Assembly (NCBI RefSeq): GCF_030063205.1 | Contig: NZ_JASISQ010000005.1 | Coordinates: 1 to 64,000, forward strand | From: Arthrobacter antibioticus | Lineage (GTDB): Bacteria > Actinomycetota > Actinomycetes > Actinomycetales > Micrococcaceae | Direction of reading: 5' to 3' | Length of the DNA stretch: 64,000 bases | Shown: positions 1-64,000 of the stretch, in pieces | How the letters are laid out: each line of letters starts with the position of its first letter | Numbering within the stretch: position 1 is the stretch's first letter | Translations under genes and position numbers: made by a program | Notes under the pieces: model-generated | Database searches by the model: none | What the model was told of the DNA's origin: nothing | Seen by the model: the letters and a program-made list of their open reading frames with translations, nothing else

Positions 1-32
1 GATAAAGCCACCCGGCGCCGGGTGGCTTTATC
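1..32. terminator. Perfect hairpin downstream of purM
   Basis: A perfect inverted repeat with arms of 16 bases (GATAAAGCCACCCGGC and its complement). It lies about 36 bases beyond the purM stop codon, so it probably ends the purF-purM transcript. On the plus strand it is followed some 14 bases later by a short T run, so it could act in both directions. The window edge cuts off what follows on the minus strand. Confidence 0.75.
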
Positions 33-68
33 CGCAAACGGCGGCTTTTTACGGACCATCGTTACGTC

Positions 69-1214
69 TCAGGAAGCGTAGCTACCCACGAGGCGAACAG
101 CGCCGCCATTGACACCCTTGGCGCCCTGAGTGTAATCAGAGCCAGTTTTATCTGAATTGGAAGACTCCGTGGTGACGGTTCCCATGACCCATGACGGCAA
201 GCCACGAGAATTCAACCGCTCAACTGCTGAGTCTGCGGCGTCGGCTGACACCACTGCCACCATGCCAACACCCAAATTCAGTGTCCGTTCGAGATCGGCC
301 AACGGGACATTGCCCAGCTGTGAAACCAAGTTGAAAATGGCCGGTAGGCTCCACGTGGAACGGTCAACCGTGCCAATCAGGCCCTGCGGAAGGACGCGTG
401 CCAAGTTGGCAGCCAGACCGCCACCGGTGATGTGACTGAAACCGTGCACAGCTTTTTCCTGCGTAACAGGAAGGTACCGGGTCAGATCCAAGCAGTCGGC
501 TGCATACACGCGGGTTGGTTCAAGGAGCTCTTCGCCCAGGGTGCGTCCGAGTTCAGACACCTGACGCTCAAGAGCCCAACCCGCGTGGTTGATAACGCGA
601 CGAACAAGCGAGTAGCCGTTGGAATGCAGGCCGGAAGACGCCATACCGATGATGACATCACCCTCGCGTACTCGTTCCGGACCCAGCAGCAAGTCAGCCT
701 CGACGACTCCGGTACAAGCACCCGCGACGTCGTACTCATCCGGGGCAAGCAGGCCTGGGTGTTCAGCAGTCTCGCCACCCACCAGGGCGGTCCCGGCAAC
801 CTTGCAGGCAGCAGCAATGCCACGGACAATATCTGCCACGCGCTGGGGAACAACCTTACCGGTGGCAATGTAGTCCGTCATGAACAGCGGCTCGGCACCC
901 ACCACAACAATGTCATCGACAACCATACCCACCAGGTCAAAACCAATGGTGTCGTGGATATCCATGGCCTGGGCGATTGCCACCTTGGTACCCACACCGT
1001 CAGTGGATGTTGCCAAATACGGCTTCTTGTAGCTGAGCAGTTTGGAAGCATCAAACAAACCGGCAAAGCCGCCGAAGCCGCCAACAACGTTTGGGCCGTG
1101 GGTAGCCTTAACGGCCTCCTTCATCAGCTCAACTGCGAGGTCACCGGCTTCGGTGTCAACGCCGGCACTGGCATAAGTGATTGCCGCAGCGGAATCGTGG
1201 GAGGCGTTGGTCAT
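69..1214 (-). CDS. purM: Phosphoribosylformylglycinamidine cyclo-ligase (AIR synthetase)
   Basis: Cytosolic purine biosynthesis enzyme that closes FGAM to AIR with ATP. The 381-residue product has the family's N-terminal glycine-rich stretch GGFGGFAGLF, the STDGVGTK motif and the VDDIVVVGAEPLFMTDY region, then a C-terminal domain with GGGLAANL. Length is slightly above the usual 350 residues because of an N-terminal extension. The ATG at 1214 is preferred over the open frame reaching 1313 because it is preceded by AAGAGA and the longer frame would overlap purF. The gene lies 23 bases behind purF and is surely cotranscribed with it, so consecutive demand for PRPP-amine and AIR is met by one unit. 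Identification is secure. Confidence 0.97.
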   Translation of the reverse strand: MTNASHDSAAAITYASAGVDTEAGDLAVELMKEAVKATHGPNVVGGFGGFAGLFDASKLLSYKKPYLATSTDGVGTKVAIAQAMDIHDTIGFDLVGMVVDDIVVVGAEPLFMTDYIATGKVVPQRVADIVRGIAAACKVAGTALVGGETAEHPGLLAPDEYDVAGACTGVVEADLLLGPERVREGDVIIGMASSGLHSNGYSLVRRVINHAGWALERQVSELGRTLGEELLEPTRVYAADCLDLTRYLPVTQEKAVHGFSHITGGGLAANLARVLPQGLIGTVDRSTWSLPAIFNLVSQLGNVPLADLERTLNLGVGMVAVVSADAADSAVERLNSRGLPSWVMGTVTTESSNSDKTGSDYTQGAKGVNGGAVRLVGSYAS

Positions 1215-1237
1215 GGCGTCTCTTTTCGTGGAATTTC

Positions 1238-2803
1238 TTAGGAACCGTTGGATACGGCGCGGTCTTGCTCGGACAGGATGGATTCCATTTCCGAATCGGG
1301 GCCGGGGTCGCATCCGGTGGAGGGGGTGGAATTGCCGGCTGCTGTACGTTCAAGCAAATTTTTGCCTAGGCTGTCGCTGCTGGGAAGTTCAATGGGGTAC
1401 GTGCCGGTGAAGCAGGCCGTGCATAAGCGTTCGCGCGGCTGCTGCGTGGCGTTGATCATGCCGTCCTCGGAGATGTACTCCAGGGAATTGGCGCCAATTG
1501 ATTTGGCGATCTCATCTATTGCGGCGCCGTTGGCGATCAGCTCAGCGCGTGAAGCAAAGTCAATCCCGTAGAAGCATGGCCAGCGTACTGGGGGGGAAGA
1601 AATCTTGACATGGATTTCTGCTGCGCCGGCTTCCTTAAGCATGCGGACAACGGCTCGCTGAGTGTTGCCACGGACAATGGAATCATCCACAACAATGATG
1701 CGTTTGCCGCGGATTACCGATTCAAGGGCGCTGAGTTTGAGCCTAATCCCGAGTTTGCGCAAGGTTTCGCTGGGCTGGATGAAAGTACGGCCAACATAGG
1801 CATTTTTGACGAATCCGTGAGCGAAAGGGATGCCCGATTCCTCGGCATAGCCAATTGCCGCTGGGGTGCCTGACTCCGGTACGGGAATGACAAGATCGGC
1901 CTCTGCGTGGTTTTCACGTGCAAGTTGACGTCCCATTTCAACGCGGGATTCGTAGACTGAGCGGCCAGCAATGGTGGCGTCCGGGCGGGCCAGGTAAACG
2001 TATTCAAAGACGCAACCGGCCGGTGTTGCCGGGGCAAACCGCTGTGCGCGGACACCGTCTTCATCGATAGCAATGAATTCGCCGGGTTCAATTTCACGGA
2101 TGAAAGTAGCGCCGATGGTGCTTAGCGCTGCGCCTTCAGAGGCAACAACCCAGCCACTGTCCAGGCGGCCAAGTACCAGCGGGCGCACACCATGGGGGTC
2201 GCGTGCTGCGTATAGCGTATGTTCGTCCATGAAGACGAAACTAAAGGCACCATGGATTTTGGGTAGCAACTCCATGGCTGTGTCTTCCAGGGAGCGGCCC
2301 TCATCGCCTTGCAGCAAGGTGGTAACAAGAGCAGTGTCTGTGGTGTTGCCTTGGGCCATTTCCCCAGAGGTTGGGACACCGTACTTGGCAATGACCATCT
2401 CATGCAGTTCCGCTGAGTTGGTGAGATTGCCGTTGTGCGCCAGCGCGACTGTGCCGCTGCCTGTTGCGCCCAGAGTGGGTTGGGCATTGGCCCAGTTGGC
2501 GGCTCCCGTTGTGGAATACCGACAGTGGCCCACGGCCATGTGCCCGGTCAGGGTATTCAGCGTGGATTCATCAAAGACTTGGGATACCAGACCCATGTCC
2601 TTGTACACACTGATCCGCTTGCCATCGCTTGTAGCGATACCAGCAGATTCCTGACCGCGGTGCTGTAGTGAATACAGTCCGTAATAGGTTAGTTTTGCAA
2701 CCTCTTCACCGGGTGCCCAGATGCCCAGAACGCCGCAAGCGTCCTGAGGTCCCTTTTCGCCGGGTAAAAGATCATGGGATAATTTTCCGTCTCCGCGTGC
2801 CAC
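1238..2803 (-). CDS. purF: Amidophosphoribosyltransferase
   Basis: Catalyses the committed step of purine synthesis, PRPP plus glutamine to phosphoribosylamine. The 521-residue product starts with a short propeptide ending before the expected catalytic Cys (DACGVLGIW, about residue 23), followed by the Ntn-type glutaminase domain (YGLYSLQHRGQES, HNGNLTN) and the C-terminal PRTase domain with the PRPP loop IIVVDDSIVRGNT. Acid residues ahead of the Cys suggest autocatalytic removal of the leader, as in Bacillus-type PurF. The C-terminal cysteines (CTACFTGTYP) fit the iron-sulfur-containing class. It is the first gene of a two-gene operon with purM. A separate purine unit, purD-purC, lies 13 kb away on the other strand. 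Confidence 0.97.
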   Translation of the reverse strand: MARGDGKLSHDLLPGEKGPQDACGVLGIWAPGEEVAKLTYYGLYSLQHRGQESAGIATSDGKRISVYKDMGLVSQVFDESTLNTLTGHMAVGHCRYSTTGAANWANAQPTLGATGSGTVALAHNGNLTNSAELHEMVIAKYGVPTSGEMAQGNTTDTALVTTLLQGDEGRSLEDTAMELLPKIHGAFSFVFMDEHTLYAARDPHGVRPLVLGRLDSGWVVASEGAALSTIGATFIREIEPGEFIAIDEDGVRAQRFAPATPAGCVFEYVYLARPDATIAGRSVYESRVEMGRQLARENHAEADLVIPVPESGTPAAIGYAEESGIPFAHGFVKNAYVGRTFIQPSETLRKLGIRLKLSALESVIRGKRIIVVDDSIVRGNTQRAVVRMLKEAGAAEIHVKISSPPVRWPCFYGIDFASRAELIANGAAIDEIAKSIGANSLEYISEDGMINATQQPRERLCTACFTGTYPIELPSSDSLGKNLLERTAAGNSTPSTGCDPGPDSEMESILSEQDRAVSNGS

Positions 2804-3126
2804 CTGAGAATTATCTCATGTAAAGGCCCGGGCCGTAACCGGGGGGAGTGGACTGAGCGAAAATGATCCACAGCGAGGCTGTTGGGCCACCTTGGGTTCG
2901 AAGCTATTGTCCTAGCTGTGTGTGGCTTTCATGGCTGCCTCTACGCCCATGAAAAGCGGTGAGTGCTCGTGGCGATATTCCGGGGATACAAGGTGCGTTC
3001 TTCATATTTCCGAGTGGGATCCGTGGCCTGATTCTAGTTATGGATGGTGATGGCGGTCACTTTGTAAGGACTGCTAACATACAACCAGCGCGTTAATGAT
3101 GACGACTCGAATGGAGGACTTGAACG
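2804..3126. promoter_or_regulatory. Divergent intergenic region, purF / LuxR-type regulator
   Basis: These 323 bases separate two divergent genes and must hold both promoters; I cannot fix either with confidence. The only clear structure is an inverted repeat TTTCATGG (2927-2934) / CCATGAAA (2947-2954) with a 12-base spacer, a possible operator. A good ribosome binding site, GGAGG at 3113-3117, precedes the GTG start of the regulator. Confidence 0.4.
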
Positions 3127-5586
3127 GTGGCGGTTTTCCCTTTGGCCCATACAACGGTGGACACAGTCCCTGCATTGCTGGAGCTCCTTTCCCAGAAGGG
3201 GTTTACCTTGGCTCCCCATGTTGCATCGGCCTTGTTCACGGATTTGTCCTCCGACATTGACGCGGTGCTTGAAGTGGCAGGATTCCTCACCCCTTCCCAA
3301 CTCTCGGGGCACTGCGCGCTCCCTGACCCTTTGCCTTTGCTGCCGGGTCTTCTGGCACGTGTAGGAGCCGTCGGTGGAGAACTCGACGCCGAAGAGCGAG
3401 CTGGTCTGCTGGCTGCAGCAATCTGCGTTGAGGATCGGACCGAAGTACTGCTGGAGCAACAGCAGGTCACCATGAACGAACTCATAGCCACCCGTTTGGG
3501 CACCCACCTGCTCTTCGTAGCAGGACACTTTTCCTTTGTTGATCCACGCATGCGCGTATGGGTCCACGGGTCAGCTACATTGGCTGAGCGGACAACGGAA
3601 CATGTTCAAATGCAGCGCGCCTATACCGCCCTGGGTGACACGGATAAGGCCACTTGGCACGAGTCCTTGGCAACCCTTGAGGGTGATAACTTGCTTGTCC
3701 CGGCTCTGCTTAGGCTCTCACGCAAAGCGAATGCTGCCGACAACGCCGTCTGGGCACATGCCATTGCTCGCGAAGCTTCCAGCCATGCTCTTGGTGCAGA
3801 ATTTTTTGAATCGCAGCTGTGTGCTGGCGTGGCCGCACTCAACCTTGGGTTAGTGGAAGATGCAGCCAATTGGCTTGGCGGGGCAATGTCTTCCCCGGAT
3901 GTGTTGGTGGCTGCACGGGCGCTGCCGCCGTTTGTTCATGCCGAGTCACTCCTGGCAGGAGAGGTACCTATTGTGGCTCTGGCCCGCCATAGTGATTCCT
4001 TTCTCAAAAGAGCAGAGGCGCTGGAAGCCGCGGACTCCGCCACGGTTGCCCGCCAAGTTGCCAAGGCCACGGGTCTGGCAGCTGGCCTGTGTGCGGCACG
4101 GGGCACGCATGAAGAAGCCGCACGGCTACTCGATGAGGCAGAACGGCTTGCGGAAGAACATAACGTTGACGGGTTGCCGCTATGCGCAGCGCGACTCTGG
4201 TGTGCCACCTTCGGAGGTCCCGCCGTCGAGCCTGAATATGCCTGCCGGTGTCGCCAATGCCTGGATGGGTTGCCTGATTTTTCGGATGCACGCGTTGTTA
4301 TGGACGCGTTAACGCTTGGACTTGATGATGATGCCTACGCCGGTCTGCGCTTACTACACGACGGTCCAGAATCCGGACGGTCTGTGAGCGGTGGCAACCG
4401 AGGCAGTGAGGTCCGGTGGGCGCCAACTCCATTGGGATTGGCATACGGGGCAGTAGTCGCAGCACTACTTCAGCTTTGGCTCGGCGATGTTTCCAGAGCG
4501 GCCGCCGAACTGGGACGAGCAGCAGTTTCGGTGCCCGTGGGTCTGCCTTTCTTTGGCCTGGGCGTCATTGTAGCCCGCCGCCTTGACGTGCTGACAACAG
4601 GCGAGGTGGGTACCTTGGCGCACGCCATGGAAGCAAGCTATCCAGCCGCCAGCTCAGCATTCATCCGCACCGGAGACCTCATGGACAGGACGTTGAGCGC
4701 TTACCTGGATGGCCGGGTCGAAGAAGCCTCCACGTTGGGCAGGCTGGCAGCGCAGCGGGCGTTGCGGGGCGCAGCGTCGCCACTGTATGTCCCCGGCTTT
4801 GATGAGATGGCACCGCGGGGAAGTGCCACCGCTGATGAGCAGGGGCAAACGCACAATGGTGGAGTTGCCCCCGGACCACGAATGCCGTCAGGGCACCGTC
4901 GAGCAAGCTCCGCCCGCGTGGCCCTTTGTTCCACCGATAACTCCCGGTTTGCCAAGGATTATGAGTATGCCGAGGGTGTTAGCGTGATGTTGCGCTCGCA
5001 TTACGAACGAGCCCGCACCGAGTTCGTTATTGGTCGGGCATGCCTGTTGCACAGCACTGTTGCCATGGCCCGGGAACATCTTGTTGTGGCCGCTGACCTC
5101 TTCCGGGAAGTGGGTGCCATGGCGTGGCTGCGTTGCGTGGAAAATACGCTAAGCAGTCTGCCACCGCCTGATGGTCACCTCGCTGCCCGTGTAATGGGGC
5201 CGGGGGTAGCTACTGAAAAGGAAACCAGTGATGAGGACGCTGGGCCGCGGAAAGCGATGAGCTCCACGACGGCGCAGGATCAGCCCCGTGGGCGGCCGGG
5301 GAACGTTGCGGCACCCGCCAAAGCCTTGAAAGAGTACGACGACGGTCCTCTGCAACGCTGTCGGCAAGAGTGGGGCGAGGTGTTGACTGAGCGGGAGCTC
5401 GAGGTGGCCATGCTCGTTGTTGACGGTGCCCCAAACCGGCAGGTAGCGGCACAGCTACATGTTTCTGTGCGCACGGTAGAGGTCCACTTGGGCCATGTCT
5501 TCACCAAACTCGATGTGCGTTCGCGGGTGGAGTTAAGCGTGTTGGCGCACCGCATGGGTAGCGAATGGCACCAGGTCGATACGTAG
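3127..5586 (+). CDS. Large LuxR-family (LAL-type) transcriptional regulator lacking the P-loop
   Basis: An 819-residue regulator with a C-terminal LuxR/GerE helix-turn-helix (LTERELEVAMLVVDGAPNRQ through VRTVEVHLGHVFTKLDVRSR, about residues 755-810). The middle is a long alanine-rich helical region of the TPR-like kind seen in LAL (MalT-like) regulators. Residues about 50-110 resemble the end of the LAL ATPase domain (LTPSQLSG, LPDPLPL, AGLLAAAI), but no Walker A or Walker B motif precedes it: the nucleotide-binding half is absent. The start is a GTG nine bases behind GGAGG. The gene stands directly upstream of two chitinases in the same direction, which makes control of chitin use an attractive inference, not a demonstrated one. 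Confidence 0.8.
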   Translation: MAVFPLAHTTVDTVPALLELLSQKGFTLAPHVASALFTDLSSDIDAVLEVAGFLTPSQLSGHCALPDPLPLLPGLLARVGAVGGELDAEERAGLLAAAICVEDRTEVLLEQQQVTMNELIATRLGTHLLFVAGHFSFVDPRMRVWVHGSATLAERTTEHVQMQRAYTALGDTDKATWHESLATLEGDNLLVPALLRLSRKANAADNAVWAHAIAREASSHALGAEFFESQLCAGVAALNLGLVEDAANWLGGAMSSPDVLVAARALPPFVHAESLLAGEVPIVALARHSDSFLKRAEALEAADSATVARQVAKATGLAAGLCAARGTHEEAARLLDEAERLAEEHNVDGLPLCAARLWCATFGGPAVEPEYACRCRQCLDGLPDFSDARVVMDALTLGLDDDAYAGLRLLHDGPESGRSVSGGNRGSEVRWAPTPLGLAYGAVVAALLQLWLGDVSRAAAELGRAAVSVPVGLPFFGLGVIVARRLDVLTTGEVGTLAHAMEASYPAASSAFIRTGDLMDRTLSAYLDGRVEEASTLGRLAAQRALRGAASPLYVPGFDEMAPRGSATADEQGQTHNGGVAPGPRMPSGHRRASSARVALCSTDNSRFAKDYEYAEGVSVMLRSHYERARTEFVIGRACLLHSTVAMAREHLVVAADLFREVGAMAWLRCVENTLSSLPPPDGHLAARVMGPGVATEKETSDEDAGPRKAMSSTTAQDQPRGRPGNVAAPAKALKEYDDGPLQRCRQEWGEVLTERELEVAMLVVDGAPNRQVAAQLHVSVRTVEVHLGHVFTKLDVRSRVELSVLAHRMGSEWHQVDT

Positions 5587-5711
5587 TCGCACCTATGCGT
5601 GGTTGTGCTGATGTGCGGTGACCCTAGCCATGGATAACCTTGGGCCAGCAAGCGTAGGAGCTTACTTCCTGCGCTGCAGCGGTCTCATTCGCACAGCAGA
5701 ACAGGAAATCC
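5587..5711 (+). promoter_or_regulatory. Leader of the first chitinase gene
   Basis: A 125-base gap that should contain the promoter of the chitinase gene. A ribosome binding site AGGAAA lies just before the ATG at 5712. I see no strong terminator for the upstream regulator, so read-through is possible. Confidence 0.35.
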
Positions 5712-8372
5712 ATGCAGACACCAACATTGCCGGGATGGCGGCATCGTAGTGCCGCCATCGTGACGGGGTTCGCCCTTGTTGCCTCGATCGGCATAACGAC
5801 GCAGATGGCTCACGCCGCACCGTCTCAAACATCGACCACAAAGGCGTGCGCCCCCGCCTGGGCTCCGTCCAGCGTTTATACGGGGAGCACGGTTGTTTCC
5901 CATCAGAACGTGAACTACTCCGCCAAGTGGTGGACTCAAAACAACGTGCCGGGCGCTGATCCATGGGGGCCGTGGACCAGTCAAGGGGCATGCGGGGCGG
6001 GGACGGATCCGACGCCGACTCCCACTGCCACCTCAACCTCCACTCCCACTGCGGTTCCGACCGCAACGCCGACCGCAACACCAACGGCTACCCCAACGGC
6101 TACCCCAACCCCGACAACGCCGCCCACTGACGCTCCTGGAACTCCATGGACGTCTAACCCGGATGAGAAATGCCGGCCCGACGGCCTGTACCAGACCCCC
6201 GGTGTTGATGTTCCCTATTGCTCCGTATATGACGAAACGGGCAGGGAACTTCTTCCTAATGGTCTGGAACAGCGCGTGATCGGCTATTTCACCAGCTGGC
6301 GCACCGGTGAGAACGGCGCCCCGCGCTACCTCGCCAGTGATATCCCGTGGAAGAAACTCAGCCACATCAACTACGCTTTTGCCCACATTGACGGCAACAA
6401 TAAAGTTTCCGTCGGTGCAGAGGCGCCCGGTAATGCGGCCACTGACCTGACCTGGCCCGGCGTTGCTGGGGCCGAGCTGGACCCGACGTTGCCCTACAAG
6501 GGGCACTTGAACCTGCTGAAGAAGTTCAAGAAGGAAAACCCTGGAGTGAAGACTCTTGTTTCGGTTGGTGGTTGGGCGGAGACCGGTGGTTACTTCGCTG
6601 CTGATGGCACTCGTGTGGGGGATGGCGGCTTCTATACGTTGACAGAATCCCAGGCCAAGATCGATACCTTCTCCGATTCAGCCGTGGAATTTATCCGTAA
6701 GTATGGCTTTAGCGGTGTTGATATCGATTACGAATACGCCACCAGCAACTCTAAGGCGGGTAACCCGGATGACTTCGCCATCTCTGAGCCTCGCCGTGCC
6801 GTGCTCTTTGAGAACTACATGAAACTGATGAAGACCCTGCGCGAAAAACTGGACAAAGCCAGTGTTGCTGATGGCACGTACTACCAGCTCACAGTTGCCG
6901 CTCCAGCATCGGGCTGGCTACTGCGTGGCATGGAAGCGCATCAGGTGGTCAAATACCTGGACTTCGTTAACATGATGAGTTATGACTTGCACGGTGCATG
7001 GAATAACTACGTAGGCGGCAACGCAGCGCTCTTCGACGATGGAAAGGACCCGGAACTCGCAGCTGGAGGCGTGTACAACGCCTACAAGGGGGTTGGCTAC
7101 TTGAACTCTGACTGGGCGTACCACTACTTCCGTGGCGCAATGCCGGCCGGTCGCATCAACCTGGGCGTACCGTTCTACACTCGCGGCTGGACAAACGTAA
7201 AGGGCGGAACCAATGGCCTTTACGGTAGCTCCGTGCTGGCCGACCAGAACAAGTGTGCTCCCGGAACCGGCCCTAAAGCCGGTGGAAACTCCAAATGTGG
7301 TGACGGTGCCGGCGGCATCGACAACCTGTGGCATGACAGCGACCCAATGGGCGGCGAATTGGCCGCAGGGGCTAACCCAATATGGCATGTGCTGAACCTG
7401 CAAAAGGGTGTTGTAGGCGACTACGCTGCTTCATATGGTTCACCAACGGGTGCGCTTAAGGGCACCTATACACGCCATTTTGATAACGTCACCAAAAACG
7501 AGTGGTGGTGGAATGACACCACCAAGACGTTCCTTACCGGAGACGCCGACCAAGCCATCCAAGCCAAGGCCGACTATGTGGCAGACAAAGGTCTTGGCGG
7601 GGTCATGATTTGGGAGCTTGCAGGCGACTACGAGTACAACGCCAGCAAAGGCCAGTATGAGATGGGGTCCACGCTCGTGAACAAGATCCACTCCACCTTG
7701 TCAAATTCCAAGCCCTACGGCGCAACCAAGGCAAACGTGAAAATGCCCACCAAGGCCATTGATCTTGGTGTTGAACTGAAGAACTTCGCCTTGGGTGACA
7801 ATAACTACCCCATCAACCCGGAAGTGCACTTCACAAACAACTCCAAAACCGCCATTCCGGCCGGAGCAACAATCACGTTCGACAGTGCAACAAGCGACAC
7901 CGGTGAGATGAAAGAACAAAGTGGGTGGTCCATCACCAAGGTATTCAGCGACCACTCCGGCAACAATGTTGGAGGGCTTAAAGGCGATTTCCACACCTAC
8001 ACGATCAAGGTACCATCCGGAGGTATTGCGGCTGGCGCAACTGTCAGCACCAAGCTGGCATGGACGCTTCCCACTGCCATGATCTCCAACTTCCGGGTCA
8101 GCATTGGTTCGGAAACGTACGCCATCTTGGCTGACTACCCTCGTGGCGTCAGTGTTGTGGAGCCTTCTGCAGGCACCGGCGGCGGTAACGGCGCGGGACC
8201 GGTTGAAAGCTGCAACGGAGCCGGTGCCTGGTCCGCTGCTGCCGTTTACACCGGCGGGGACGTTGTTAGCCACGGCGGTTCCAGTTACAAGGCCAAGTGG
8301 TGGAACCAGGGCGAAGTCCCGGGTTCCGGCGCGGCCAACGCCTGGGGTTCTCCTATCCTGTGCGGTAAGTGA
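5712..8372 (+). CDS. Secreted multidomain GH18 chitinase
   Basis: Secreted enzyme cutting beta-1,4 bonds of chitin. Order in the 886-residue product: Sec signal peptide ending near AHA-A (residue 36); a CBM5/12 chitin-binding module with the YSAKWWTQNNVPG signature; a Thr-Pro linker (about 100-140); a GH18 barrel with SVGGW and the catalytic DxDxE motif D337-I-D-Y-E341, E341 being the expected acid; a beta-rich domain of the chitinase C-terminal type (about 675-825); and a second CBM5/12 at the end (YKAKWWNQGEVPG). Duplicated carbohydrate-binding modules at both ends suit insoluble crystalline chitin. It is followed by a terminator and then a second GH18 gene of different architecture. Confidence 0.95.
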   Translation: MQTPTLPGWRHRSAAIVTGFALVASIGITTQMAHAAPSQTSTTKACAPAWAPSSVYTGSTVVSHQNVNYSAKWWTQNNVPGADPWGPWTSQGACGAGTDPTPTPTATSTSTPTAVPTATPTATPTATPTATPTPTTPPTDAPGTPWTSNPDEKCRPDGLYQTPGVDVPYCSVYDETGRELLPNGLEQRVIGYFTSWRTGENGAPRYLASDIPWKKLSHINYAFAHIDGNNKVSVGAEAPGNAATDLTWPGVAGAELDPTLPYKGHLNLLKKFKKENPGVKTLVSVGGWAETGGYFAADGTRVGDGGFYTLTESQAKIDTFSDSAVEFIRKYGFSGVDIDYEYATSNSKAGNPDDFAISEPRRAVLFENYMKLMKTLREKLDKASVADGTYYQLTVAAPASGWLLRGMEAHQVVKYLDFVNMMSYDLHGAWNNYVGGNAALFDDGKDPELAAGGVYNAYKGVGYLNSDWAYHYFRGAMPAGRINLGVPFYTRGWTNVKGGTNGLYGSSVLADQNKCAPGTGPKAGGNSKCGDGAGGIDNLWHDSDPMGGELAAGANPIWHVLNLQKGVVGDYAASYGSPTGALKGTYTRHFDNVTKNEWWWNDTTKTFLTGDADQAIQAKADYVADKGLGGVMIWELAGDYEYNASKGQYEMGSTLVNKIHSTLSNSKPYGATKANVKMPTKAIDLGVELKNFALGDNNYPINPEVHFTNNSKTAIPAGATITFDSATSDTGEMKEQSGWSITKVFSDHSGNNVGGLKGDFHTYTIKVPSGGIAAGATVSTKLAWTLPTAMISNFRVSIGSETYAILADYPRGVSVVEPSAGTGGGNGAGPVESCNGAGAWSAAAVYTGGDVVSHGGSSYKAKWWNQGEVPGSGAANAWGSPILCGK

Positions 8373-8432
8373 GCCGAGCTCCGCGGGCTGGAGCGTAAGT
8401 AGCAACGTAATTAAGGCGATACAAGCAACATG

Positions 8433-8466
8433 AAGTGGCGGGGTTCTTTGGAATCCCGCCACTTTT
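8433..8466 (+). terminator. Rho-independent terminator after the first chitinase
   Basis: Stem AAGTGGCGGG / CCCGCCACTT with a 12-base loop and a short T run, about 60 bases past the chitinase stop codon. It separates the two chitinase genes into different transcripts. Confidence 0.75.
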
Positions 8467-8548
8467 GCGTTTATTACGTGATGGTGCAGGCAAACACGGA
8501 CCCGAGCTGAAACGGATATGAGGGTTCCAGAAACCAACACTCACAAGA

Positions 8549-8570
8549 ACCTAGGTATCAATACCTAGGT
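8549..8570. promoter_or_regulatory. Perfect palindrome upstream of the second chitinase (candidate operator)
   Basis: Arms ACCTAGGTAT and ATACCTAGGT flank a CA centre; all ten pairs match. It sits about 117 bases before the chitinase start, in an intergenic region with no T run behind it, so an operator is more likely than a terminator. It does not look like the DasR site known from Streptomyces chitinase genes. Confidence 0.5.
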
Positions 8571-8686
8571 GACTATCAGCTGGGGAAAGTATGTGGAAGA
8601 TGCTGATGTGACTTGGGCCACGGAAGAATAGCGTTGTTCCCGGACGACGGTGCGATCAGCGCACCTCACTGTTCAAGGGATTACGA

Positions 8687-10597
8687 ATGTCAGAAAAAAT
8701 CAATCGGCGCAAGCGCCTCACGAAGGTGTGGGCTGCTGTGGCTGCGGGCACCATGGTTGCTGGATTGGCAGGTGGTGTGGGTGCCCTCGGGGCAAATGCC
8801 GCACCTGTCGACACAGGTGCAGATGCTCCGCTCACCTCAACTGTCAACGGTTACCGCAATGTTGGATATTTTGCGCAGTGGGGAGTGTACGGGCGTGCGT
8901 TCCAAGCAAAGCAGCTCGACGTTTCCGGAACTGCGAAAGATCTCACCCACATCAACTACTCCTTCGGTAACATCAACAACCAGTCATTGACCTGTTTCAT
9001 GGCAAATAAGGCGCAGGGGACTGGTCCCAACGGTTCCGACGGTGCAGGCGATGCTTGGGCCGACTTTGGTATGGGCTACGCGGCAGATAAGTCTGTCTCT
9101 GGCAAGGCCGATACCTGGGACCAGCCGTTGGCAGGTTCTTTCAATCAGCTCAAACAGCTCAAAGCCAAGAACCCGAAGCTGAAGGTCATGATCTCCCTGG
9201 GTGGCTGGACCTGGTCCAAGAACTTCTCGAAGGCAGCAGCCACCGAGCAGTCCCGCCAGAAACTGGTCTCTAGCTGTATTGATCTGTACATCAAGGGCAA
9301 CCTGCCAAACTTCGAAGGACGTGGCGGCCCTGGTGCGGCTGCGGGGATCTTTGATGGCATTGATATTGACTGGGAATGGCCGGGTACCAACTCCGGTCTA
9401 GAAGGCAACGGTGTAGACACAGTCAATGACCGTGCAAACTTCAAGGCCCTGCTGGCCGAGTTCCGTAAGCAACTCGACGCGTACGGCACCACAAATGGCA
9501 AGAAGTATGTCCTGAGTGCCTTCCTGCCGGCCAACCCCGAGGATATTGATGCAGGCGGCTGGAATGATCCGGCCAACTTCAAGTCCTTGGACTTTGGCAA
9601 TATCCAGGGCTATGACCTGCATGGTGCGTGGAACCCCACGCTCACCGGTCACCAGGCCAACCTCTACGACGACCCCGCGGATCCTCGTGAGCCGAACAAA
9701 AAATTCAGTGCCGACAAGGCAGTGAAGAAGTACCTTGAAGCTGGCATTGATCCCAAGCAGCTGGGCCTGGGCTTGGCAGCGTACGGCCGCGGCTGGACCG
9801 GGGCCACGAGTGTTGCCCCATGGGGTCCGGCCACCGATGGCGCTCCGGGCACGTACGAAAAGGCAAATGAGGATTACGACAAGCTAAAGACACTTGGTAC
9901 GGATCACTACGACGCCGCAACCGGCTCTGCGTGGCGCTATGACGGCACACAGTGGTGGAGCTATGACAACATTGCCACCACTAAACAAAAAACTGACTAC
10001 ATTGTCAGTAAGGGTCTTGGTGGCGGAATGTGGTGGGAGCTCTCAGGTGACCGCAATGGTGAACTGATTGGCGCCATGTCTGATAAGTTCCGGGCAGCAG
10101 CACCGGGGCCGGTCACCGAGACAGCCCCTCCAGGCACCACCGGTCCCACGCCCACTCCGAGCGCAACGCCTACTCCGAGTCCCACTGATCCTCCCGTTCC
10201 GGGGGAATGTACAGCAACGCCTTGGTCCGCATCCGCTGTGTATAACGGTGGTGAGAAGGTCAGCCATAAGGGAGTTGAGTACAAAGCCAAGTGGTGGACA
10301 CAAGGTGGTGTACCGGGTGCCGACGGTGCGTGGCAGAAGGTAGCCAATTGCGCAGGAGTCCCCACAGACCCGACGCCCACGCCGACACCCACCCCGACCA
10401 CCGCTCCGACGGTTGCCCCCACAACACCGCCAGCAAATTCGAACTGTGGCCAGGTGTGGAACGCAACTGCGACCTATGTTGGCGGTACCAAGGTTTCCCT
10501 TGACGGCTCCAGCTACAAGGCAAAGTGGTGGACGGTTGGTGAGAAGCCCGGTACTTCACAGTGGGGTGCCTGGGAAAATGTAGGGGCCTGTAAATAA
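8687..10597 (+). CDS. Secreted GH18 chitinase with two C-terminal chitin-binding modules
   Basis: A 636-residue secreted chitinase. It has a positively charged signal peptide (NRRKRLTK, then an Ala/Gly-rich core, cleavage near ANA-A), a GH18 domain (about 45-465) with SLGGWTWSKNF and the catalytic DxDxE motif D226-I-D-W-E230, a linker rich in Pro and Thr, a first CBM5/12 (YKAKWWTQGGVPG), a second TPTPTP linker, and a second CBM5/12 (YKAKWWTVGEKPG). The insert pattern around FSKAAATEQSRQK and the DxDWEWP form fit the bacterial subfamily A (ChiA/ChiD-like) group, unlike the neighbour, so the two enzymes probably differ in processivity or exo/endo action. Start chosen at ATG 8687 because it gives an intact signal peptide; an upstream AAGGG lies close by. 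Confidence 0.95.
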   Translation: MSEKINRRKRLTKVWAAVAAGTMVAGLAGGVGALGANAAPVDTGADAPLTSTVNGYRNVGYFAQWGVYGRAFQAKQLDVSGTAKDLTHINYSFGNINNQSLTCFMANKAQGTGPNGSDGAGDAWADFGMGYAADKSVSGKADTWDQPLAGSFNQLKQLKAKNPKLKVMISLGGWTWSKNFSKAAATEQSRQKLVSSCIDLYIKGNLPNFEGRGGPGAAAGIFDGIDIDWEWPGTNSGLEGNGVDTVNDRANFKALLAEFRKQLDAYGTTNGKKYVLSAFLPANPEDIDAGGWNDPANFKSLDFGNIQGYDLHGAWNPTLTGHQANLYDDPADPREPNKKFSADKAVKKYLEAGIDPKQLGLGLAAYGRGWTGATSVAPWGPATDGAPGTYEKANEDYDKLKTLGTDHYDAATGSAWRYDGTQWWSYDNIATTKQKTDYIVSKGLGGGMWWELSGDRNGELIGAMSDKFRAAAPGPVTETAPPGTTGPTPTPSATPTPSPTDPPVPGECTATPWSASAVYNGGEKVSHKGVEYKAKWWTQGGVPGADGAWQKVANCAGVPTDPTPTPTPTPTTAPTVAPTTPPANSNCGQVWNATATYVGGTKVSLDGSSYKAKWWTVGEKPGTSQWGAWENVGACK

Positions 10598-10651
10598 GGG
10601 CAAGTTCCCTTCACGTATAAAAGCTCGGGTTCTCAAAATCCTGAGTTCACA

Positions 10652-10700
10652 CAGGAAAGTCCCGTCCAGCCGATCTCCACGGCTTGGCGGGACTTTCCTG
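10652..10700. terminator. Bidirectional terminator between converging genes
   Basis: Outer stem CAGGAAAGTCCCG pairs with CGGGACTTTCCTG, and an inner CCAGCCG / CGGCTTGG continues the helix. It sits between the converging chitinase and membrane-protein genes and probably serves both. Confidence 0.7.
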
Positions 10701-10713
10701 CATTGCAGCAGGA

Positions 10714-11037
10714 CTACGCGATCTCGGCCTCGGCGTTACTGTCATCATCGGGCAACGATTCCACGACCAAGGTGCTTGCCCGGCGCCTGCCTTGACGGTC
10801 AAGGACAAGAGCCACGATGGCCCCCAATCCGGCACCCGGCAGCACCATGAGCACGGCAAACAGACCAAAGACGCTGGAAGCTGCGAACTCTCCATCTGCT
10901 GGCAGTGAGAACGTGAAAATTGCGGCAGTTACAACACCGGCCAAGGCTCCTGCTATCAGGAACGGGACATACTTGGGGGCCCGGCGCACAGTGAGCTTGC
11001 GCGGCTCCCCTGCGGTGGTTTCAGGGTGAGAGGTCAT
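10714..11037 (-). CDS. Small two- or three-helix membrane protein
   Basis: A 107-residue protein of unknown function. A basic N-terminus (RKLTVRRAPKYVP) is followed by hydrophobic segments at about residues 25-45 and 55-80, the second ending in basic DRQGRRR, then an acidic tail (PDDDSNAEAE). This predicts both ends in the cytoplasm with a short external loop. It lies downstream of a sterol-carrier-like gene in the same direction; that pairing is common in Arthrobacter genomes, but no role is known to me. Confidence 0.75.
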   Translation of the reverse strand: MTSHPETTAGEPRKLTVRRAPKYVPFLIAGALAGVVTAAIFTFSLPADGEFAASSVFGLFAVLMVLPGAGLGAIVALVLDRQGRRRASTLVVESLPDDDSNAEAEIA

Positions 11038-11092
11038 GAATCAAGGGTACCGCCCCAACATGAGAGCAGTTTAAGCGTGTGGGAAGGGTTCG

Positions 11093-11446
11093 CTAAAAGG
11101 GTAGTTCTGCAGATAAGTCCGCACGCAAGCCTGAGGCTGCCACCAGTCCGCGGCCGACGGCGTCAGCCCAGCTGGTTCCGCCGCTCACCAGCGCCAGCCA
11201 GGTTCCGGCGTCGCACTCCACCACATTTGGCGGGGTGCCACGGGTGTGCCTGGGCCCGGCGATGCATTGGGTGACGCCAAAGGGAGGTACCCGCACCTCG
11301 ACCGAGTTGCCCGGCGCGCGAGCGGCCAATTCCTCTAAGGTGTAGCGCACTGCCATGGCCGTGACGGGGCGCGAACTCTCCCCGTGGAGCCAGGCTGACA
11401 GTGCCGCCTGGCCCTCGAGAATGACTATGCGACGCCGTGCACTCAT
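11093..11446 (-). CDS. Sterol-carrier-like (SCP2-type) conserved protein
   Basis: A 117-residue cytosolic protein that resembles actinobacterial proteins annotated as sterol carrier family, a small fold that binds hydrophobic ligands. The body contains [20 protein letters not shown], the [10 protein letters not shown] strand and the [16 protein letters not shown] segment usual for that group. The ATG at 11446 is chosen over longer frames because it follows AGGGAGAATC at proper spacing. The ligand and role are unknown. The gene is 102 bases behind the asparaginase-like gene and may share its transcript. Confidence 0.75.
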
Positions 11447-11548
11447 GTGTGATTCTCCCTGAGTTAATTTTTTTTTGATGCTCGACGGCGGTGGCCCAGG
11501 CTGGTCCATCTGACCCGGTATGCGAGCGGGGTAGTTAATCCTGAAGGG

Positions 11549-12553
11549 TTAATCCAGAAGGGCCAAGACTGCTTGACCCAAGCGCAGGCTCCCGGCCGGG
11601 CCGTCTCCACCCATGACGGGAGGGACAACTTTTGCCAGGACGGTAGCCGCAGCAGGGATGTCGATGGCACCTGTTGCCGCCAGCAATGTCAGCCCTACAA
11701 GAGTTGCGGCCCGGCCATTGCCGTCAAGAATTTTTACTGCCACGCTGGCACCTGTGGGTGTGGCCATGGCCAGAACGCCCTCGGCACCCAGTTTGGCCAG
11801 AATACCCAGATCTTCCATAACCACGGTATTGGGCTTGCCATGACCTTGCACTGCCCATGGATAATCAAGCATTGAGGTGGCGATCGTGGCGGCGCGAGCA
11901 TTGGCATTTTTATCCGATGGCGCCTTCGCAAGTGTGCTGAAGGCGCGGGCCAAACCTGTGAGCGTCACCGCCATGACGGGTGCCCCGCAACCGTCAACGC
12001 CTGTGTGGAGCACTGGTTCTTGGGTATATTCCTCCAGAACTGTTCGCACGGCCCTCTGCATTGGGTGGTTGGGTTCCAAGTATCCGGAAAGGTCCCACCC
12101 GTTTTCAACACAGGCCCAAAGAAAAGCTGCGTGTTTACCTGAGCAGTTCATGGCCAGCTTGGACTTGGCCCGATCCGTACGCACCATCCAGGCTCGGGCG
12201 GCTCCGTCAGAGGGCCAGTCTGAGGGGCAGCGCAAATGGTTTTCGCTGAGTCCGGCGTTCTTGAGCATCCCGGACACCACATCCATGTGATCAAGGGAGC
12301 CGGTGTGACTGCCGGCTGCGATAGCTACCTGGACACCTCGCAGCGGCACTCCTGCCTGCATCGCGGCAAGAGCTTGAAATGGTTTGGTGGCCGAGCGCGG
12401 ATAGATGGGAGCTGCAATATTGCCTAGCGCCGTTACAACCGAACCGTCTGCTGCTACAACAACGGCGGAGCCAACGTGAGCAGATTCAACAAAACCACTG
12501 CGTTCCAGGACGGCGAGTTCAACGGCGTCGTGCGCCCTGAAGGTATGGATCAT
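11549..12553 (-). CDS. Asparaginase II-family protein
   Basis: A 334-residue protein of the family that includes rhizobial-type L-asparaginase II, predicted to hydrolyse asparagine to aspartate and ammonia in the cytosol. Recognisable features are the RSATKPFQALAAMQAG stretch near residue 53, IAAGSHTGSLDHMDVV, NCSGKHAAFLWAC with its conserved Ser-Gly-Lys-His, and GVDGCGAPVMAVTL. These two Cys/Ser-rich segments carry the residues thought to form the active site in this family. There is no signal peptide, so it should act on internal or imported asparagine. It is 36 bases behind the lipoprotein gene, but substrate specificity cannot be read from sequence. Confidence 0.88.
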   Translation of the reverse strand: MIHTFRAHDAVELAVLERSGFVESAHVGSAVVVAADGSVVTALGNIAAPIYPRSATKPFQALAAMQAGVPLRGVQVAIAAGSHTGSLDHMDVVSGMLKNAGLSENHLRCPSDWPSDGAARAWMVRTDRAKSKLAMNCSGKHAAFLWACVENGWDLSGYLEPNHPMQRAVRTVLEEYTQEPVLHTGVDGCGAPVMAVTLTGLARAFSTLAKAPSDKNANARAATIATSMLDYPWAVQGHGKPNTVVMEDLGILAKLGAEGVLAMATPTGASVAVKILDGNGRAATLVGLTLLAATGAIDIPAAATVLAKVVPPVMGGDGPAGSLRLGQAVLALLD

Positions 12554-12589
12554 GGTGTCATCTTAGCGAGTGTTGGAAGCTAATACTTG

Positions 12590-13117
12590 TTAGTAAGGGG
12601 TGGCAAGTCCGGCAGATTCTTTAATTACCAGGGGTACCTCACCGGCAGGTTTATCGGCGCTCGCGGCTATGGATACGGCGTCGAGTTTCTCGGCAGCAAC
12701 GAAGATGGTCAGGGTTCCAGTGCGGCCATCGGGGACGATCTTGTGAATGGCTGCGCCCTGACCCTCAGGGAGTTTTGCTTGCCAGGCCGAGACTGCCTGC
12801 AGGGCAGCCTCAAGTTGGGCGGCGTCAATGCTGACGATTTTTGGAACTGCACCGGCTTCTTTCACAATTTCTGCTGCAGACTCTGTGGTGACGGCAATAT
12901 GAAGTTTGTTCTCCTCGATCCAGGAATCCGAGTAAGCAGCACCCAGTTTGGTGCGCAAGGTGTCGTTGAGTAGCAGCAAGGCGCTGGAATTGGTGCTGGC
13001 GGTTGATTCTGCGGACGGTGCTTTTTCAGGGCCATCTACTGGTCCACATGCGCTCATAACGAGACCTCCTGTCAAGGTGGCAACCAAGACCACTGCTGCC
13101 ATTTTTCTGTTAGTCAT
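12590..13117 (-). CDS. Lipoprotein resembling the prodomain of alpha-lytic-type proteases
   Basis: A 175-residue lipoprotein: signal peptide with lipobox VMSAC (Cys about residue 23) and then a folded domain. The domain (about 45-150) has the pattern of the S1E protease prodomain: LRTKLGAAYSDSWIEENKLH, then an AVTTESAAEIVKEAGAVPKI segment, then AAQLEAALQAVSAW and a final beta strand TGTLTIFV. In that family the prodomain folds and inhibits its protease. Here it stands alone, beside an S1 protease gene that has only a short N-terminal stub. The start at 13117 has a strong GGAGG. A chaperone or inhibitor of the neighbouring protease is an inference; other lipoprotein roles are possible. Confidence 0.75.
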   Translation of the reverse strand: MTNRKMAAVVLVATLTGGLVMSACGPVDGPEKAPSAESTASTNSSALLLLNDTLRTKLGAAYSDSWIEENKLHIAVTTESAAEIVKEAGAVPKIVSIDAAQLEAALQAVSAWQAKLPEGQGAAIHKIVPDGRTGTLTIFVAAEKLDAVSIAASADKPAGEVPLVIKESAGLATPY

Positions 13118-13159
13118 TGGTGCCTCCTGGGCTTCTTGAAATTGTGCCGCTGGTGGGGG

Positions 13160-13179
13160 CCCGCTGTTTGAGCAGCGGG
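13160..13179. other. Small hairpin upstream of the lipoprotein gene
   Basis: CCCGCTG pairs with CAGCGGG around a six-base loop. It lies 43 bases before the lipoprotein start, between that gene and the larger terminator at 13198-13239. It could influence the lipoprotein mRNA leader. Confidence 0.4.
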
Positions 13180-13197
13180 GATAAAACGGTGGGTATA

Positions 13198-13239
13198 AAG
13201 CAGTGGGTCCCATTCATTGTTGAATGGGACCCACTGCTT
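13198..13239 (-). terminator. Strong terminator after the S1 protease gene
   Basis: Perfect 19-pair stem with a TTGT loop, 44 bases beyond the protease stop codon; the stem reads AAGCAGTGGGTCCC on the plus strand. No long T run follows on the minus strand, so termination may be incomplete, but the stem is the strongest of its kind nearby. It separates protease and lipoprotein transcripts at least partly. Confidence 0.7.
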
Positions 13240-13282
13240 ATGGTGTTGCAGCAAACTTTTTACAGTTTAGCGCTTTTCGCTG

Positions 13283-15427
13283 CTAGTTCATTGAGTTGCG
13301 GCGGCGGAAGAGCAAGAACGCAATTCCACCGATCATGAGTACTCCACCGGCTGCCCCGAGGAGCATGACCGGGTTGGATACACCTGTGTTGGCCAGATCG
13401 TTCTCGTTAGGTGCGGGTGCAGGTGTTGCTGACGGTGCCGGGTCTGTGGTGGGTGCCGGTACAACCGGTGCAGGCTCCGTGGTGGGGGCCGGTGCCGGAG
13501 CTTCGGAAACACTGAATGCGGAAGTCCCTGGCAATGAGTCGATGCCATCAACGCTCTGCACTACAGAGACGCTGTATTGGCCGGTTCTGAGCTTCTCACC
13601 CAGCGATACGCTCCAAGTGGTGCCGGATACGGTGGCCTTCAGCTGCACGCCGTTGATATCCACAGAAACCGTTGCACCTGCAATGTTGGTGCCGGAGAGA
13701 ACCGACGGACCTTGATCGTAGGCGAACTTCTGGCCGTCAGTAGGCGAGGTTACTGCTGGGGCCGCCGGGAGTACGTTGAACTTGTTTGTGACAGTCTTGG
13801 AATCGTTCCAGTTGTCCAGAGTTTGCTTGGCGGTGACCGCGTAGTTGCCAACTTTCAGGGCAGGGGAAACGGTGAAGGACCAAGTGCCGTCTGTACCAAC
13901 TTCAGCGTTGCCGCTAACGTCGCCGGTCAGCTCGATGGTTGCTCCAGCCTTACCCGTGCCTGTGATGGTAGTAACCGGAGCAGCGACTTTACTGTCCTGT
14001 GCAGGTGCCGTGATTGCCGGAACGGCAAGGGTCTCCTTGATGACCTCAATGGAAGCCTCGGTGGTCTCTGACGTGCTGTAACCATTCTTGGTTGCGGCAG
14101 TCACCGTGAAGGTGCCGAACTTGTTGGGAGCTGCTGCAGTCCACTTACCTTCGCTGTCAACGGCAACTTCGGTAGTTGTACCGTCAATTTTGACAGCAAC
14201 TTTGGTACCAGCAGGGGCGCCAGCAACGGAGCCGGTGATGGCACCCTTGCGGTAAACGGGCGCCGTGGTGGTGACCTTGGGTGCGTTCAGGAAGATCTTC
14301 ACTGTGTAGCCGTCAGTTGCGGCCAGGGCGTCCTTGATGCTGACGCCGTAAACGACCTTACCGTCTTTGCTACCGGCGCTGATCATGCCCACTGCCGTCG
14401 TATCGGAAATGATGGCTCCACCGGAGTCGCCCGGTGCGGACTCGAGGTCTGCTGAGGAGAAACCGCGGACGGCGCGGACGTCGTCCGCTTCACCGCTGCC
14501 GCCGCCAACGAGGAAGATTGCCTTTGCCTCGACGGTTCCGCAGCTCCAGCCTGTGGTGCGGCCCGATTTGCAAATTTTGGTACCGGGGATGGCCTCGGAA
14601 ACGCCTGTTACCTTCGGGCCGGAGGCCTTGGGGTCAGCGGGAGTTGTCCAGTCGGTGACCTTGGCCAGCTGGTTCAGGTCGGTGTCGATGCCGTCGATGA
14701 CCGCAATATCCGTGCCGATGTTCCCCGGATTGGGAGTGTCAACGTTTGTTGCGCGCGAGTTGCCAGGTCCGCCGAACTGTGAAAAGCCAAAAGTTCCCAG
14801 AGGACCGGTGGTTATAAATCCGGGACCGCCCGCCGTTACTTCCTCTTCCGAGTCGGTAAGCTCCGTCTTGGTGGCGGCACCATCGTTCGCGCAGTGGCCG
14901 GCCGTGATGACAGCAGGCTTGCCTGCCGCATTAAAACCGTTCCAGCCAATCGAGCAGGTGTAGTTGTTGTTGTCAAGGGTATAGCCCTGGCCGTTTGTGA
15001 CGTCCGTAGCGAAGGCGGCTGCCGGGCCAGCAACGTTTTCACGGTCAATCGTGACATTCCCGCCGACAGTGGCCTTGAACTCCTCGTCCGTCTGCTTGGT
15101 CTCGGGGGCGGCGGAGCGGCTTTGGGCGCTGGAAGTTGCTGGGGCGGCCGCAGCTGGCTCACCGGTGCGGATGGTGAAGTTGCCCGCGGCGTCAACCGTG
15201 ACCGCCTCAAGTTTCTGGACGCCATACTCGGCCACATATGCGGCGAATAGCGATTCAACGTCGGTTGCAGCCGAGGACTGGACCTCTGCCGTGATCGGGG
15301 CCGGTGCCAGCGCGGTTGAGGGTGCTGCATAGGCGGCGCTCGCCGTCAGTGAGCTGCCAATCAAAATCGCGGCTGCGGCGCAGGCCGCACCGCCGCGGCT
15401 GAAAAAGGCGCGTTTGGATGCTTGCAT
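13283..15427 (-). CDS. Secreted, wall-anchored S1-family serine protease with Ig-like repeats
   Basis: A 714-residue surface protease. A signal peptide (to about residue 35) is followed by a short segment resembling only a fragment of a propeptide (FAAYVAEYGVQKLEAV), then a chymotrypsin-like domain with ITAGHC (His), GTDIAVID (Asp) and PGDSGGAI (Ser). From about 385 to 640 there are three bacterial Ig-like repeats, then a Pro/Thr/Ala linker, the sorting motif LANTG at 678-682, a hydrophobic helix and the basic tail RRRNS. LAxTG is the motif typical of class E sortases in high-GC Gram-positives, so the enzyme is likely cell-wall linked. The start follows GGGGGAACCTCTAC. Its substrate is unknown. 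Confidence 0.9.
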   Translation of the reverse strand: MQASKRAFFSRGGAACAAAAILIGSSLTASAAYAAPSTALAPAPITAEVQSSAATDVESLFAAYVAEYGVQKLEAVTVDAAGNFTIRTGEPAAAAPATSSAQSRSAAPETKQTDEEFKATVGGNVTIDRENVAGPAAAFATDVTNGQGYTLDNNNYTCSIGWNGFNAAGKPAVITAGHCANDGAATKTELTDSEEEVTAGGPGFITTGPLGTFGFSQFGGPGNSRATNVDTPNPGNIGTDIAVIDGIDTDLNQLAKVTDWTTPADPKASGPKVTGVSEAIPGTKICKSGRTTGWSCGTVEAKAIFLVGGGSGEADDVRAVRGFSSADLESAPGDSGGAIISDTTAVGMISAGSKDGKVVYGVSIKDALAATDGYTVKIFLNAPKVTTTAPVYRKGAITGSVAGAPAGTKVAVKIDGTTTEVAVDSEGKWTAAAPNKFGTFTVTAATKNGYSTSETTEASIEVIKETLAVPAITAPAQDSKVAAPVTTITGTGKAGATIELTGDVSGNAEVGTDGTWSFTVSPALKVGNYAVTAKQTLDNWNDSKTVTNKFNVLPAAPAVTSPTDGQKFAYDQGPSVLSGTNIAGATVSVDINGVQLKATVSGTTWSVSLGEKLRTGQYSVSVVQSVDGIDSLPGTSAFSVSEAPAPAPTTEPAPVVPAPTTDPAPSATPAPAPNENDLANTGVSNPVMLLGAAGGVLMIGGIAFLLFRRRNSMN

Positions 15428-15806
15428 GTAGAGGTTCCCCCTGAAGGAATTAAAAGGTGTTCGGTGATGATGCCAAAGTCACCGGGCCTGATGTGGGCGA
15501 GAAAGCGCCCGTGCCTGGTGCGTGTAAAAAAGTAGGCAGTCCAAAAATAAAGCTATCAAGTGGAATAAGGCGATGCAACACGTGAGTGATAGTTTCGACA
15601 CATTTTGACTCGCATCCCAGCTTTGGCGCGGATGGCAGAACTCTCCATTGACGCTCTCGCGTAAGTGTGCATAGACCTCGTGATGCCACATAACGCTGCT
15701 GCGAGCAACTCGGAGACGACCCGGTAGATAAGCCCGTTGGTAACTGTGCCCCGCTGGACCAGCGTCATTTTGCGGCCTCAACGCTGAAGCCAAGTACCCT
15801 AGGATC
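15428..15806. promoter_or_regulatory. Divergent intergenic region, S1 protease / purD
   Basis: These 379 bases hold the promoters of both genes. Open frames on the minus strand here show no recognisable protein and overlap the purD start. A possible purD promoter is TTGCGG (15770-15775) with TACCCT (15795-15800), which would place transcription start on or next to the GTG start codon. I see no riboswitch-like structure that I can name. Confidence 0.35.
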
Positions 15807-17099
15807 GTGAAGGTTTTAGTCATTGGCCCCGGAGGCCGCGAACACGCCATTGTCCGCTCGTTGCTCAGCGACCCCAACGTCAGCGAGGTCCATGCTGCAC
15901 CAGGCAACGCCGGGATTGCTGCAATAGTTCCTACCCATCAGCTCGACACCTGCGATCCCGTCGCGGTTGCCGCTCTTGCTGTCAGGCTTGGAAGTGATTT
16001 GGTTGTTGTGGGGCCCGAGGCTCCGCTGGCTGCCGGAGTGGCCGATGCGGTGCGGGAAGCCGGAATTCCCGTATTTGGTCCCAGCAAGGAAGCGGCGCAG
16101 CTAGAAGCGTCCAAGGCTTTTGCAAAAAAGGTGATGGCAGAAGCTCAGGTGCCTACGGCAATGGCAATGGTTGCCGTCAACGCGGCGGAGGCAGCTGATG
16201 CCCTCGATACCTTTGGCGCCCCGTATGTGGTCAAAGATGATGGATTGGCCGCAGGTAAGGGCGTTGTTGTCACCAATGATCGCGCCGAGGCCCTGGCTCA
16301 TGCGAAGTCCTGCTTCACCGTGGGTGGAACGGTTGTCATTGAGGAATTTCTTGATGGTCCGGAGGTTTCCCTCTTTGTTCTTGCCGACGGACGCAGCGTA
16401 GTCCCGCTGGCTCCGGCCCAGGACTTCAAACGTATTTTTGACGGTGATGAGGGCCCGAACACCGGAGGTATGGGTGCTTACTCTCCGCTTGAGTGGGCGC
16501 CGGCAGGTCTTGTGCAGGAAGTTATTGACCGCGTGGCCCAGCCAACTATCGACGCCATGGCCCACCGAGGGACACCTTTCACGGGTGTTTTGTACTGCGG
16601 CTTGGCGCTGACCAGTCGGGGAACCCGCGTTATCGAATTTAACGCCCGCTTTGGCGACCCTGAGACGCAGGCAGTGTTAGCCCGTTTAAAAACACCGCTC
16701 GGCGGGGTGCTGATGGCTGCTGCTAGGGGTCAGTTAGATGAGATCGAAGAACTGCGCTGGGCACCAGAGACCGCCGTCGCCGTGGTACTTGCCAGCGAAA
16801 ACTATCCAGAGAACCCCCGCACAGGTGAGAAGATCCGCGGCTTGAAGAAGGCAAACAGGCTCGACGGCGTCCATGTTCTGCATGCGGGTACCGGTACTGA
16901 CCAGGAGGAGAACACTGTCAGCACTGGCGGTCGCGTACTGGCAGTTGTTGGATTGGGCGTTGACCTGCAGGATGCTCGGGAGCGAGCGTATGCCGGCATA
17001 GAGCAGATATCCCTCGAAGGCGGACAGTATCGCACAGACATTGCGGCGAAGGCTGCCCGTGGCGAAATCACCGTGGCGGACCCCGCCACTCATGGATAA
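15807..17099 (+). CDS. purD: Phosphoribosylamine-glycine ligase (GAR synthetase)
   Basis: Purine pathway enzyme of the ATP-grasp superfamily that joins phosphoribosylamine to glycine. The 430-residue protein begins with [14 protein letters not shown], the family's signature, and has the ATP-grasp lid [15 protein letters not shown] and the metal-binding region [12 protein letters not shown], plus the [12 protein letters not shown] segment. Length is normal. The start is GTG and no good ribosome binding site precedes it, which with a TAnnnT hexamer just upstream suggests a leaderless message. purC follows after 15 bases, forming a two-gene unit. Confidence 0.97.
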
Positions 17100-17114
17100 G
17101 GACCAAGGCGCACC

Positions 17115-18065
17115 ATGAATTCAGCAATCCCGGCAGCACCACTTCTAGCTGGTTGGACACACGTATACTCGGGCAAAGTCCGTGAGCTGTATGTGCCAGC
17201 AGCGGGCCCCGAGCAGGACTCTGCTGGAGACTCTGTTAGCACTCCGTTCGCAGGTCGTGACGACGTTGTTCTAGTGGTCGCTAGCGATCGAATCAGCGCA
17301 TTCGATCATATCTTAGCCACCGAAATCCCCGATAAGGGAAGAATTCTGACAGGGCTAAGCCTGTGGTGGTTTGAGCAGCTGAACGTGCCAAACCACCTGC
17401 TGGCAACCACTGTTGCCGATGGTGTGCCCGCCGAAGTGGCGGGCCGGGCAATGGTGTGCAAGAAACTTCAAATGTTCCCCATCGAGTGCATTTCCCGCGG
17501 CTATCTCACGGGTTCCGGGCTGCTTGAATACCGTGCCTCACAAACGGTCTGCAGCCTGCCACTGCCTGCTGGTCTGCTGGATGGTTCACGGTTGAAAGAA
17601 GCCATCTTCACCCCTTCAGCAAAGGCCCAAGTGGGTGAACACGATGAAAACATCACCTTTGAAACCATGGTGGGCACTGTTGGCGCTCCGGCTGCAGAAG
17701 CTTTGCGGAAGCTAACTTTGGAAATTTATTCACGTGCAGAGGAAGTGGCCCGGGAACGCGGCATCATCTTAGCTGACACGAAGGTTGAGTTTGGCACCGA
17801 TCCTGCGACCGGAGTCATCACCTTAGGTGATGAAGTGCTAACACCTGATTCCTCACGTTTCTGGGATGCCGAGCTGTGGGCTCCCGGTCAGGCGCAACCA
17901 AGCTTTGACAAACAATACGTGCGTGACTGGCTGGCTAGCCCGGAGTCCGGTTGGGACCGATCCTCAGACACTGAGCCCCCAGCACTCCCGGCAGAGGTTG
18001 TGGAGCGTACCCGTGCACGGTACATTGAAGCCTTTGAGCGGTTGACGGGCCGCACTTTTATTTAG
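17115..18065 (+). CDS. purC: Phosphoribosylaminoimidazole-succinocarboxamide synthase
   Basis: SAICAR synthetase, joining CAIR and aspartate with ATP. The 316-residue protein has the expected YSGKVRELY nucleotide-binding strand-loop, SDRISAFDHI, the substrate-binding ECISRGYLTGSG segment and ILADTKVEFG. It carries an insert after VRELY (about residues 27-45) and is longer than the E. coli enzyme, matching the actinobacterial form of around 300 residues. It lies 15 bases downstream of purD and ends 18 bases before the converging regulator gene, with no visible terminator between. Confidence 0.97.
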   Translation: MNSAIPAAPLLAGWTHVYSGKVRELYVPAAGPEQDSAGDSVSTPFAGRDDVVLVVASDRISAFDHILATEIPDKGRILTGLSLWWFEQLNVPNHLLATTVADGVPAEVAGRAMVCKKLQMFPIECISRGYLTGSGLLEYRASQTVCSLPLPAGLLDGSRLKEAIFTPSAKAQVGEHDENITFETMVGTVGAPAAEALRKLTLEIYSRAEEVARERGIILADTKVEFGTDPATGVITLGDEVLTPDSSRFWDAELWAPGQAQPSFDKQYVRDWLASPESGWDRSSDTEPPALPAEVVERTRARYIEAFERLTGRTFI

Positions 18066-18083
18066 CCGCACGCGCGAAGTGGT

Positions 18084-19325
18084 TTAGGTACGGTCGGTAG
18101 CAATCTGGGCCGCATGGTCCCGAGCCACGGCTGCACGATCAAGTGCGCCAGCCCGGACATACCTATCCTGAGCGTCCCGATATGCACCAAGGGCATCTTG
18201 GAGACGGCCCGATGCCTGCAAAACATTGCCCAATACCAAAGCGCTGTCCCCGGCAATGTGAGGAGCAAGCTCGGTCTTCTGCGCTTCAATGAGCCCCAAA
18301 AGTTCTAAAGCCTGGGGAAAGTCCCCGTTGAGATAATTCCAGCGGGCACGCAAAAGCAAGATTTCTAAGTTTTCAGCCGTCGTGGCACCAACTATTGAGT
18401 GCGCCAGCTCGCTGCGTTCAATGGCTTGCAGCGTGGCTGGTTCCACGACTCCTGCTGTTAGCCGCACCCAGGCTGTTGCTTTGTTGAACTGGGCCCAACG
18501 AGAAAGATCCACAGAAGGGGAAAGAAGGTGGCTCGCCTTGGCATGATGTTTGAGTCCTGCGCGAGTGTCTTGACGAATGAACGCCACGTTGCCGATGACC
18601 CAATGAATTTCTCCCGCTATCTGCGCAGAGGTCTCCTCATTGACAGCTTCGGCAAGAGTTAGGGTATGTGTCCAGGCCTCGTCGAGGCGGCCGGACTCAG
18701 CAAGGGCGCCAACAAGTGTCTGTAGCGCCATAAGGTACGCGCTAAACTCTTCGGCACTATCGCCGGAGCCAATTTCAACAGCCTGGGTTGCGTGGATAAT
18801 CGAGTCCTGCAAAGAACCTGCGTCAAGCATTGCCGCTGCCATGACTTGATGGGCGCGCAGCGAGAGAGCATCGTTTTCCCGGGTGAGGGAGTGGCCTAAC
18901 AGTGATTGCAGGACTTCGCACGCGCCACTGTAGTCCCCATTTTGACGCAGCGAGTTAGCTGCCAAAAAGGTCATATCCCACCATGTGATTGGGTCTTTGC
19001 TGGCGCGTGCAAGGTTTGCGGCGTACTGGGCACTATTTGCCGCACCGACGTAGTCACGGGTGTCCCAACTTTGCCGGGCACTAAGGGAAAGTCTGAGGTA
19101 TTCGCTTTCTTCCGGGGAGGCGGTTTCTGCCCACTCCGCAACTGTGCAAGGTGTGAGTTGGAGTTGGCGTGCGAGCTGCCGGATGATGTCCGTCGTAGGC
19201 TCGCGGCGGGCGCTTTCAAGGAGTGAAATATAGCTCGCTGAATAAAGTTCGCCGCCAAGTTCGCCTTGAGTCAGGCTCCGAGATAAGCGTTCTTGTTTCA
19301 GCCGGTCACCAAAACTGCTGCCCAC
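18084..19325 (-). CDS. XRE-family regulator with TPR-like C-terminal domain
   Basis: A 413-residue cytosolic regulator. Residues 1-65 form a Cro/CI-type helix-turn-helix (FGDRLKQERLSRSLTQGELG, then SYISLLESARREPTTDII), and the rest is a helical TPR-like domain (NSAQYAANLARASKDPITWW, ALELLGLIEAQ, ALGAYRDAQDRYVRAG). This layout resembles peptide-responsive or housekeeping regulators common in actinobacteria. The GTG at 19325 is chosen because AAGGAGCAATAGA precedes it; the open frame to 19388 has no such signal. The neighbours give no clue to its targets. Confidence 0.85.
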   Translation of the reverse strand: MGSSFGDRLKQERLSRSLTQGELGGELYSASYISLLESARREPTTDIIRQLARQLQLTPCTVAEWAETASPEESEYLRLSLSARQSWDTRDYVGAANSAQYAANLARASKDPITWWDMTFLAANSLRQNGDYSGACEVLQSLLGHSLTRENDALSLRAHQVMAAAMLDAGSLQDSIIHATQAVEIGSGDSAEEFSAYLMALQTLVGALAESGRLDEAWTHTLTLAEAVNEETSAQIAGEIHWVIGNVAFIRQDTRAGLKHHAKASHLLSPSVDLSRWAQFNKATAWVRLTAGVVEPATLQAIERSELAHSIVGATTAENLEILLLRARWNYLNGDFPQALELLGLIEAQKTELAPHIAGDSALVLGNVLQASGRLQDALGAYRDAQDRYVRAGALDRAAVARDHAAQIATDRT

Positions 19326-19437
19326 TCTATTGCTCCTTGCTTGGGTTTCACCACACTGTTGGCTCAACCCTAAGGCCAGATGAACCATGTCTAGCCTAAA
19401 ACCTAACAGAATCTGTCAAAGAGGGTTGGGGAAGCAC

Positions 19438-21444
19438 CTAGGGCTTTTCGGAGATCGAGACGCCGCCACACTTGGTCAGCCTGTACAGCTTGGCATGGCC
19501 CTCACTGGCCACCAAGGAAAAGGCCGCCGAATCTGGTGCCAGAGTCACACCCGGGTAGAGGGATCGGGGGTTATTAAACGCTGGAATATAGTCCGTGCCA
19601 AAATCAAGGAGGTATGTCACACCCAGCCGTTTTGCAGCCGCACAAACCTCTTGATCAGTACCGATGCGGTTGAGCCAAAACCGCAGCATGTACAAGTCCG
19701 GACTTAGATCGCCTTGGGAACTATAAGGAAAGAGCATTGTCCGCTCTGCCAGCGCCATGGCAAGAGCTGAGCCGTTATAAGGATTATTGGCAATCACATC
19801 ATCCTTGGTGGTGTAGTTCCCGAGCCGGTGGATCAACGCAAGCTCCTGGGCATCCACCTGCGCCAGCCCGTTAGGATTCGCAGGGACGTTATACATAATG
19901 CCCACCTGCTCTTTCATCTGCCACAGTCCCGGGTTAGCGAAAGTCAGTACGACGACGAGCGCTGCCACCGCCGCCGTCTTGCCTTTGCGCTGCCACAGGG
20001 CCGAACCGGAAAAGATCTTTGGGAAACGGTGGCTAAACCAGCCAGAAAGCGTGACCATGCCAAGGGCCGCCAGTGGCACCGCCAGCAGGGGCATCAGCGC
20101 AGCAATTCGTTCCGGATTGTCCCACCAGGGAGCCATCGCGATGTTCGCCAGCACAAAGTTTGTGCCGGCTGATAGTGGATAAGTGAGAATTAGCAGCACC
20201 AAAGAGGCCGGCAACCAGCGCAATCCAGTGAGATGAAAACCGGCGCGCACACCTATGAGAACCAATGCGCTCAAGGCCAACGCCGGAAACCAGATGGGCG
20301 CCGGAGCGTGGGTGAAATTGCGGATCAGCGCCAGCGGGAAGGACAAAAACGCTGGGCTTGTGTAATTGAACAGACTACGAATTTGGGGAAGCGTATACAA
20401 CGCGGCTAAAACGGCAGCTGTCACCATCACAAAGAAACCCAACCGCTTCCAGCCATGGAAGGAGCTGCGGCCAAAAGCGGTGCGTATCCAGGAATACAGC
20501 AAATAGCCCAACAGGGGTGTTAGCACCAGCAGGACGCTGAACACGCCGTTGGGCTGGGCTGTGATTGCACCAGGCAGGAACAGTGCCACGACAGCCAACG
20601 CTTGTGCAGGGTTCAGGCCCGAATGGACGGTGGGTCGCAGGATCAGCAACACCAACCCGATCCCCACAGGCACCAGTGCGTTGGACAGAGCATTTGGATA
20701 GGCGGAGCCGTACTGCACTAAAAGCCACGGGAAAGCAGGAAAAGCTGCGGCAAAAGCACCTGCGCAGACGAGCAGCATAGCTTTGCCGCCGAACAACACA
20801 CGCGTGAGGAACACGCAACTTAGCGGCCATACAACACCGGCCACTGCTAGCCACATGATGTTGGTGGCAGCGGGAATGCTGATGCCGGTGAGGATGGCAA
20901 GCAGACTGGTGAGACCGTGCCATGCGCCAGGGTAGAAGGCGGCTTTAACTGTGGGAAGAATGAAGCTTGAGAGGGCGAAGGAGGAGGCGTTGGATGTTTC
21001 CACGGCAAACGCTGTGGCGTTCAGGTGGAATACCGAGTCGTAGCCTTGGGTGAACTGTTCAGGATTTTGGGCAACCAAGACCAACAATGTCGTTGTCATT
21101 GCCAGTGCCAGCAAGACTCCCGCCAGCATTGGGAGGATGCTTGCCCTGAACTTTTCCTTGCGCAGGGGTAACGCAATTTTTAGGGCCGGGATGAAGTACC
21201 GTGCAGAAGCAGCTGTCGCGGCCGTAACTAGCGTCCCCAGCAGCACCACCGGGATGTGCCATGGCAGATGGATCAAGGGGGCAACTATGGCGCTGACAGC
21301 CACAATCGAAACAGATACTGCAGGGGCCAGACAAAAGGCCATCAAAGAGCGTACACGCAACGTTGCCAGCACAGCCGCGCCGGGCAGGGTGAGTATAAAC
21401 AACGCCACAATGAAAGCTGGCAGCGCTTCAAACCATGAACTCAC
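19438..21444 (-). CDS. Large polytopic membrane protein (DUF6541-like)
   Basis: A 668-residue integral membrane protein with roughly a dozen hydrophobic segments starting at residue 6 (FIVALFILTLPGAAVL) and a soluble C-terminal part of about 150 residues (from LALIHRLGNYTT). The layout resembles actinobacterial proteins of the DUF6541 type, which look like GT-C glycosyltransferases acting on lipid-linked sugars, but I see no clear catalytic Asp-Asp/Asp-Glu loop and the function is unproven. The soluble segment contains PYNGSALAMALAERTMLFPY, reminiscent of the C-terminal domain of such transferases. It is monocistronic or weakly linked to the yjdM-like gene behind it. Confidence 0.75.
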   Translation of the reverse strand: MSSWFEALPAFIVALFILTLPGAAVLATLRVRSLMAFCLAPAVSVSIVAVSAIVAPLIHLPWHIPVVLLGTLVTAATAASARYFIPALKIALPLRKEKFRASILPMLAGVLLALAMTTTLLVLVAQNPEQFTQGYDSVFHLNATAFAVETSNASSFALSSFILPTVKAAFYPGAWHGLTSLLAILTGISIPAATNIMWLAVAGVVWPLSCVFLTRVLFGGKAMLLVCAGAFAAAFPAFPWLLVQYGSAYPNALSNALVPVGIGLVLLILRPTVHSGLNPAQALAVVALFLPGAITAQPNGVFSVLLVLTPLLGYLLYSWIRTAFGRSSFHGWKRLGFFVMVTAAVLAALYTLPQIRSLFNYTSPAFLSFPLALIRNFTHAPAPIWFPALALSALVLIGVRAGFHLTGLRWLPASLVLLILTYPLSAGTNFVLANIAMAPWWDNPERIAALMPLLAVPLAALGMVTLSGWFSHRFPKIFSGSALWQRKGKTAAVAALVVVLTFANPGLWQMKEQVGIMYNVPANPNGLAQVDAQELALIHRLGNYTTKDDVIANNPYNGSALAMALAERTMLFPYSSQGDLSPDLYMLRFWLNRIGTDQEVCAAAKRLGVTYLLDFGTDYIPAFNNPRSLYPGVTLAPDSAAFSLVASEGHAKLYRLTKCGGVSISEKP

Positions 21445-21476
21445 CCAAACATCCTGTCTTAGATTGTTGGGCCGGG

Positions 21477-21836
21477 TCAGGCCTTTTTGACCACACTGGA
21501 TTTAAGTTTCATGGCGCCGAAGCCGTCGACCTTGGCGTCAATGTCATGCCCATTGACGGGGTCTATAAGGCGGATATTGCGAACTTTGGTACCAATTTTC
21601 AAATCTTGCGGGCTACCTTTAATCTTCATCGTTTTCACGATGCTCACAGTGTCGCCGTCGTTCAGGACATTTCCCACAGCATCCTTAACTACCGCCTGAA
21701 CCAACGCGTCGTGCGCCGCATCAGGTGCTTGGACCGGCACAAATTCATGTGCACATTCTGGGCAAACCAATAATTCGCCCATCTGGTAGGTGTATTCACA
21801 GGCGCAAACGGGGCACGGAGAAAGGGTCTCACTCAT
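21477..21836 (-). CDS. yjdM: YjdM/PhnA-family zinc-ribbon protein
   Basis: A 119-residue cytosolic protein with an N-terminal zinc ribbon (CPVCACEY and CPECAHEF) and a C-terminal beta-barrel domain (DGDTVSIVKTMKIKG, KIGTKVRNIRLID). The family was once called PhnA or alkylphosphonate utilisation protein, but no such activity is established. Either ATG 21836 or ATG 21845 may be the start: the former has GGAGG only two bases away, the latter has a weaker signal. The gene is 33 bases upstream of the DUF6541-like gene, in the same direction, so cotranscription is likely. Confidence 0.9.
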   Translation of the reverse strand: MSETLSPCPVCACEYTYQMGELLVCPECAHEFVPVQAPDAAHDALVQAVVKDAVGNVLNDGDTVSIVKTMKIKGSPQDLKIGTKVRNIRLIDPVNGHDIDAKVDGFGAMKLKSSVVKKA

Positions 21837-21913
21837 GGCCTCCATCTTAGCCGCATCCCCATTTTAGTCTTGGAGCCACCAGCCTGCACTAAAGCCCTGA
21901 GAAACGTACGGAA

Positions 21914-21952
21914 TAAAAAACAGCGACATCCATTGGATGCCGCTGCTGTTTA
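21914..21952 (-). terminator. Terminator of the tRNA-Pro transcript
   Basis: Interrupted stem of AAACAGC/GCTGTTT with an inner CATCC/GGATG helix, followed on the minus strand by a run of six T. It directly follows the tRNA 3' end. Confidence 0.8.
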
Positions 21953-21953
21953 A

Positions 21954-22032
<79 letters not shown>

Positions 22033-22212
22033 ATCCGTAGCTTTCACCTAACCTGCGAAGGTCTGAAAAAGCAACCACTCAAGACTAGCGGACAGGGGCC
22101 ATGATCACGAAATCGTGGCGTGCCACTGACCCGTAGATTACGAGGTATTAGGTCAAGGAAACACGTGAATACGAACTGACCAAACTGCCTGTTTCCTTAG
22201 GTTCTTAGGTTC

Positions 22213-23163
22213 CTAGCGTCGAGCCGTGAGAGTCAACACAACAGCTTCAGGCCTGCACGCGAAGCGGAAGGGGGCAGTGCGTGCGGTGCCTATCCCTGCG
22301 GAGACGTTCACCGGCGTCGTACGTCCATAGGCCTCCCAGTCATTGAGGCCCCGAGCTCGCCACGTAGGCAAGTCGCAATTACTGACAAGTGCCCCGTAGC
22401 CGGGAATGCAGACCTGGCCGCCATGGGTATGGCCAGCAAGGATCAAATCCGCGCCCTCTTGAGTGAAATGGTCAAGAACACGCTGATACGGGGCATGCGC
22501 CACAGCGATTTTCACGTGCGGGGCGGAATCTTGGTTGATTGAACCCTGCGGCCAACCGGCGTAACGCTCCCGGTTTAGATGTGGATCGTCAACGCCGCTG
22601 AAATCGAAGCGAATGCCGTTCATCGGAAGGGATTGGGCACGGTTTGTCAGATCGACCCAACCACCAAGCCCAAAGCCGGTGTGCAGTGCCTGCGTGTCCA
22701 GCGGGATGGGATGGTGCCTGGTCCCGGATGGGTGCTTAGAGGGACCTGTTAGATAGGAGAAAGGGTTTTTGAAACTCGGTGCGAAATAGTCGTTTGAGCC
22801 CGGTACAAAAACCCCCGGGAACTTCATTAGCGGACCGAGGGCATCCAAAAGCGGAGCAATCGCATCCGGGTGGCTAAGGTTATCGCCGGTGTTGACCACA
22901 AGATCCGGCTGCAACGAGGCCAACTCCCTGAGCCACCGGGTCTTCTTGTGCTGGCCCGGGGATAAGTGGATGTCAGAAAGATGCAGCACAGTAAAGGGCG
23001 CCGAACCGGGCGGGAGAATGGCCAAAGATTCTTCCCGGAGTGCAAACCAATGCCGTTCAATTAAGGCACCGTACGCCACAGCGCCGGCACCAGCGGCCAA
23101 GACAACCCCCGCCGCCGCACTGAATGTGGATAAGCGGGACGGGGCTGCGTACGTTCGTGACAT
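22213..23163 (-). CDS. Membrane-anchored metallophosphoesterase
   Basis: A 316-residue calcineurin-type phosphoesterase with an N-terminal hydrophobic anchor (about residues 14-33). The metal ligands are visible in order: LHLSDIHLSPGQH, NTGDNLSH, PGSNDYF, a lone His in VAHAPYQ and AGHTHGGQ. The protein belongs to the group related to Bacillus YkuE/YaeI, which may act on phospholipids or nucleotides; the substrate is not known here. It lies 12 bases downstream of the class A penicillin-binding protein, a conserved pairing (ponA2 and its neighbour in mycobacteria), so a wall- or membrane-related role is plausible. Confidence 0.92.
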   Translation of the reverse strand: MSRTYAAPSRLSTFSAAAGVVLAAGAGAVAYGALIERHWFALREESLAILPPGSAPFTVLHLSDIHLSPGQHKKTRWLRELASLQPDLVVNTGDNLSHPDAIAPLLDALGPLMKFPGVFVPGSNDYFAPSFKNPFSYLTGPSKHPSGTRHHPIPLDTQALHTGFGLGGWVDLTNRAQSLPMNGIRFDFSGVDDPHLNRERYAGWPQGSINQDSAPHVKIAVAHAPYQRVLDHFTQEGADLILAGHTHGGQVCIPGYGALVSNCDLPTWRARGLNDWEAYGRTTPVNVSAGIGTARTAPFRFACRPEAVVLTLTARR

Positions 23164-23175
23164 CAGGGCGACGCT

Positions 23176-25407
23176 CTACTCTTTCTTGTCTTTATCGTCA
23201 GGTTTGTTATTGCCTTTATCGTCGCCGTCCGTGGGCTTGTCAGAATCCTTGGGCTTGGGCGGAATTATCACCGGCGCGTTGACCATGCTGGCCGGTGGGA
23301 GGTCAAAGCCATTGACATCAAAGAACCCCGCGATCTGGTTCATGTAACCCTGCCAGGCCTTCCCAGCGTAGGTTGCGCCGTCAACGTAGTCGATGCGCTG
23401 GTTGGCGATCAGTTTGCCGTTGTTGGATGCGTTCTTATCCTCCGGGCTACCCAGCCATGAGGCCGTCGCCAAACCGCGGGTGAAACCAATGGTCCACGTG
23501 TGTTGGGAGTCATTGGTTGTTCCCGTCTTGGCTGCTGCCGGGTACTGCAAGCCCAGCTGGTAGCCGGAGCCACGAACCAGGACCTCCTGGAGCACGTTGT
23601 TCACACCCGCAGCAACTTCTGGCTTGATCGATTGATTGCAGTTGGCGCTGGGCACGGGAAGTGGTTCATCTTTCGCATTTTTGATGGAAATCAACGCGAT
23701 GGGGTCGCAGTGAATCCCACCTGCGGCGAAGGTGGCAAATGAGGCTGCCATGGTCAGGGGTGCAACCTCGCCACTACCCAGCAGGCTGCTGATGTAGTCA
23801 ACGTTGTATGGCTTATTGGGGTCTTCTCCCAAGTGAATGCCGGTTGCCGTCATCATTTTCTGAATGTTACAGACATCCAGTTTGTCAGCGCTGGCGAACG
23901 TGGCAGTGTTTAGGGAGTTGTACAAGCCCTCCCGAGCCGTCACGGTCCGGTAATAGTCCTCAGTCGCGTTCTGGAGATCGTCGGCGGCTTCCGGATTACT
24001 GGAATCGTAGATACCTCCGGTTGCCCCACAGGAGTTATTCCATTGGTGGGAGGCCGGGTACCGGCGCACCGCGGCATTCACAGAGTCGTTGATCTTGTGC
24101 CCGGAGTTAAGCCATTCGGCAAAGGTGAATGGCTTAATGGTTGAGCCCACATCGAAACCACCGGAGCCACCGAGGGAATTGCCTTTGGTATCAACACGAT
24201 CAACATTGAAGTTGTAGTCGGTCTTCCACTGTCCTTCCGGTGCTGCCAACTTGGTGTTTTGCGCCATTGCCAAAATCTTTCCACTGGCTGGCTGGACCGT
24301 CACCAGCGATTGACCAACTTTATCCGGGTTGTTATCCATTGGCGTGAAGTTTTGCAGTTGGGTTTGGGCCGCATCCTGCAGACCGGCATCCAGTGTGGTG
24401 GTGATGGTCAATCCACCCTGCAGCAGCAGTTTTTGCCGTGCTTCCACAGTTTTTCCGTAGCTAGGGTCGTTGACGAAAAGATGAGTGACGTACTCGCAGA
24501 AGTACTCTGCACGGACCGCCGTAGTGCAGCCCCGTTGATTGGGTTGGACATTGAGCCCAATGTCCGTGGCCACGGCCTCTTCGTGCTGCTTTTTATCAAT
24601 TTTTCCCTGATCCAGCATATGATCCAAAACCATGTTTCGGCGTGAAATAGCGTTCTCGGGATTGACCAGAGGATCGTAATAACTGGGCCGGTTAACCACA
24701 CCTGCAAGTAACGCAGCCTGAGGCAAGTTCAAGTCCTTGGCATGGGCACCAAAGTAGAAGTTGGACGCCGATTCAATGCCGTAGTTGTTGTTGGCAAAAA
24801 ACACCCAGTTCAAATAACCCTGAAGAATCTCATCCTTGGAATATTTTTTGTCCACAGCAATGGCGAGCTTAATTTCGCGGACTTTGTCCCCGACCTTCTT
24901 GTCCCCACCTTGTTTGACCTTCTCCAGTTCACCGTTGGCCGCGAATGTCTGAATAATTACGTTGTTCACGTATTGCTGTGTGATGGTGGAGGCGCCTTGG
25001 CGGTCACCGCCTCTGGCCATGGCAGTTACAGCACGCATCAGGCCGCGAGTGTCGATGCCACCATGCTCGTAGTAGCGAGCGTCCTCAACGGCGACGATTG
25101 CATCCTTCATGAAGTCGGAGATGCTATCCAACCCCACCTCTGTCCGGTTTTGATCGTAGAAAGTGGCAAGTAACGAGCCGTCTGAGGCCAGAATCTTCGA
25201 TGACAAGGCAGGAGTGCCGATGGCCATCTCATCGGGAAGGTCATCGAAGAATGTGATCGATGAGGACGCCGTGCCGCCTGCCAGGGCTACTGCCGGGACC
25301 ATGAGTCCTGCCACAAGGACACCACAAATAGAGCTAATGCCCATGAAGGCGACCAGTTTGCCCAGAGTTGTGGCGGTATCGAAAATAGGGTGTTTTTTTG
25401 CTGCCAT
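23176..25407 (-). CDS. Bifunctional class A penicillin-binding protein
   Basis: A 743-residue peptidoglycan synthase anchored by one N-terminal helix (about 18-45). The GT51 glycosyltransferase domain contains AIVAVEDARYYEHGGID with its catalytic Glu, GASTITQQYVNN and KYSKDEILQGYLNW. The transpeptidase domain has the active-site Ser in GSTIKPF, SLN in the second motif and KTGTT as the third. The C-terminus is a lysine/aspartate-rich tail. It corresponds to mycobacterial PonA2-type proteins but lacks a PASTA domain. It heads a unit with the metallophosphoesterase gene. Confidence 0.95.
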   Translation of the reverse strand: MAAKKHPIFDTATTLGKLVAFMGISSICGVLVAGLMVPAVALAGGTASSSITFFDDLPDEMAIGTPALSSKILASDGSLLATFYDQNRTEVGLDSISDFMKDAIVAVEDARYYEHGGIDTRGLMRAVTAMARGGDRQGASTITQQYVNNVIIQTFAANGELEKVKQGGDKKVGDKVREIKLAIAVDKKYSKDEILQGYLNWVFFANNNYGIESASNFYFGAHAKDLNLPQAALLAGVVNRPSYYDPLVNPENAISRRNMVLDHMLDQGKIDKKQHEEAVATDIGLNVQPNQRGCTTAVRAEYFCEYVTHLFVNDPSYGKTVEARQKLLLQGGLTITTTLDAGLQDAAQTQLQNFTPMDNNPDKVGQSLVTVQPASGKILAMAQNTKLAAPEGQWKTDYNFNVDRVDTKGNSLGGSGGFDVGSTIKPFTFAEWLNSGHKINDSVNAAVRRYPASHQWNNSCGATGGIYDSSNPEAADDLQNATEDYYRTVTAREGLYNSLNTATFASADKLDVCNIQKMMTATGIHLGEDPNKPYNVDYISSLLGSGEVAPLTMAASFATFAAGGIHCDPIALISIKNAKDEPLPVPSANCNQSIKPEVAAGVNNVLQEVLVRGSGYQLGLQYPAAAKTGTTNDSQHTWTIGFTRGLATASWLGSPEDKNASNNGKLIANQRIDYVDGATYAGKAWQGYMNQIAGFFDVNGFDLPPASMVNAPVIIPPKPKDSDKPTDGDDKGNNKPDDKDKKE

Positions 25408-25443
25408 TTTCTCAGCTTAGCTGCAGGGGCTACGCTTTGAAGT

Positions 25444-25599
25444 ATGACCAAATGGGAGTACTCTACGATTCCGCTGATTATCCATGCCACCAAGGCGATT
25501 CTTGACCAGTGGGGTGACGAGGGCTGGGAGCTGGTCCAAGTTGTTCCTGGCCCGGATGGCAAAGGCCTTGTTGCGTATTTGAAACGAGAGAAGGCTTAG
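25444..25599 (+). CDS. DUF4177-type small protein
   Basis: A 51-residue protein beginning MTKWEYSTIPL with the pattern of the DUF4177 family: a first strand WEYSTI, a helix with ILDQWGDEGWELV and a final strand GLVAYLKREK. The tryptophans of W-G-D-E-G-W-E-L are its hallmark. The stop codon is two bases before the TTG start of ridA, and its last codons supply the GAGAAGG ribosome binding site for ridA. A DUF4177 gene ahead of ridA is a conserved actinobacterial arrangement. No molecular function is known. Confidence 0.85.
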   Translation: MTKWEYSTIPLIIHATKAILDQWGDEGWELVQVVPGPDGKGLVAYLKREKA

Positions 25600-25601
25600 T
25601 C

Positions 25602-26087
25602 TTGAATACCGCATCAGATCAAGGAACTTCACGTATTGAAGCGCGCATGGCGGAGCTTGGCTTAAGCCTTCCTGCCGTGGCCGCCCCGGTGGCGGCCTAT
25701 GTGCCGGCCGTGGTCTCAGGCAAGCACGTTTATACCTCAGGCCAGCTGCCATTTATTGATGGCAAACTCACAGCTACCGGCAAGGTGGGCGCCGAGGTTT
25801 CCGCTGAGGACGCAAACTCCATGGCCGCAACTGCCGCTATCAACGCCATTGCGGCAGTTAAAAGTGTCATTGGTGACCTTGACCGTGTGATCCGGATCGT
25901 GAAAGTTGTGGGCTTTGTTGCCTCGGATCCGTCTTTCACCGGTCAGCCGGGTGTTATTAACGGTGCCTCGGAACTGCTCGGTGAAATATTTGGCGAGGCA
26001 GGCGTGCACGCACGCTCCGCTGTTGGGGTTTCCGTTTTGCCATTGGATTCCCCCGTTGAGGTTGAGCTGATTGCCGAATTCCAGTAA
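25602..26087 (+). CDS. RidA/YjgF family protein
   Basis: A 161-residue cytosolic protein of the Rid family, which hydrolyses reactive enamine/imine intermediates; this longer, actinobacterial type is related to Rv3678c of mycobacteria. Visible are YTSGQLPFIDG, the AINAIAAVKSVIGDLDRV helix and the C-terminal HARSAVGVSVLPLDSPVEVE segment. The arginine that binds the carboxylate in archetypal RidA is probably HAR-S. Translation appears to start at a TTG two bases past the DUF4177 stop; an internal ATG at 25647 is a weaker alternative. The 3' end overlaps the NUDIX gene by 17 bases. Confidence 0.88.
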   Translation: MNTASDQGTSRIEARMAELGLSLPAVAAPVAAYVPAVVSGKHVYTSGQLPFIDGKLTATGKVGAEVSAEDANSMAATAAINAIAAVKSVIGDLDRVIRIVKVVGFVASDPSFTGQPGVINGASELLGEIFGEAGVHARSAVGVSVLPLDSPVEVELIAEFQ

Positions 26088-27015
26088 TAATCCTGCCGTC
26101 TTCAGACCCGGCGGTACGCGGTGCTTCCCGCTGAACAATGATCAGCGGGAAGCTGCGCAGGCTTGGGTTGAATTTGGTGCGCGCACCCCCAGTAAACCGC
26201 GGCAGGCGTCATCCGTGGTGTTGTTGAAGGACAGCCCAGCCGGGTTGAAAACGTTTTTGACGTACCGGCCCGGCGGATCACCGCTGGGCACAGTTGCTTT
26301 TCCCGGCGGCACCATTGATCCCGCGGACGACGACGTGACCGACTGGGTGGGTCCCTCGGCGCTTGCGTGGGCCAAAAGCATGGGCACTGTTGACAGTTCC
26401 CTGGCCAAACGTCACGTGGTGGCTGCTATCCGTGAACTGTTTGAAGAGACCGGTGTGTTGCTTGCCGGACCGGACGCGTCGTCTCTGGTGGAAAATATCT
26501 CTGGGGCAGACTGGATGCGCGCACGTGAGTCTATTGCGGCCCAGGAATCTACATTCTCCGCACTTCTGGAACGCTACGGCTTGGCCCTGCGTACCGATCT
26601 GCTCAAGCCGCTGAGCCACTGGATGAGCCCGGACTTCGCGCACCGACGATTCGACACACGATATTTTGCGGCAGCAAGGCCAGTGAATCAGGAACCATCG
26701 CTGCTCACAAGCAAGGGAGTATGGGGCCGATGGGCAAGTGCCGCAGAGATTCTTGGCGACCGTGCCACCGCCGCCCTGGGCGATGAAATAGGTGTGCCCG
26801 CCACGGCCGGACTGGCTCTGGGTGAACTTGTTGTCCCGGGCGTTGAAATAATTCTGGAAAAAATCGCTGCTGCCCGAGGCTGTATTGCCTACTTAAACCA
26901 CAAACGCGCCATCAACGAGTACCAGCCGAAGCTTGTCACCGATACCGACGAGGATTTCAGTCTTGAAGTCTCGACGGCTCCAGCATCTGAAGGTGGCCCC
27001 TGCCGGGAACGGTAG
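26071..27015 (+). CDS. NUDIX hydrolase (NUDT19-like)
   Basis: A 314-residue NUDIX protein. The box is split: FPGGTIDPADDD comes first, then an insert of about 30 residues, then RELFEETGVLL. That insertion is typical of the NUDT19/RP2-type family, some of which cleave CoA or other nucleotide diphosphates; the present substrate is unknown. The start is a TTG within the ridA end, so the two genes are translationally linked. The order ridA-NUDIX is kept in many actinobacteria. The 3' end lies 22 bases from the converging glycosyltransferase gene. Confidence 0.87.
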   Translation: MPNSSNNPAVFRPGGTRCFPLNNDQREAAQAWVEFGARTPSKPRQASSVVLLKDSPAGLKTFLTYRPGGSPLGTVAFPGGTIDPADDDVTDWVGPSALAWAKSMGTVDSSLAKRHVVAAIRELFEETGVLLAGPDASSLVENISGADWMRARESIAAQESTFSALLERYGLALRTDLLKPLSHWMSPDFAHRRFDTRYFAAARPVNQEPSLLTSKGVWGRWASAAEILGDRATAALGDEIGVPATAGLALGELVVPGVEIILEKIAAARGCIAYLNHKRAINEYQPKLVTDTDEDFSLEVSTAPASEGGPCRER

Positions 27016-27037
27016 GCACTTCTGCAGCGTGAGCGTG

Positions 27038-28276
27038 CTAGCTCCGTGCTGCAAGCAGATTGCTGTAGATGCCCACGAGAAGTTCTGCATGTGCACTTGC
27101 TGAAACCCGCTGTTGAGGGATAGCTAGTGTCGTGCTCATTGACGGCAGGGTGCTTGTGTTGGCCATCAACAACCGAAATGCCGCTGCGAGATCCTGGTGG
27201 CTCTGGGTAGCGGCTACTACGTAAGCGCCAACCGGCAACCCTTCCCCTAAATCAGGGTCGGAAAGCACAATTGGTAAGCCACAGGACATTGCTTCAAGTA
27301 TCACCATGGGTTGATTATCAAAACCATAAGAAGATGATACAAAAGCGTGGTGTTGTTGCATGGCCGCCAGAACTTCCTCCTGTGCAACACTGCCGTGCAT
27401 CCGTACTCTATGGTCCACTCCAAGGTGTTTGACGAGCCGTTGGAGCTTGGCCGCAGCCGCGCCGTCGCCGTAAATATTGGCTACCACGGCCTCGCCAGCG
27501 GCGGCTACAGCTTGTACAAACACTTCGGGCCGTTTTTCCGGGGAGATCCGCCCACACCACATCAACTTAAGCGGCTCGTGGGCAGCCTTGGTGCGAGGTT
27601 GGGCGGTGCCCACAGAATTTAGCACGGAGTCTTCTAGACCGTTGGAGATCACGTGAACTGGTGCCGTGAGCCCTTGACGGACCAATTTGGCGGCAAAGTG
27701 AGCTGATGGCACCACCACAGCATCGGCGGTATTACCTTGGGTGGTCATCAGCTGCCACATCCGTCGCGCCACCGCGGAATGCATATAAGCATCTTCGGGA
27801 TGCTCCGGCGCAGACCCATGGCCAAGGTGGCGTCGGTGAACTGCGGCAAGCACGCGAGTAGTAATCTCGGGAACGGGAAGAACATTGGCTGTGTAGACAT
27901 CCAAGCGACCGTGCATGCTCTGCACCAAAGGCAGACTCAGCGTCCGAGCGGCCTTTATACCGGCAAGGGCGGCGAAAATTTCTGAATGTACATGCACCAC
28001 ATCAACGTTCCTCTCTGCGAGCGCTGCCGTGAGCACCTCAAACGCTTTTTGAGGTGGCCACGTGAACGGAGACCCATCCGGTTTGAACGCCTTGGAAGCA
28101 GGCAAAGCCACCACATCCGGGTCAAGGGAATCCAGGTCAGTGGAAGGAGTATGAAGTGGGGCGAAGATAGTAACGTGATGGCCCAGTTGACTCAGCGACT
28201 CCTTTGCCGCCTTGATGGCTGTCTGTACCCCGCCAAGCGTTGGCAGGTAATAGTCGGTCACCATGGCAATGTGCAT
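27038..28276 (-). CDS. GT4-family glycosyltransferase
   Basis: A 412-residue retaining glycosyltransferase of GT-B fold. The N-terminal domain starts MHIAMVTDYYLPTLGGVQ, the usual acceptor-side glycine loop, and has VVHVHSEIFAALAG. The C-terminal domain has LMWCGRISPEKRPEVFVQA and the nucleotide-sugar region FVSSSYGFDNQPMVILEAMSCGLPIV with the EX7E-like motif. It resembles the mannosyltransferases that modify phospholipids or polysaccharides, but donor and acceptor are not readable from sequence. It is divergent from the SDR gene and may belong to the adjoining biosynthetic cluster. Confidence 0.9.
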   Translation of the reverse strand: MHIAMVTDYYLPTLGGVQTAIKAAKESLSQLGHHVTIFAPLHTPSTDLDSLDPDVVALPASKAFKPDGSPFTWPPQKAFEVLTAALAERNVDVVHVHSEIFAALAGIKAARTLSLPLVQSMHGRLDVYTANVLPVPEITTRVLAAVHRRHLGHGSAPEHPEDAYMHSAVARRMWQLMTTQGNTADAVVVPSAHFAAKLVRQGLTAPVHVISNGLEDSVLNSVGTAQPRTKAAHEPLKLMWCGRISPEKRPEVFVQAVAAAGEAVVANIYGDGAAAAKLQRLVKHLGVDHRVRMHGSVAQEEVLAAMQQHHAFVSSSYGFDNQPMVILEAMSCGLPIVLSDPDLGEGLPVGAYVVAATQSHQDLAAAFRLLMANTSTLPSMSTTLAIPQQRVSASAHAELLVGIYSNLLAARS

Positions 28277-28430
28277 GTTTCAACTATAGGGACGTCCCAG
28301 CGATTCCTCCCCACACCAAACGCCAGTGCGCCCCCAAGCCAGCGCGCAAACGTTCACCACGCCCAATTGGACATGGGCAGATGTCCGCGTGGTGGATTGT
28401 GGTTTGGCCCTGTGGTTCTACGATAGGCAA
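28277..28430. promoter_or_regulatory. Divergent intergenic region, glycosyltransferase / SDR cluster
   Basis: About 150 bases between diverging start codons, expected to carry both promoters. The SDR start has only a weak AGG nearby, so it may have a short or absent leader. I find no convincing -10/-35 pair. Confidence 0.3.
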
Positions 28431-29444
28431 ATGACTACTGATCCTTCCGGTGAGCCGCCCGTGGTTCTGATTACTGGAGCCACGGGGTTCCTTGGCGGAT
28501 ATGCAGTCCAGGAATTCATCTCCCAAGGATTCCGCGTGCTCGCCCATGGCCGCAACCCTGCCGCGCTTCAGCGGCTAGAGCTCCTGGGCGCCCAAACGAT
28601 AGTGGGTGATCTTGCCGGGCTTTCGCAGCTCCGGAGACCTGTTGATGTTGTGGTGCACGCGGCTGCACTTTCGAGCCCTTGGGGGCGGTGGCCGGATTTT
28701 GAACTCAACAACGTAACCGGCACAGCCCACGTGGTCAGCTTTATGGAAAGAAACGCAGTTCCGCGTCTGGTCTTTGTCTCTTCCCCCAGCGTGTACGCGG
28801 ATAGGGGGGACCGTCTTGCCATCAAGGAAAGCGAGCCTATCCGGCGTCGACCGCTAAACTCCTACATCCGTTCCAAGGTGGCAGCCGAGGCGCTTCTGCA
28901 AGAAGCTCACGACTTGGGACGGGTGAAGGAATTGGTGATGATTCGTCCGAGGGGCATCATTGGTGCCGGCGACACAAGTGTTGCGCCGCGGCTACTTTCT
29001 GCGTATCGCAAGATTGGTGTCCCTCTTTTTGCCGGCGGGGAGAACCTGGTGGACCTCACAGCAGTTCAGAACGTAGCGTACGCGCTGCGGCTGGCCGCTT
29101 GTGTTCAGGATGCTTCTGGGCAGGTGTACAACATCACGAACGGCCAGCCACGGGCCTTCAAAGACTTGCTGGAGATCCTCTTTCGGGAGTTGGATCTGCC
29201 ACCACGCTACCGCCGGGCCAACGCCTCCTTGTTCTTCGCATTGGGTGCGGTCTTGGAGAATATTTTCGAGCTGGTCCCGGGTTCACCCGAGCCGCCGTTG
29301 ACAAGGTACATGGTCTCCACCATTGCCTATTCTCAGACTCTGGACATCTCGCGCGCCCGCAATCAGCTAGGTTATGAGCCTCAGGTGGATATTGAATCTG
29401 CACTTGCCGCCTTTGCAACCGGATACAGGGGAGAACATGCCTAA
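28431..29444 (+). CDS. NAD(P)-dependent extended SDR reductase (OleD-like)
   Basis: A 337-residue extended short-chain dehydrogenase. The N-terminal Rossmann signature is GATGFLGG (residues 16-23), followed by VVVHAAALSSPWG, SSPSVYAD, the catalytic YIRSK (Tyr-x3-Lys) and IRPRGIIGAGD. The sequence belongs to the 3-beta-hydroxysteroid dehydrogenase/OleD-like group, where OleD reduces a 2-alkyl-3-ketoacyl product of a thiolase-like ketosynthase. A ketosynthase III gene lies two genes on, which supports reduction of a beta-keto acyl intermediate as the likely role. The 3' end overlaps the metallo-beta-lactamase gene by eight bases. Confidence 0.85.
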   Translation: MTTDPSGEPPVVLITGATGFLGGYAVQEFISQGFRVLAHGRNPAALQRLELLGAQTIVGDLAGLSQLRRPVDVVVHAAALSSPWGRWPDFELNNVTGTAHVVSFMERNAVPRLVFVSSPSVYADRGDRLAIKESEPIRRRPLNSYIRSKVAAEALLQEAHDLGRVKELVMIRPRGIIGAGDTSVAPRLLSAYRKIGVPLFAGGENLVDLTAVQNVAYALRLAACVQDASGQVYNITNGQPRAFKDLLEILFRELDLPPRYRRANASLFFALGAVLENIFELVPGSPEPPLTRYMVSTIAYSQTLDISRARNQLGYEPQVDIESALAAFATGYRGEHA

Positions 29445-30204
29445 AGGACGGCTGAGCTATTACGCCTGTGGATACACCACGCATCAGATGAAGCAACTGA
29501 TGCGCTCTGCGCCACGCGAGCGCAGAACCTTTCCCGCTGGGGTATTCCTGTATCAGCACCCAGACGGGCGCAACGTGCTGTTCGACACCGGCTACGCACC
29601 GGCAACCTGGCGGGCCGGGGTCAAGGGATTTCTTTATAATCTGCTACTGCCTGTACGCCTAGTCAAAGAACAAAATATTGCCGCACAGCTATCACGTGAT
29701 GGCATATCCGTGGACTCGATCACGTACGTGGTGTTGTCCCACTTGCACCCGGATCACATTGGCGGCGCACGGTACTTTCCTCAAGCCACCTTTGTCCTAA
29801 GTACACCGATGCTGGCAACGCTTTCTCATGCCAAGCTGAAGGAAGGTTTCCTTCCCGGGCTGCTGCCGCCGTGGTTTAGCGCAGCCCAGAAACTGATTGT
29901 TGATCCAGAATTAAGTGAATTCGACCTCCTGGGCGATGGCAGCTATCGCTTAGTTAGTCTGCCCGGGCATGCGCAAGGACACATGGGTGCACTGGTTGAA
30001 GAGCGCGCCCTGCTGGCCGGGGATGCCTCCTGGGGCGAGGACTTGATGGGGGAGGTTCCGCGTATGAAGACAGTGCCTAAGGCGATTACGCACAACTGGG
30101 TTGAATACCAGGAAACCGTCCAGCGATTGCAAAGGATGAAAGGCAATGGAATTCAACTATATTTCAGTCATGATCCCCAAGATCGCAAGCAATTGTTCTC
30201 ATGA
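29437..30204 (+). CDS. Metallo-beta-lactamase-fold hydrolase (AHL-lactonase-like)
   Basis: A 255-residue hydrolase with the dinuclear zinc motif SHLHPDHIGG (H102, H104, D106, H107), followed by PGHAQGHMG (His), LLAGDASWG (Asp) and LYFSHDPQD (His). The overall pattern is that of N-acyl homoserine lactonases and related lactone or thioester hydrolases. The ATG at 29437 has GGGGAG eight bases before it and overlaps the end of the SDR gene, so translation is coupled. In this setting it might release or open an acyl product made by the neighbouring ketosynthase; quorum quenching is an alternative. Substrate unknown. Confidence 0.85.
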   Translation: MPKGRLSYYACGYTTHQMKQLMRSAPRERRTFPAGVFLYQHPDGRNVLFDTGYAPATWRAGVKGFLYNLLLPVRLVKEQNIAAQLSRDGISVDSITYVVLSHLHPDHIGGARYFPQATFVLSTPMLATLSHAKLKEGFLPGLLPPWFSAAQKLIVDPELSEFDLLGDGSYRLVSLPGHAQGHMGALVEERALLAGDASWGEDLMGEVPRMKTVPKAITHNWVEYQETVQRLQRMKGNGIQLYFSHDPQDRKQLFS

Positions 30205-30242
30205 CCTGCAGGAACCAACAACACTCAACAGGGGGAAATACA

Positions 30243-31202
30243 ATGACGGAGCCTGGCCGAATACCCAGAATTCGTAATTGCCGTATTGCTGGATACGGAA
30301 CGTACCTTCCGGAGAATCAAATAAAATTTGGGAATCAGAGACGGTACCGGGTTCCGGAGGGGGTAAGTCAGCTTGACATGCTCACTTCGGCAGCCGCGGA
30401 CGCCTTAGCCCGGGCCGGTGTCAACGCGGACGAGCTGGAATGTGTCATTGGCGCCAGTGCAGCGGGCATCCAGCCTATTCCTTGCACCGCTGCCCTGGTA
30501 CTTGAAAAGATTGCACCTCATGGGGTGGCAGCGGCTTTCGATGTGAACTCCACCTGTACTTCCATGATTACTGCCCTGGATATTGCCTCCCGTTATATTG
30601 CCGACGGCACATACAAGAGCATTCTCATTACAGCCGGGGACGTAGGTTCCCGTTTTCTGAACCCGGAGCAGAAGGAAAGCTTTTCCCTGTTCTCCGATGC
30701 CGCCGTTGCCTTTGTGCTGACCTCCACCGATGACCCTTCTCAAGGAGTCGTGGCCAGCACCCAACGAACGTGGGCCGCTTACGCCCATGACACCGAGATT
30801 AGAGGCGGGCTAAGCCGCTCCCCGGCTCAACTCTATGCGGGGGCCGACCCTGCCGATTATCTCTTTGACATGAATGGCCGGGCAGCATTGCGGAACATGA
30901 TGCGGGTACTCCCTGACTTCTTGGGCGATTTCCTTGCCCGTTCGAGTCTTGATCTAAGTGATATTTCTCTTGTTATCCCGCATCAGGCGAGCCCGGCCCT
31001 GGGTTTGGCAATGCAGAGGATAGGAATCCCGAAGGATAGCTATATTGACTGGGTGGCCGAGATTGGAAATATGGTTTCCGCATCTGTCGGCTATGTGCTG
31101 GCGCAGGTGATGGAGCAAGAACGGGTGCGTGAGGGCCAGACAGTACTTCTTTTTGGAACGGCGGCCGGGTTGACCGCCAACGCGTTGGTGCTCCGGCTGT
31201 AA
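30243..31202 (+). CDS. 3-oxoacyl-ACP synthase III-like ketosynthase
   Basis: A 319-residue thiolase-fold enzyme of the FabH/OleA kind. The catalytic Cys is C105 in STCTSM, with His in IPHQASPA and Asn in GNMVSAS completing the Cys-His-Asn triad. The internal ASAAGIQPIPCTAALV and SFSLFSDAAVAFVL segments agree with the family. It condenses an acyl-CoA or acyl-ACP with a second acyl unit; the isolated position away from fab genes and next to OleD-like and lactonase-like genes argues against housekeeping fatty acid synthesis. The start at ATG 30243 follows GGGGGAAATACA. A terminator follows 60 bases later. Confidence 0.9.
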   Translation: MTEPGRIPRIRNCRIAGYGTYLPENQIKFGNQRRYRVPEGVSQLDMLTSAAADALARAGVNADELECVIGASAAGIQPIPCTAALVLEKIAPHGVAAAFDVNSTCTSMITALDIASRYIADGTYKSILITAGDVGSRFLNPEQKESFSLFSDAAVAFVLTSTDDPSQGVVASTQRTWAAYAHDTEIRGGLSRSPAQLYAGADPADYLFDMNGRAALRNMMRVLPDFLGDFLARSSLDLSDISLVIPHQASPALGLAMQRIGIPKDSYIDWVAEIGNMVSASVGYVLAQVMEQERVREGQTVLLFGTAAGLTANALVLRL

Positions 31203-31262
31203 AAATATGCCACCTAAGGCAATCCGCCAAACAGGAATTATGGGTTTCAGCGCAGATAACTC

Positions 31263-31298
31263 CGGCCCGGCCACCCTAAGGTGGCCGGGCCGTTTCTT
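31263..31298 (+). terminator. Terminator after the ketosynthase cluster
   Basis: Thirteen-pair stem CGGCCCGGCCACC / GGTGGCCGGGCCG with a four-base CTAA loop and a T-rich tail GTTTCTTCT. It ends the SDR-MBL-KASIII transcript and may also serve the converging crp gene. Confidence 0.85.
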
Positions 31299-31336
31299 CT
31301 AGGCGGGCGCCCTAAAGTGGGCGGGTAGCCTGGTGT

Positions 31337-32014
31337 CTAGCGTGAACGCTGGCGCAAACGATTGACGTCCAAGATCACAACGGCGCGGGCTTCCAAACGA
31401 AGCCAGCCGCGCTGAACAAACTCGGCCAGCGCCTTGTTGACAGTCTCTCGCGAAGCGCCGACCAGCTGGGCCAATTCTTCCTGGGTCAGTTCGTGAGCTA
31501 CCAGGATGCCGTCGGTGGCCGGGCGACCGAACCGGTCCGCTAGATCCAAGATGGCCTTGGCGACGCGGCCAGGCACGTCGGAGAACACAAGATCGGAGAG
31601 GTTGTCATTGGTGCGTCGCAGACGGCGGGCGAGAGCCTGCAGCAGCTGCATGGACACCTCGGGACGGTTGCGCAGCAGAGCGTTAAGAGATTCATTCTTC
31701 AAACCGGCGAGCCGAGTTTCAGACACGGCAGTAGCTGTGGTGCTGCGAGGTGCCGGATCAAAGAGCGCCATTTCCCCGAACAGCTCTCCTGGTCCAAGGA
31801 TCGCGACCAGTGATTCGCGGCCATCAGAGGATGTTCGGCCTAGCTTCACCTTGCCTGAAACAATGAAATACAGCTGATCGCCTTGATCGCCTTCACGGAA
31901 CACTGAAGCCCCGCGGGAAAGATCCACCTCGGCCAGCTCATCGGTGACAAGGCGGAAAGCCTCATCGTCGAGAGTGGCAAATAATGGTGCCCGGCGTAGT
32001 ACCTCGATGTCCAT
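31337..32014 (-). CDS. crp: Crp/Fnr-family transcriptional regulator (GlxR/Crp)
   Basis: A 225-residue cAMP-receptor-type regulator. The cyclic-nucleotide-binding domain covers about residues 10-120, with GELFGEMALFDPAPRSTTATA as the phosphate-binding cassette (the Arg-Ser-Thr/Thr contact). The C-terminal winged helix has LTQEELAQLVGASRETVNKALAEF as recognition region. The sequence matches the GlxR/Crp (Rv3676) type that acts as a global regulator in actinobacteria. The flanking genes ridA, nth, marP and acs are those of the conserved actinobacterial crp region. Confidence 0.95.
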   Translation of the reverse strand: MDIEVLRRAPLFATLDDEAFRLVTDELAEVDLSRGASVFREGDQGDQLYFIVSGKVKLGRTSSDGRESLVAILGPGELFGEMALFDPAPRSTTATAVSETRLAGLKNESLNALLRNRPEVSMQLLQALARRLRRTNDNLSDLVFSDVPGRVAKAILDLADRFGRPATDGILVAHELTQEELAQLVGASRETVNKALAEFVQRGWLRLEARAVVILDVNRLRQRSR

Positions 32015-32214
32015 GAAAACTCCTTACAGTATGTAACTAATCAGTTGTGACCTATTACTGATTGTTCCAGAACTTTTCTGCTTTTGTGACCAATTTGGCA
32101 TTCGGAGCGTTCGTTATCAGCATATTGGCAGATTAGACACCGAAAAACGTCAGCACTGGCATGGTTGGGCCGGTAATATGTGGATCCGGGGCATAACCAT
32201 GCCAATAAAACGCA
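32015..32214. promoter_or_regulatory. Divergent region, crp / marP
   Basis: 200 bases between divergent genes. It contains half-sites such as TTGTGACCTATT and TTGTGACCAATT that resemble part of a Crp box, in two copies about 40 bases apart (near 32046 and 32085), but their second halves are poor. Autoregulation of crp is possible and unproven. Confidence 0.3.
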
Positions 32215-33435
32215 ATGTGGGCTTTTGCCCGGGACAGGCTGTGCACAAGGGTGTTTGGGTTCTCGTGGCTGGATGCGGTGCTGATCATTTGGCTTTTGTG
32301 GCAATTGATCTACGGCTTGAACGTTGGACTCGTGGTTGGTTTGGGCGGTCTCGCCGGATTTGTCGCGGGAGGCGTTGCGGCCTTTTTCGCCGCGCCGTTC
32401 GTCAACCAATTCGCGCCAAGTCCAAGCTGGCGAACAGCTATGGTGATCGGCGCCACGATCGTGTTGATACTTGTTGGTCATGCTGTGGGTATCCGCTTGG
32501 GCCGAGCCATGGGACGAAGGGTTAAGTCCGAACCCATCCGTGCCGTCAACCGTCTGTTGGGTGGTGCTCTGAATCTTTTTGTTGGTGCCCTCGTTATCTC
32601 GATGCTTGCCTTTGGCGTCTCCAACTTGGGTATCCCTGCCGTCTCCACAGCATTGAGCGGTTCGCAGATTGTTTCCAGAATCGATTCCTGGACCCCCGAT
32701 CCTGTTAAAGTTGCTGTCGCCCAGATCCGTTCCTTGGTGTTGGAGGAAGGCATCCCCGCGTTGCTGGCCCCGTCGGGACCCAACGTTGAGATAGCAGTCC
32801 CCAATGCGGACACGAACACAGCGGCATGGAATAAGGCGGCGCAGTCAGTCATGAAAATCTCAGGCACGGCGTTCCAGTGCGGACAAAACCAGACAGGAAC
32901 CGGGTTCGTCATTTCACCAGAACGGGTGCTGACAAATGCGCACGTAGTTGCTGGCGTGTCGATGCCAGTGGTGCAGACGCAAAAACAGGGTGCGTTGCCT
33001 GCCCGGGTGGTGTACTTTAACCCGGTTCAAGACCTGGCTATCCTCGCGGTAGATTCCTTGGCTGCGGCCCCGCTACCCGCGGCGGACACGGTAACGGCAA
33101 ACACGGCCACGGCATTTGCCGGCTATCCCTTGGGCGGACCCTTGCAGGTGCGGCCGGCAACGGTCCTGTCTGCCGGCCCCGTACTTGTCCCGGATATTAC
33201 CGGCGGCGCCAAGTCGCTTCTGGATATCTACCAGCTGGCCGGCACCGTTCAGTCGGGCAACTCGGGCGGACCATTGCTTGATGCGAAGGGCCAGGTGGTC
33301 GGTGTGGTCTTCGCGAAGGCCACTACAACCGAGAACGTGGGCTTCGCACTCACAATGAAGGAAGCCGGCCCCGTCATTTCAGCGGCGCCCATGCTCAACA
33401 GTGCTGTTCCTTCAGGGGCCTGTAGGGTCGGCTAG
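32215..33435 (+). CDS. marP: MarP-type membrane serine protease
   Basis: A 406-residue protease with four N-terminal membrane helices (CvpA-like region, about residues 17-150) and a periplasmic chymotrypsin-like domain: LTNAHVVAG (His), DLAILAVDS (Asp) and VQSGNSGGPLLD (Ser). Mycobacterial MarP protects against acid and oxidative stress. Two cysteines in the domain (FQCGQN and the C-terminal GACRVG) may form the disulfide known from that protein. The exact start is unclear: GTG 32251 would begin the protein at VFGFSWLDAV, which matches relatives better than the ATG at 32215; neither has a good ribosome binding site. Confidence 0.9.
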   Translation: MWAFARDRLCTRVFGFSWLDAVLIIWLLWQLIYGLNVGLVVGLGGLAGFVAGGVAAFFAAPFVNQFAPSPSWRTAMVIGATIVLILVGHAVGIRLGRAMGRRVKSEPIRAVNRLLGGALNLFVGALVISMLAFGVSNLGIPAVSTALSGSQIVSRIDSWTPDPVKVAVAQIRSLVLEEGIPALLAPSGPNVEIAVPNADTNTAAWNKAAQSVMKISGTAFQCGQNQTGTGFVISPERVLTNAHVVAGVSMPVVQTQKQGALPARVVYFNPVQDLAILAVDSLAAAPLPAADTVTANTATAFAGYPLGGPLQVRPATVLSAGPVLVPDITGGAKSLLDIYQLAGTVQSGNSGGPLLDAKGQVVGVVFAKATTTENVGFALTMKEAGPVISAAPMLNSAVPSGACRVG

Positions 33436-33475
33436 CTGCTGGGATTATTCTGAACTAACTGGGTGCAACGGAGCG

Positions 33476-33934
33476 CTACGGCAGCGACTTCTCCAAAGCG
33501 CTCACTGCCAGGACGTAACCGTGTACTCCGGCCCCGACAATGACTGTGCTGCACACCGCCGACAGGTACGAATGCTGCCTGAATTCCTCGCGTTGGTGAA
33601 CGTTTGAGATGTGCACCTCCACTGCGGGGAGCTCGACGGCGACAATCGCGTCGCGCAGCGCAACTGAGGTGTGCGTGTAGGCGCCTGCGTTGATGATAAT
33701 ACCTACGGCAGTGCCGCGTGCTGAATGAATTGCATCGATCAGGGCACCCTCATGGTTTGACTGCACGCAGATGGTACTGAACCCTGCTGCCCCGGCCGCT
33801 TCTGTGGTGAGCGCTTCGACGTCGGTAAGTGTGGTTGAGCCGTAGATCTGTGGTTCGCGGGTACCCAACAGATTCAAGTTAGGTCCATTGAGGATCAGCA
33901 AAGCGCCGCGGTCAGCAGCAGTGGTTGAGGTCAT
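33476..33934 (-). CDS. aroQ: Type II 3-dehydroquinate dehydratase
   Basis: A 152-residue shikimate-pathway enzyme removing water from 3-dehydroquinate. The signature [21 protein letters not shown] contains the Asn and catalytic Tyr; the lid arginine is in [35 protein letters not shown] and [19 protein letters not shown] complete the active site. The length is typical of the dodecameric class II enzyme. It stands alone, away from other aro genes in this window, between the converging marP and acs genes. Confidence 0.97.
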
Positions 33935-33963
33935 GGCTTAATAATGCCTCAGAGAAGCAACAA

Positions 33964-34022
33964 ACCCGCACTAGTGGCAGGAAATCATCACAAACTGTGG
34001 ATTTTCAACAACTAGTGCGGGT
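33964..34022 (-). terminator. Long-loop hairpin between acs and aroQ
   Basis: Arms ACCCGCACTAGT and ACTAGTGCGGGT are perfect, with 35 bases between them. It begins 14 bases past the acs stop codon and is followed on the minus strand by TTTGTTGC. It probably ends acs transcription before aroQ. Confidence 0.6.
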
Positions 34023-34035
34023 CAGTTGGGAGTTG

Positions 34036-36012
34036 CTAGGCCTTTAGCGACTCGACGATCTGGTTCATGACCGTGTTATCGGCAAGGGTTGAGGAATCGC
34101 CGGCTGCACGGCCCTCCGCTACGTCCTTGAGGAGACGGCGCATGATCTTGCCTGAGCGGGTTTTGGGTAGTTCCGGCACAACCAAGATGGTTTTTGGTTT
34201 GGCGATGGGACCAATTTCCTTGCCTACGTGGTTGCGCAAGGTGGTGACGATGTCGTCATCTTCTACAGCGGAACCGCGCAGAATCACAAATGCCACAACT
34301 GCTTGACCGGTGGTTTCATCCGCTGCACCTACAACTGCTGCCTCCGCAACGGAGGGATGGCTGACAAGGGCAGATTCGATTTCCGTGGTGGAAAGTCGGT
34401 GCCCGGACACGTTCATGACGTCATCAACGCGGCCCAGCAACCAAACGTCGCCGTCTTCATCCCATTTGGCGCCGTCGCCGGCGAAGTACATGTCATCGAA
34501 ACGAGACCAGTACGTGTCTTTGTAGCGTTCGTTGTCGCCCCAAATTCCACGCAACATCGCCGGCCATGGTTCGCGGATCACCAAGTAGCCGCCGTGCCCG
34601 TTGCCCACTGAAGCGCCCATCTCATCAACCACGTCAACGGCGATCCCTGGCATGGGCACCTGAGCCGATCCGGGTTTGGTGCTGGTAACCCCGGGTAGTG
34701 GGGCAATCATGATGGCCCCAGTCTCCGTCTGCCACCACGTGTCCACGATGGGTGCCTGGTTCCCACCAATGACACGGCGGTACCACATCCAGGCCTCAGG
34801 GTTGATGGGTTCGCCCACAGAACCGAGAAGTCGAATGGAGGAAAGATCGTACTTGGCGGGGATATCCTCGCCCCACTTCATGAAAGTTCGAATCGCGGTG
34901 GGTGCAGTGTACAAAATCGATACTTTGTACTTTTGTACGATCTCCCAAAAGCGGCCCTGGTGGGGGGAATCCGGGGTTCCCTCATACATGACCTGGGTTG
35001 CCCCGTTGATCAGTGGCGCATAGGTGACATAGGAGTGGCCGGTGACCCATCCGACGTCGGCCGTACACCAGAAAACATCCGTTTCCGGGTGCAGGTCAAA
35101 CACGGCGCGATGGGTGTAAGCCGTTTGTGTGAGGTAGCCGCCGGTGGTGTGCAGGATGCCTTTTGGCTTCCCCGTGGTCCCAGAGGTATACAGAATGAAT
35201 AGCGGATGCTCGGCGGCGTGGCCAATGGCTGTGTGCTCGATCGATGCGGTGCCCACAGTGTCATCCCACCAAACATCGCGGCCCGCAACCCAGTCGACGT
35301 CCTGACCATTGCGCTTGACAACAACAACGTGCTGGACGCTGTGCCCGGGGGCACTCAAGGCTTCGTCAACAGCAGTCTTTAAGGAACTTGGCTTGCCCCG
35401 ACGGAAAGTTCCATCAGCGGTGATAACAAGCTTGGCTTCGGCGTCATCTACGCGTGAACGAAGGGCGTCCGCGGAGAAGCCGCCAAAAACAACAGAATGG
35501 ATGGCGCCAATGCGGGCGCAGGCCAGCAGCGTGATGACGGCTTCGGGAATCATGGGCAGGTAAACCGCCACGCGGTCACCCTTAATAAGTCCCAGAGTCT
35601 GGAAAGCGTTGGCGGCCTTTTTGACCTCTTCGGTCAACTGCGCGTACGTGTAAGTGCGAGTATCGCCTGGCTCACCCTCAAAGTAGATGGCCACGCGGTT
35701 GCCATTGCCGGCCTCAACGTGACGGTCCAGCGCGTTGTAGGCAGCGTTGATTTCGCCGTCCTCAAACCATGTTGCAAAAGGTGGGTTGGTCCAATCAAGT
35801 GTCTTTGTGAAGGGCTTGGACCAGCTCAGGAGTTCGCGCGCCTGCTGGGCCCAGAATTCCGGACGGTCAGCGGCGGCCTTGGCATATTCGTCACCATGGA
35901 TCACCGAGTTGGCGACAAATTCCGGGCTCGGCTCGAACTGGCGGCTCTCCGTGAGTAAGTTCTCCAGCGCATCCCCGGACTGGTTGTCCGCTGCGGTTGT
36001 GACCTCAGACAT
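34036..36012 (-). CDS. acs: Acetyl-CoA synthetase
   Basis: A 658-residue AMP-forming acyl-CoA synthetase that activates acetate. The P-loop-like [20 protein letters not shown] motif and the [15 protein letters not shown] region with the acetate-pocket Trp mark it as Acs rather than a longer-chain synthetase. The C-terminal [12 protein letters not shown] holds the Lys that Gcn5-type acetyltransferases modify to switch the enzyme off. The start has AAGGGATTTTAG before ATG. The upstream region has a partial Crp box, fitting its nearness to the crp gene and the known Crp control of acs in other bacteria. Confidence 0.97.
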
Positions 36013-36351
36013 CTAAAATCCCTTCGTTCCTTCTTAGCTGATGCCCCGTTGAATCCAGATGCGTGGCTTTTACCTCTTGGGAAGGCGGAGATACGCGAAA
36101 TGGATACTGGGGGGGCAACGTTTTATTCCAGCTTTAACTGTAGCCCTTTGGGGAACATAACGTGTCTGTCGTCACAGCTCAACGGGTCCAATGGCGTCAT
36201 ATCTGCGCTCAAGTGCATCCACAGGCTCCCTACGTTGATGGGTAGTTCTCCCCATTAGGGCATTTTAGAGCTGTTTAAGCTGTGGCTGGCTAGTGTTGCT
36301 TGGCTGGGGTAACTAGGCTGGATAGCGAACGTGACTTTGAGGAGTAAGACC
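36013..36351. promoter_or_regulatory. Divergent region, acs / membrane protein
   Basis: About 340 bases that should contain the promoters of both genes. A possible Crp/GlxR box, CGTGT-ctgtcg-TCACA, lies at 36161-36176: eight of ten consensus positions. The start of the plus-strand gene has GAGGAG at 36339-36344. Nothing else stands out. Confidence 0.35.
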
Positions 36352-37734
36352 ATGACAGAGCAACACACGCCTTCTAAGCAGGCAGCTACCAGCCCTGAGA
36401 ACTCGGCTGTCAGCAACGCCGTAGTTGGCCCGCTGACCATACGGGACCTTGTTGTCCTGGGCGGCGTAGCGATCATTTTTATCGCCTCAGTGGTGCCGAT
36501 CATTGTGACAATCGCGGGCAGCCTGAACATCTGGAACACCAGTGGGCTGTTCTTCCTTGGGATAGGAGTCATCCTGCCGCTGGTAGTTGGTGGCCTGTTC
36601 CTGGCACGCAGGCTGAGCCCGCAAACCCAGGTCCGGGTTGGGTCACTTTCAATTGATCAGTTCGCCTCAGTGGTGGCCGCCTTCGCCACATTTTTCTTCT
36701 TCACCGGCACAGTAACCAACTTCAGTTTCGCTCTTCTGGTGGGGTTGGTTGGATCGTTGATCCTTCTGGCAGCCACCGTTTGCGCCCAGTGGATACCTTT
36801 CCTCGCCTCCGACTTTGCCGGCCGCGTTGAGGTTCCTGCACATATTGCGGCGCGTGACGCCGTACCAGCGCACAAGCGTCCCGCTGCACCCAAGCCGGTA
36901 GTCGCCAACCAGAACGGCGGCGGAGCATTTGGTCAGGGCAAGCCCCAAGGGCCCGGGGCTCAGGGGCAATATGTGCCCGGCCAGACGACGCAGGCTCCTG
37001 TAGGTGGGCAGCAGAACCAGCCGACAGGTGCTTGGCCCGCAGCACAGGAACACTCCGGGCACACCTCCGCTGGCCAAATCTTCACCCCGGCGAATAGCTC
37101 CACGGGCCCAGCTCAGGCTGGATCCGCTGCGGCGGACACGAGCCATGCCCCGGCTGCTGCGGCCGCGGCAGCCGTTGCAGCGGAGGGCGTTTCCTGGGAC
37201 GGCGCAAATATCGCGGACACCCACGGGCACGCATCCAGCTCAGCTGCGGCTCCGGCACAGCTTTCAAATCAAGCTCCCGCGCCGGCACACGGTTCCTCGG
37301 ATTCAAGCACAGCCGTTCGCTCCGACGATGGCGCAGCAACCACCTTGAACCCGCAGGTTGCGGTGCCAGCAAAGGAGAGCGCCCCCGCAAAGGGCGACTC
37401 CGCTCTTTCGCGCCCAAGCACCACTGACCCAAGCACCACTGACCCCGGCACCACTCATGGTGACGCGTCACCGGCTAAGGAGAGCATTGCTGCCACGGTT
37501 AGCCCCAAAACCAGCGCCGCAGCCGTGATTGCCGAGCCGTTCTGGTTTGCGGTGGATCGGCCACAGAACGTGATCGATGATAAATCACGCCAATTTGTTT
37601 TCAAGCTGACACCGGGCTCGTGGATTCTGGCTTTGGAGGACCGCGGGACCAGCTTCCTCGTTCAGAACAACCATGGCAAGACGGGTGTTCTGCTGGACAT
37701 TGTGGGAATTGAGCGCGCCTCGGATAGTGCTTAA
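36352..37734 (+). CDS. Membrane protein with Pro/Ala/Gln-rich tail and small C-terminal domain
   Basis: A 460-residue protein of unknown function. Four hydrophobic helices lie in the first 155 residues (LVVLGGVAIIFIASVV, FFLGIGVILPLVVGG, FASVVAAFATFFFF, LVGLVGSLILL). A 200-residue low-complexity region rich in Pro, Ala, Gln and Ser follows (PKPVVANQNGGG, TTDPSTTDPGTT), with a 15-base direct repeat in the DNA at about 37418-37447. A compact C-terminal segment (about 390-455, FWFAVDRPQNVID through VLLDIVGIE) looks conserved and may be a small beta domain. It ends five bases before nth. Similar proteins beside nth are common in Arthrobacter. Confidence 0.75.
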   Translation: MTEQHTPSKQAATSPENSAVSNAVVGPLTIRDLVVLGGVAIIFIASVVPIIVTIAGSLNIWNTSGLFFLGIGVILPLVVGGLFLARRLSPQTQVRVGSLSIDQFASVVAAFATFFFFTGTVTNFSFALLVGLVGSLILLAATVCAQWIPFLASDFAGRVEVPAHIAARDAVPAHKRPAAPKPVVANQNGGGAFGQGKPQGPGAQGQYVPGQTTQAPVGGQQNQPTGAWPAAQEHSGHTSAGQIFTPANSSTGPAQAGSAAADTSHAPAAAAAAAVAAEGVSWDGANIADTHGHASSSAAAPAQLSNQAPAPAHGSSDSSTAVRSDDGAATTLNPQVAVPAKESAPAKGDSALSRPSTTDPSTTDPGTTHGDASPAKESIAATVSPKTSAAAVIAEPFWFAVDRPQNVIDDKSRQFVFKLTPGSWILALEDRGTSFLVQNNHGKTGVLLDIVGIERASDSA

Positions 37735-37739
37735 CGGCC

Positions 37740-38576
37740 ATGGTTGTGGCAGCGGAATCGGCGCTGGGTCTCAAGCGTCGTGCCCGCAAGATCAATCGTG
37801 AGCTGGCGCAGCTCTACCCCTATGCCCACGCAGAGCTGGATTTTCGGAATCCGTTTGAATTGCTGGTGGCCACGGTACTCTCAGCTCAAACCACTGATAT
37901 CCGTGTCAATGCTGTAACTCCGGCACTTTTCGCTCGTTTTCCTACGCCAATAATGTTGGCCCAGGCGCACAGCGTGGAGTTGGAGGAGCTGATCAAGTCA
38001 ACAGGATTTTTTCGGGCCAAGTCAGCGAATCTGCTTGCCCTGGCGAACCGCCTGGTTGATGAGTACGACGGCGAGGTGCCTGGGTCGCTTGAGGCTTTAG
38101 TGACGCTGCCTGGAGTGGGGAGAAAGACGGCCAATGTGGTGTTGGGTAATGCTTTTGGGGTTCCTGGGATCACTATCGACACCCACTTCATCAGATTGGC
38201 CCGTCGTTTTGGCTGGACAGAGTCCACAGACCCTGTCCGCATTGAAGCAGACGTTGCGGCTTTGTTTGAATCCAAAGACTGGACAATGGTTTCTCATCGT
38301 GTTGTGTTTCATGGGAGGCGCATCTGCCACGCACGGAAGCCAGCGTGCGGGGTTTGCCCCATCGCCCACCTGTGCCCTTCCTACGGGGACGGTGAGGTCG
38401 ATCCAGTGAAAGCGGCGAAGCTGCTCAAATATGAGTTGGCACCCGGGCAAGAGGAACTGCTGGCACGGATGCTGGCTGATGTGGATAATGCCGCTCGCTA
38501 CCGTCAGGAATCCCAACTGGCGGCAAGGACCAAGAATGGGTCCCAAGAAATTTTGGCCACGGGAACCCAAGGGTGA
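37740..38576 (+). CDS. nth: Endonuclease III
   Basis: A 278-residue base-excision repair glycosylase/AP lyase for oxidised pyrimidines. The helix-hairpin-helix LPGVGRKTANVVLGNAFG contains the catalytic Lys, and TIDTHFIRLARR the catalytic Asp. The [4Fe-4S] ligands follow as CHARKPACGVCPIAHLC (C-x6-C-x2-C-x5-C). The C-terminus extends about 50 residues past the cluster, compared with E. coli Nth; this tail (from VDPVKAAKLLKY) is common in actinobacteria. The stop codon overlaps the GTG of the next NUDIX gene (GTGA). Confidence 0.96.
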   Translation: MVVAAESALGLKRRARKINRELAQLYPYAHAELDFRNPFELLVATVLSAQTTDIRVNAVTPALFARFPTPIMLAQAHSVELEELIKSTGFFRAKSANLLALANRLVDEYDGEVPGSLEALVTLPGVGRKTANVVLGNAFGVPGITIDTHFIRLARRFGWTESTDPVRIEADVAALFESKDWTMVSHRVVFHGRRICHARKPACGVCPIAHLCPSYGDGEVDPVKAAKLLKYELAPGQEELLARMLADVDNAARYRQESQLAARTKNGSQEILATGTQG

Positions 38577-39268
38577 GTGCCTACACGGATTTAGTAGTAT
38601 TGGCTGGGAAAGCAGCAGCCACTGCGGCGCTTCCTGATGCGGCCACATTGGGTCGGGCCACTCTGTGGAAGATGCCTATGGATCCCGCCACAACTCGCAA
38701 AGCTGCTGTGCTGATGCTCTTTGGTGCCTTGGATGACATACCTGCGGCCTCAACGAAACCGCTCGCTTCAGCAGATTTGGATGTACTGCTGATTGAGCGT
38801 GCACTCACGTTAAACGATCATCCGGGGCAGGTGGCTTTCCCCGGTGGGGGAGTGGATGTTGGAGACGCATCCATCACCGCTGCTGCATTGCGGGAAGCTG
38901 AGGAAGAAACCGGGCTCGATCCCTTGGGGATTGAAGTTCTGGGGCTGCTGCCCGAGGTCCCCTTGCCAGTGAGTAATTTTGTGGTAACTCCTGTAGTTGG
39001 CTGGTGGGCAAAACAAACACCTGTCAACGTGGTGGATTATGGCGAATCAGCCCAAGTATTTAGGGTTCCTGTCCGGGACCTCTTGGACCCGGACAACCGT
39101 TTTACGGCTGTGCTGGTCCGTGAGGGGCATACTCATCGCGGCCCCGCGTTCGCTGTCAATGGCGTGGTGGTGTGGGGATTCACGGCTGGCATTCTCACGT
39201 ATGTGTTTGAGGAAATGGGTTGGGCTGTGCCGTGGGACGCGCAGCGCGAAATTCCGGCGCCGCTCTAA
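38573..39268 (+). CDS. CoA pyrophosphatase, NUDIX family
   Basis: A 231-residue NUDIX protein of the CoA-pyrophosphatase type. It has LTLNDHPGQVAFPGGGVDVGD, in which the HPGQVAFPGG region is the CoA-specific extension, and ALREAEEETGL for the catalytic helix. A Glu-for-Asp change in the box (GD instead of E) is normal in this branch. It hydrolyses CoA to phosphopantetheine and 3',5'-ADP, probably to trim oxidised CoA. Translation is coupled to nth by a four-base overlap. The order nth / CoA-NUDIX is conserved in actinobacteria (Rv3674c, Rv3672c). Confidence 0.9.
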   Translation: MSAYTDLVVLAGKAAATAALPDAATLGRATLWKMPMDPATTRKAAVLMLFGALDDIPAASTKPLASADLDVLLIERALTLNDHPGQVAFPGGGVDVGDASITAAALREAEEETGLDPLGIEVLGLLPEVPLPVSNFVVTPVVGWWAKQTPVNVVDYGESAQVFRVPVRDLLDPDNRFTAVLVREGHTHRGPAFAVNGVVVWGFTAGILTYVFEEMGWAVPWDAQREIPAPL

Positions 39269-39336
39269 ATTAGGCGTCCAGCTCATCTGAGCACACCAGT
39301 CGGGGAGATGATTGGCCGGGCGTGATTATTTGCGTC

Positions 39337-41067
39337 CTATTTCGCATCGGCGTAGCACGGAACAACGGTGACTTTGACAGGAAATTCCAGTGGAATGTTG
39401 CCAAAGATCAGTCCAGTTGCTGCACGGGAGGACTCATGCAAAATAGTCGTGACTTCATCCACCAAGCCAAGCGGACAATGCACCACCACCTCGTCGTGGA
39501 GGAAAGCCACCAACTGCGGTGTACCAATTGCTGGGTTGGCACCGGCAGGAGGGAGGGTGGCAGCGAGGACCCGCAAGCGACGTCTCAATTCAGCCAACCA
39601 GCAACACGCCCATTCTGCAGCCGTTCCCTGAACCACAAAATTGCGGGTAAAACGGCCTCTTGAGCGAGCTGCCGACTCTGCCCGGCGCTGTTCCTGAGCG
39701 GTAGAGCTTTGCTGCCCAGCATGCCATTCTTGGGTAGTGGCGGGTGTGCTGCGGCCCAGGTAGGTGCTGACGCGTTCGCCGCGCTCGCCGGCACGGGCGG
39801 CCTGTTCCACAAAATCCAGTGCGCGGGGATACATACGGGCAAGCTGGGGCACTAATCTGCCGGATTCCCCGGAGGTGGCGCCATAGATGGCACCAAGCAA
39901 AGCGACCTTGGCCATGCTGCGGTCACCGCCAAATCCTTGAGTCGCAATTCCGGCGTAGAGATCCTTGTTTTTTCCGGCAGAGTCCTGACCGGCGGCGGCC
40001 ATGGCGCTATCCTGTGCGAGCGCGGCCAGCACTCGAGGCTCCAGCTGGGCCGCGTCTGCGACCACGAACGTGTGCCCGGGGTCGGCAACGGCGGCCCCCC
40101 GAATCTGCGCGGGAATTTGCATGGCACCGCCACCACGAGAAGCCCACCGTCCTGACACGACACCGCCAACAACATACTCAGAGTGAAAGCGACCGACACG
40201 CACCCACTGCCTGAGCCAGTTCCAGCCGTTGGTGGTGAAAAGCCTGCTCAGTTTGCGGTACGTCAGCAGGGGTTCTATGGCAGGATGCTTGAACTCCATA
40301 AGCTCCCAGCTACGAGTTGATTTGACGTCAATTCCCGCTCTGTGCAGGGCCCGGATGAGGTCCTGCGGAGAGTCAGGATTCAGTGCGGGGGCGTTCAAAG
40401 CGGCGCGCAGCTCTGCGGCAAGCGCCTCCAATTTTTCCGGGCGGGCTTGATTTTGTGGTTCCGGACCAAGCAAGTCACTCAGCAACCTCCTATGCAGGTC
40501 TTCTCTCCAAGGCATACCTTCATACTGCATCTCTGCAGCCACTAAAGCACCAGCAGATTCTGCACTGAGCAAAAGTGTGAGCCTAGGCGGATGTGTGGAG
40601 GAACTCGTGGCTGCTTTTTGGGCACCAAGCTCCTTCGCTACGGTGGCAAGATCCCAGTCTTGACTCTCACTCTGGGTGGCGGGAGTCTGAAATAAACTTT
40701 CCTGCCCTGCCTGTGCGCCCGTGATCGATGAGTCTTCTCGCAGCAAGTGACTTTCCGGTGGCAACGAAGTGAATTGCTGGTGGTATTCGGTGAGTGCAGC
40801 AAATTCGGAGTCCAACAAAATGTTCTGACACAGGGATAGATCGTGGCACCGCTCTAGACGCACATTGGCGGCGAGCAGTGCGGGGTACCAATGTGAGGCC
40901 CTATCCCAAACCCAACGAGGATGGTGCGCATCTTCGATGTCGCGCACGAGTGAGGCTAGGGTGTCGAGGGCAACGGTTTGAAGGGAAGAAGCGGGGGCAC
41001 CGTCTTCATACCTGAGCTGAACCACGGCGGTGGAAGCTTCAGGGCCTGCGGCCAGCAATGCGTACAT
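39337..41067 (-). CDS. Stand-alone family A DNA polymerase (3'-5' exonuclease-like/polymerase)
   Basis: A 576-residue Pol I-like enzyme without the 5' nuclease domain. The polymerase half has motif A as DAAQLEPRVLAALA, motif B as DRSMAKVALLGAIYGATSG and motif C as LVAFLHDEVVVHC. The N-terminal 200 residues resemble a decayed 3'-5' exonuclease domain, with no clear DxE motif. Proteins of this kind are widespread in actinobacteria beside an ordinary polA and are annotated as bifunctional exonuclease/polymerase; the physiological role is unknown. ATG 41067 is chosen by similarity to relatives that start MYxLLA; the open frame extends to 41289. It is divergent from the Tad operon. Confidence 0.88.
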   Translation of the reverse strand: MYALLAAGPEASTAVVQLRYEDGAPASSLQTVALDTLASLVRDIEDAHHPRWVWDRASHWYPALLAANVRLERCHDLSLCQNILLDSEFAALTEYHQQFTSLPPESHLLREDSSITGAQAGQESLFQTPATQSESQDWDLATVAKELGAQKAATSSSTHPPRLTLLLSAESAGALVAAEMQYEGMPWREDLHRRLLSDLLGPEPQNQARPEKLEALAAELRAALNAPALNPDSPQDLIRALHRAGIDVKSTRSWELMEFKHPAIEPLLTYRKLSRLFTTNGWNWLRQWVRVGRFHSEYVVGGVVSGRWASRGGGAMQIPAQIRGAAVADPGHTFVVADAAQLEPRVLAALAQDSAMAAAGQDSAGKNKDLYAGIATQGFGGDRSMAKVALLGAIYGATSGESGRLVPQLARMYPRALDFVEQAARAGERGERVSTYLGRSTPATTQEWHAGQQSSTAQEQRRAESAARSRGRFTRNFVVQGTAAEWACCWLAELRRRLRVLAATLPPAGANPAIGTPQLVAFLHDEVVVHCPLGLVDEVTTILHESSRAATGLIFGNIPLEFPVKVTVVPCYADAK

Positions 41068-41187
41068 AGCTCCTATTCTCCACTGATGTGGCCCGTGGTT
41101 CCTCCACAGATAGGGCTGTCCTTGATCTTCCACACTTTGATGTCCATAGCTGTGTGCTTCGGCGGAAGAGAAGCGCACAGTTGCTTC

Positions 41188-42414
41188 ATGAAGCACCGAA
41201 ACAGTTTGCCCAACAGACCCGGATCGGAACAGTGGCTCCCGCGTCGCGACACCACAGTGTTGTTGCTCTCCGTTGGCACCGAGCTCCAAGGCGCAGTGGG
41301 GCGAGTCAGCGCTGCGGCGGCTGTCGAACTGATCGTGGAGGAGCGGTTGGACGCGGTTGCGGGGCCGTGGGATGAAGTGGCAGCAGTACTCATTGATGCG
41401 GTCGTGGCGGAGAAGACAGGACTGGACGTTGGATTTGCAGGGTGGCGTGGACCAACAATAATTGTTGGACTTGCACAGGATTCAGCGTTGATGTGGCATA
41501 GCGCCGAACGGCTGGGAGCCGACAGAGTAGCTGTTCTGCCAGATTCAGCCCCCTGGCTGGCGAACTATCTGAGTTGTTTGAAGAACCCCGCAACGGGTGC
41601 CGGCGTCGTGGGTGTTGTCGGGGGTTGCGGAGGGGCAGGCGCCTCAACGCTTGCCGTGCTTGTGGCAGCCGAGGCTGCTGAGCGAGGCACCCGGACTTTA
41701 TTGGTGGACGGGGACCCATGGGGTGGCGGCTTATGTGCCGCGTTATCTGCCGAGGCCAGCCCAGGGTTGCGTTGGCCGGAATTATTAATGGCTTCCGGGG
41801 CGATTAATCCAGAACAACTTGCCATGTCCCTTCCTCAGGTTGCGGGGCTGACCCTGTTGTCCTGGGACAGCGGCCATAACGCAGGGAACGCCGGCACCAT
41901 GGACGGGTCATTCTCCGGTCTATCTAGGGGTGGCGCGACTCCAGCTCCCGGAGAGGATGCCACCCACACGCGGACGGCTATTGGAGAGGTGATGAGGTCC
42001 GCACGTGGAGCCTTTGGACTAATTGTCGTGGATTTGGGCAGAACACCGGAAGCCTTTAGTTCGTTGGCGTTGCAATGCGACGGGTTAGTGGTGGTGATCC
42101 CTGCACGGGCGCGTGCTCTAGCAGCTACACGGCAAATGATGACTGTCCTGCCGCCAATGCCGGTAGGTGCAGTTGTGCGTGGGGCGCTGGGGGAGGGGCT
42201 GGATGCAACTATGGTTGCTAGCGCTGTGGGGCTGCCTCTTGTGGGCAGACTGCCACAACTGCGCGGGGTCAGCGAGGCTTTGGAGTCGCAGCGCCTGTTG
42301 GAACTGTTGCGGCGTAGACCCGTGCGAGTTGTTGTCGCCAACATCTTGGACTGGATGGTTGGGGATAGCCCGCGCAGTGACACTGGCACCGGTTTAAACG
42401 GGAGCAAACCATGA
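41188..42414 (+). CDS. ssd: Ssd/CpaE-like septum-site-determining protein of the Tad locus
   Basis: A MinD-like ATPase of about 408 residues and the first gene of the Tad pilus cluster. The deviant Walker A is GVVGGCGGAGASTLA, with Ser-Thr in place of the usual Lys-Thr, as in CpaE/Ssd proteins; LLVDGDPWGGG and IVVDLGRTPEAF follow. In mycobacteria Ssd is linked with septum placement; in other bacteria CpaE places the pilus at the pole. The start is uncertain, since neither ATG 41140, ATG 41188 nor GTG 41257 has a clear ribosome binding site. It overlaps tadA by four bases. Confidence 0.85.
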   Translation: MKHRNSLPNRPGSEQWLPRRDTTVLLLSVGTELQGAVGRVSAAAAVELIVEERLDAVAGPWDEVAAVLIDAVVAEKTGLDVGFAGWRGPTIIVGLAQDSALMWHSAERLGADRVAVLPDSAPWLANYLSCLKNPATGAGVVGVVGGCGGAGASTLAVLVAAEAAERGTRTLLVDGDPWGGGLCAALSAEASPGLRWPELLMASGAINPEQLAMSLPQVAGLTLLSWDSGHNAGNAGTMDGSFSGLSRGGATPAPGEDATHTRTAIGEVMRSARGAFGLIVVDLGRTPEAFSSLALQCDGLVVVIPARARALAATRQMMTVLPPMPVGAVVRGALGEGLDATMVASAVGLPLVGRLPQLRGVSEALESQRLLELLRRRPVRVVVANILDWMVGDSPRSDTGTGLNGSKP

Positions 42415-43829
42415 ATGCGCAACGGCAGACCGGCAGCCACACACCAGACCCTTGGGGAGGGCCAGTCGACGCGGACCTGTTGGACGTTGTCAGGCGCAGC
42501 GTTCTTTCCCGATCGGGCCCGGTGACAGACCTGCAGATGGCTGCGGCAGTAAGGGAAAGCGGCAGGCTGCTTGGGGCAGCTGGATCTTTGCTTGCCATGG
42601 AGCGAATCGCGGCGGAACTCAATGGACTGGGGCCGTTGCAAGGATTGGCCAAAGACCCTCATGTGACCGATATTTTCGTCAATGCCCCTGACTCTGTTTG
42701 GCAGGACCGTGGCGATGGGCCAGAACGAGTGCCAGTGGAATTTTCCACTGAGGAAGAACTTCGCGCATTCGCAGTGCGGCTGGTTGCCAGTGGCGGACGC
42801 AGACTCGATGAAAGTAGTCCGTGTGTTGACGTGAAAATAGCCTGCGGCTATCGAATCCACGCTGTTTTGCCGCCGATCTCTGCCGCAGGGACACTGCTTT
42901 CCATCCGAATCAAACGCCGCACTGTCCTGACGTTGGCAGAAATGGTTGCGACTGGGAGCATCCACCCTTTTCTAGCCCAAGTGCTGGTTGCCGTAGTGGA
43001 GCGGAGGCTGAACTTTCTCATCAGTGGTGCAACAGGGGCTGGCAAAACCACACTGTTGTCAACGCTTTTGGGCTTGTGCCCTGCCAGAGAACGGCTGGTA
43101 CTCATAGAGGATGCAGCCGAGCTGGACCCGGAGCATCCGCACGTTGTGACTTTGGAAGCGCGTCATGAAAATGCGGAAGGGGCTGGCGCTTTAGATTTGG
43201 CGGAATTGGTCCGCCACGCCCTGCGCATGAACCCGGGTCGGCTCATTGTTGGCGAGTGCCGAGGAAAGGAAGTTCGCGAACTGTTGATGGCCATGAACAC
43301 CGGTCATAGTGGCGGCGGCGGAACAATCCACGCAAATAGCGCTCACGACGTCCCAGCCAGGTTGGCAGCTTTAGGAGCACTTGCCTCCATGAGCCCGGAA
43401 GCGGTGTTTTTACAAGGCGCCAGCGCATTGGATATTGTCATCCACCTAGTGAGGATCAGGGGGCTCCGGGTGGTCTCTGAGGTGGCCGTCGTAGCTTTGC
43501 ACAACAAGGGACTTGATATTATTCCAGCGCTCTCACTTGCTGCTTGTGGGAACGGCATGGAGGCTGAGGCCAAGGAATCCGTTGAACAGCAGTGGGTGGC
43601 TCGAGGAAGGGCTGGCAGGCACGCAGGTCAGCCTGACAGTCTGGCCAGTAGGGATTCAGCTAGCCTCACTCCCAAAGACTCTGAGCGGATATCATCCGAA
43701 TTGATCAAAGGCCCCGGCTGGCCCATACTGGCGGCGCGACTAGGCTTCGATGAGCGTCTCGATGCGCAACCCAGCGAAAAATATACTGCCAACAAAATCG
43801 CTGCCGACAAACTCAATGAGAAGCCATGA
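42411..43829 (+). CDS. tadA: TadA/CpaF-type secretion ATPase
   Basis: A 472-residue type II/IV secretion hexameric ATPase that powers Flp pilus assembly. Walker A is GATGAGKTT around residue 206; LVLIEDAAELDPEHPHVV holds the Asp box, and IVGECRGKEVRELLMAMNTGHSGG the Walker B and His box with Arg. The N-terminal domain (VTDIFVNAPDSVW) is characteristic of the family. The last 90 residues are a low-complexity tail not found in most relatives. Start and stop overlap the neighbouring genes by four bases, so the operon is tightly coupled. It corresponds to Rv3659c. Confidence 0.95.
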   Translation: MNAQRQTGSHTPDPWGGPVDADLLDVVRRSVLSRSGPVTDLQMAAAVRESGRLLGAAGSLLAMERIAAELNGLGPLQGLAKDPHVTDIFVNAPDSVWQDRGDGPERVPVEFSTEEELRAFAVRLVASGGRRLDESSPCVDVKIACGYRIHAVLPPISAAGTLLSIRIKRRTVLTLAEMVATGSIHPFLAQVLVAVVERRLNFLISGATGAGKTTLLSTLLGLCPARERLVLIEDAAELDPEHPHVVTLEARHENAEGAGALDLAELVRHALRMNPGRLIVGECRGKEVRELLMAMNTGHSGGGGTIHANSAHDVPARLAALGALASMSPEAVFLQGASALDIVIHLVRIRGLRVVSEVAVVALHNKGLDIIPALSLAACGNGMEAEAKESVEQQWVARGRAGRHAGQPDSLASRDSASLTPKDSERISSELIKGPGWPILAARLGFDERLDAQPSEKYTANKIAADKLNEKP

Positions 43830-44698
43830 ACGCCGGTGTATTGCTTGCCCTTGTAGGCGCAGCATTTTTCCTCTTTGCCGTCAACAACTCGCATTCGTGG
43901 GCAGGCTCGAGGTCATACAGAAGGCGCCGGCACAGAATCTGGACTCGTGGTTCTGTGCCGTCAGCAGAGTCCCTACCCCGGATGGTTCGCCAACTGGCAT
44001 CCCTGTTGGCAGCAGGACGAAGCGGACCAGCCCTGTGGGGAGCCATGGCATATGTTCTGGGTGCGGAACAATACCGGGTCGACAATGGTGCCAAGGTTCT
44101 GCGCCGAGTCTCGGCAGTCAATGCCGTTAGGACGCCGCAACAAATACCAGGCTCAGGGGCAATTCCACCCCCTGCTGGGGAATCGAACGCCACACTACTG
44201 TTGGTGCTTGCTGTCCAACGAGCCAGCGCCATGGGACTGCCAACTGCAACAGCGATCCGCAATGCCTGCGCAGCTGATTTTGAGCATGGCCGCAGAATCA
44301 CGCACGGCCGCAATGCTCGGAGAACCCAACAGCATAGGACCTGGTTGGATTTAGCGGCATGCTTTGAGCTGTGTGAGACAAGCGGGGCTCCGGTTGCGGC
44401 CGTGTTAGAGCGTCTTGCGTGCAGCATCGATGCCGATAACGATGCCGCTGCGCTTCGTGAAACTGCGCTCGCGGGTCCTCGTGCAACAGCACGGCTGTTA
44501 AGCTGGCTGCCTTTTATTGGGCTTGGATTAGGCATGGTGATGGGCGTTGACCCATTGGCCGCACTCCTTGGCAGTCCTAGGGGCTGGATGGTGCTGATGG
44601 TAGGGGTGGGATTTACTATGGTGGGCAAATTATGGTCAGCAAAAATGATCGGTGATGCTGCACGGCCCGTTCATGCCAAGCCCGGTGGGCGGCGGTGA
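43826..44698 (+). CDS. tadB: TadB-like type II secretion F-domain protein
   Basis: A 290-residue inner-membrane platform protein. One hydrophobic segment at the N-terminus (LLALVGAAFFLFAV), then a cytoplasmic part with RQLASLLAAGRSGPALWGAM, and a second F-type helical bundle ending in two membrane helices (LLSWLPFIGLGLGMVMG, WMVLMVGVGFTMV). The region between about residues 70 and 200 is hydrophilic and Arg-rich, and longer than in standard TadB. Four-base overlaps with tadA and tadC support coexpression. Confidence 0.88.
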   Translation: MNAGVLLALVGAAFFLFAVNNSHSWAGSRSYRRRRHRIWTRGSVPSAESLPRMVRQLASLLAAGRSGPALWGAMAYVLGAEQYRVDNGAKVLRRVSAVNAVRTPQQIPGSGAIPPPAGESNATLLLVLAVQRASAMGLPTATAIRNACAADFEHGRRITHGRNARRTQQHRTWLDLAACFELCETSGAPVAAVLERLACSIDADNDAAALRETALAGPRATARLLSWLPFIGLGLGMVMGVDPLAALLGSPRGWMVLMVGVGFTMVGKLWSAKMIGDAARPVHAKPGGRR

Positions 44699-45309
44699 CC
44701 GTGAATGGGTGGCTAGCAATGACGCTATCTATGCTGGCATTCCTCTGTCTGTGGGGTGGGTCCTGCCCAGGACTATTCCGAGGCCAAGTGGCGCGGGATA
44801 GAAAGAAAACCTCTGGGACGCGATTTCTTGCAGGTATTCCAAATAGCTATGGCTCCTTCGCAGCTGAAGGTAGCGCTGGCGGCGTGACCTCTGTGCCACT
44901 CTTACTGGACTTCCTTGGAACAGCCTTGGACGCCGGACTTACGCTCCCAAGCGTCTTGCGCGTGGTTGCCGCGGTGGCAGAACAAGATATGCGTGAGAGT
45001 TTGCTCAGGGTGGTGGCAGGTATGGAGATTGGGGCCTCGTGGCAAGACTCGTGGGATGGAAATTTTATCCGTAGCGATGTCGCACAAATCCATGAAGCAC
45101 TAAGTTTTGGGGCACTCACTGGGGCATCCGCAGCACCCTTGCTGTACGCCGAGGCGAAACAATGCCGAGTAGCAGCCGCTCGCAGTGCTGAGAAATGTGC
45201 AGCAGCCCTGGGCGTGAAGCTTGTGCTGCCACTGGGGCTCTGCTCGTTGCCGGCTTTCATTGCGTTGGGCGTGGTTCCGGTAGTGATGGCGATGATTCCG
45301 ACTTTCTAG
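44695..45309 (+). CDS. tadC: TadC-like type II secretion F-domain protein
   Basis: A 204-residue partner of TadB. A short N-terminal helix (WLAMTLSMLAFLCLWGG) is followed by a cytoplasmic F-domain (LLDFLGTALDAGLTLPSVLR, MRESLLRVVAGMEIG) and a C-terminal helix pair (LGVKLVLPLGLCSLPAFIALG, VPVVMAMI). It starts with GTG in a GTGA overlap with tadB. The product is shorter than canonical TadC, as in other actinobacterial versions. Confidence 0.88.
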   Translation: MTVNGWLAMTLSMLAFLCLWGGSCPGLFRGQVARDRKKTSGTRFLAGIPNSYGSFAAEGSAGGVTSVPLLLDFLGTALDAGLTLPSVLRVVAAVAEQDMRESLLRVVAGMEIGASWQDSWDGNFIRSDVAQIHEALSFGALTGASAAPLLYAEAKQCRVAAARSAEKCAAALGVKLVLPLGLCSLPAFIALGVVPVVMAMIPTF

Positions 45310-45615
45310 TTTCATTTTTCTAGCCCCGTCAGGCCGTCTCCGGGAGTCGGTAAACAGGTTTTTTTGCTGGTTCTTCACGGGATCAATTTATCCACAGGCA
45401 GGGCTGTCATCTCACAAGTCCACTAACGCTGGAAGGTACCTTTCGCGAAGCTCCGATGAGGAGAAGAGTTGCTTTACCAGCCGAAAGTGGGCGGGGTTCA
45501 CAGCAGGCCTCGCAACAACATTTAGTGCGTGAAGGCAAGAAAAAGCAAGTGAGAAAAACTGCTCGTACAACCTATTCGCACAAGCGATTGATTCAAATTA
45601 ATTCAAGGAGTGAAA
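45310..45615 (+). other. Gap between tadC and the pilin gene
   Basis: About 300 bases without a credible gene. There is no strong hairpin; a T-rich stretch near 45310-45320 and 45358-45372 could weaken read-through. The end carries the ribosome binding site AAGGAG (45605-45610) of the pilin. A separate pilin promoter is plausible here, because pilins are usually needed in excess. Confidence 0.4.
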
Positions 45616-45770
45616 ATGACCACCAACGAAGCCGCCAGAGGACACATACCAGGCAAAGAGGGAGTTTTTGCGGCAGAGAACGTCCGCGAAATTTTTGTGG
45701 GGGCCTGCAGCAGCCCGCCTGTGGTGAACTATTTAGTGCCACCAGGCCACGCGAGGAAGCATGAGCATTC

Positions 45771-45818
45771 AAGCCGTTGGACAAGCCGTTGGACAAGCCG
45801 TTGGGCAAGCCGTTGGGC
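45771..45818 (+). repeat. Four tandem 12-base repeats in the pilin leader
   Basis: Four copies of AAGCCGTTGGAC/AAGCCGTTGGGC in a row, encoding SRWT/SRWA units in frame. The last base pairs differ only at one position (A or G). Slippage here would lengthen the leader by four residues without shifting the frame. Confidence 0.9.
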
Positions 45819-45852
45819 AAAGTCAGGCAGGGAAGCGGGCATGGCGACAGCT

Positions 45853-45868
45853 GAATACGCGGCCATGG
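45853..45868 (+). other. attL, left junction of the element
   Basis: The pilin sequence GAATACGC is followed by GGCCATGG, which is unlike the pilin continuation at the right end. Comparing the two ends gives only a short common core, GC or GCCAT, as expected for a serine recombinase. The exact crossover bases need the empty site. Confidence 0.7.
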
Positions 45869-45899
45869 TGTCAAGTCACTAGTGAGATAAACTCATTGC

Positions 45900-47327
45900 A
45901 TGACGACTTCAAAGGGCAAGCGGGCCGCCATCTACACGCGCATCAGCCGGGACACCAAAGGCGAAGGATTGGGCGTGCAGCGCCAGCTGGAAGACTGCCG
46001 TACCCTAGCCCAGCGTATCGGCGCCAAAGTCGTGAAGGAATACTCAGACAATGACGTTTCTGCATTCAGTGGCCGCAAGCGCCCCGAGTACGAAAAGATG
46101 CTGGCCGACATTTCAGCTGGCCGCGTGGAACTCGTCATAGCGTGGAACTCAGACAGGCTTCACCGCCAAACCAAAGAACTCGAACGATACATGGATTTAT
46201 GTTTGCCTCGTGGCGTGGACACTCACACAGTACAGGCTGGCATCCTTGAATTTACCACCGCCAACGGCCGCATGGTCGCGAAAATGCTTGGTGCCGTTTC
46301 ACAGCAAGAATCAGAGCTCAAAGGGGAGCGCATCCGCCGACAGAAAGCCCAGGCAGCCAAAGCCGGAAAGTATTTAGGCGGGCGCGTGCCGTGGGGATGG
46401 CATAAGCAGGGCGACGTGATCGAAGTAGAGCCCATGGCCGGAAAACAGATCCTCGACGGGACACGCGCCATCATCGGTGGTAAGTCTTTGGTGAGCGTCA
46501 CGAGGGCTTGGGCGGATGCTGGCGTGGTCAGCTTGGCAGGAACACCCATGAACACCACTCAAGTGAAGCGGGTTCTTTTGCGGTCCCGAAACGCGGGACT
46601 CACGACCTTTCATGGCGAAGTGGTGGCAGATACATGGCCCGCGATCCTGCCCTTGGAGATGTTCCGCCAGTGCGAAGCAATACTGACCAGCCCCGAGCGC
46701 CCGCAACAGTCAGAGGCCAAATTCAAGTACCTATTGAGCGGGATCATGAAGTGCTATTGCGGAAGATACATGACAGGTTTCGGAGCTGAGGGGCACCGCC
46801 GTAACTATCGGTGCAAGATCCACCAAGAGGGCGGTAAATACGTTCCAGGCCACGCTAACCGAGCAATGTCATCTTTGGATGATTACGTGCTGCGCCTCGC
46901 CGCCGCCTACCTTGACCGCGAAGACTTCAAAGCCGCTGTAATGGCCGATGCCAAGTCACTGGCCGAGCGTGAAGCGCCGGAAGAATCTGCAGACGTTGGG
47001 GAGCTTATTGCGCGCAAGAATTCTTTGGCCCGGATGTTTGCTCAGGGTGTCATCTCAGAGAGTCAGCTAGTGGAGGGCAGTCGCGAAGTTGAACAGAAAC
47101 TCGACTCCATGCAGCAGAGCGCAGCCGCGAATGTCGGTAGTCGGATCATGGCAAGTTTCGCATTTGCCGAGAATGCCGGTGAAGTATTCCTCGCTAAGGA
47201 TACGGACGTAAAACGTGAACTGCTGCGGGTCCTTTTCGATATCACACTGCAGCCGTCAGGGCCTTACCGTGGCACTTTTGATCCTACGACGGTGGACATA
47301 AAACCAATTTTTCAGGTGACGCTTTAG
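45900..47327 (+). CDS. Large serine recombinase (integrase)
   Basis: A 475-residue site-specific recombinase. The catalytic domain starts AAIYTRISRD with the nucleophile Ser16, followed by GVQRQLEDC, DNDVSAFSGRKRPEYEKML and AWNSDRLHRQ. A recombinase domain and a zinc ribbon with the cysteines of MKCYCGRYM and RCKIHQ follow, then a coiled-coil-like region (about 345-420). It begins about 35 bases inside the left junction, the usual place for attP-int. It should catalyse integration at the pilin gene and, with an excision factor, excision. No overlap with other genes. Confidence 0.96.
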   Translation: MTTSKGKRAAIYTRISRDTKGEGLGVQRQLEDCRTLAQRIGAKVVKEYSDNDVSAFSGRKRPEYEKMLADISAGRVELVIAWNSDRLHRQTKELERYMDLCLPRGVDTHTVQAGILEFTTANGRMVAKMLGAVSQQESELKGERIRRQKAQAAKAGKYLGGRVPWGWHKQGDVIEVEPMAGKQILDGTRAIIGGKSLVSVTRAWADAGVVSLAGTPMNTTQVKRVLLRSRNAGLTTFHGEVVADTWPAILPLEMFRQCEAILTSPERPQQSEAKFKYLLSGIMKCYCGRYMTGFGAEGHRRNYRCKIHQEGGKYVPGHANRAMSSLDDYVLRLAAAYLDREDFKAAVMADAKSLAEREAPEESADVGELIARKNSLARMFAQGVISESQLVEGSREVEQKLDSMQQSAAANVGSRIMASFAFAENAGEVFLAKDTDVKRELLRVLFDITLQPSGPYRGTFDPTTVDIKPIFQVTL

Positions 47328-47335
47328 GGCAGCTT

Positions 47336-47363
47336 TTGACACACGTGTACTTTCATGTAAAGT
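47336..47363 (+). promoter_or_regulatory. Possible promoter with an inverted repeat behind the integrase
   Basis: TTGACA (47336-47341) and TAAAGT (47358-47363) are separated by 16 bases. The second hexamer lies within the inverted repeat TACTTT-CATGT-AAAGTA (47349-47365), so a repressor bound there could block the promoter. Confidence 0.4.
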
Positions 47364-47795
47364 ATGACAGTAGAGGCGCACAAGTCTCTGAATCACCAAG
47401 ACCGTCAGAGTACGGCCTCTAGCCTTACAGGTAAGAGTCACCCTCGTGTAGCACTGCGGGGAGTAAGCATTACAGAAGACCGTCGTTTGACGGCAGGCCT
47501 AACAGCCGCAGTAAAGTATTCTCCCGCGCCAAGTTCGCTTCTATGTGTGCATTTCAGTGACACATTAGGACTATGGAGGTCTTTCATGTAAAGTGTCTCA
47601 AAGAGGCCCAGAAGTCTCTAAAAACATAGACAGGACGCAAACCCGGCGTCCCTGTAGCCAAGAAAGAGCTACGGACAGCAGGCATTCGCGCCTGTTAGGA
47701 GCACCGAGTTCCACAAATCCCGAAAATCACCCCATGAAGTTACTGGGAGATACGGGCTTTTCTTATGCCCAAAAACTGAACACCCGCTGAAATTG
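47349..47795 (+). ncRNA. Duplicated, structured non-coding region
   Basis: Two related units begin at 47351 and 47582, 231 bases apart. Each opens with TTTCATGTAAAGT and then AGAGGC-CA-AAGTCTCT. Several helices can be drawn: TAGAGGC/GCCTCTA and CCGTC/GACGG in unit 1; GGACGC/GCGTCC, GTAGC/GCTAC and CAGGC/GCCTG in unit 2. No reasonable protein is encoded. The segment lies between the integrase and the excisionase gene and ends near a terminator. It could be one or two small RNAs, a regulatory leader or a replication/excision region; I cannot assign it to a known family. Confidence 0.45.
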
Positions 47796-47829
47796 AACCG
47801 ATCACACCCCGTGGTCGGTTTTGTTGTTT
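47796..47829 (+). terminator. Terminator ahead of the excisionase gene
   Basis: Ten-pair stem AACCGATCAC / GTGGTCGGTT (one T-G pair) with a short C-rich loop and the tail TTGTTGTTT. It closes the structured non-coding region. Confidence 0.75.
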
Positions 47830-47841
47830 AACCACCACACC

Positions 47842-47865
47842 ATGCCCCGGCTCTCGCTGGGGCAT
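47842..47865 (+). other. Hairpin in the excisionase leader
   Basis: ATGCCCC pairs with GGGGCAT around a ten-base loop, ending about 10 bases before the AAGGAGA of the next gene. It may be a second terminator or a leader stem. Confidence 0.55.
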
Positions 47866-47884
47866 TCCTATTTAAGGAGAAATC

Positions 47885-48067
47885 ATGCCCCGCTCACTCC
47901 CTGAACTGGCTAGCATCAACGAAGCCGCCACGCGCTATAGCTGCCACCCGCGAACAATCCGCCGACTTATTGAGTCTGGAGAAATCGCCGTGTACCGCGT
48001 AGGACCAAAAATCATTCGAATCAACATCTCCGAAACGGACGCTCGATTTCTGCAGGATCGACCGTGA
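47885..48067 (+). CDS. Excisionase-like helix-turn-helix protein
   Basis: A 60-residue DNA-binding protein: LASINEAATRYSCHPRTIRRLIESGEIAVYRVGPKIIRI has the winged helix pattern of the Xis/MerR-BldC excisionase family. The ribosome binding site AAGGAGAAATC is excellent. In serine-recombinase elements such a protein can be the recombination directionality factor, or it can act as a regulator. It starts the run of overlapping small genes of the element. Confidence 0.8.
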   Translation: MPRSLPELASINEAATRYSCHPRTIRRLIESGEIAVYRVGPKIIRINISETDARFLQDRP

Positions 48068-48192
48068 AGAGTCCATACACAGACAAACTGGCCGCCCACA
48101 TCGCCGCCACAGTCGCCACCTGGGCTGCACCAACCCCTGAACAGATCCGCCGCGTAACGGTTCTTCTGCGCCCAACAAGCGGTGATGCCTAA
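48064..48192 (+). CDS. Small phage-type protein of 42 residues
   Basis: Starts at GTG in a four-base overlap with the excisionase-like gene and ends at TAA one base before the next GTG. The product (VKSPYTDKLAAHIAATVATW through VTVLLRPTSGDA) has the pattern of short proteins found next to excisionases in actinobacterial integrative elements, with W-x-P-TPEQIRRV-x-x-LLRP at the end. No function is known. Confidence 0.7.
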   Translation: MKSPYTDKLAAHIAATVATWAAPTPEQIRRVTVLLRPTSGDA

Positions 48193-48441
48193 GTGAAGCC
48201 CGACCGCGTTAACACAAGTGAGCTAGAAACGATCCAACCCCTACCCGATCACACGGGTCTAGTGGCTGGCGTTTACGTCGCAGTGGTGCAAGTACGTGGT
48301 TCAGTCACCGATCCCAAGTACCGCCGCCGCGTTCTATTCAATCTCCCGAGCGCACAAAGGGCAGTGGACAGAGCTCACATGGCAGGGCTTGACGCCAGCA
48401 TTCAACTCTGCCAACTAATCCCAACAGAAGGTGATTTTTAG
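48193..48441 (+). CDS. Hypothetical protein of the element (82 residues)
   Basis: A GTG start directly after the preceding stop codon. The sequence shows an alternating hydrophobic stretch (GLVAGVYVAVVQVRG) followed by a basic RRRVLFNLPSAQRAVDRAHMAG segment, suggesting an alpha/beta fold. I do not recognise the family. It overlaps the next gene by one base, so all genes from 47885 to 49948 form one unit. Confidence 0.65.
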   Translation: MKPDRVNTSELETIQPLPDHTGLVAGVYVAVVQVRGSVTDPKYRRRVLFNLPSAQRAVDRAHMAGLDASIQLCQLIPTEGDF

Positions 48442-48689
48442 TGTCTCAGACACAAGAAAAGGCCCCCGGCAACGAATCCAAGGGCCTAATAAATCTTGCA
48501 CTCAACAGCCTAGCAGAAACCGCCGACGTTCAGCCGCCCCAATGCGACTGCATCAGCCCAGATGACTGGCTATGCCCATCATGCCGCGCCCTGGCGTTAC
48601 CTCAACTCAGAGCCGAAATCAGAAAGAACCTCGTGACGACCATCAGCTTTATCGACGTAAAAGCCGCAAGGGAGCGTGATGCACGATGA
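48441..48689 (+). CDS. Hypothetical protein with a CxC-CPxC zinc-binding pattern
   Basis: An 82-residue protein starting with GTG. Residues about 35-50 contain CDCISPDDWLCPSC, four cysteines arranged like a zinc knuckle. The rest is helical (LNSLAETADV, LPQLRAEIRKNL). Role unknown; a helper of the following ATPase is conceivable because the two genes overlap (ATGA). Confidence 0.6.
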   Translation: MSQTQEKAPGNESKGLINLALNSLAETADVQPPQCDCISPDDWLCPSCRALALPQLRAEIRKNLVTTISFIDVKAARERDAR

Positions 48690-49948
48690 CCGCAACTATG
48701 GACCTAACGAACACTTGGAGCGCTTCGAACGCTTCGAACGGATCATTACTGGGGGAGGTGTTGATCCGTTCGCGGGTATGGCTCAGCCGCTTTATTTGCG
48801 TCATGGATGATGCCGACCTCGACATTCTGGCACTTTGGGCAGTGCATACACATTTCTGTGATGTGAGCTATACAACGCCCCGATTACAGATTGATTCCAC
48901 CATGCCGAACTCAGGCAAAACGACCGTCCTAGAACATCTTGAACGTCTCTCCTTCAATCCGTTACAGGCATCCTCCATCAGTTCCCCGGCACTGATTCCC
49001 CGGATGATCGACAAGGGACTAACCACCATCTTGATTGACGAAGCGGACAGGACCCTTGACCCGAAGAAACCCGAGGTTGGGGAACTCATTGCGATCATCA
49101 ACGCCGGTTACAAACGCGGCGCTTCTCGCCCCACTCTTGTTCCCGTAGCTGGGGGTGGCTGGGATGTTCACCGTATGCCGACATACTCCCCAATTGCCAT
49201 AGCCGGAAACGCACCTGCACTTCCGGATGACACGAGAACACGCATTATCCGCGTTCTACTCATGCCGGACTTCAACGGCACCGTGGAGGAATCCGACTGG
49301 GAAAACATCGAACCCATGGCAGGAGACCTTCTCGAAGCAATCAGCCAAGCTGCGGACGAATTCCGCGAAAACGTCAGGACAGCACGCCCCGAACTTCCCG
49401 AGGGATGCATTGGGCGCATGAAAGAGAAATGGAACCCACTACGCCGAATTGCCGAAGTAGCAGGCGGACGGTGGCCCGGAGTCGTTGACGAGCTCATACG
49501 AAGGGACATTGAAGAAGTGAATATGGAACGAGCGGACGGAATTTCCAAACTCCCACCAGCGGTAACCCTACTCAGGGACGTTCACGCAACCTGGGGGGAC
49601 ACCCTATTCAAACCATCAAGCGTCATTGCCTTACAGCTCGCCAAGCACAATCCAGAAATGTGGGGGATGCAGAACTACATGGGTAAAACGATCACGACTA
49701 AGCGCATGGCAGGAATGCTTTCCCAAGCTTTCAAGATTCATTCCAAGCAGCGATCAGACGGCGACCGAGCCCGAGGATATTACCGGGCCGAGTTCGAGAA
49801 CGCTTGGGAACGGTTCGGGCACACACCCCCTAATCAATCCGTTCCATCCGTTCAAAGCTCACCATCCGTTCAGAATCTCCCCATTTGCACCGAATGCGGC
49901 GACCTGCTCGACGACACCGAAACCAACATTCACCAGGCATGTGCATGA
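48686..49948 (+). CDS. DUF3631 ATPase, probable replication protein of the element
   Basis: A 420-residue P-loop protein of the DUF3631 type. Walker A lies at residues 71-80 (STMPNSGKTT), Walker B at 115-121 (ILIDEAD), and the DUF3631 core follows (NAGYKRGASRPTL, TYSPIAIAGNAPALPDDTRTRIIRVLL, KWNPLRRIAEVAGG). Such proteins sit at the helicase/primase position of actinobacterial phages and integrative elements; helicase loading or replication is the usual guess. The C-terminal 35 residues (from QSVPSVQSSPSVQ) form a short repeat and end in a CxxC...C pattern. Confidence 0.85.
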   Translation: MTATMDLTNTWSASNASNGSLLGEVLIRSRVWLSRFICVMDDADLDILALWAVHTHFCDVSYTTPRLQIDSTMPNSGKTTVLEHLERLSFNPLQASSISSPALIPRMIDKGLTTILIDEADRTLDPKKPEVGELIAIINAGYKRGASRPTLVPVAGGGWDVHRMPTYSPIAIAGNAPALPDDTRTRIIRVLLMPDFNGTVEESDWENIEPMAGDLLEAISQAADEFRENVRTARPELPEGCIGRMKEKWNPLRRIAEVAGGRWPGVVDELIRRDIEEVNMERADGISKLPPAVTLLRDVHATWGDTLFKPSSVIALQLAKHNPEMWGMQNYMGKTITTKRMAGMLSQAFKIHSKQRSDGDRARGYYRAEFENAWERFGHTPPNQSVPSVQSSPSVQNLPICTECGDLLDDTETNIHQACA

Positions 49949-49977
49949 ACACCGCGAACCACCAAGGAGATAAGACG

Positions 49978-50175
49978 ATGACCAATCACATGCACCCCAA
50001 GACCATCGCCCCGCACATTACCAATTTCGTTGACAATCAGGCGCTCATGCTCGACGGCCCTGCCTGCCACGACTGTAACGCCGAGGTTGAAGCGTTCATC
50101 AACGGCCCCATCGTCGCCGTGAACGTCATGCACGAGGGCACTTGCCCCACCTACCGGAAACGGGTAACTAAATGA
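49978..50175 (+). CDS. Small hypothetical protein with CxxC motif
   Basis: A 65-residue protein with the ribosome binding site AAGGAGATAAGACG ahead of the ATG. It carries CHDCNAEVEAF and a later lone Cys (GTCPTYRK), a possible metal site. It overlaps the next gene by four bases. Confidence 0.6.
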   Translation: MTNHMHPKTIAPHITNFVDNQALMLDGPACHDCNAEVEAFINGPIVAVNVMHEGTCPTYRKRVTK

Positions 50176-50360
50176 CCACCAACGGATGCTCATACTGCAA
50201 AGCCGCTCTTGAAGGATGGGGGCTTCGGGGGTCCACTGCCCACCATCCAGAGTGCCCGAGCCAGTACATGCCCCGCCCACGCCCCCACAGTTTGCCCATG
50301 ATGGACGCCGCAGGAAACCCGTCACAGCCCCTCGAAACCACACCAGCAGAACAGGAATAG
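50172..50360 (+). CDS. Small hypothetical protein with CxxC and HHxxC motifs
   Basis: A 62-residue protein in ATGA overlap with its predecessor. CSYCKAALEGWG and HHPECPS suggest a small zinc-binding fold, the rest is Pro-rich. Similar one-domain zinc proteins are frequent in phage-like actinobacterial islands. Confidence 0.6.
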   Translation: MTTNGCSYCKAALEGWGLRGSTAHHPECPSQYMPRPRPHSLPMMDAAGNPSQPLETTPAEQE

Positions 50361-50363
50361 GGC

Positions 50364-50603
50364 ATGTCAACTAATACTTGGACACCATTCATCTCAGGCC
50401 CCGAACAGTGGACGAACAACATACGTTCGATAGAAGTACGCCAAGCCAAACTGACCACCCCTAACGGCGAAAACACCCTAGGGCTATTCATCAAACAAGC
50501 CCGCACTTGGCTCGTCATCCCAGACTCAGTAGCCATAGAAATGGCAAACGACATTCTTGACGCCATCGAAACCCGCACCACCGCTGAGATTGACCCCGCA
50601 TAG
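50364..50603 (+). CDS. Hypothetical protein of the element (79 residues)
   Basis: An acidic protein with a beta-rich middle (NNIRSIEVRQAKL, ENTLGLFIKQ, TWLVIPDS) and a C-terminal helix (AIEMANDILDAIETRT). Begins three bases after the preceding stop codon. Not recognised. Confidence 0.6.
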   Translation: MSTNTWTPFISGPEQWTNNIRSIEVRQAKLTTPNGENTLGLFIKQARTWLVIPDSVAIEMANDILDAIETRTTAEIDPA

Positions 50604-50629
50604 CCCGCGAAGGAGACCGAGAACCGCCA

Positions 50630-50908
50630 ATGCCACGAACCACCATAATTCACCCCATCACCATCCACGACCGATCAGTAACCATCAAATGCCCGCGCTG
50701 CGGAGACCTCCACCAGTACCACGCCGAAGAACTCAAACCCTGGCCCATACGCCCCGGACACGAACGCACCGTCACAGCACAGTGCTACCGCACAGACAGA
50801 CGCATGGCCGCTGCTGGCAACAGCAACGCTGCAAACGCCCTCACATGGGGACCCGGCATAACAAACACATTCACCATCAAATTCCAAAGACAGGAACCCA
50901 CACAATGA
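50630..50908 (+). CDS. Hypothetical protein with CPRCG motif
   Basis: A 92-residue protein with a CPRCGDLHQYH segment near residue 22, an Arg/Gln-rich end and few hydrophobic stretches. From this gene on the plus strand becomes conspicuously rich in A and C, including third codon positions. It overlaps the next short gene by four bases. Confidence 0.55.
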   Translation: MPRTTIIHPITIHDRSVTIKCPRCGDLHQYHAEELKPWPIRPGHERTVTAQCYRTDRRMAAAGNSNAANALTWGPGITNTFTIKFQRQEPTQ

Positions 50909-51051
50909 CCGAAAACCGAGCCACCGACGCAGGACGACAAATCTACCTACAACAACACGGGAAAGCACCAGAACCACTAGAACCCGTGACACCCGACCCC
51001 GGCACCACAGACGCCGGACGTGCCATCTACCAAACCAAAAACAACCGCTAG
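50905..51051 (+). CDS. 48-residue protein with two internal repeats
   Basis: Begins with ATG in an ATGA overlap. Two copies of the pattern x-T-DAGRxIY (ATDAGRQIYLQQHGK and TTDAGRAIYQTKNNR) make up most of the chain. No known family. Confidence 0.55.
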   Translation: MTENRATDAGRQIYLQQHGKAPEPLEPVTPDPGTTDAGRAIYQTKNNR

Positions 51052-51065
51052 AAAAGGACCACACA

Positions 51066-51842
51066 ATGCGCACCTACGATATGACCCCCAACGGCGAACG
51101 CCCCCAAGACCCCCAAACCCTAGCTACCATCCTGCGCCGCCTAAAGCTCAACCTACCCAAAGACATCACAGACGGCCCACCCACAACACACGCCATCGGT
51201 GCAAGCCAGCTCATCGAAAAGGTACTGCCCTACGCTGACCACATGGCAGCCGCAGCCCGTGCAGTCCTCAACGGAGAAAGCCCCGCACAACACCTCGCAC
51301 TCGCCGCAGCCGAAAATATGCGCATCCCACTAGCCCAAGCCATCGTAGAACTTGGCTCACAAACCTACGTGGACAAACTCAACACCAACGCCGACAACAT
51401 CATCAAGGCCCTCCGTGCCGAGATATTCAACCCCGCCATAGGCCAACTCACCGCACTCATCGACAACGCCCCCCACGCCTCATGGGATCTAGACACAGCC
51501 CTAGCCGAAGGCGACTACAAACAAGCGCAGATCATCAAAGACAACGCCGACATCATCACCCGCCTGGAACAAACCGAAAAGGCCCGCCGAATCCTACACA
51601 GCGGAGCATTCACCGGAGACGCAGCATGGACCCAAGAGCCCGGCAGCATCGACAAAACCGGAGAGCCCAACCCAAAAAAACTCTCATGGTGGGCAACACT
51701 CATCCGCGACGGATACAACCCCATCTTCCCCACCGTCAGTGAATGGCAAAAACTCCACAACAGCACAGCCCACGCAGACTACAGGGCAAGCCAAGAAGTC
51801 ACCGTAGAAGTCTTCCAACTCGGAACAGAACTACACAACTAA
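51066..51842 (+). CDS. Hypothetical 258-residue protein of the element
   Basis: A soluble, largely helical protein of unknown function. It contains HLALAAAENMRIPLAQAIVELGSQTYVDKLNTN and a C-terminal segment rich in Trp and Lys (KKLSWWATLIRDGYNP). The DNA is strongly A/C-rich on this strand. A terminator follows at 51854. Its position, last in the first block of element genes, resembles that of phage replication or regulatory proteins, but I have no motif to support a function. Confidence 0.65.
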   Translation: MRTYDMTPNGERPQDPQTLATILRRLKLNLPKDITDGPPTTHAIGASQLIEKVLPYADHMAAAARAVLNGESPAQHLALAAAENMRIPLAQAIVELGSQTYVDKLNTNADNIIKALRAEIFNPAIGQLTALIDNAPHASWDLDTALAEGDYKQAQIIKDNADIITRLEQTEKARRILHSGAFTGDAAWTQEPGSIDKTGEPNPKKLSWWATLIRDGYNPIFPTVSEWQKLHNSTAHADYRASQEVTVEVFQLGTELHN

Positions 51843-51853
51843 CAACAGAACCA

Positions 51854-51883
51854 ATGGCCGCGTCAATCACACGGCGCGGCCAT
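51854..51883 (+). terminator. Terminator after the first element gene block
   Basis: Stem ATGGCCGCG / CGCGGCCAT with a 12-base loop, 12 bases past the stop codon. The tail is only weakly T-rich. Confidence 0.7.
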
Positions 51884-52204
51884 TGCACTAACCGAATGAC
51901 CCAGGGGAGTGCCCCCTCCCCACACCACCGCCAGGCCCACCCCAGGCTATAGGGCCAATACCCCCGTGGGGTTCGCTCCAAACGGGCTGACCATGTGTCA
52001 AGCCCTCCGAGGGGTGTCTCTGACGTGCCAGACAGTGGTTTAGCGGCATATTTGCCCTGCCAAATTTTCCAGTCCGGCACAGGATGCTAAGCTTCAAGAT
52101 CCGCGTGTTTACAAGGATTATCCGTGACAATTCGCCAAAGGATGAATGCGTGCAGGGGAGCCCATTTCCCGTCGGTTCAAAGATGAACCGGGACGCCCAC
52201 AACG

Positions 52205-52224
52205 ACCGCCAAACGGCGGTTTTG
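52205..52224 (+). terminator. Small GC hairpin with T run
   Basis: ACCGCC / GGCGGT with an AAAC loop and TTTTG behind. It would end a transcript that starts upstream, perhaps a small RNA. Confidence 0.5.
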
Positions 52225-52599
52225 TGCCCGTAGTGTGGGAAAACGTCGAAACAGGGCTGTGTGGAAAAAACGTCATGAGTGAAAATGGCACTATAGCCGG
52301 GGGAGTGCCCAGCGTGGGGAGGGGAGGGTCCTATCCCCAGGGCGCGTTGACCACTCTGGGGCTTCGGTTTTGGTGGGATTCATGCGCCCAGCGTTGCCAG
52401 GTTTTGCGCTGACGATTCTGTTAAAATTGAGGGAGCGTGAACGTCGCGGGTACCTCACCACGCGGTGGGGCTGAACGATGGTTTGGAGCGGTTGCGTCCG
52501 CATTGATAGGCCAGCGCTTTGACGGGCAAGCTCTGGCGTGTTCTTTGAAAGGAACTCCCCTAACCAACGGGCGACCGGAGGCCGTCAGCTTTGTGGAAT

Positions 52600-52627
52600 C
52601 CCCGGCCAGCCAGTAAGCCGGCCGGGG
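52600..52627 (-). terminator. GC-rich hairpin after the 148-residue gene
   Basis: CCCCGGCC pairs with GGCCGGGG around a 12-base loop, 23 bases past the stop codon of the minus-strand gene. No T run follows. Confidence 0.55.
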
Positions 52628-52649
52628 GTCCTTAGTCGTTTGTGGTGTT

Positions 52650-53096
52650 CTAGCTTGCGTCTAGTTCTGCAAACAGGGCGCGTGCGAGTGCTTTCCAAGC
52701 TCTAGCTGGGATAGTGGGGTCATCGGTGAGCAGCCCGGCAACAAAATCCGCATCGTCTTGAATGGTTGGGTCCCATTCCCAGCCATCGCGGCCGTAGATT
52801 TGGTGACCTCCCAATTCGCCATCGTCCCAGTAGTAAGGCACTCGCGGTGTCTGCACTCGCTCATTAGCGCTGGTCAATACGATGTATGGATCTTGGGTAG
52901 GCACATTAAAATCGAATACCTTGTCCATCGCGGGAAATCTAATGCGGTGTCCCCACGACCGCCACGCGTTCTCGAAAGCAAATTCCAGAGGCATTTTAGC
53001 GCCGGGCAATTCGTAACGTTCGAGAATGCACATGCCTAGCGCGATTCCGGCCGACACTGCCTTGTATTGAAAATCTCTATTCGGGGATTTTTGCAT
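52650..53096 (-). CDS. Hypothetical protein divergent from the cargo operon
   Basis: A 148-residue soluble protein of unknown family. It contains MCILERYELPGAKMPLEFAF, a Trp/Tyr/Asp-rich region (YYWDDGELGGHQIYGRDGWEW) and ends in a helix (RAWKALARALFAELDAS). The ATG at 53096 is preferred because a TATACT hexamer (53108-53103) lies six bases before it, which fits a leaderless start; the open frame reaches 53156 with no ribosome binding site. It shares a compact promoter region with the NUDIX-phosphatase-transferase operon, and might be its partner, for example an immunity or sensor protein. Confidence 0.65.
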   Translation of the reverse strand: MQKSPNRDFQYKAVSAGIALGMCILERYELPGAKMPLEFAFENAWRSWGHRIRFPAMDKVFDFNVPTQDPYIVLTSANERVQTPRVPYYWDDGELGGHQIYGRDGWEWDPTIQDDADFVAGLLTDDPTIPARAWKALARALFAELDAS

Positions 53097-53102
53097 ACGG
53101 CC

Positions 53103-53136
53103 AGTATATTGACCTCCACTGACCTCAGGGTATGGG
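53103..53136. promoter_or_regulatory. Overlapping divergent promoters with a TGACCTC direct repeat
   Basis: On the plus strand TTGACC (53109-53114) and TATGGG (53131-53136) are 16 bases apart and face the cargo operon. On the minus strand TATACT (53108-53103) faces the 148-residue gene. TGACCTC occurs twice (53110 and 53121), eleven bases apart, as expected for a regulator bound on one face of the helix. Confidence 0.4.
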
Positions 53137-53244
53137 CTCACCACTACTTGGGGCATGGTGTCAGCTGCGCTGACGGCATTGGATGGGGTGCGTCCGTCAC
53201 TGCGGCGGGCTGCAATAAGGCACTCAAATTAGAAAGGACACATC

Positions 53245-53730
53245 ATGGAGGCTTCTGGATTGAGGCTCAATAACGTAGGTCTAGCGCACTTGAATAGCGA
53301 AGCATGGGTTTATGGCAATGATGGTCAACGATATTGGGGTCGCTATGGCGCCGCAGGAATCCTTGTCTATGACTCCAACAGCAATATTCTGATGCAAAAG
53401 AGAGCAGCATGGACTGACGATGGATGTACGTGGTGCGTTCCCGGCGGCGCTTTGCGGTTCGGCGAGTCTGCGGTTGATGGTGCATTGCGTGAGGCGGGCG
53501 AAGAATGCGGACTACCTGAGGCATCCCTGCACATAGTTGGAACACATGAGTTCGATCTAGATTTCTGGAAGTACACCACTGTTGTTGCGAGCGTAGAAGA
53601 ACGTTTCGATGCTATCTCAGACTTTGAGTCCACAGAGCATAGATGGGTAGGAATCAAAGATATAACGGGGATGCGCTTGCATCCTGCTCTCAGGGCTTCA
53701 TGGCCGTCACTTAGAAAGTTGATCAAATGA
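53245..53730 (+). CDS. NUDIX hydrolase, first gene of the cargo operon
   Basis: A 161-residue NUDIX protein. The box GGALRFGESAVDGALREAGEECGL matches Gx5Ex7REUxEExGU completely, so it should be active. The N-terminal part has GILVYDSNSNILMQKRA. Its position ahead of a tyrosine phosphatase and an ADP-ribosyltransferase-like protein suggests handling of ADP-ribose or another nucleotide product, but many NUDIX substrates are possible. A good ribosome binding site, GAAAGGACACATC, precedes it. It overlaps the phosphatase gene by four bases. Confidence 0.88.
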   Translation: MEASGLRLNNVGLAHLNSEAWVYGNDGQRYWGRYGAAGILVYDSNSNILMQKRAAWTDDGCTWCVPGGALRFGESAVDGALREAGEECGLPEASLHIVGTHEFDLDFWKYTTVVASVEERFDAISDFESTEHRWVGIKDITGMRLHPALRASWPSLRKLIK

Positions 53731-54197
53731 GAATCGTTTTTGTCTGTATCGGGAACGTTTGCAGGTCTCCTTCTGCCGAGATTGTTCTAAAAGACATGCT
53801 GCATGGTGTTGGTCAAGAAGATGTTGAGGTTTGGTCTGCTGGCGTTCAGGTTAAGCACGGTGAGCCTGTGGACCCGGTTTCACTCGAGGTGCTAACTGCG
53901 AATGGGTATGACGGCGCTTCGGCTGGTTCGCAACCGTTCGCATGGGGGTGGGCTGATACCGCAGATTTGATATTACCTATGGACTCCTTCACCAGATCGA
54001 TTCTAAGAATCAGAATTACTGACAAGAGCCTCCATAAGAAGATCCGTAGCTTCGCCGATTTCTGCCCAGGAGTCACTAATCCAGACATTTTCAATCCATG
54101 GGGACATGAGCGCGTGATCTATGAATCTGTATTTCAAACTATTGAGCAAGGATGCGCTGGCATCATGGAAGGAATTCAGTATGGACGTTTGGGGTAG
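53727..54197 (+). CDS. Low-molecular-weight protein tyrosine phosphatase
   Basis: A 156-residue phosphatase of the LMW-PTP/arsenate reductase family. The P-loop is C7-IGNVC-R13 followed by SPSAE; the general acid is probably D120 in NPDIFNPWG. VWSAGVQVKHGEPVDP and the ADLILPMD region agree with the fold. Such enzymes dephosphorylate tyrosine in wall-polysaccharide regulators or protein arginine phosphate; in this element the target is unknown. The ATGA overlap with NUDIX and a 17-base overlap with the next gene show that the three products are made together. Confidence 0.9.
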   Translation: MRIVFVCIGNVCRSPSAEIVLKDMLHGVGQEDVEVWSAGVQVKHGEPVDPVSLEVLTANGYDGASAGSQPFAWGWADTADLILPMDSFTRSILRIRITDKSLHKKIRSFADFCPGVTNPDIFNPWGHERVIYESVFQTIEQGCAGIMEGIQYGRLG

Positions 54198-54702
54198 CTT
54201 TATGAATCGGCGGCAAACCACACCGCAGGACTTGTGGGACGAGTTCGATTCAGGAGAATTGAAACCAGACTTTGCGAAGCGAGTCTTGGGACAGTATTTC
54301 AATGAGCGCTGGCCATGTTGGAATCTCAGCCGCAATAAGTGGATCACTATGTTCACATATGCCAAAGAGCATTACGATGGTGATGATGTCAGGTTCCAGC
54401 CTCTACCCGAGGCGCCGGAAGGTAGGCAGCTATACCGAGGCGCGCCAAACCAGTCGCGCCGTGGCGTGTCGTGGACCACGTCACTCCACGTTGCTCGCAT
54501 GTTCGCCGGTTCATCTCAGTACAACTTCAATAGTGGTGCGTCGATCTGGACTGTCCAAATGACACCTGAAATGTTCTTGGCGCAGCCTAGGCTTATCGAG
54601 GGTGAGATGGAGGTCCTTGTGGACATTGGAGATGTGCAGCCTGCGAAGTACGAGTCCGCAGCACAGGTTTGGAAGTGGTTTACTACAGACCCCATGGTTT
54701 GA
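54181..54702 (+). CDS. ADP-ribosyltransferase-like protein (R-S-E pattern)
   Basis: A 173-residue protein. It has the three parts of the mono-ADP-ribosyltransferase pattern in correct order: YRG (Y85-R86-G87), SWTTS (97-101) and E-G-E-M-E (140-144), with VARMFAGS and IWTVQM strands between. An R-S-E pattern marks arginine-type or related ADP-ribosyltransferases; the DNA- or protein-targeting class cannot be told. ATG 54181 follows AAGGAATTCAGT and overlaps the phosphatase end by 17 bases; an ATG at 54121 lies further in the phosphatase gene. The hypothesis of a toxin or phage-defence effector comes from the context and the motif only. Confidence 0.65.
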   Translation: MDVWGSFMNRRQTTPQDLWDEFDSGELKPDFAKRVLGQYFNERWPCWNLSRNKWITMFTYAKEHYDGDDVRFQPLPEAPEGRQLYRGAPNQSRRGVSWTTSLHVARMFAGSSQYNFNSGASIWTVQMTPEMFLAQPRLIEGEMEVLVDIGDVQPAKYESAAQVWKWFTTDPMV

Positions 54703-54719
54703 TTTTGAATCAGGTCAGG

Positions 54720-54944
54720 TTAGACCAGTTCGGCCGGATCGACCTTGAACACATAGGCGAAGGCGCACACGTCGTTTACGGTGAGCACTGTTTCTCCTGC
54801 AAGCTTGCGGCGCATCCTTGCAGCGGAGAGGCCGACGCTATCAGCAATGGCTTTGCGGGGCAGTGTGGACGTTTCTACAAGCTGGCGGATATGGGTCAAG
54901 GTGTGGTTGTACTGTTCAGCGATGGCGGGGTTGAGAGTTTTCAT
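54720..54944 (-). CDS. Small HTH regulator of the element
   Basis: A 74-residue protein whose C-terminal half is a helix-turn-helix (RKAIADSVGLSAARMRRKLAG, then TVNDVCAFAYVFKVDP). ATG 54944 has AAGGAGATCCACC before it. The sequence is related to the C-terminal part of the 138-residue protein at 55369-55785 (RKEIAAAVGCSQDTLRRKLNG), so the two are paralogues. It ends 17 bases from the stop codon of the ADP-ribosyltransferase-like gene, which it converges with. Confidence 0.78.
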   Translation of the reverse strand: MKTLNPAIAEQYNHTLTHIRQLVETSTLPRKAIADSVGLSAARMRRKLAGETVLTVNDVCAFAYVFKVDPAELV

Positions 54945-55306
54945 GGTGGATCTCCTTGGGTTGTTGGTGGTGACGTTATAGGCAGGGTGTGACATTGAGC
55001 GGGACTCAAGATGAAACGGACCTAAAGGGCTGGCCTTGCAAGTCCCCTACCGCCGACGATTCCCAAAGCCCCCGCCAACTCTCAGCGATATTTGAACGCC
55101 TGTAGCCCGCCGGGAAGATCCGGGCAGGCTGGCGTCACCCGGTACCCCGGCCGTGGGTATCGGTAGCCATGCGGTTATGGCTTGAAGGTTGGTATGAACA
55201 CCGCGCCCTATTGAGTAAGTCGAAGGGCTGGAAGACTCAGGCAGAAACCTGGAAACGAGCAGGTTCGTCAAATTGACGATCTTGCTTGCATCCCGGCCGC
55301 TGCCAG

Positions 55307-55331
55307 TAGGTCGCGTTTCAAACGCGACCTA
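55307..55331. repeat. Perfect palindrome, 12-base arms
   Basis: TAGGTCGCGTTT-C-AAACGCGACCTA. It abuts a second palindrome and is followed by no T run, so an operator or structured RNA fits better than a terminator. Confidence 0.7.
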
Positions 55332-55353
55332 GCCCGGATTTGAAATCCGGGCT
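55331..55353. repeat. Perfect palindrome, 11-base arms
   Basis: AGCCCGGATTT-G-AAATCCGGGCT, immediately beside the previous palindrome; both have a TTTcAAA or TTTgAAA centre. It lies 16 bases past the stop codon of the 138-residue HTH gene. Confidence 0.7.
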
Positions 55354-55368
55354 GGCAGGGCTGGGAGG

Positions 55369-55785
55369 TTAGACGAGTTCCGACATGCGGCAGCCTAAGA
55401 TACGGGATAGGGAACCAATGTTGCGAACGGTCAGCATCGACTTACCGTTTAATTTGCGGCGTAACGTGTCCTGAGAACATCCAACGGCAGCAGCAATTTC
55501 CTTACGAGTGGCAGCGGAATTTGAAACGCGAGTGTTGATCTTGGCAAGCATCGCATCGTAGTAGCTGTAAGGCCCTGCCGTGGTGAGTAGTTCTTCAGTG
55601 AGCATGACGTACTCGACACGCAGCGTTGACGGCATATCTGCTGCGTCGGCATCGTCCCAAGTGACATGGACGAATGTTCCGTGAGCTGTTGGCTCTAGAG
55701 CGGTAACAGTGCCCATCTCACCTGTTGCCCGGTGTTTGGCACGCATGGGGACGGCCATGTTTTCAGTGCTGACAATGTTGTTCAT
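55369..55785 (-). CDS. HTH regulator of the element (138 residues)
   Basis: An N-terminal beta-rich domain (MAVPMRAKHRATGEMGTVTAL, then FVHVTWDDADAADMPSTLRVEYV) precedes a C-terminal HTH (ATRKEIAAAVGCSQDTLRRKL, NIGSLSRILGCRMSELV). The C-terminal part is paralogous to the protein at 54720. The start codon overlaps the stop of the small membrane peptide (ATGA), so the two are translated together. Probably a repressor of the element. Confidence 0.78.
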   Translation of the reverse strand: MNNIVSTENMAVPMRAKHRATGEMGTVTALEPTAHGTFVHVTWDDADAADMPSTLRVEYVMLTEELLTTAGPYSYYDAMLAKINTRVSNSAATRKEIAAAVGCSQDTLRRKLNGKSMLTVRNIGSLSRILGCRMSELV

Positions 55786-55910
55786 GCTCCCACCACGCTC
55801 TCAGCCAGAACACCAATGATGCCGGGGGAAAGTAGGATGCACGCTGAAATGAGCGTGTAGAAAACGAATTGCACTGTGCCTTGCACGGCGCGGGCTGTAA
55901 GGTTGTTCAT
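55782..55910 (-). CDS. 42-residue membrane peptide at the right end of the element
   Basis: Encodes MNNLTARAVQGTVQFVFYTL, then a continuous hydrophobic run (ISACILLSPGIIGVLAESVV). One transmembrane helix is predicted. ATG 55910 follows AAGGACCGGCAAC, and the stop codon overlaps the HTH gene start. Small hydrophobic peptides beside a repressor are typical of toxin, holin or superinfection-exclusion genes, but no function can be assigned. Confidence 0.7.
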   Translation of the reverse strand: MNNLTARAVQGTVQFVFYTLISACILLSPGIIGVLAESVVGA

Positions 55911-55976
55911 GTTGCCGGTCCTTTTCACTGGTAGCCACGCCTCGGAGGACTGTCATCCTGCCGGGGCATTTCCCGC

Positions 55977-55998
55977 ATTTGAACGGGTAACTTCAAAT
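55977..55998. repeat. Inverted repeat next to the right junction
   Basis: ATTTGAA and TTCAAAT around eight bases, ending 13 bases before the right junction. It may be part of the attP arm recognised by the recombinase or excisionase. Confidence 0.45.
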
Positions 55999-56003
55999 AG
56001 TCT

Positions 56004-56021
56004 CCCCATATGCCATCGCAA
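56004..56021 (+). other. attR, right junction of the element
   Basis: Element sequence CCCCATAT runs into GCCATCGCAACG, the continuation of the pilin gene. The stretch shared with the left end is short (GC or GCCAT). Confidence 0.7.
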
Positions 56022-56125
56022 CGTTGGCGGCTGTGGGGTTTGCCGGGCTCCTTGTTGTAATTCTCAAAAGTGACGAGGTACGGGGATTCTTGCTGAACAT
56101 TATCCGAACAGCCCTGAGCTTCTAG
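56012..56125 (+). pseudogene. 3' part of the DUF4244/Flp-type pilin gene
   Basis: Read in frame with the left half this gives A-I-A-T-LAAVGFAGLLVVILK, then SDEVRGFLLNIIRTALSF and a stop. This is the typical transmembrane and C-terminal part of DUF4244 pilins. It has no start codon or ribosome binding site of its own. Precise excision of the element would restore a pilin gene of about 126 codons. The gene downstream, tadE, is separated from the pilin promoter by the element and may lose expression too. Confidence 0.88.
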
Positions 56126-56176
56126 CCCCGGAAAAAGGCACCAATCACCGGGCGTGAGTGTGGGAGGAGGAAAGTA

Positions 56177-56809
56177 ATGCAGCCACAGGAAAAACATAGA
56201 CGCGTGATCCGAATGCGGCGCCAGCATTCATTCTGGCCAGGCAGGGGCCGCAGAGTATCTGTCCTTAGGAAAGAGACATTAGGTGGAGTCCGGAATGCGA
56301 AAGCTGAGACAGGATCGGTGACAGCTGAATTCGCCATTTTACTGCCGGCGATGACGGTTCTTCTTGCTATTTTGCTGTTCAGTGTTGCGGCTGGCATCTT
56401 GCAATTGCGTTTGGAGGAGGGTGCTAGAGCAGGGGCTCGCGCCCTGGCTCGAGGCGATTCTTCAGTGGAGGTCCTGGAAATTGTGGCCCGGGTGTCGGGG
56501 CAGAAAGTAGATGTCTCCGTGGGGACGTCCGGCGGCTATGCCACCGTTACAGTTCAGGGCCGAGTTGGAGGGGTTCTCTCCGGTCTCATTCAATGGACCC
56601 AAACTGCGCATTCCAGCGTCAAGGTAGAAGCACAAACGGCACTTTTACTTGTCCGGCACAAGCCAATACAAAGGAATCTTCTTGGCGGAGCTAGGGCGCT
56701 CAGGACCGCACTGTGGCGGTGGGCCCGGTCTGATGAATATCTGTTTCGATCGGGTCTGTGTGGGGGATCGGCCTTAGCTCTGAGCGGTAGTTGTGTTGTC
56801 CGCGGGTGA
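56177..56809 (+). CDS. tadE: TadE-family pseudopilin
   Basis: A 210-residue pseudopilin-like protein of the Tad system. Residues 48-72 form the TadE signature: ETGSVTAEFAILLPAMTVLL, with Glu after the processing site. The ribosome binding site GGAGGAGGAAAGTA is strong and could support an independent start. The C-terminal 60 residues after VEAQTALLL diverge from other TadE proteins and look Arg-rich; a frameshift or fusion near 56660 is possible. It overlaps the following gene by 17 bases. It corresponds to Rv3655c. Confidence 0.88.
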   Translation: MQPQEKHRRVIRMRRQHSFWPGRGRRVSVLRKETLGGVRNAKAETGSVTAEFAILLPAMTVLLAILLFSVAAGILQLRLEEGARAGARALARGDSSVEVLEIVARVSGQKVDVSVGTSGGYATVTVQGRVGGVLSGLIQWTQTAHSSVKVEAQTALLLVRHKPIQRNLLGGARALRTALWRWARSDEYLFRSGLCGGSALALSGSCVVRG

Positions 56810-57167
56810 GCGAGGCTCGGGAACGGTATTGGCTGCCGGGCTTGCGCTGACCATGCTTATACTCATGGTTTTGATCCTAGGGTTAGCTCAAGCAGCGGCC
56901 GCAGCTGCCAAGGCAGCCACCGCCGCGGATATGGCCGCCCTTGCGGCGGCAGATACTTACCGAGGGCTTACAGAGGGAGAGCCGTGCCTCGTTGCTGCTG
57001 ACGTGGCAGGGCGGCACGGAGCCATACTTATTGGGTGCATTGCGGCAGGTGATTTCTCGGTACAGGTAGAGGTTCACTTGGCAACTGGTATGGGGGTTCC
57101 CTTGCAGGCAACCGGCAAGGCCAGAGCAGGCCCACCTCCGGACTCCAGCCCACCGCTGCAGCCCTGA
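56793..57167 (+). CDS. Second TadE-like protein of the secretion neighbourhood
   Basis: A 124-residue protein with one N-terminal helix (GTVLAAGLALTMLILMVLIL) preceded by GERGS, the form of the helicase/secretion neighbourhood TadE-like proteins (Rv3654c). It then has AAKAATAADMAALAAADTYRG, a conserved alanine-rich helix of that group. Probably a minor pseudopilin. The start is a GTG at 56793 within the tadE end and lacks a strong ribosome binding site, so coupled translation is likely. Confidence 0.82.
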   Translation: MLSAGERGSGTVLAAGLALTMLILMVLILGLAQAAAAAAKAATAADMAALAAADTYRGLTEGEPCLVAADVAGRHGAILIGCIAAGDFSVQVEVHLATGMGVPLQATGKARAGPPPDSSPPLQP

Positions 57168-57303
57168 TAGCTATCACAAAGCCTGACTTAACGTTGGTTC
57201 CTACGCTGTTTTCCACCACGACTACCCGGGCCTAAGCAGGGCAATTACTCCAAGGACTTCATTTCGGTGTTTTGCTTCCAGGACCTTCATTGCGGCCCCA
57301 TCG

Positions 57304-59634
57304 TTACGGTGCGTTGTTAAGCAAGATCTGCAGCAGCAGGACTGCGCCGGCTTTATCCAAGGGGTTATTCTTGTTGCCGCATTTAGGGGATTGGACACAT
57401 GAGGGGCACCCGGACTGACACTCACACGCTTGGATAGCTTCCATGGTGGCCCTGAGCCAGACACGAGCCATATCGAATCCACGCTCGGCAAACCCCGCAC
57501 CTCCGGGATGGCCGTCATAGACAAACACTGTTGGTTGTCCGGTGTCAGCGTGAATGGCGGTGGATACGCCGCCAACATCCCATCTGTCGCTGGAGGCGAC
57601 TAGTGGGAGCAGGCCGATGGCCGCATGCTCGGCGGCGTGCAGGGCACCCGGAAATTGTGGTTCCACCAGGCCACCGGCTAGCAGCGTCGCATTGTCCACG
57701 GTGAACCAGACAGCCTTGGTGAAGAGGTCCCTGGCTTCTAGCTCCAGCGGTTCCTCGCCCAATACTTCATTGGAGATGATGGCCTTACGTTGGAAGGAAA
57801 CAACCTGGGTTTGGACTTGGACGGATCCAAAGTGCATTTCCACCGGGCCCCACAATTCGTGTTTTGTCGATTCCAGCACCTCGATCTGTGTGACATCTCG
57901 TGCAGTGGTGTAGAAATCTGGTGTGCCACGGCGTACCAGGGCGCAATGCTCTGCCTCATTGAGTTCAAGCACCACGTAATTTGTCCCCTGATGAACGTAG
58001 ACGGCGCCTGTATGAGCTTGATAGTGGGACTGCGGCGAGCCCATTGTTCCCAGCAGAGTACCGGTGTCTGCCTCAATGATGTTGATGGGCCCACCACCGT
58101 CTTCACGCAGATTTACCATGGCGGCTGCGTTTTGAGGATGTGTCCAAAACCAACCGGCAGGACGTTTTCGCAAATATCCCTGCGCTACCAACTGCTCCAG
58201 TAAAGCAGGAGTAGTTGAGTCAAAAAGGGCCAAGTCCTGTTCAGTGATGGGAAGCTCCGCGGCAGCTGCACAGAGGTGAGGACCAAGAACGTATGGATTG
58301 GCAGGATCGAACACTGTAGCCTCCACCGCCCGGTCAAAGATTGCTTCCGGATGGTGAACCAGGAATGTGTCCAACGGGTCATCGCTTGCCACAAACGCGG
58401 CCAAGGCGTCTTGGCCGGACCGCCCTGCCCTGCCGATCTGTTGAAAGAAGGAGGCTCTAGTGCCTGGCCAGCCAGCAACCAGGACGGCGTCCAGGCCGGA
58501 GATGTCAATGCCAAGTTCCAGTGCAGAAGTACTTGAAACACCCAGAAGGTCTCCCGCACGCAAAGCCTTCTCAAGCTCACGGCGCTCCTCCGGCAAATAA
58601 CCTGAACGGTAAGCAGCAACCCGAGGAGGAAGACTCGGATCCACGTCCTCCAAGAGTCTTTTGGTCACACTAGAGATGGTTTCAGCGCCGCGCCTAGACT
58701 TTATGAATGCAATGGTCCGAACATGCGAGGAGACAAGGTTAGCTAACAAATCAGAGGTTTCAGCAATGGCAGTGCGACGGGACTTGGCTCCGTTCTCACC
58801 CTTAAAGTCGGTCAACTCCGGCTCCCACAAGGCAACTGTGGTTGCACCATGAGGGGAGCAGTCTTCAGTGCTGGTCGTGACGTCTGCTCCGATTAGACGA
58901 GAAAAGGCAGTGCCAGGATCCGCAGAAGTGGCTGAAGCCCCAATGAAAACAGGCTCTGACCCGTAGTGCGCGCATATCCGGCGCAATCGACGAAGCAGCA
59001 CGGCCACATGGGAGCCGAAAACGCCGCGGTAACTGTGGGCTTCATCGACGATGACATATTTCAGACGCTTGAAAAAATGGGCCCACCACGTGTGGTTGGG
59101 CAGGACACCAAAATGGAGCATATCCGGATTGCACAAGATGAAATTACTGTGGTCCCGAATCCAACGACGGTCAGTTGTGGCAGTGTCACCGTCGTAAGTG
59201 GAAGCACGAAGAGTGGACAGTTTCAGTGCGTTCAACGCGGCCAGTTGGTCTGCGGCGAGCGCCTTGGTGGGAGAAAGATACAAGGCAACTGCGCCGTTGG
59301 CCTCTAGTTGGCCAGGATTTTCCCTTACCGCAAGTGCGGCTCTATGAACAGCATCGACCGCGGGCAGCTGATACGCCAGGGACTTCCCCGAAGCTGTTCC
59401 TGTTGCGATGATTGTGTGCTGGCCCTGGTGGGCGGCGTTAGCTCCTAGTATCTGGTGACGCCACGGCTGCACCACGCCAAGGAATGAATAGGCGCTGACA
59501 AGGTCGGGATGGACCCACTCGGGCCATGCCTCGTTGATGGCTTGCCGGGACGGAATCCTGTGGACGTGTTGCAATTGCGGAGGATTCATTCCTCCGCCCA
59601 GCAAAGAGATCAACGAAGTATTTGTGGGCATCAC
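57304..59634 (-). CDS. DEAH-box helicase of the secretion neighbourhood
   Basis: A 776-residue superfamily 2 helicase. The N-terminal RecA-like domain has TGTASGKSLAYQLP (Walker A), KYVIVDEAHSYRGVFG (DEAH motif II) and GASATSADP (motif III). The second domain has SSTSALELGIDISGLDAVL and QQIGRAGRSGQDALA (motif VI). The C-terminal DUF1998-like region ends in the cysteine cluster CECQSGCPSC...CGNKNNPLDK. The family, Rv3649 in mycobacteria, is related to Hrq1/MrfA repair helicases that clear DNA crosslinks. It converges with the Tad operon and is not part of its transcript. Confidence 0.93.
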   Translation of the reverse strand: MMPTNTSLISLLGGGMNPPQLQHVHRIPSRQAINEAWPEWVHPDLVSAYSFLGVVQPWRHQILGANAAHQGQHTIIATGTASGKSLAYQLPAVDAVHRAALAVRENPGQLEANGAVALYLSPTKALAADQLAALNALKLSTLRASTYDGDTATTDRRWIRDHSNFILCNPDMLHFGVLPNHTWWAHFFKRLKYVIVDEAHSYRGVFGSHVAVLLRRLRRICAHYGSEPVFIGASATSADPGTAFSRLIGADVTTSTEDCSPHGATTVALWEPELTDFKGENGAKSRRTAIAETSDLLANLVSSHVRTIAFIKSRRGAETISSVTKRLLEDVDPSLPPRVAAYRSGYLPEERRELEKALRAGDLLGVSSTSALELGIDISGLDAVLVAGWPGTRASFFQQIGRAGRSGQDALAAFVASDDPLDTFLVHHPEAIFDRAVEATVFDPANPYVLGPHLCAAAAELPITEQDLALFDSTTPALLEQLVAQGYLRKRPAGWFWTHPQNAAAMVNLREDGGGPINIIEADTGTLLGTMGSPQSHYQAHTGAVYVHQGTNYVVLELNEAEHCALVRRGTPDFYTTARDVTQIEVLESTKHELWGPVEMHFGSVQVQTQVVSFQRKAIISNEVLGEEPLELEARDLFTKAVWFTVDNATLLAGGLVEPQFPGALHAAEHAAIGLLPLVASSDRWDVGGVSTAIHADTGQPTVFVYDGHPGGAGFAERGFDMARVWLRATMEAIQACECQSGCPSCVQSPKCGNKNNPLDKAGAVLLLQILLNNAP

Positions 59635-59655
59635 ATCATTGTGCCACCGCTACCA

Positions 59656-60369
59656 TTACAGCCTTGTCATCTGCGCCAGTCGCTCCTTGGGCACCAGAAC
59701 AGTGACGGGGCTTAGAGAGGCCCAGCCAAGTTTGCTGTACAGGCGTTGGCCGCGCGTGCTGGCCAAGAGCAGACCGGTGGTCACAGGGTAGTCAAGGGCC
59801 TTGGCGGTGAGAGTTTTCATCATGAGCATCCCGAATCCGCGGCGGCGGTAGGCGGCACGCGTTTTTAGCCCGTCAAAAATCGCATTCTCACCATATATGC
59901 CGACCGTTCCTCTGGCCATGACTGTTTCTCCCCGCACGATGGCCACTGAAAAACGGGCTTGGCAGGGAGAGGTAGTGCGTTTTCCACCAAATTTTTTGAC
60001 CAGTAGAGTCAACTCAGGATCACCAAGGAAAGGGTCTTGGTTATCTTGGTTTTCCATGTCACACATCATGAGATGTTCAGAGGTTGAGACCATGCCCATT
60101 TTGGCGTGGTGCGCAAGCTTTACATATTCATGCACACGAGGTCCGATCACGCATAACGCCCGTTTCGGCGAAGCCGCTACTTCAGCAGCCAAGGCTGTAA
60201 AAGCAGCAGGGGAAGGATCGCAGGTGAAATACTCCCAGTCACTGCTTCGATCAAGCCTTAGGGCGGCCCAATAGTCTTCCCCCGAGCGGGTTTGATAGCT
60301 TCGTAGCGCGCTCCAGCCGGTAAACCATGCCTCTGCATGCTCTCTCAGTTCTTTGGCACCAACCAACAT
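59656..60369 (-). CDS. GNAT-family N-acetyltransferase
   Basis: A 237-residue protein. The C-terminal GNAT domain has the acetyl-CoA loop TRAAYRRRGFGMLMMKTL and the final TRGQRLYSKLGW; the N-terminal 130 residues are a degenerate second domain, as in other two-domain acetyltransferases. The substrate is unknown. It is 21 bases upstream of the helicase start and on the same strand, so it may be cotranscribed with it. Confidence 0.88.
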   Translation of the reverse strand: MLVGAKELREHAEAWFTGWSALRSYQTRSGEDYWAALRLDRSSDWEYFTCDPSPAAFTALAAEVAASPKRALCVIGPRVHEYVKLAHHAKMGMVSTSEHLMMCDMENQDNQDPFLGDPELTLLVKKFGGKRTTSPCQARFSVAIVRGETVMARGTVGIYGENAIFDGLKTRAAYRRRGFGMLMMKTLTAKALDYPVTTGLLLASTRGQRLYSKLGWASLSPVTVLVPKERLAQMTRL

Positions 60370-60444
60370 GTCCTCAGCCTAGCCCCGGACGGTGGGGTCA
60401 GCCGTGAATGCCGGCATTTGGTGGCGCAAAGTAGGCTTTAAGAC

Positions 60445-61338
60445 GTGTCGATGAACAAAATTGTGCTTTTTTATGGTTTTACCCCGCTCAGTGATCCGAC
60501 GGCGATCAGACTGTGGCAGCGCGCGTTGGGTGAGAAGCTGCACCTCAAGGGTCGCATCATCATCTCCAAGGATGGCATCAACGCCACTGTGGGTGGTGAC
60601 ATCAGAGACCTGAAACAATACCTAAAAGCCACGCGTGAGTATCCCGGTTTTAAGGACATGGACATCAAATGGTCCGATGGCATGGGGGATGATTTTCCTC
60701 GTCTGAGTGTGAAAGTCCGTGAGGAAATTGTCAGCTTCGGCGCGCCCGGTGAGCTCAAAGTAGATCAAAACGGCGTCGTGGGAGGGGGCACTCACCTGCA
60801 ACCCGAAGAACTCCACGAGCTCGTTGCCGCCAAGGAAGCCAACGGCGATGAAGTTGTGTTCTTCGACGGCCGCAACGCTTTCGAAGCCCAAATCGGTAAG
60901 TTTAAAGATGCCATAGTCCCGGACGTCGCCACCACAGCAGACTTCATCAAGGAACTGGACTCCGGTAAATACGACGGGCTCAAAGACAAACCGGTTGTCA
61001 CGTACTGCACGGGTGGGATCCGCTGTGAAGTCCTCAGCTCGCTTATGATCAACCGTGGCTTTAAAGAGGTCTACCAAATGGACGGCGGCATAGTCCGCTA
61101 CGGAGAAACGTTCAAGGACAAAGGCCTGTGGGAAGGCTCGCTCTATGTGTTTGACAAGCGCATGCACCTTGAATTCAGTGACGAAGCTCTAGAAATCGGC
61201 CATTGCATCCGATGCAATAAACCCAGCAATAAGTTTGAGAACTGCTCCAACCCAAGCTGTCGAAATCTCAATCTTTACTGTGCTGACTGCGCCAGCACAC
61301 CCGAAACGTTGCTCTGCCCCCAAGGCTGCACCGACTAG
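60445..61338 (+). CDS. trhO: tRNA uridine(34) hydroxylase (rhodanese-type, TrhO/YceA)
   Basis: A 297-residue enzyme that forms 5-hydroxyuridine at tRNA position 34 using oxygen. The N-terminal acylphosphatase-like domain has [16 protein letters not shown]; the rhodanese domain has [12 protein letters not shown] with the active Cys and [10 protein letters not shown]; the C-terminus has a cysteine-rich part ([22 protein letters not shown]). The start is GTG 60445 or ATG 60451. Ends just before a tandem repeat. Confidence 0.93.
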
Positions 61339-61340
61339 TC

Positions 61341-61462
61341 CCCACGCCCTCCCAACACTCGCAAGCTCGTGCCGGGTCCCCCGGGCGCGTGGGCCCACCC
61401 ACGCCCTCCCAACACTCGCAAGCTCGTGCCGGGTCCCCCGGGCGCGTGGGCCCACCCACGCC
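61341..61462 (+). repeat. Tandem repeat of 57 bases, two full copies and part of a third
   Basis: The units share CACGCCCTCCCAACACTC, GCAAGCTCGTGCCGGGTCCC and CCGGGCGCGTGGGCCCAC; copies are essentially identical. The third copy ends after CCACGCCC. Each unit contains the palindromic CCCGGG and GGGCCC. It follows the trhO stop codon; it may work as a terminator-like or simply as an expanded minisatellite. Confidence 0.9.
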
Positions 61463-61551
61463 CATGCCCTCCACAGCCTCCCGTGGGAATCTGGTGAGTG
61501 TAGGACTACCGGCGCCCTCCCGCTTTATCGGTGCGTGGGAGAATGATCGGC

Positions 61552-62067
61552 ATGACCTTGAATGACGAGCTTGACCATCTTTTAGCCACCCGGGACCGCA
61601 ACAACATGGCGCCAACGATCGAGGCTGTGCTGTGCCTCCATGCAGCTCATCCCGAGAACGCTCGCGTGCTTTATGAGGTTGCGGGCGCTTATGACACGGC
61701 AGGTCAAGAACAAGTAGCGCAGGGGTTTTACGAGCGAGCTCTTGAGGCCGGTCTGGAAGGTGATCTTCTTCGCCGATGCTATGTTCAATATGGTTCCACC
61801 CTCCGGAACGTGGGTGAGTTCGGGAAGTCCCGTGATGTTTTTGCAGCAGCCCGCAAAGAGTTCCCCGATTCCCCTGCGTTGGCTGTATTTGAAGCAATCA
61901 CGTTCCATGCGGAGGGACGAGCAAATGAAGCTTTTGCTTCGCTACTCGAGCTGACGGTGGACTACGTAGAAAGTTCCGATATAGATCGTTACAAGAGCGC
62001 TATTAGCGGAAACGCAGCTTACATCCGGTCTCTGGACAGAAACGAAGCACCTGCCTCAGGCACGTAA
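61552..62067 (+). CDS. Tetratricopeptide-repeat protein
   Basis: A 171-residue soluble protein of helical repeats: NARVLYEVAGAYDTAGQEQVAQGFYERALEAG and the following LRRCYVQYGSTLRNVGEFGKSRDVFAAARKEFPDSP are two TPR units. It resembles the tetratrico-peptide repeat family seen in Bacillus and actinobacteria without known ligand. The start at 61552 follows GGGAG ten bases before; ATG 61543 in frame is the alternative. Single gene. Confidence 0.85.
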   Translation: MTLNDELDHLLATRDRNNMAPTIEAVLCLHAAHPENARVLYEVAGAYDTAGQEQVAQGFYERALEAGLEGDLLRRCYVQYGSTLRNVGEFGKSRDVFAAARKEFPDSPALAVFEAITFHAEGRANEAFASLLELTVDYVESSDIDRYKSAISGNAAYIRSLDRNEAPASGT

Positions 62068-62174
62068 CGCCGAGCAATCAAGTAACCGGTCATCGGCATA
62101 AAGGAATCTGCATAAGTTTGTTGGTGCCAGGTAGCGCCAGGATGACAGAAATAGATCTTCAGGAAGGCAGCATC

Positions 62175-62723
62175 ATGTGGAATGAATTTGGCTTGACTTG
62201 GGGCGATGCTGGCCGGGTAGTGCTCTCCGCAGTGGGGTTGTACGCTCTTGTGCTGCTTCTGATTCGGTTCATGGGCCAGCGCACTATGGCGAACTTGTCC
62301 AGCTTTGATCTCGCGGCCGCGGTTGCCCTCGGCGCTGTTGTGGGACGGGCAATACTGGGTTACACCCCTACGTTGGTGGCCGGAGCCTTGGGCTTGGTGA
62401 CGTTGCTGGTTCTGCAGGCGCTCACGGGGCAGCTGCGCCGCTTTCCCGGAGGCCTAGCCGCGGTCAATAACCGCGCGTATCTGCTCATGGCTGGAAGCGA
62501 GATCGTTGTCTCAAACCTTCGCAGAACGCACGTCTCGGAGGCGGAAATTACCGCGCGGCTACGCGTGGCCGGTATCCGCAGCCGCAAGGAAGTCGCCTGT
62601 GTGATCCTTGAATCGACAGGAGAAATCAGTGTGTTGCGAGCAGGTTTCCCTATTGAACCGGAGTTTCTTGCCAATGTGAAGGGTGCGGAGCTAATTCCAG
62701 CATCATATCTAGCCGTCCCCTAG
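62175..62723 (+). CDS. YetF/YcaP-family (DUF421) membrane protein
   Basis: A 182-residue inner-membrane protein with three helices in the first 90 residues (VVLSAVGLYALVLLLIRF, DLAAAVALGAVVGRAIL, TLVAGALGLVTLLVLQAL) and a cytoplasmic domain with NNRAYLLMAGSEIVVSNLRR and RVAGIRSRKEVACVILESTGEISVL. That is the typical DUF421 arrangement. ATG 62175 has AGGAAGGCAGCATC ahead of it. Function unknown; Bacillus YetF affects envelope stress responses. Confidence 0.9.
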   Translation: MWNEFGLTWGDAGRVVLSAVGLYALVLLLIRFMGQRTMANLSSFDLAAAVALGAVVGRAILGYTPTLVAGALGLVTLLVLQALTGQLRRFPGGLAAVNNRAYLLMAGSEIVVSNLRRTHVSEAEITARLRVAGIRSRKEVACVILESTGEISVLRAGFPIEPEFLANVKGAELIPASYLAVP

Positions 62724-62783
62724 TCCTCCCCCGGCTACTGCTTGCCCGAGCGCAACCTGTGTGAACGCCGAAAAAAGACAGCG

Positions 62784-63764
62784 TCAACCCTCCTGCTGAG
62801 CCTGCGGACGCCCTGCTGGATTAGGGTCGTATAAGTGAACCAACTCCGCCCCTAGAGCGGCCAAATGAGTTTTGACCGCTTCAGGTTCCAGTACTTCCAC
62901 GCCACCTCCCCAACCCGCGAGCTGTTCTGCGATCGAGCGGGCCATTGGCGCCGCGACTTGCAACCGAACCCGTCCGTCAGCATCGAGGCCGAGCTCCTGG
63001 CAGTGACGGCCAAAATGTTCGCGAAGTGGCAGAACCAGGCCAGGATCGGTAAGTATTGTGGCTTGGACCAGGGAGCGTCGCTGCTCGAGGTCCTCAACTA
63101 TAAGCCCCCATTCACGCGTCAGCTCGAAGTTGCTGGGACGGGTAGAGGCAAGGTCGCTAACTACTGTCTCAATGATCCGCTCTATACGGAACGTGCGCTG
63201 CCCCGCCTCGGTTCCGGCGATGAGGTACCAGATATTGTTTTTGCTAACTACGCCCCACGGGTCAACCAAGCGTCGGGTTAATTCATGGGCATGATTTTCA
63301 TATTCGAGCGTGACCTTGCGGCCAGCAACAATGGCGTCCTGAAGTGCAGCAACCGGTTCGGGGCGGAGGTGCTCATGCTCACCCCACGGCGTGGGATCCA
63401 GAGCCATGGCAGTGGCCGCCGTTTGAGCCTGAGCGCGAAAGGTCTGGGGCAGGGCCTGCACAAGCTTCGACAGAGCAGAACGCGCCGTGGAATCCAATGT
63501 TGCGGCAGAACCTGTGAGCAAAAACAGGGCCCTTACTTCACCCAAAGTCAGGCCCGTCAGATCCGTGCGAGCACCACCGAGCAATGTCCAGCCGCCACCA
63601 CGCCCTGGTTGCGCGTACACAGGAATGCCCGCCGTGGACAGCGCCACGAAATCACGCCGGCTGGTCGCCAGAGACACCTCGAGCTCTGCTGCGACTTCGG
63701 CGGCGGTAACCCGGCCGCGGGCCTGCATTTGCAACAACGTGGCAAGCAGCCTGTCCGCTCTCAT
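62784..63764 (-). CDS. WYL-domain transcriptional regulator
   Basis: A 326-residue regulator of the DeoR/WYL type. The N-terminal winged helix is RADRLLATLLQMQARGRVTAAEVA, then ELEVSLATSRRDFVALS; the WYL domain shows VTLEYENHAHELTRRLVDPWGVVSKNNIWYLIAG and the C-terminal WCX-like extension. The ATG at 63764 is the last good start before the HTH; the open frame reaches 63845 and would swallow the palindrome. A perfect 33-base palindrome lies 16 bases upstream and the VOC gene is divergent, so the regulator probably controls itself and that gene. The ligand is unknown. Confidence 0.9.
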   Translation of the reverse strand: MRADRLLATLLQMQARGRVTAAEVAAELEVSLATSRRDFVALSTAGIPVYAQPGRGGGWTLLGGARTDLTGLTLGEVRALFLLTGSAATLDSTARSALSKLVQALPQTFRAQAQTAATAMALDPTPWGEHEHLRPEPVAALQDAIVAGRKVTLEYENHAHELTRRLVDPWGVVSKNNIWYLIAGTEAGQRTFRIERIIETVVSDLASTRPSNFELTREWGLIVEDLEQRRSLVQATILTDPGLVLPLREHFGRHCQELGLDADGRVRLQVAAPMARSIAEQLAGWGGGVEVLEPEAVKTHLAALGAELVHLYDPNPAGRPQAQQEG

Positions 63765-63779
63765 GGCATAAGTTTGACA

Positions 63780-63812
63780 GATGAAAGTGCTCACCAGGTG
63801 AGCACTTTCATC
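63780..63812. promoter_or_regulatory. Perfect palindromic operator between WYL regulator and VOC gene
   Basis: Arms GATGAAAGTGCTCACC and GGTGAGCACTTTCATC flank a single A. A further half-site, GTGAGCA, lies at 63834-63840. It sits between divergent genes directly ahead of the regulator start, where the promoters must be. Confidence 0.8.
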
Positions 63813-63884
63813 CGTCATGCTGATGGATATCAAGTGAGCAGCCACACACCTGCTCAGATAACCGCATCAGCAAAGGGAGCAACG

Positions 63885-64000
63885 ATGTTTCAAGGACTAG
63901 CCACTATAAGTTTCTACGCGGACGACCTGGTCGCGGCAGCACACTGGTACACCGAGTTGCTCGGGGTCGAACCTTATTACGTGTTTCCTGCGCAGCCTGC
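63885..64000 (+). CDS. VOC-family protein (start only)
   Basis: The first 38 codons of a gene that leaves the window. The product begins MFQGLATISFYADDLVAAAH and continues with WYTELLGVEPYYVF, the first beta-alpha-beta unit of glyoxalase/dioxygenase-type (VOC) proteins. The ribosome binding site AAAGGGAGCAACG is good. It is divergent from the WYL regulator and shares its operator region. Confidence 0.8.
   Translation, partial: MFQGLATISFYADDLVAAAHWYTELLGVEPYYVFPAQP

Follow-up and report, generated by a model that had tools for sequence, protein, structure and literature searches.

A predicted ADP-ribosyltransferase in a three-gene cargo operon of a small integrated element in Arthrobacter antibioticus

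A small integrated element of Arthrobacter antibioticus carries three overlapping genes, which encode a NUDIX hydrolase, an LMW-PTP-fold protein and a protein (ORF3) that, judging from its conserved residues and an AlphaFold2 model, is very probably an ADP-ribosyltransferase (ART) of the R-S-E type. We read the locus as a coupled cargo operon with an ART effector that would be used against phages or as a toxin, and give this reading, the best of those considered, a probability of roughly 0.45. The features of the window, by which we mean the whole stretch of 64,000 nucleotides analyzed, are collected in Table 1 together with three phage genes of the ORF3 family.

Table 1. Features of the locus and related phage genes, with the evidence for each
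Feature	Coordinates	Strand	Evidence
Integrated mobile element, about 10.15 kb, in a Flp-type-pilin-like gene	45858..56007	.	Empty site in a genome of the same species (G128)
Serine recombinase (Resolvase, Recombinase, Zn_ribbon_recom domains)	45900..47327	+	Pfam
DUF3631 (RepAM-type) replication protein	48686..49948	+	Pfam PF12307, E 2e-18
Divergent gene of unknown function, small actinobacterial family	52650..53096	-	Relatives; ORF extends to 53156
NUDIX hydrolase, complete NUDIX box, 161 aa	53245..53730	+	Pfam PF00293, 6e-15
LMW-PTP-fold protein, P-loop intact, Asp replaced by Asn123, 156 aa	53727..54197	+	Pfam PF01451, 1e-23
ORF3, predicted R-S-E-type ADP-ribosyltransferase, phrog_4776 family, 173 aa	54181..54702	+	phrog_4776 E 7.6e-4, conserved residues, AlphaFold2
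Small HTH-like protein of the element	54720..54995	-	Pfam HTH_31 1.8e-5, below its cut-off
HTH_3 protein of the element	55369..55785	-	Pfam HTH_3 8e-6
Catdawg gp78	L105 2129-2854		phrog_4776 match
DirkDirk gp114	L106 1228-1824		phrog_4776 match
DrLupo gp66	L107 1138-1911		phrog_4776 match

The ORF calls and the sequence itself confirm the overlaps described in the first-pass annotation, which are 4 nt (ATGA) between the NUDIX and PTP genes and 17 nt between the PTP gene and ORF3. A purine-rich stretch lies 5' of each start (AGAAAGGA for the NUDIX gene, TAGAAAG for the PTP gene and GGAAGGA for ORF3) and would provide each with a plausible ribosome-binding site. The length of ORF3 was counted from the ATG at 54181, and a longer in-frame ATG is present at 54121. 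At 50.8%, the G+C content of the three genes is lower than the 55.7% of the element outside them. The arrangement appears to be best explained as a single, translationally coupled cargo operon on a small integrative element.

ORF3 contains R86, S97-W98-T99-T100-S101 and E142-M-E144, so that the Arg, S-W-T-T-S and E-x-E spacing first noticed in this protein is as claimed, and the pattern is conserved across divergent relatives. An alignment of ORF3 with 16 relatives (16-30% identity) shows R86, S97, W98 and A105 in all 17 sequences. T99 is present in 16 of them, the exception being a Ser in the relative from G404, and both E142 and E144 occur in all 16 sequences long enough to include them, L114 being cut by its contig end. 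Left out of the alignment were L112 and L116, which repeat L111 and L115, L104, whose frame is broken, further repeat cuts, and the G501 piece, which ends before R86. The AlphaFold2 model (pLDDT 73, pTM 0.71) has the split-sheet fold of ARTs, and VIA-align of this model returned mostly ART-superfamily structures, with a best Z of 6.5 for Tpt1 and rows within 1 tied. The structure prediction and search proposed earlier as a check on this product thus gave an ART-like topology and mostly ART-superfamily matches, which together with the motif conservation support the original ART call. The N-terminal part of the protein, about 75 residues, is helical.

ORF3 matched no Pfam family (best E 0.23) and no NCBIfam family, and neither ORF3 alone nor a profile of it matched the sequence of any solved structure; the PADLOC models gave no match for ORF3, the divergent gene or the LMW-PTP-fold protein. 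The rifampin ART, RES and Tpt1/KptA families were considered for ORF3 and not adopted, because the Z scores are tied and the R-S-E residues fit the toxin-type clade (cholera-toxin-like, ParT and relatives), to which we take these residues to assign it.

The closest named family is phrog_4776, listed as "unknown function", which ORF3 matches at E 7.6e-4 over residues 67-158. This match is weak by itself, and the Curtobacterium relatives of ORF3, which match the same family at 4e-20 and 2e-16, serve as intermediates supporting membership. The family includes the mycobacteriophage proteins Catdawg gp78, DirkDirk gp114 and DrLupo gp66, annotated as hypothetical; their copies carry the R-S-E residues of ORF3, and we predict that they are ADP-ribosyltransferases as well. 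At E up to 0.1, relatives of the phrog_4776 type turned up in 88 phage records, and the family may already stand among ARTs in supplementary lists, for example those of PMC9503650.

Within the bacterial family, an ORF3 relative occurs in 3 of 394 other genomes, after a match in G372 (L007) was dropped as false, its frame being antisense to another gene and the motifs absent. A class-wide profile search found at least 3 of 296 genomes, own genome included, which is an undercount because the 12 best candidates per genome were scored. The scan of genome contigs returned the Kocuria place only. Scans of viral contigs with ORF3 and with A2 as queries gave zero relatives, as did phage tblastn with ORF3 or the Saccharothrix relative.

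The NUDIX box GALRFGESAVDGALREAGEECGL (residues 68-90) fits Gx5Ex7REUxEExGU and is complete, and the P-loop Cx5RS of the phosphatase-like protein is likewise complete (C7-IGNVC-R13-S14), both as originally reported. In Pfam the NUDIX protein has NUDIX matches only, with no fused HTH regulator, and in PADLOC it matches PDC-S07 at 4.5e-7, at the level of a generic domain only. It is a diverged relative of an actinobacterial NUDIX family that has a second copy in its own genome (G000:C11, 44%). Relatives of both proteins are common, matching in 127 (NUDIX) and 103 (PTP) of 226 sampled class genomes at E 1e-12, own genome included. Two Streptomyces plasmid genes of about 3.4-3.6 kb (L044 3977-7555 and L045 3980-7339) encode products whose N-terminus is a NUDIX domain similar to that of the window.

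The D-loop of the LMW-PTP-fold protein reads N123-P124 instead of Asp-Pro, a loss of the general acid that is absent from the first-pass annotation. All 58 PTP relatives covering this site have Asp-Pro (57 by script and L147, VPDPYYGG, by eye), counted among the 59 of 61 PTP loci that passed the E 1e-4 limit, with the second copy of the own genome included and L039 not covering the site; L033 and L147 read PDPY, and the three PDB alignments shown likewise read DP. According to passages of PMC7316235 and PMC7948962, LMW-PTPs need the D-loop Asp as general acid, and a passage of the latter describes that activity was almost abolished in VvWzb D119A. An active tyrosine phosphatase was rejected as the default reading, as Asn123 replaces this Asp, and the earlier suggestion that the phosphatase processes or reverses a modification is weakened for the same reason. 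An assembly error may also account for the Asn123 codon.

The cargo status of the operon on a mobile element, suggested from the beginning, is borne out by an empty site in another genome of the same species (G128, locus L087). Window positions 45244-45857 correspond to L087 1-613 and positions 56008-59597 to L087 611-4201, with identities of 99% and 98% in the two flanks of the insert. Since this sequence runs uninterrupted across window positions 45857 to 56008, the insert of about 10.15 kb arrived as a unit. It splits the Flp-type-pilin-like gene directly after the codons for MATAEYA; the name of this gene comes from its sequence and the neighboring Tad genes (a TadE-like neighbor), with no profile match behind it. 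The ten best-listed phage matches of the serine recombinase are 31-35% identical and mostly annotated as integrase, and DUF3631 corresponds to RepAM, described in passages of PMC3218068 as the replication initiator of actinobacterial integrative conjugative elements.

A sister element in G052 (L102, G052:C116, 31-10756) shares small proteins (68-71%), the DUF3631 protein (30%) and the serine recombinase (28%); it contains a 54% identical relative of the HTH_3 protein and, near its end, a 40% identical stretch of the small HTH-like protein. It also carries a phage terminase small subunit gene (Terminase_7 3e-24), which hints at a phage-satellite-like family, and a Prim-Pol-like match at 3e-4, just below its cut-off. 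In G073 (L099, G073:C135, 1539-9578), a relative of the DUF3631 protein (50%) adjoins a type IIG restriction-modification enzyme, a possible cargo of that element. The G073 locus also has an ORF resembling a tyrosine integrase. The three-gene operon has no counterpart in either of them.

The single divergent gene upstream of the operon is real, with relatives of 29-41% identity in G042 (L122, 41%), on a Micrococcus luteus plasmid and on a Gordonia plasmid. Counted in the longer frame, the alignments of these relatives begin at residue 20-27, so that the start at 53096 is preferred over that at 53156; a well-placed ribosome-binding site is missing at both.

The three-gene set was not found again. 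The first-pass annotation had proposed a search for it in other genomes and had held that a lack of conservation would refute its proposal; in the 173 other fetched loci, not one contained even two of the NUDIX, PTP, ART and divergent genes together (tblastn, E up to 0.01), and a conserved three-gene operon is rejected for this sample. These loci, counted besides six cuts of the window's own place, include a PTP relative in 61, a NUDIX relative in 60, an ART relative in 15 and a relative of the divergent gene in 4. Several of them come from a single place cut differently; the 15 with an ART relative stand for 9 distinct places and one false match. The flanks of the loci from the genome search measure about 1.5 kb per side, which is enough to reveal a coupled neighbor, though not a gene farther away.

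Because the set has been seen once, the main rival reading is that the genes were acquired independently and stacked: the ART would be the sole conflict gene, the NUDIX and LMW-PTP-fold proteins would be unrelated passengers on one transcript, and the cargo slot would collect single genes. This fits the lack of co-occurrence, the wide distribution of NUDIX and PTP relatives, and the ORF3 relatives themselves, which on plasmids lack a nearby NUDIX or PTP relative and in the three mycobacteriophage loci have none annotated beside them; however, overlaps of 4 and 17 nt between genes that each have a ribosome-binding site imply selected co-expression or at least a settled operon, and the common lower G+C content of the three genes would be expected if they had been acquired together. 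We hold independent stacking to be possible but less likely than the coupled operon.

The anti-phage or toxin role originally suggested gains indirect support from the neighborhoods of ORF3 relatives, as defence-type genes are adjacent or within 11 kb in all four chromosomal loci for which at least 16 kb could be read, a count based on hand-chosen ORFs and without a background rate. In G253, the next gene, divergent, encodes a PDC-S06 candidate defence protein (1.6e-173), and a mad3-like ATPase (1e-30) and a serine recombinase are also near. In G404, 74-248 nt separate the relative from a type II methyltransferase (1.1e-192) that follows it. In Kocuria rosea (G161), the relative follows a 1,237-aa NACHT protein (L080 1804-6276) by 81-246 nt on the same strand, and the two may form a possible two-gene system; the C-terminal half of the NACHT protein is repetitive, its PADLOC match is only 0.001, and a RecD-like match (1e-13 to 1e-17) is found downstream. 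In G038, HEC-05/GmrSD (3e-213) and AbiTii (2.5e-13) lie about 9-11 kb from the relative. The type IIG restriction-modification enzyme at the related G073 element points the same way. Among the 12 ORFs scanned around the five plasmid relatives, however, there was no convincing defence neighbor, and the short G501 locus had none in the 1 ORF scanned.

In the coupled cargo operon that we prefer, ORF3 would be a mono-ADP-ribosyltransferase that binds NAD+ and attaches ADP-ribose to a target; R86 and S97/T99 would hold NAD+, and E144 would be the catalytic glutamate. Most likely ORF3 would be the effector in a conflict module of the anti-phage or toxin type. For the NUDIX protein, the most plausible role would be to process either ADP-ribose or some related nucleoside-diphosphate product, or to limit the damage that it causes. 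For the LMW-PTP-fold protein without its catalytic Asp, a phospho-ligand binder, a regulator or a slow enzyme on an activated phosphate seems more plausible than a normal tyrosine phosphatase. The layout of the genes, their motifs, the family membership, the mobile setting and the presence of defence-type genes near some relatives were observed; we infer the catalysis, target and toxicity of ORF3 and the joint working of the three products, and the NUDIX and PTP roles are proposed ones. A more specific form, to which we give little credence, is an ART-based phage-defence module in which the ART family shared with phages would mark an essential host or phage target, the NUDIX protein would trim or sense the ADP-ribosyl product, and the acid-less phosphatase fold would be a phospho-sensor holding the system off until infection, in place of the known macrodomain or glycohydrolase antidotes.

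It is also unlikely that the operon is an addiction module in which ORF3, as an ART toxin, stabilizes the element and the NUDIX, PTP-fold or divergent-gene protein neutralizes it; Pfam and NCBIfam revealed no known antitoxin family in the cargo, and the ORF3 relatives in the fetched loci are without relatives of all three antidote candidates. Least of all do we expect the ART to serve the replication or spread of the element itself rather than host defence, as the phage-encoded ARTs T4 Alt and Mod modify host proteins, for although the named family nearest to ORF3 comes from mycobacteriophages and the G052 sister element carries the terminase gene, ORF3 has no counterpart in the part common to sister elements and its four chromosomal relatives lie beside or near defence-type genes.

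These results link a phage and plasmid family of "unknown function", phrog_4776, to ADP-ribosyltransferases through conserved residues and a model, and the location of four bacterial members beside or near defence-type genes offers a directly testable hypothesis for the family. If the three products of the coupled operon act together, they would constitute an ART conflict module with a NUDIX protein and a catalytically altered phosphatase fold as partners.

Compared with known proteins and systems, ORF3 shares with R-S-E-type mono-ARTs the Arg on the first strand, Ser-x-Thr, Glu-x-Glu and a predicted ART-like fold, whereas it has no detectable match to solved structures or to the Pfam and NCBIfam ART models. 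With phrog_4776 it shares the catalytic core and the conserved residues, while the phage proteins have a longer, different N-terminal part. In DarTG-type systems, a macrodomain or NADAR antidote stands beside the ART. DarTG, ParST and CmdTAC resemble the locus in having an ART effector with a partner gene, but Pfam and NCBIfam found no macrodomain, NADAR or other recognized antidote or partner in the four cargo proteins. The element itself is like AICEs in its serine integrase and DUF3631/RepAM, as far as passages of PMC3218068 describe them, and differs in that Pfam detected no FtsK/SpoIIIE-type transfer (Tra) protein in 13 of the 15 listed element ORFs.

Titles and abstract openings of the open-licence literature gave no combination of an ART, a NUDIX protein and an LMW-PTP or other phosphatase. 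The nearest published idea is the ADP-ribosylglycohydrolase-phosphatase-Nudix neighborhoods of Iyer et al. 2022, which were predicted for phage conflict and occur also in actinobacteria (PMC9503650). Those systems were chosen for lacking a coupled ART, their phosphatase mostly belongs to the rhodanese-phosphatase superfamily, and a Nudix or WYL domain is fused to an HTH regulator; because of the missing ART and the mostly different phosphatases, the window locus is not a member of them, and a Pfam scan of the four cargo proteins, taken up to E 1, gave no ADP-ribosylglycohydrolase. What distinguishes the locus is its ART, an LMW-PTP fold with a lost acid and a stand-alone NUDIX protein with an intact box, and what the two have in common is ADP-ribose chemistry, a Cys-dependent phosphatase and a Nudix protein brought together in one neighborhood.
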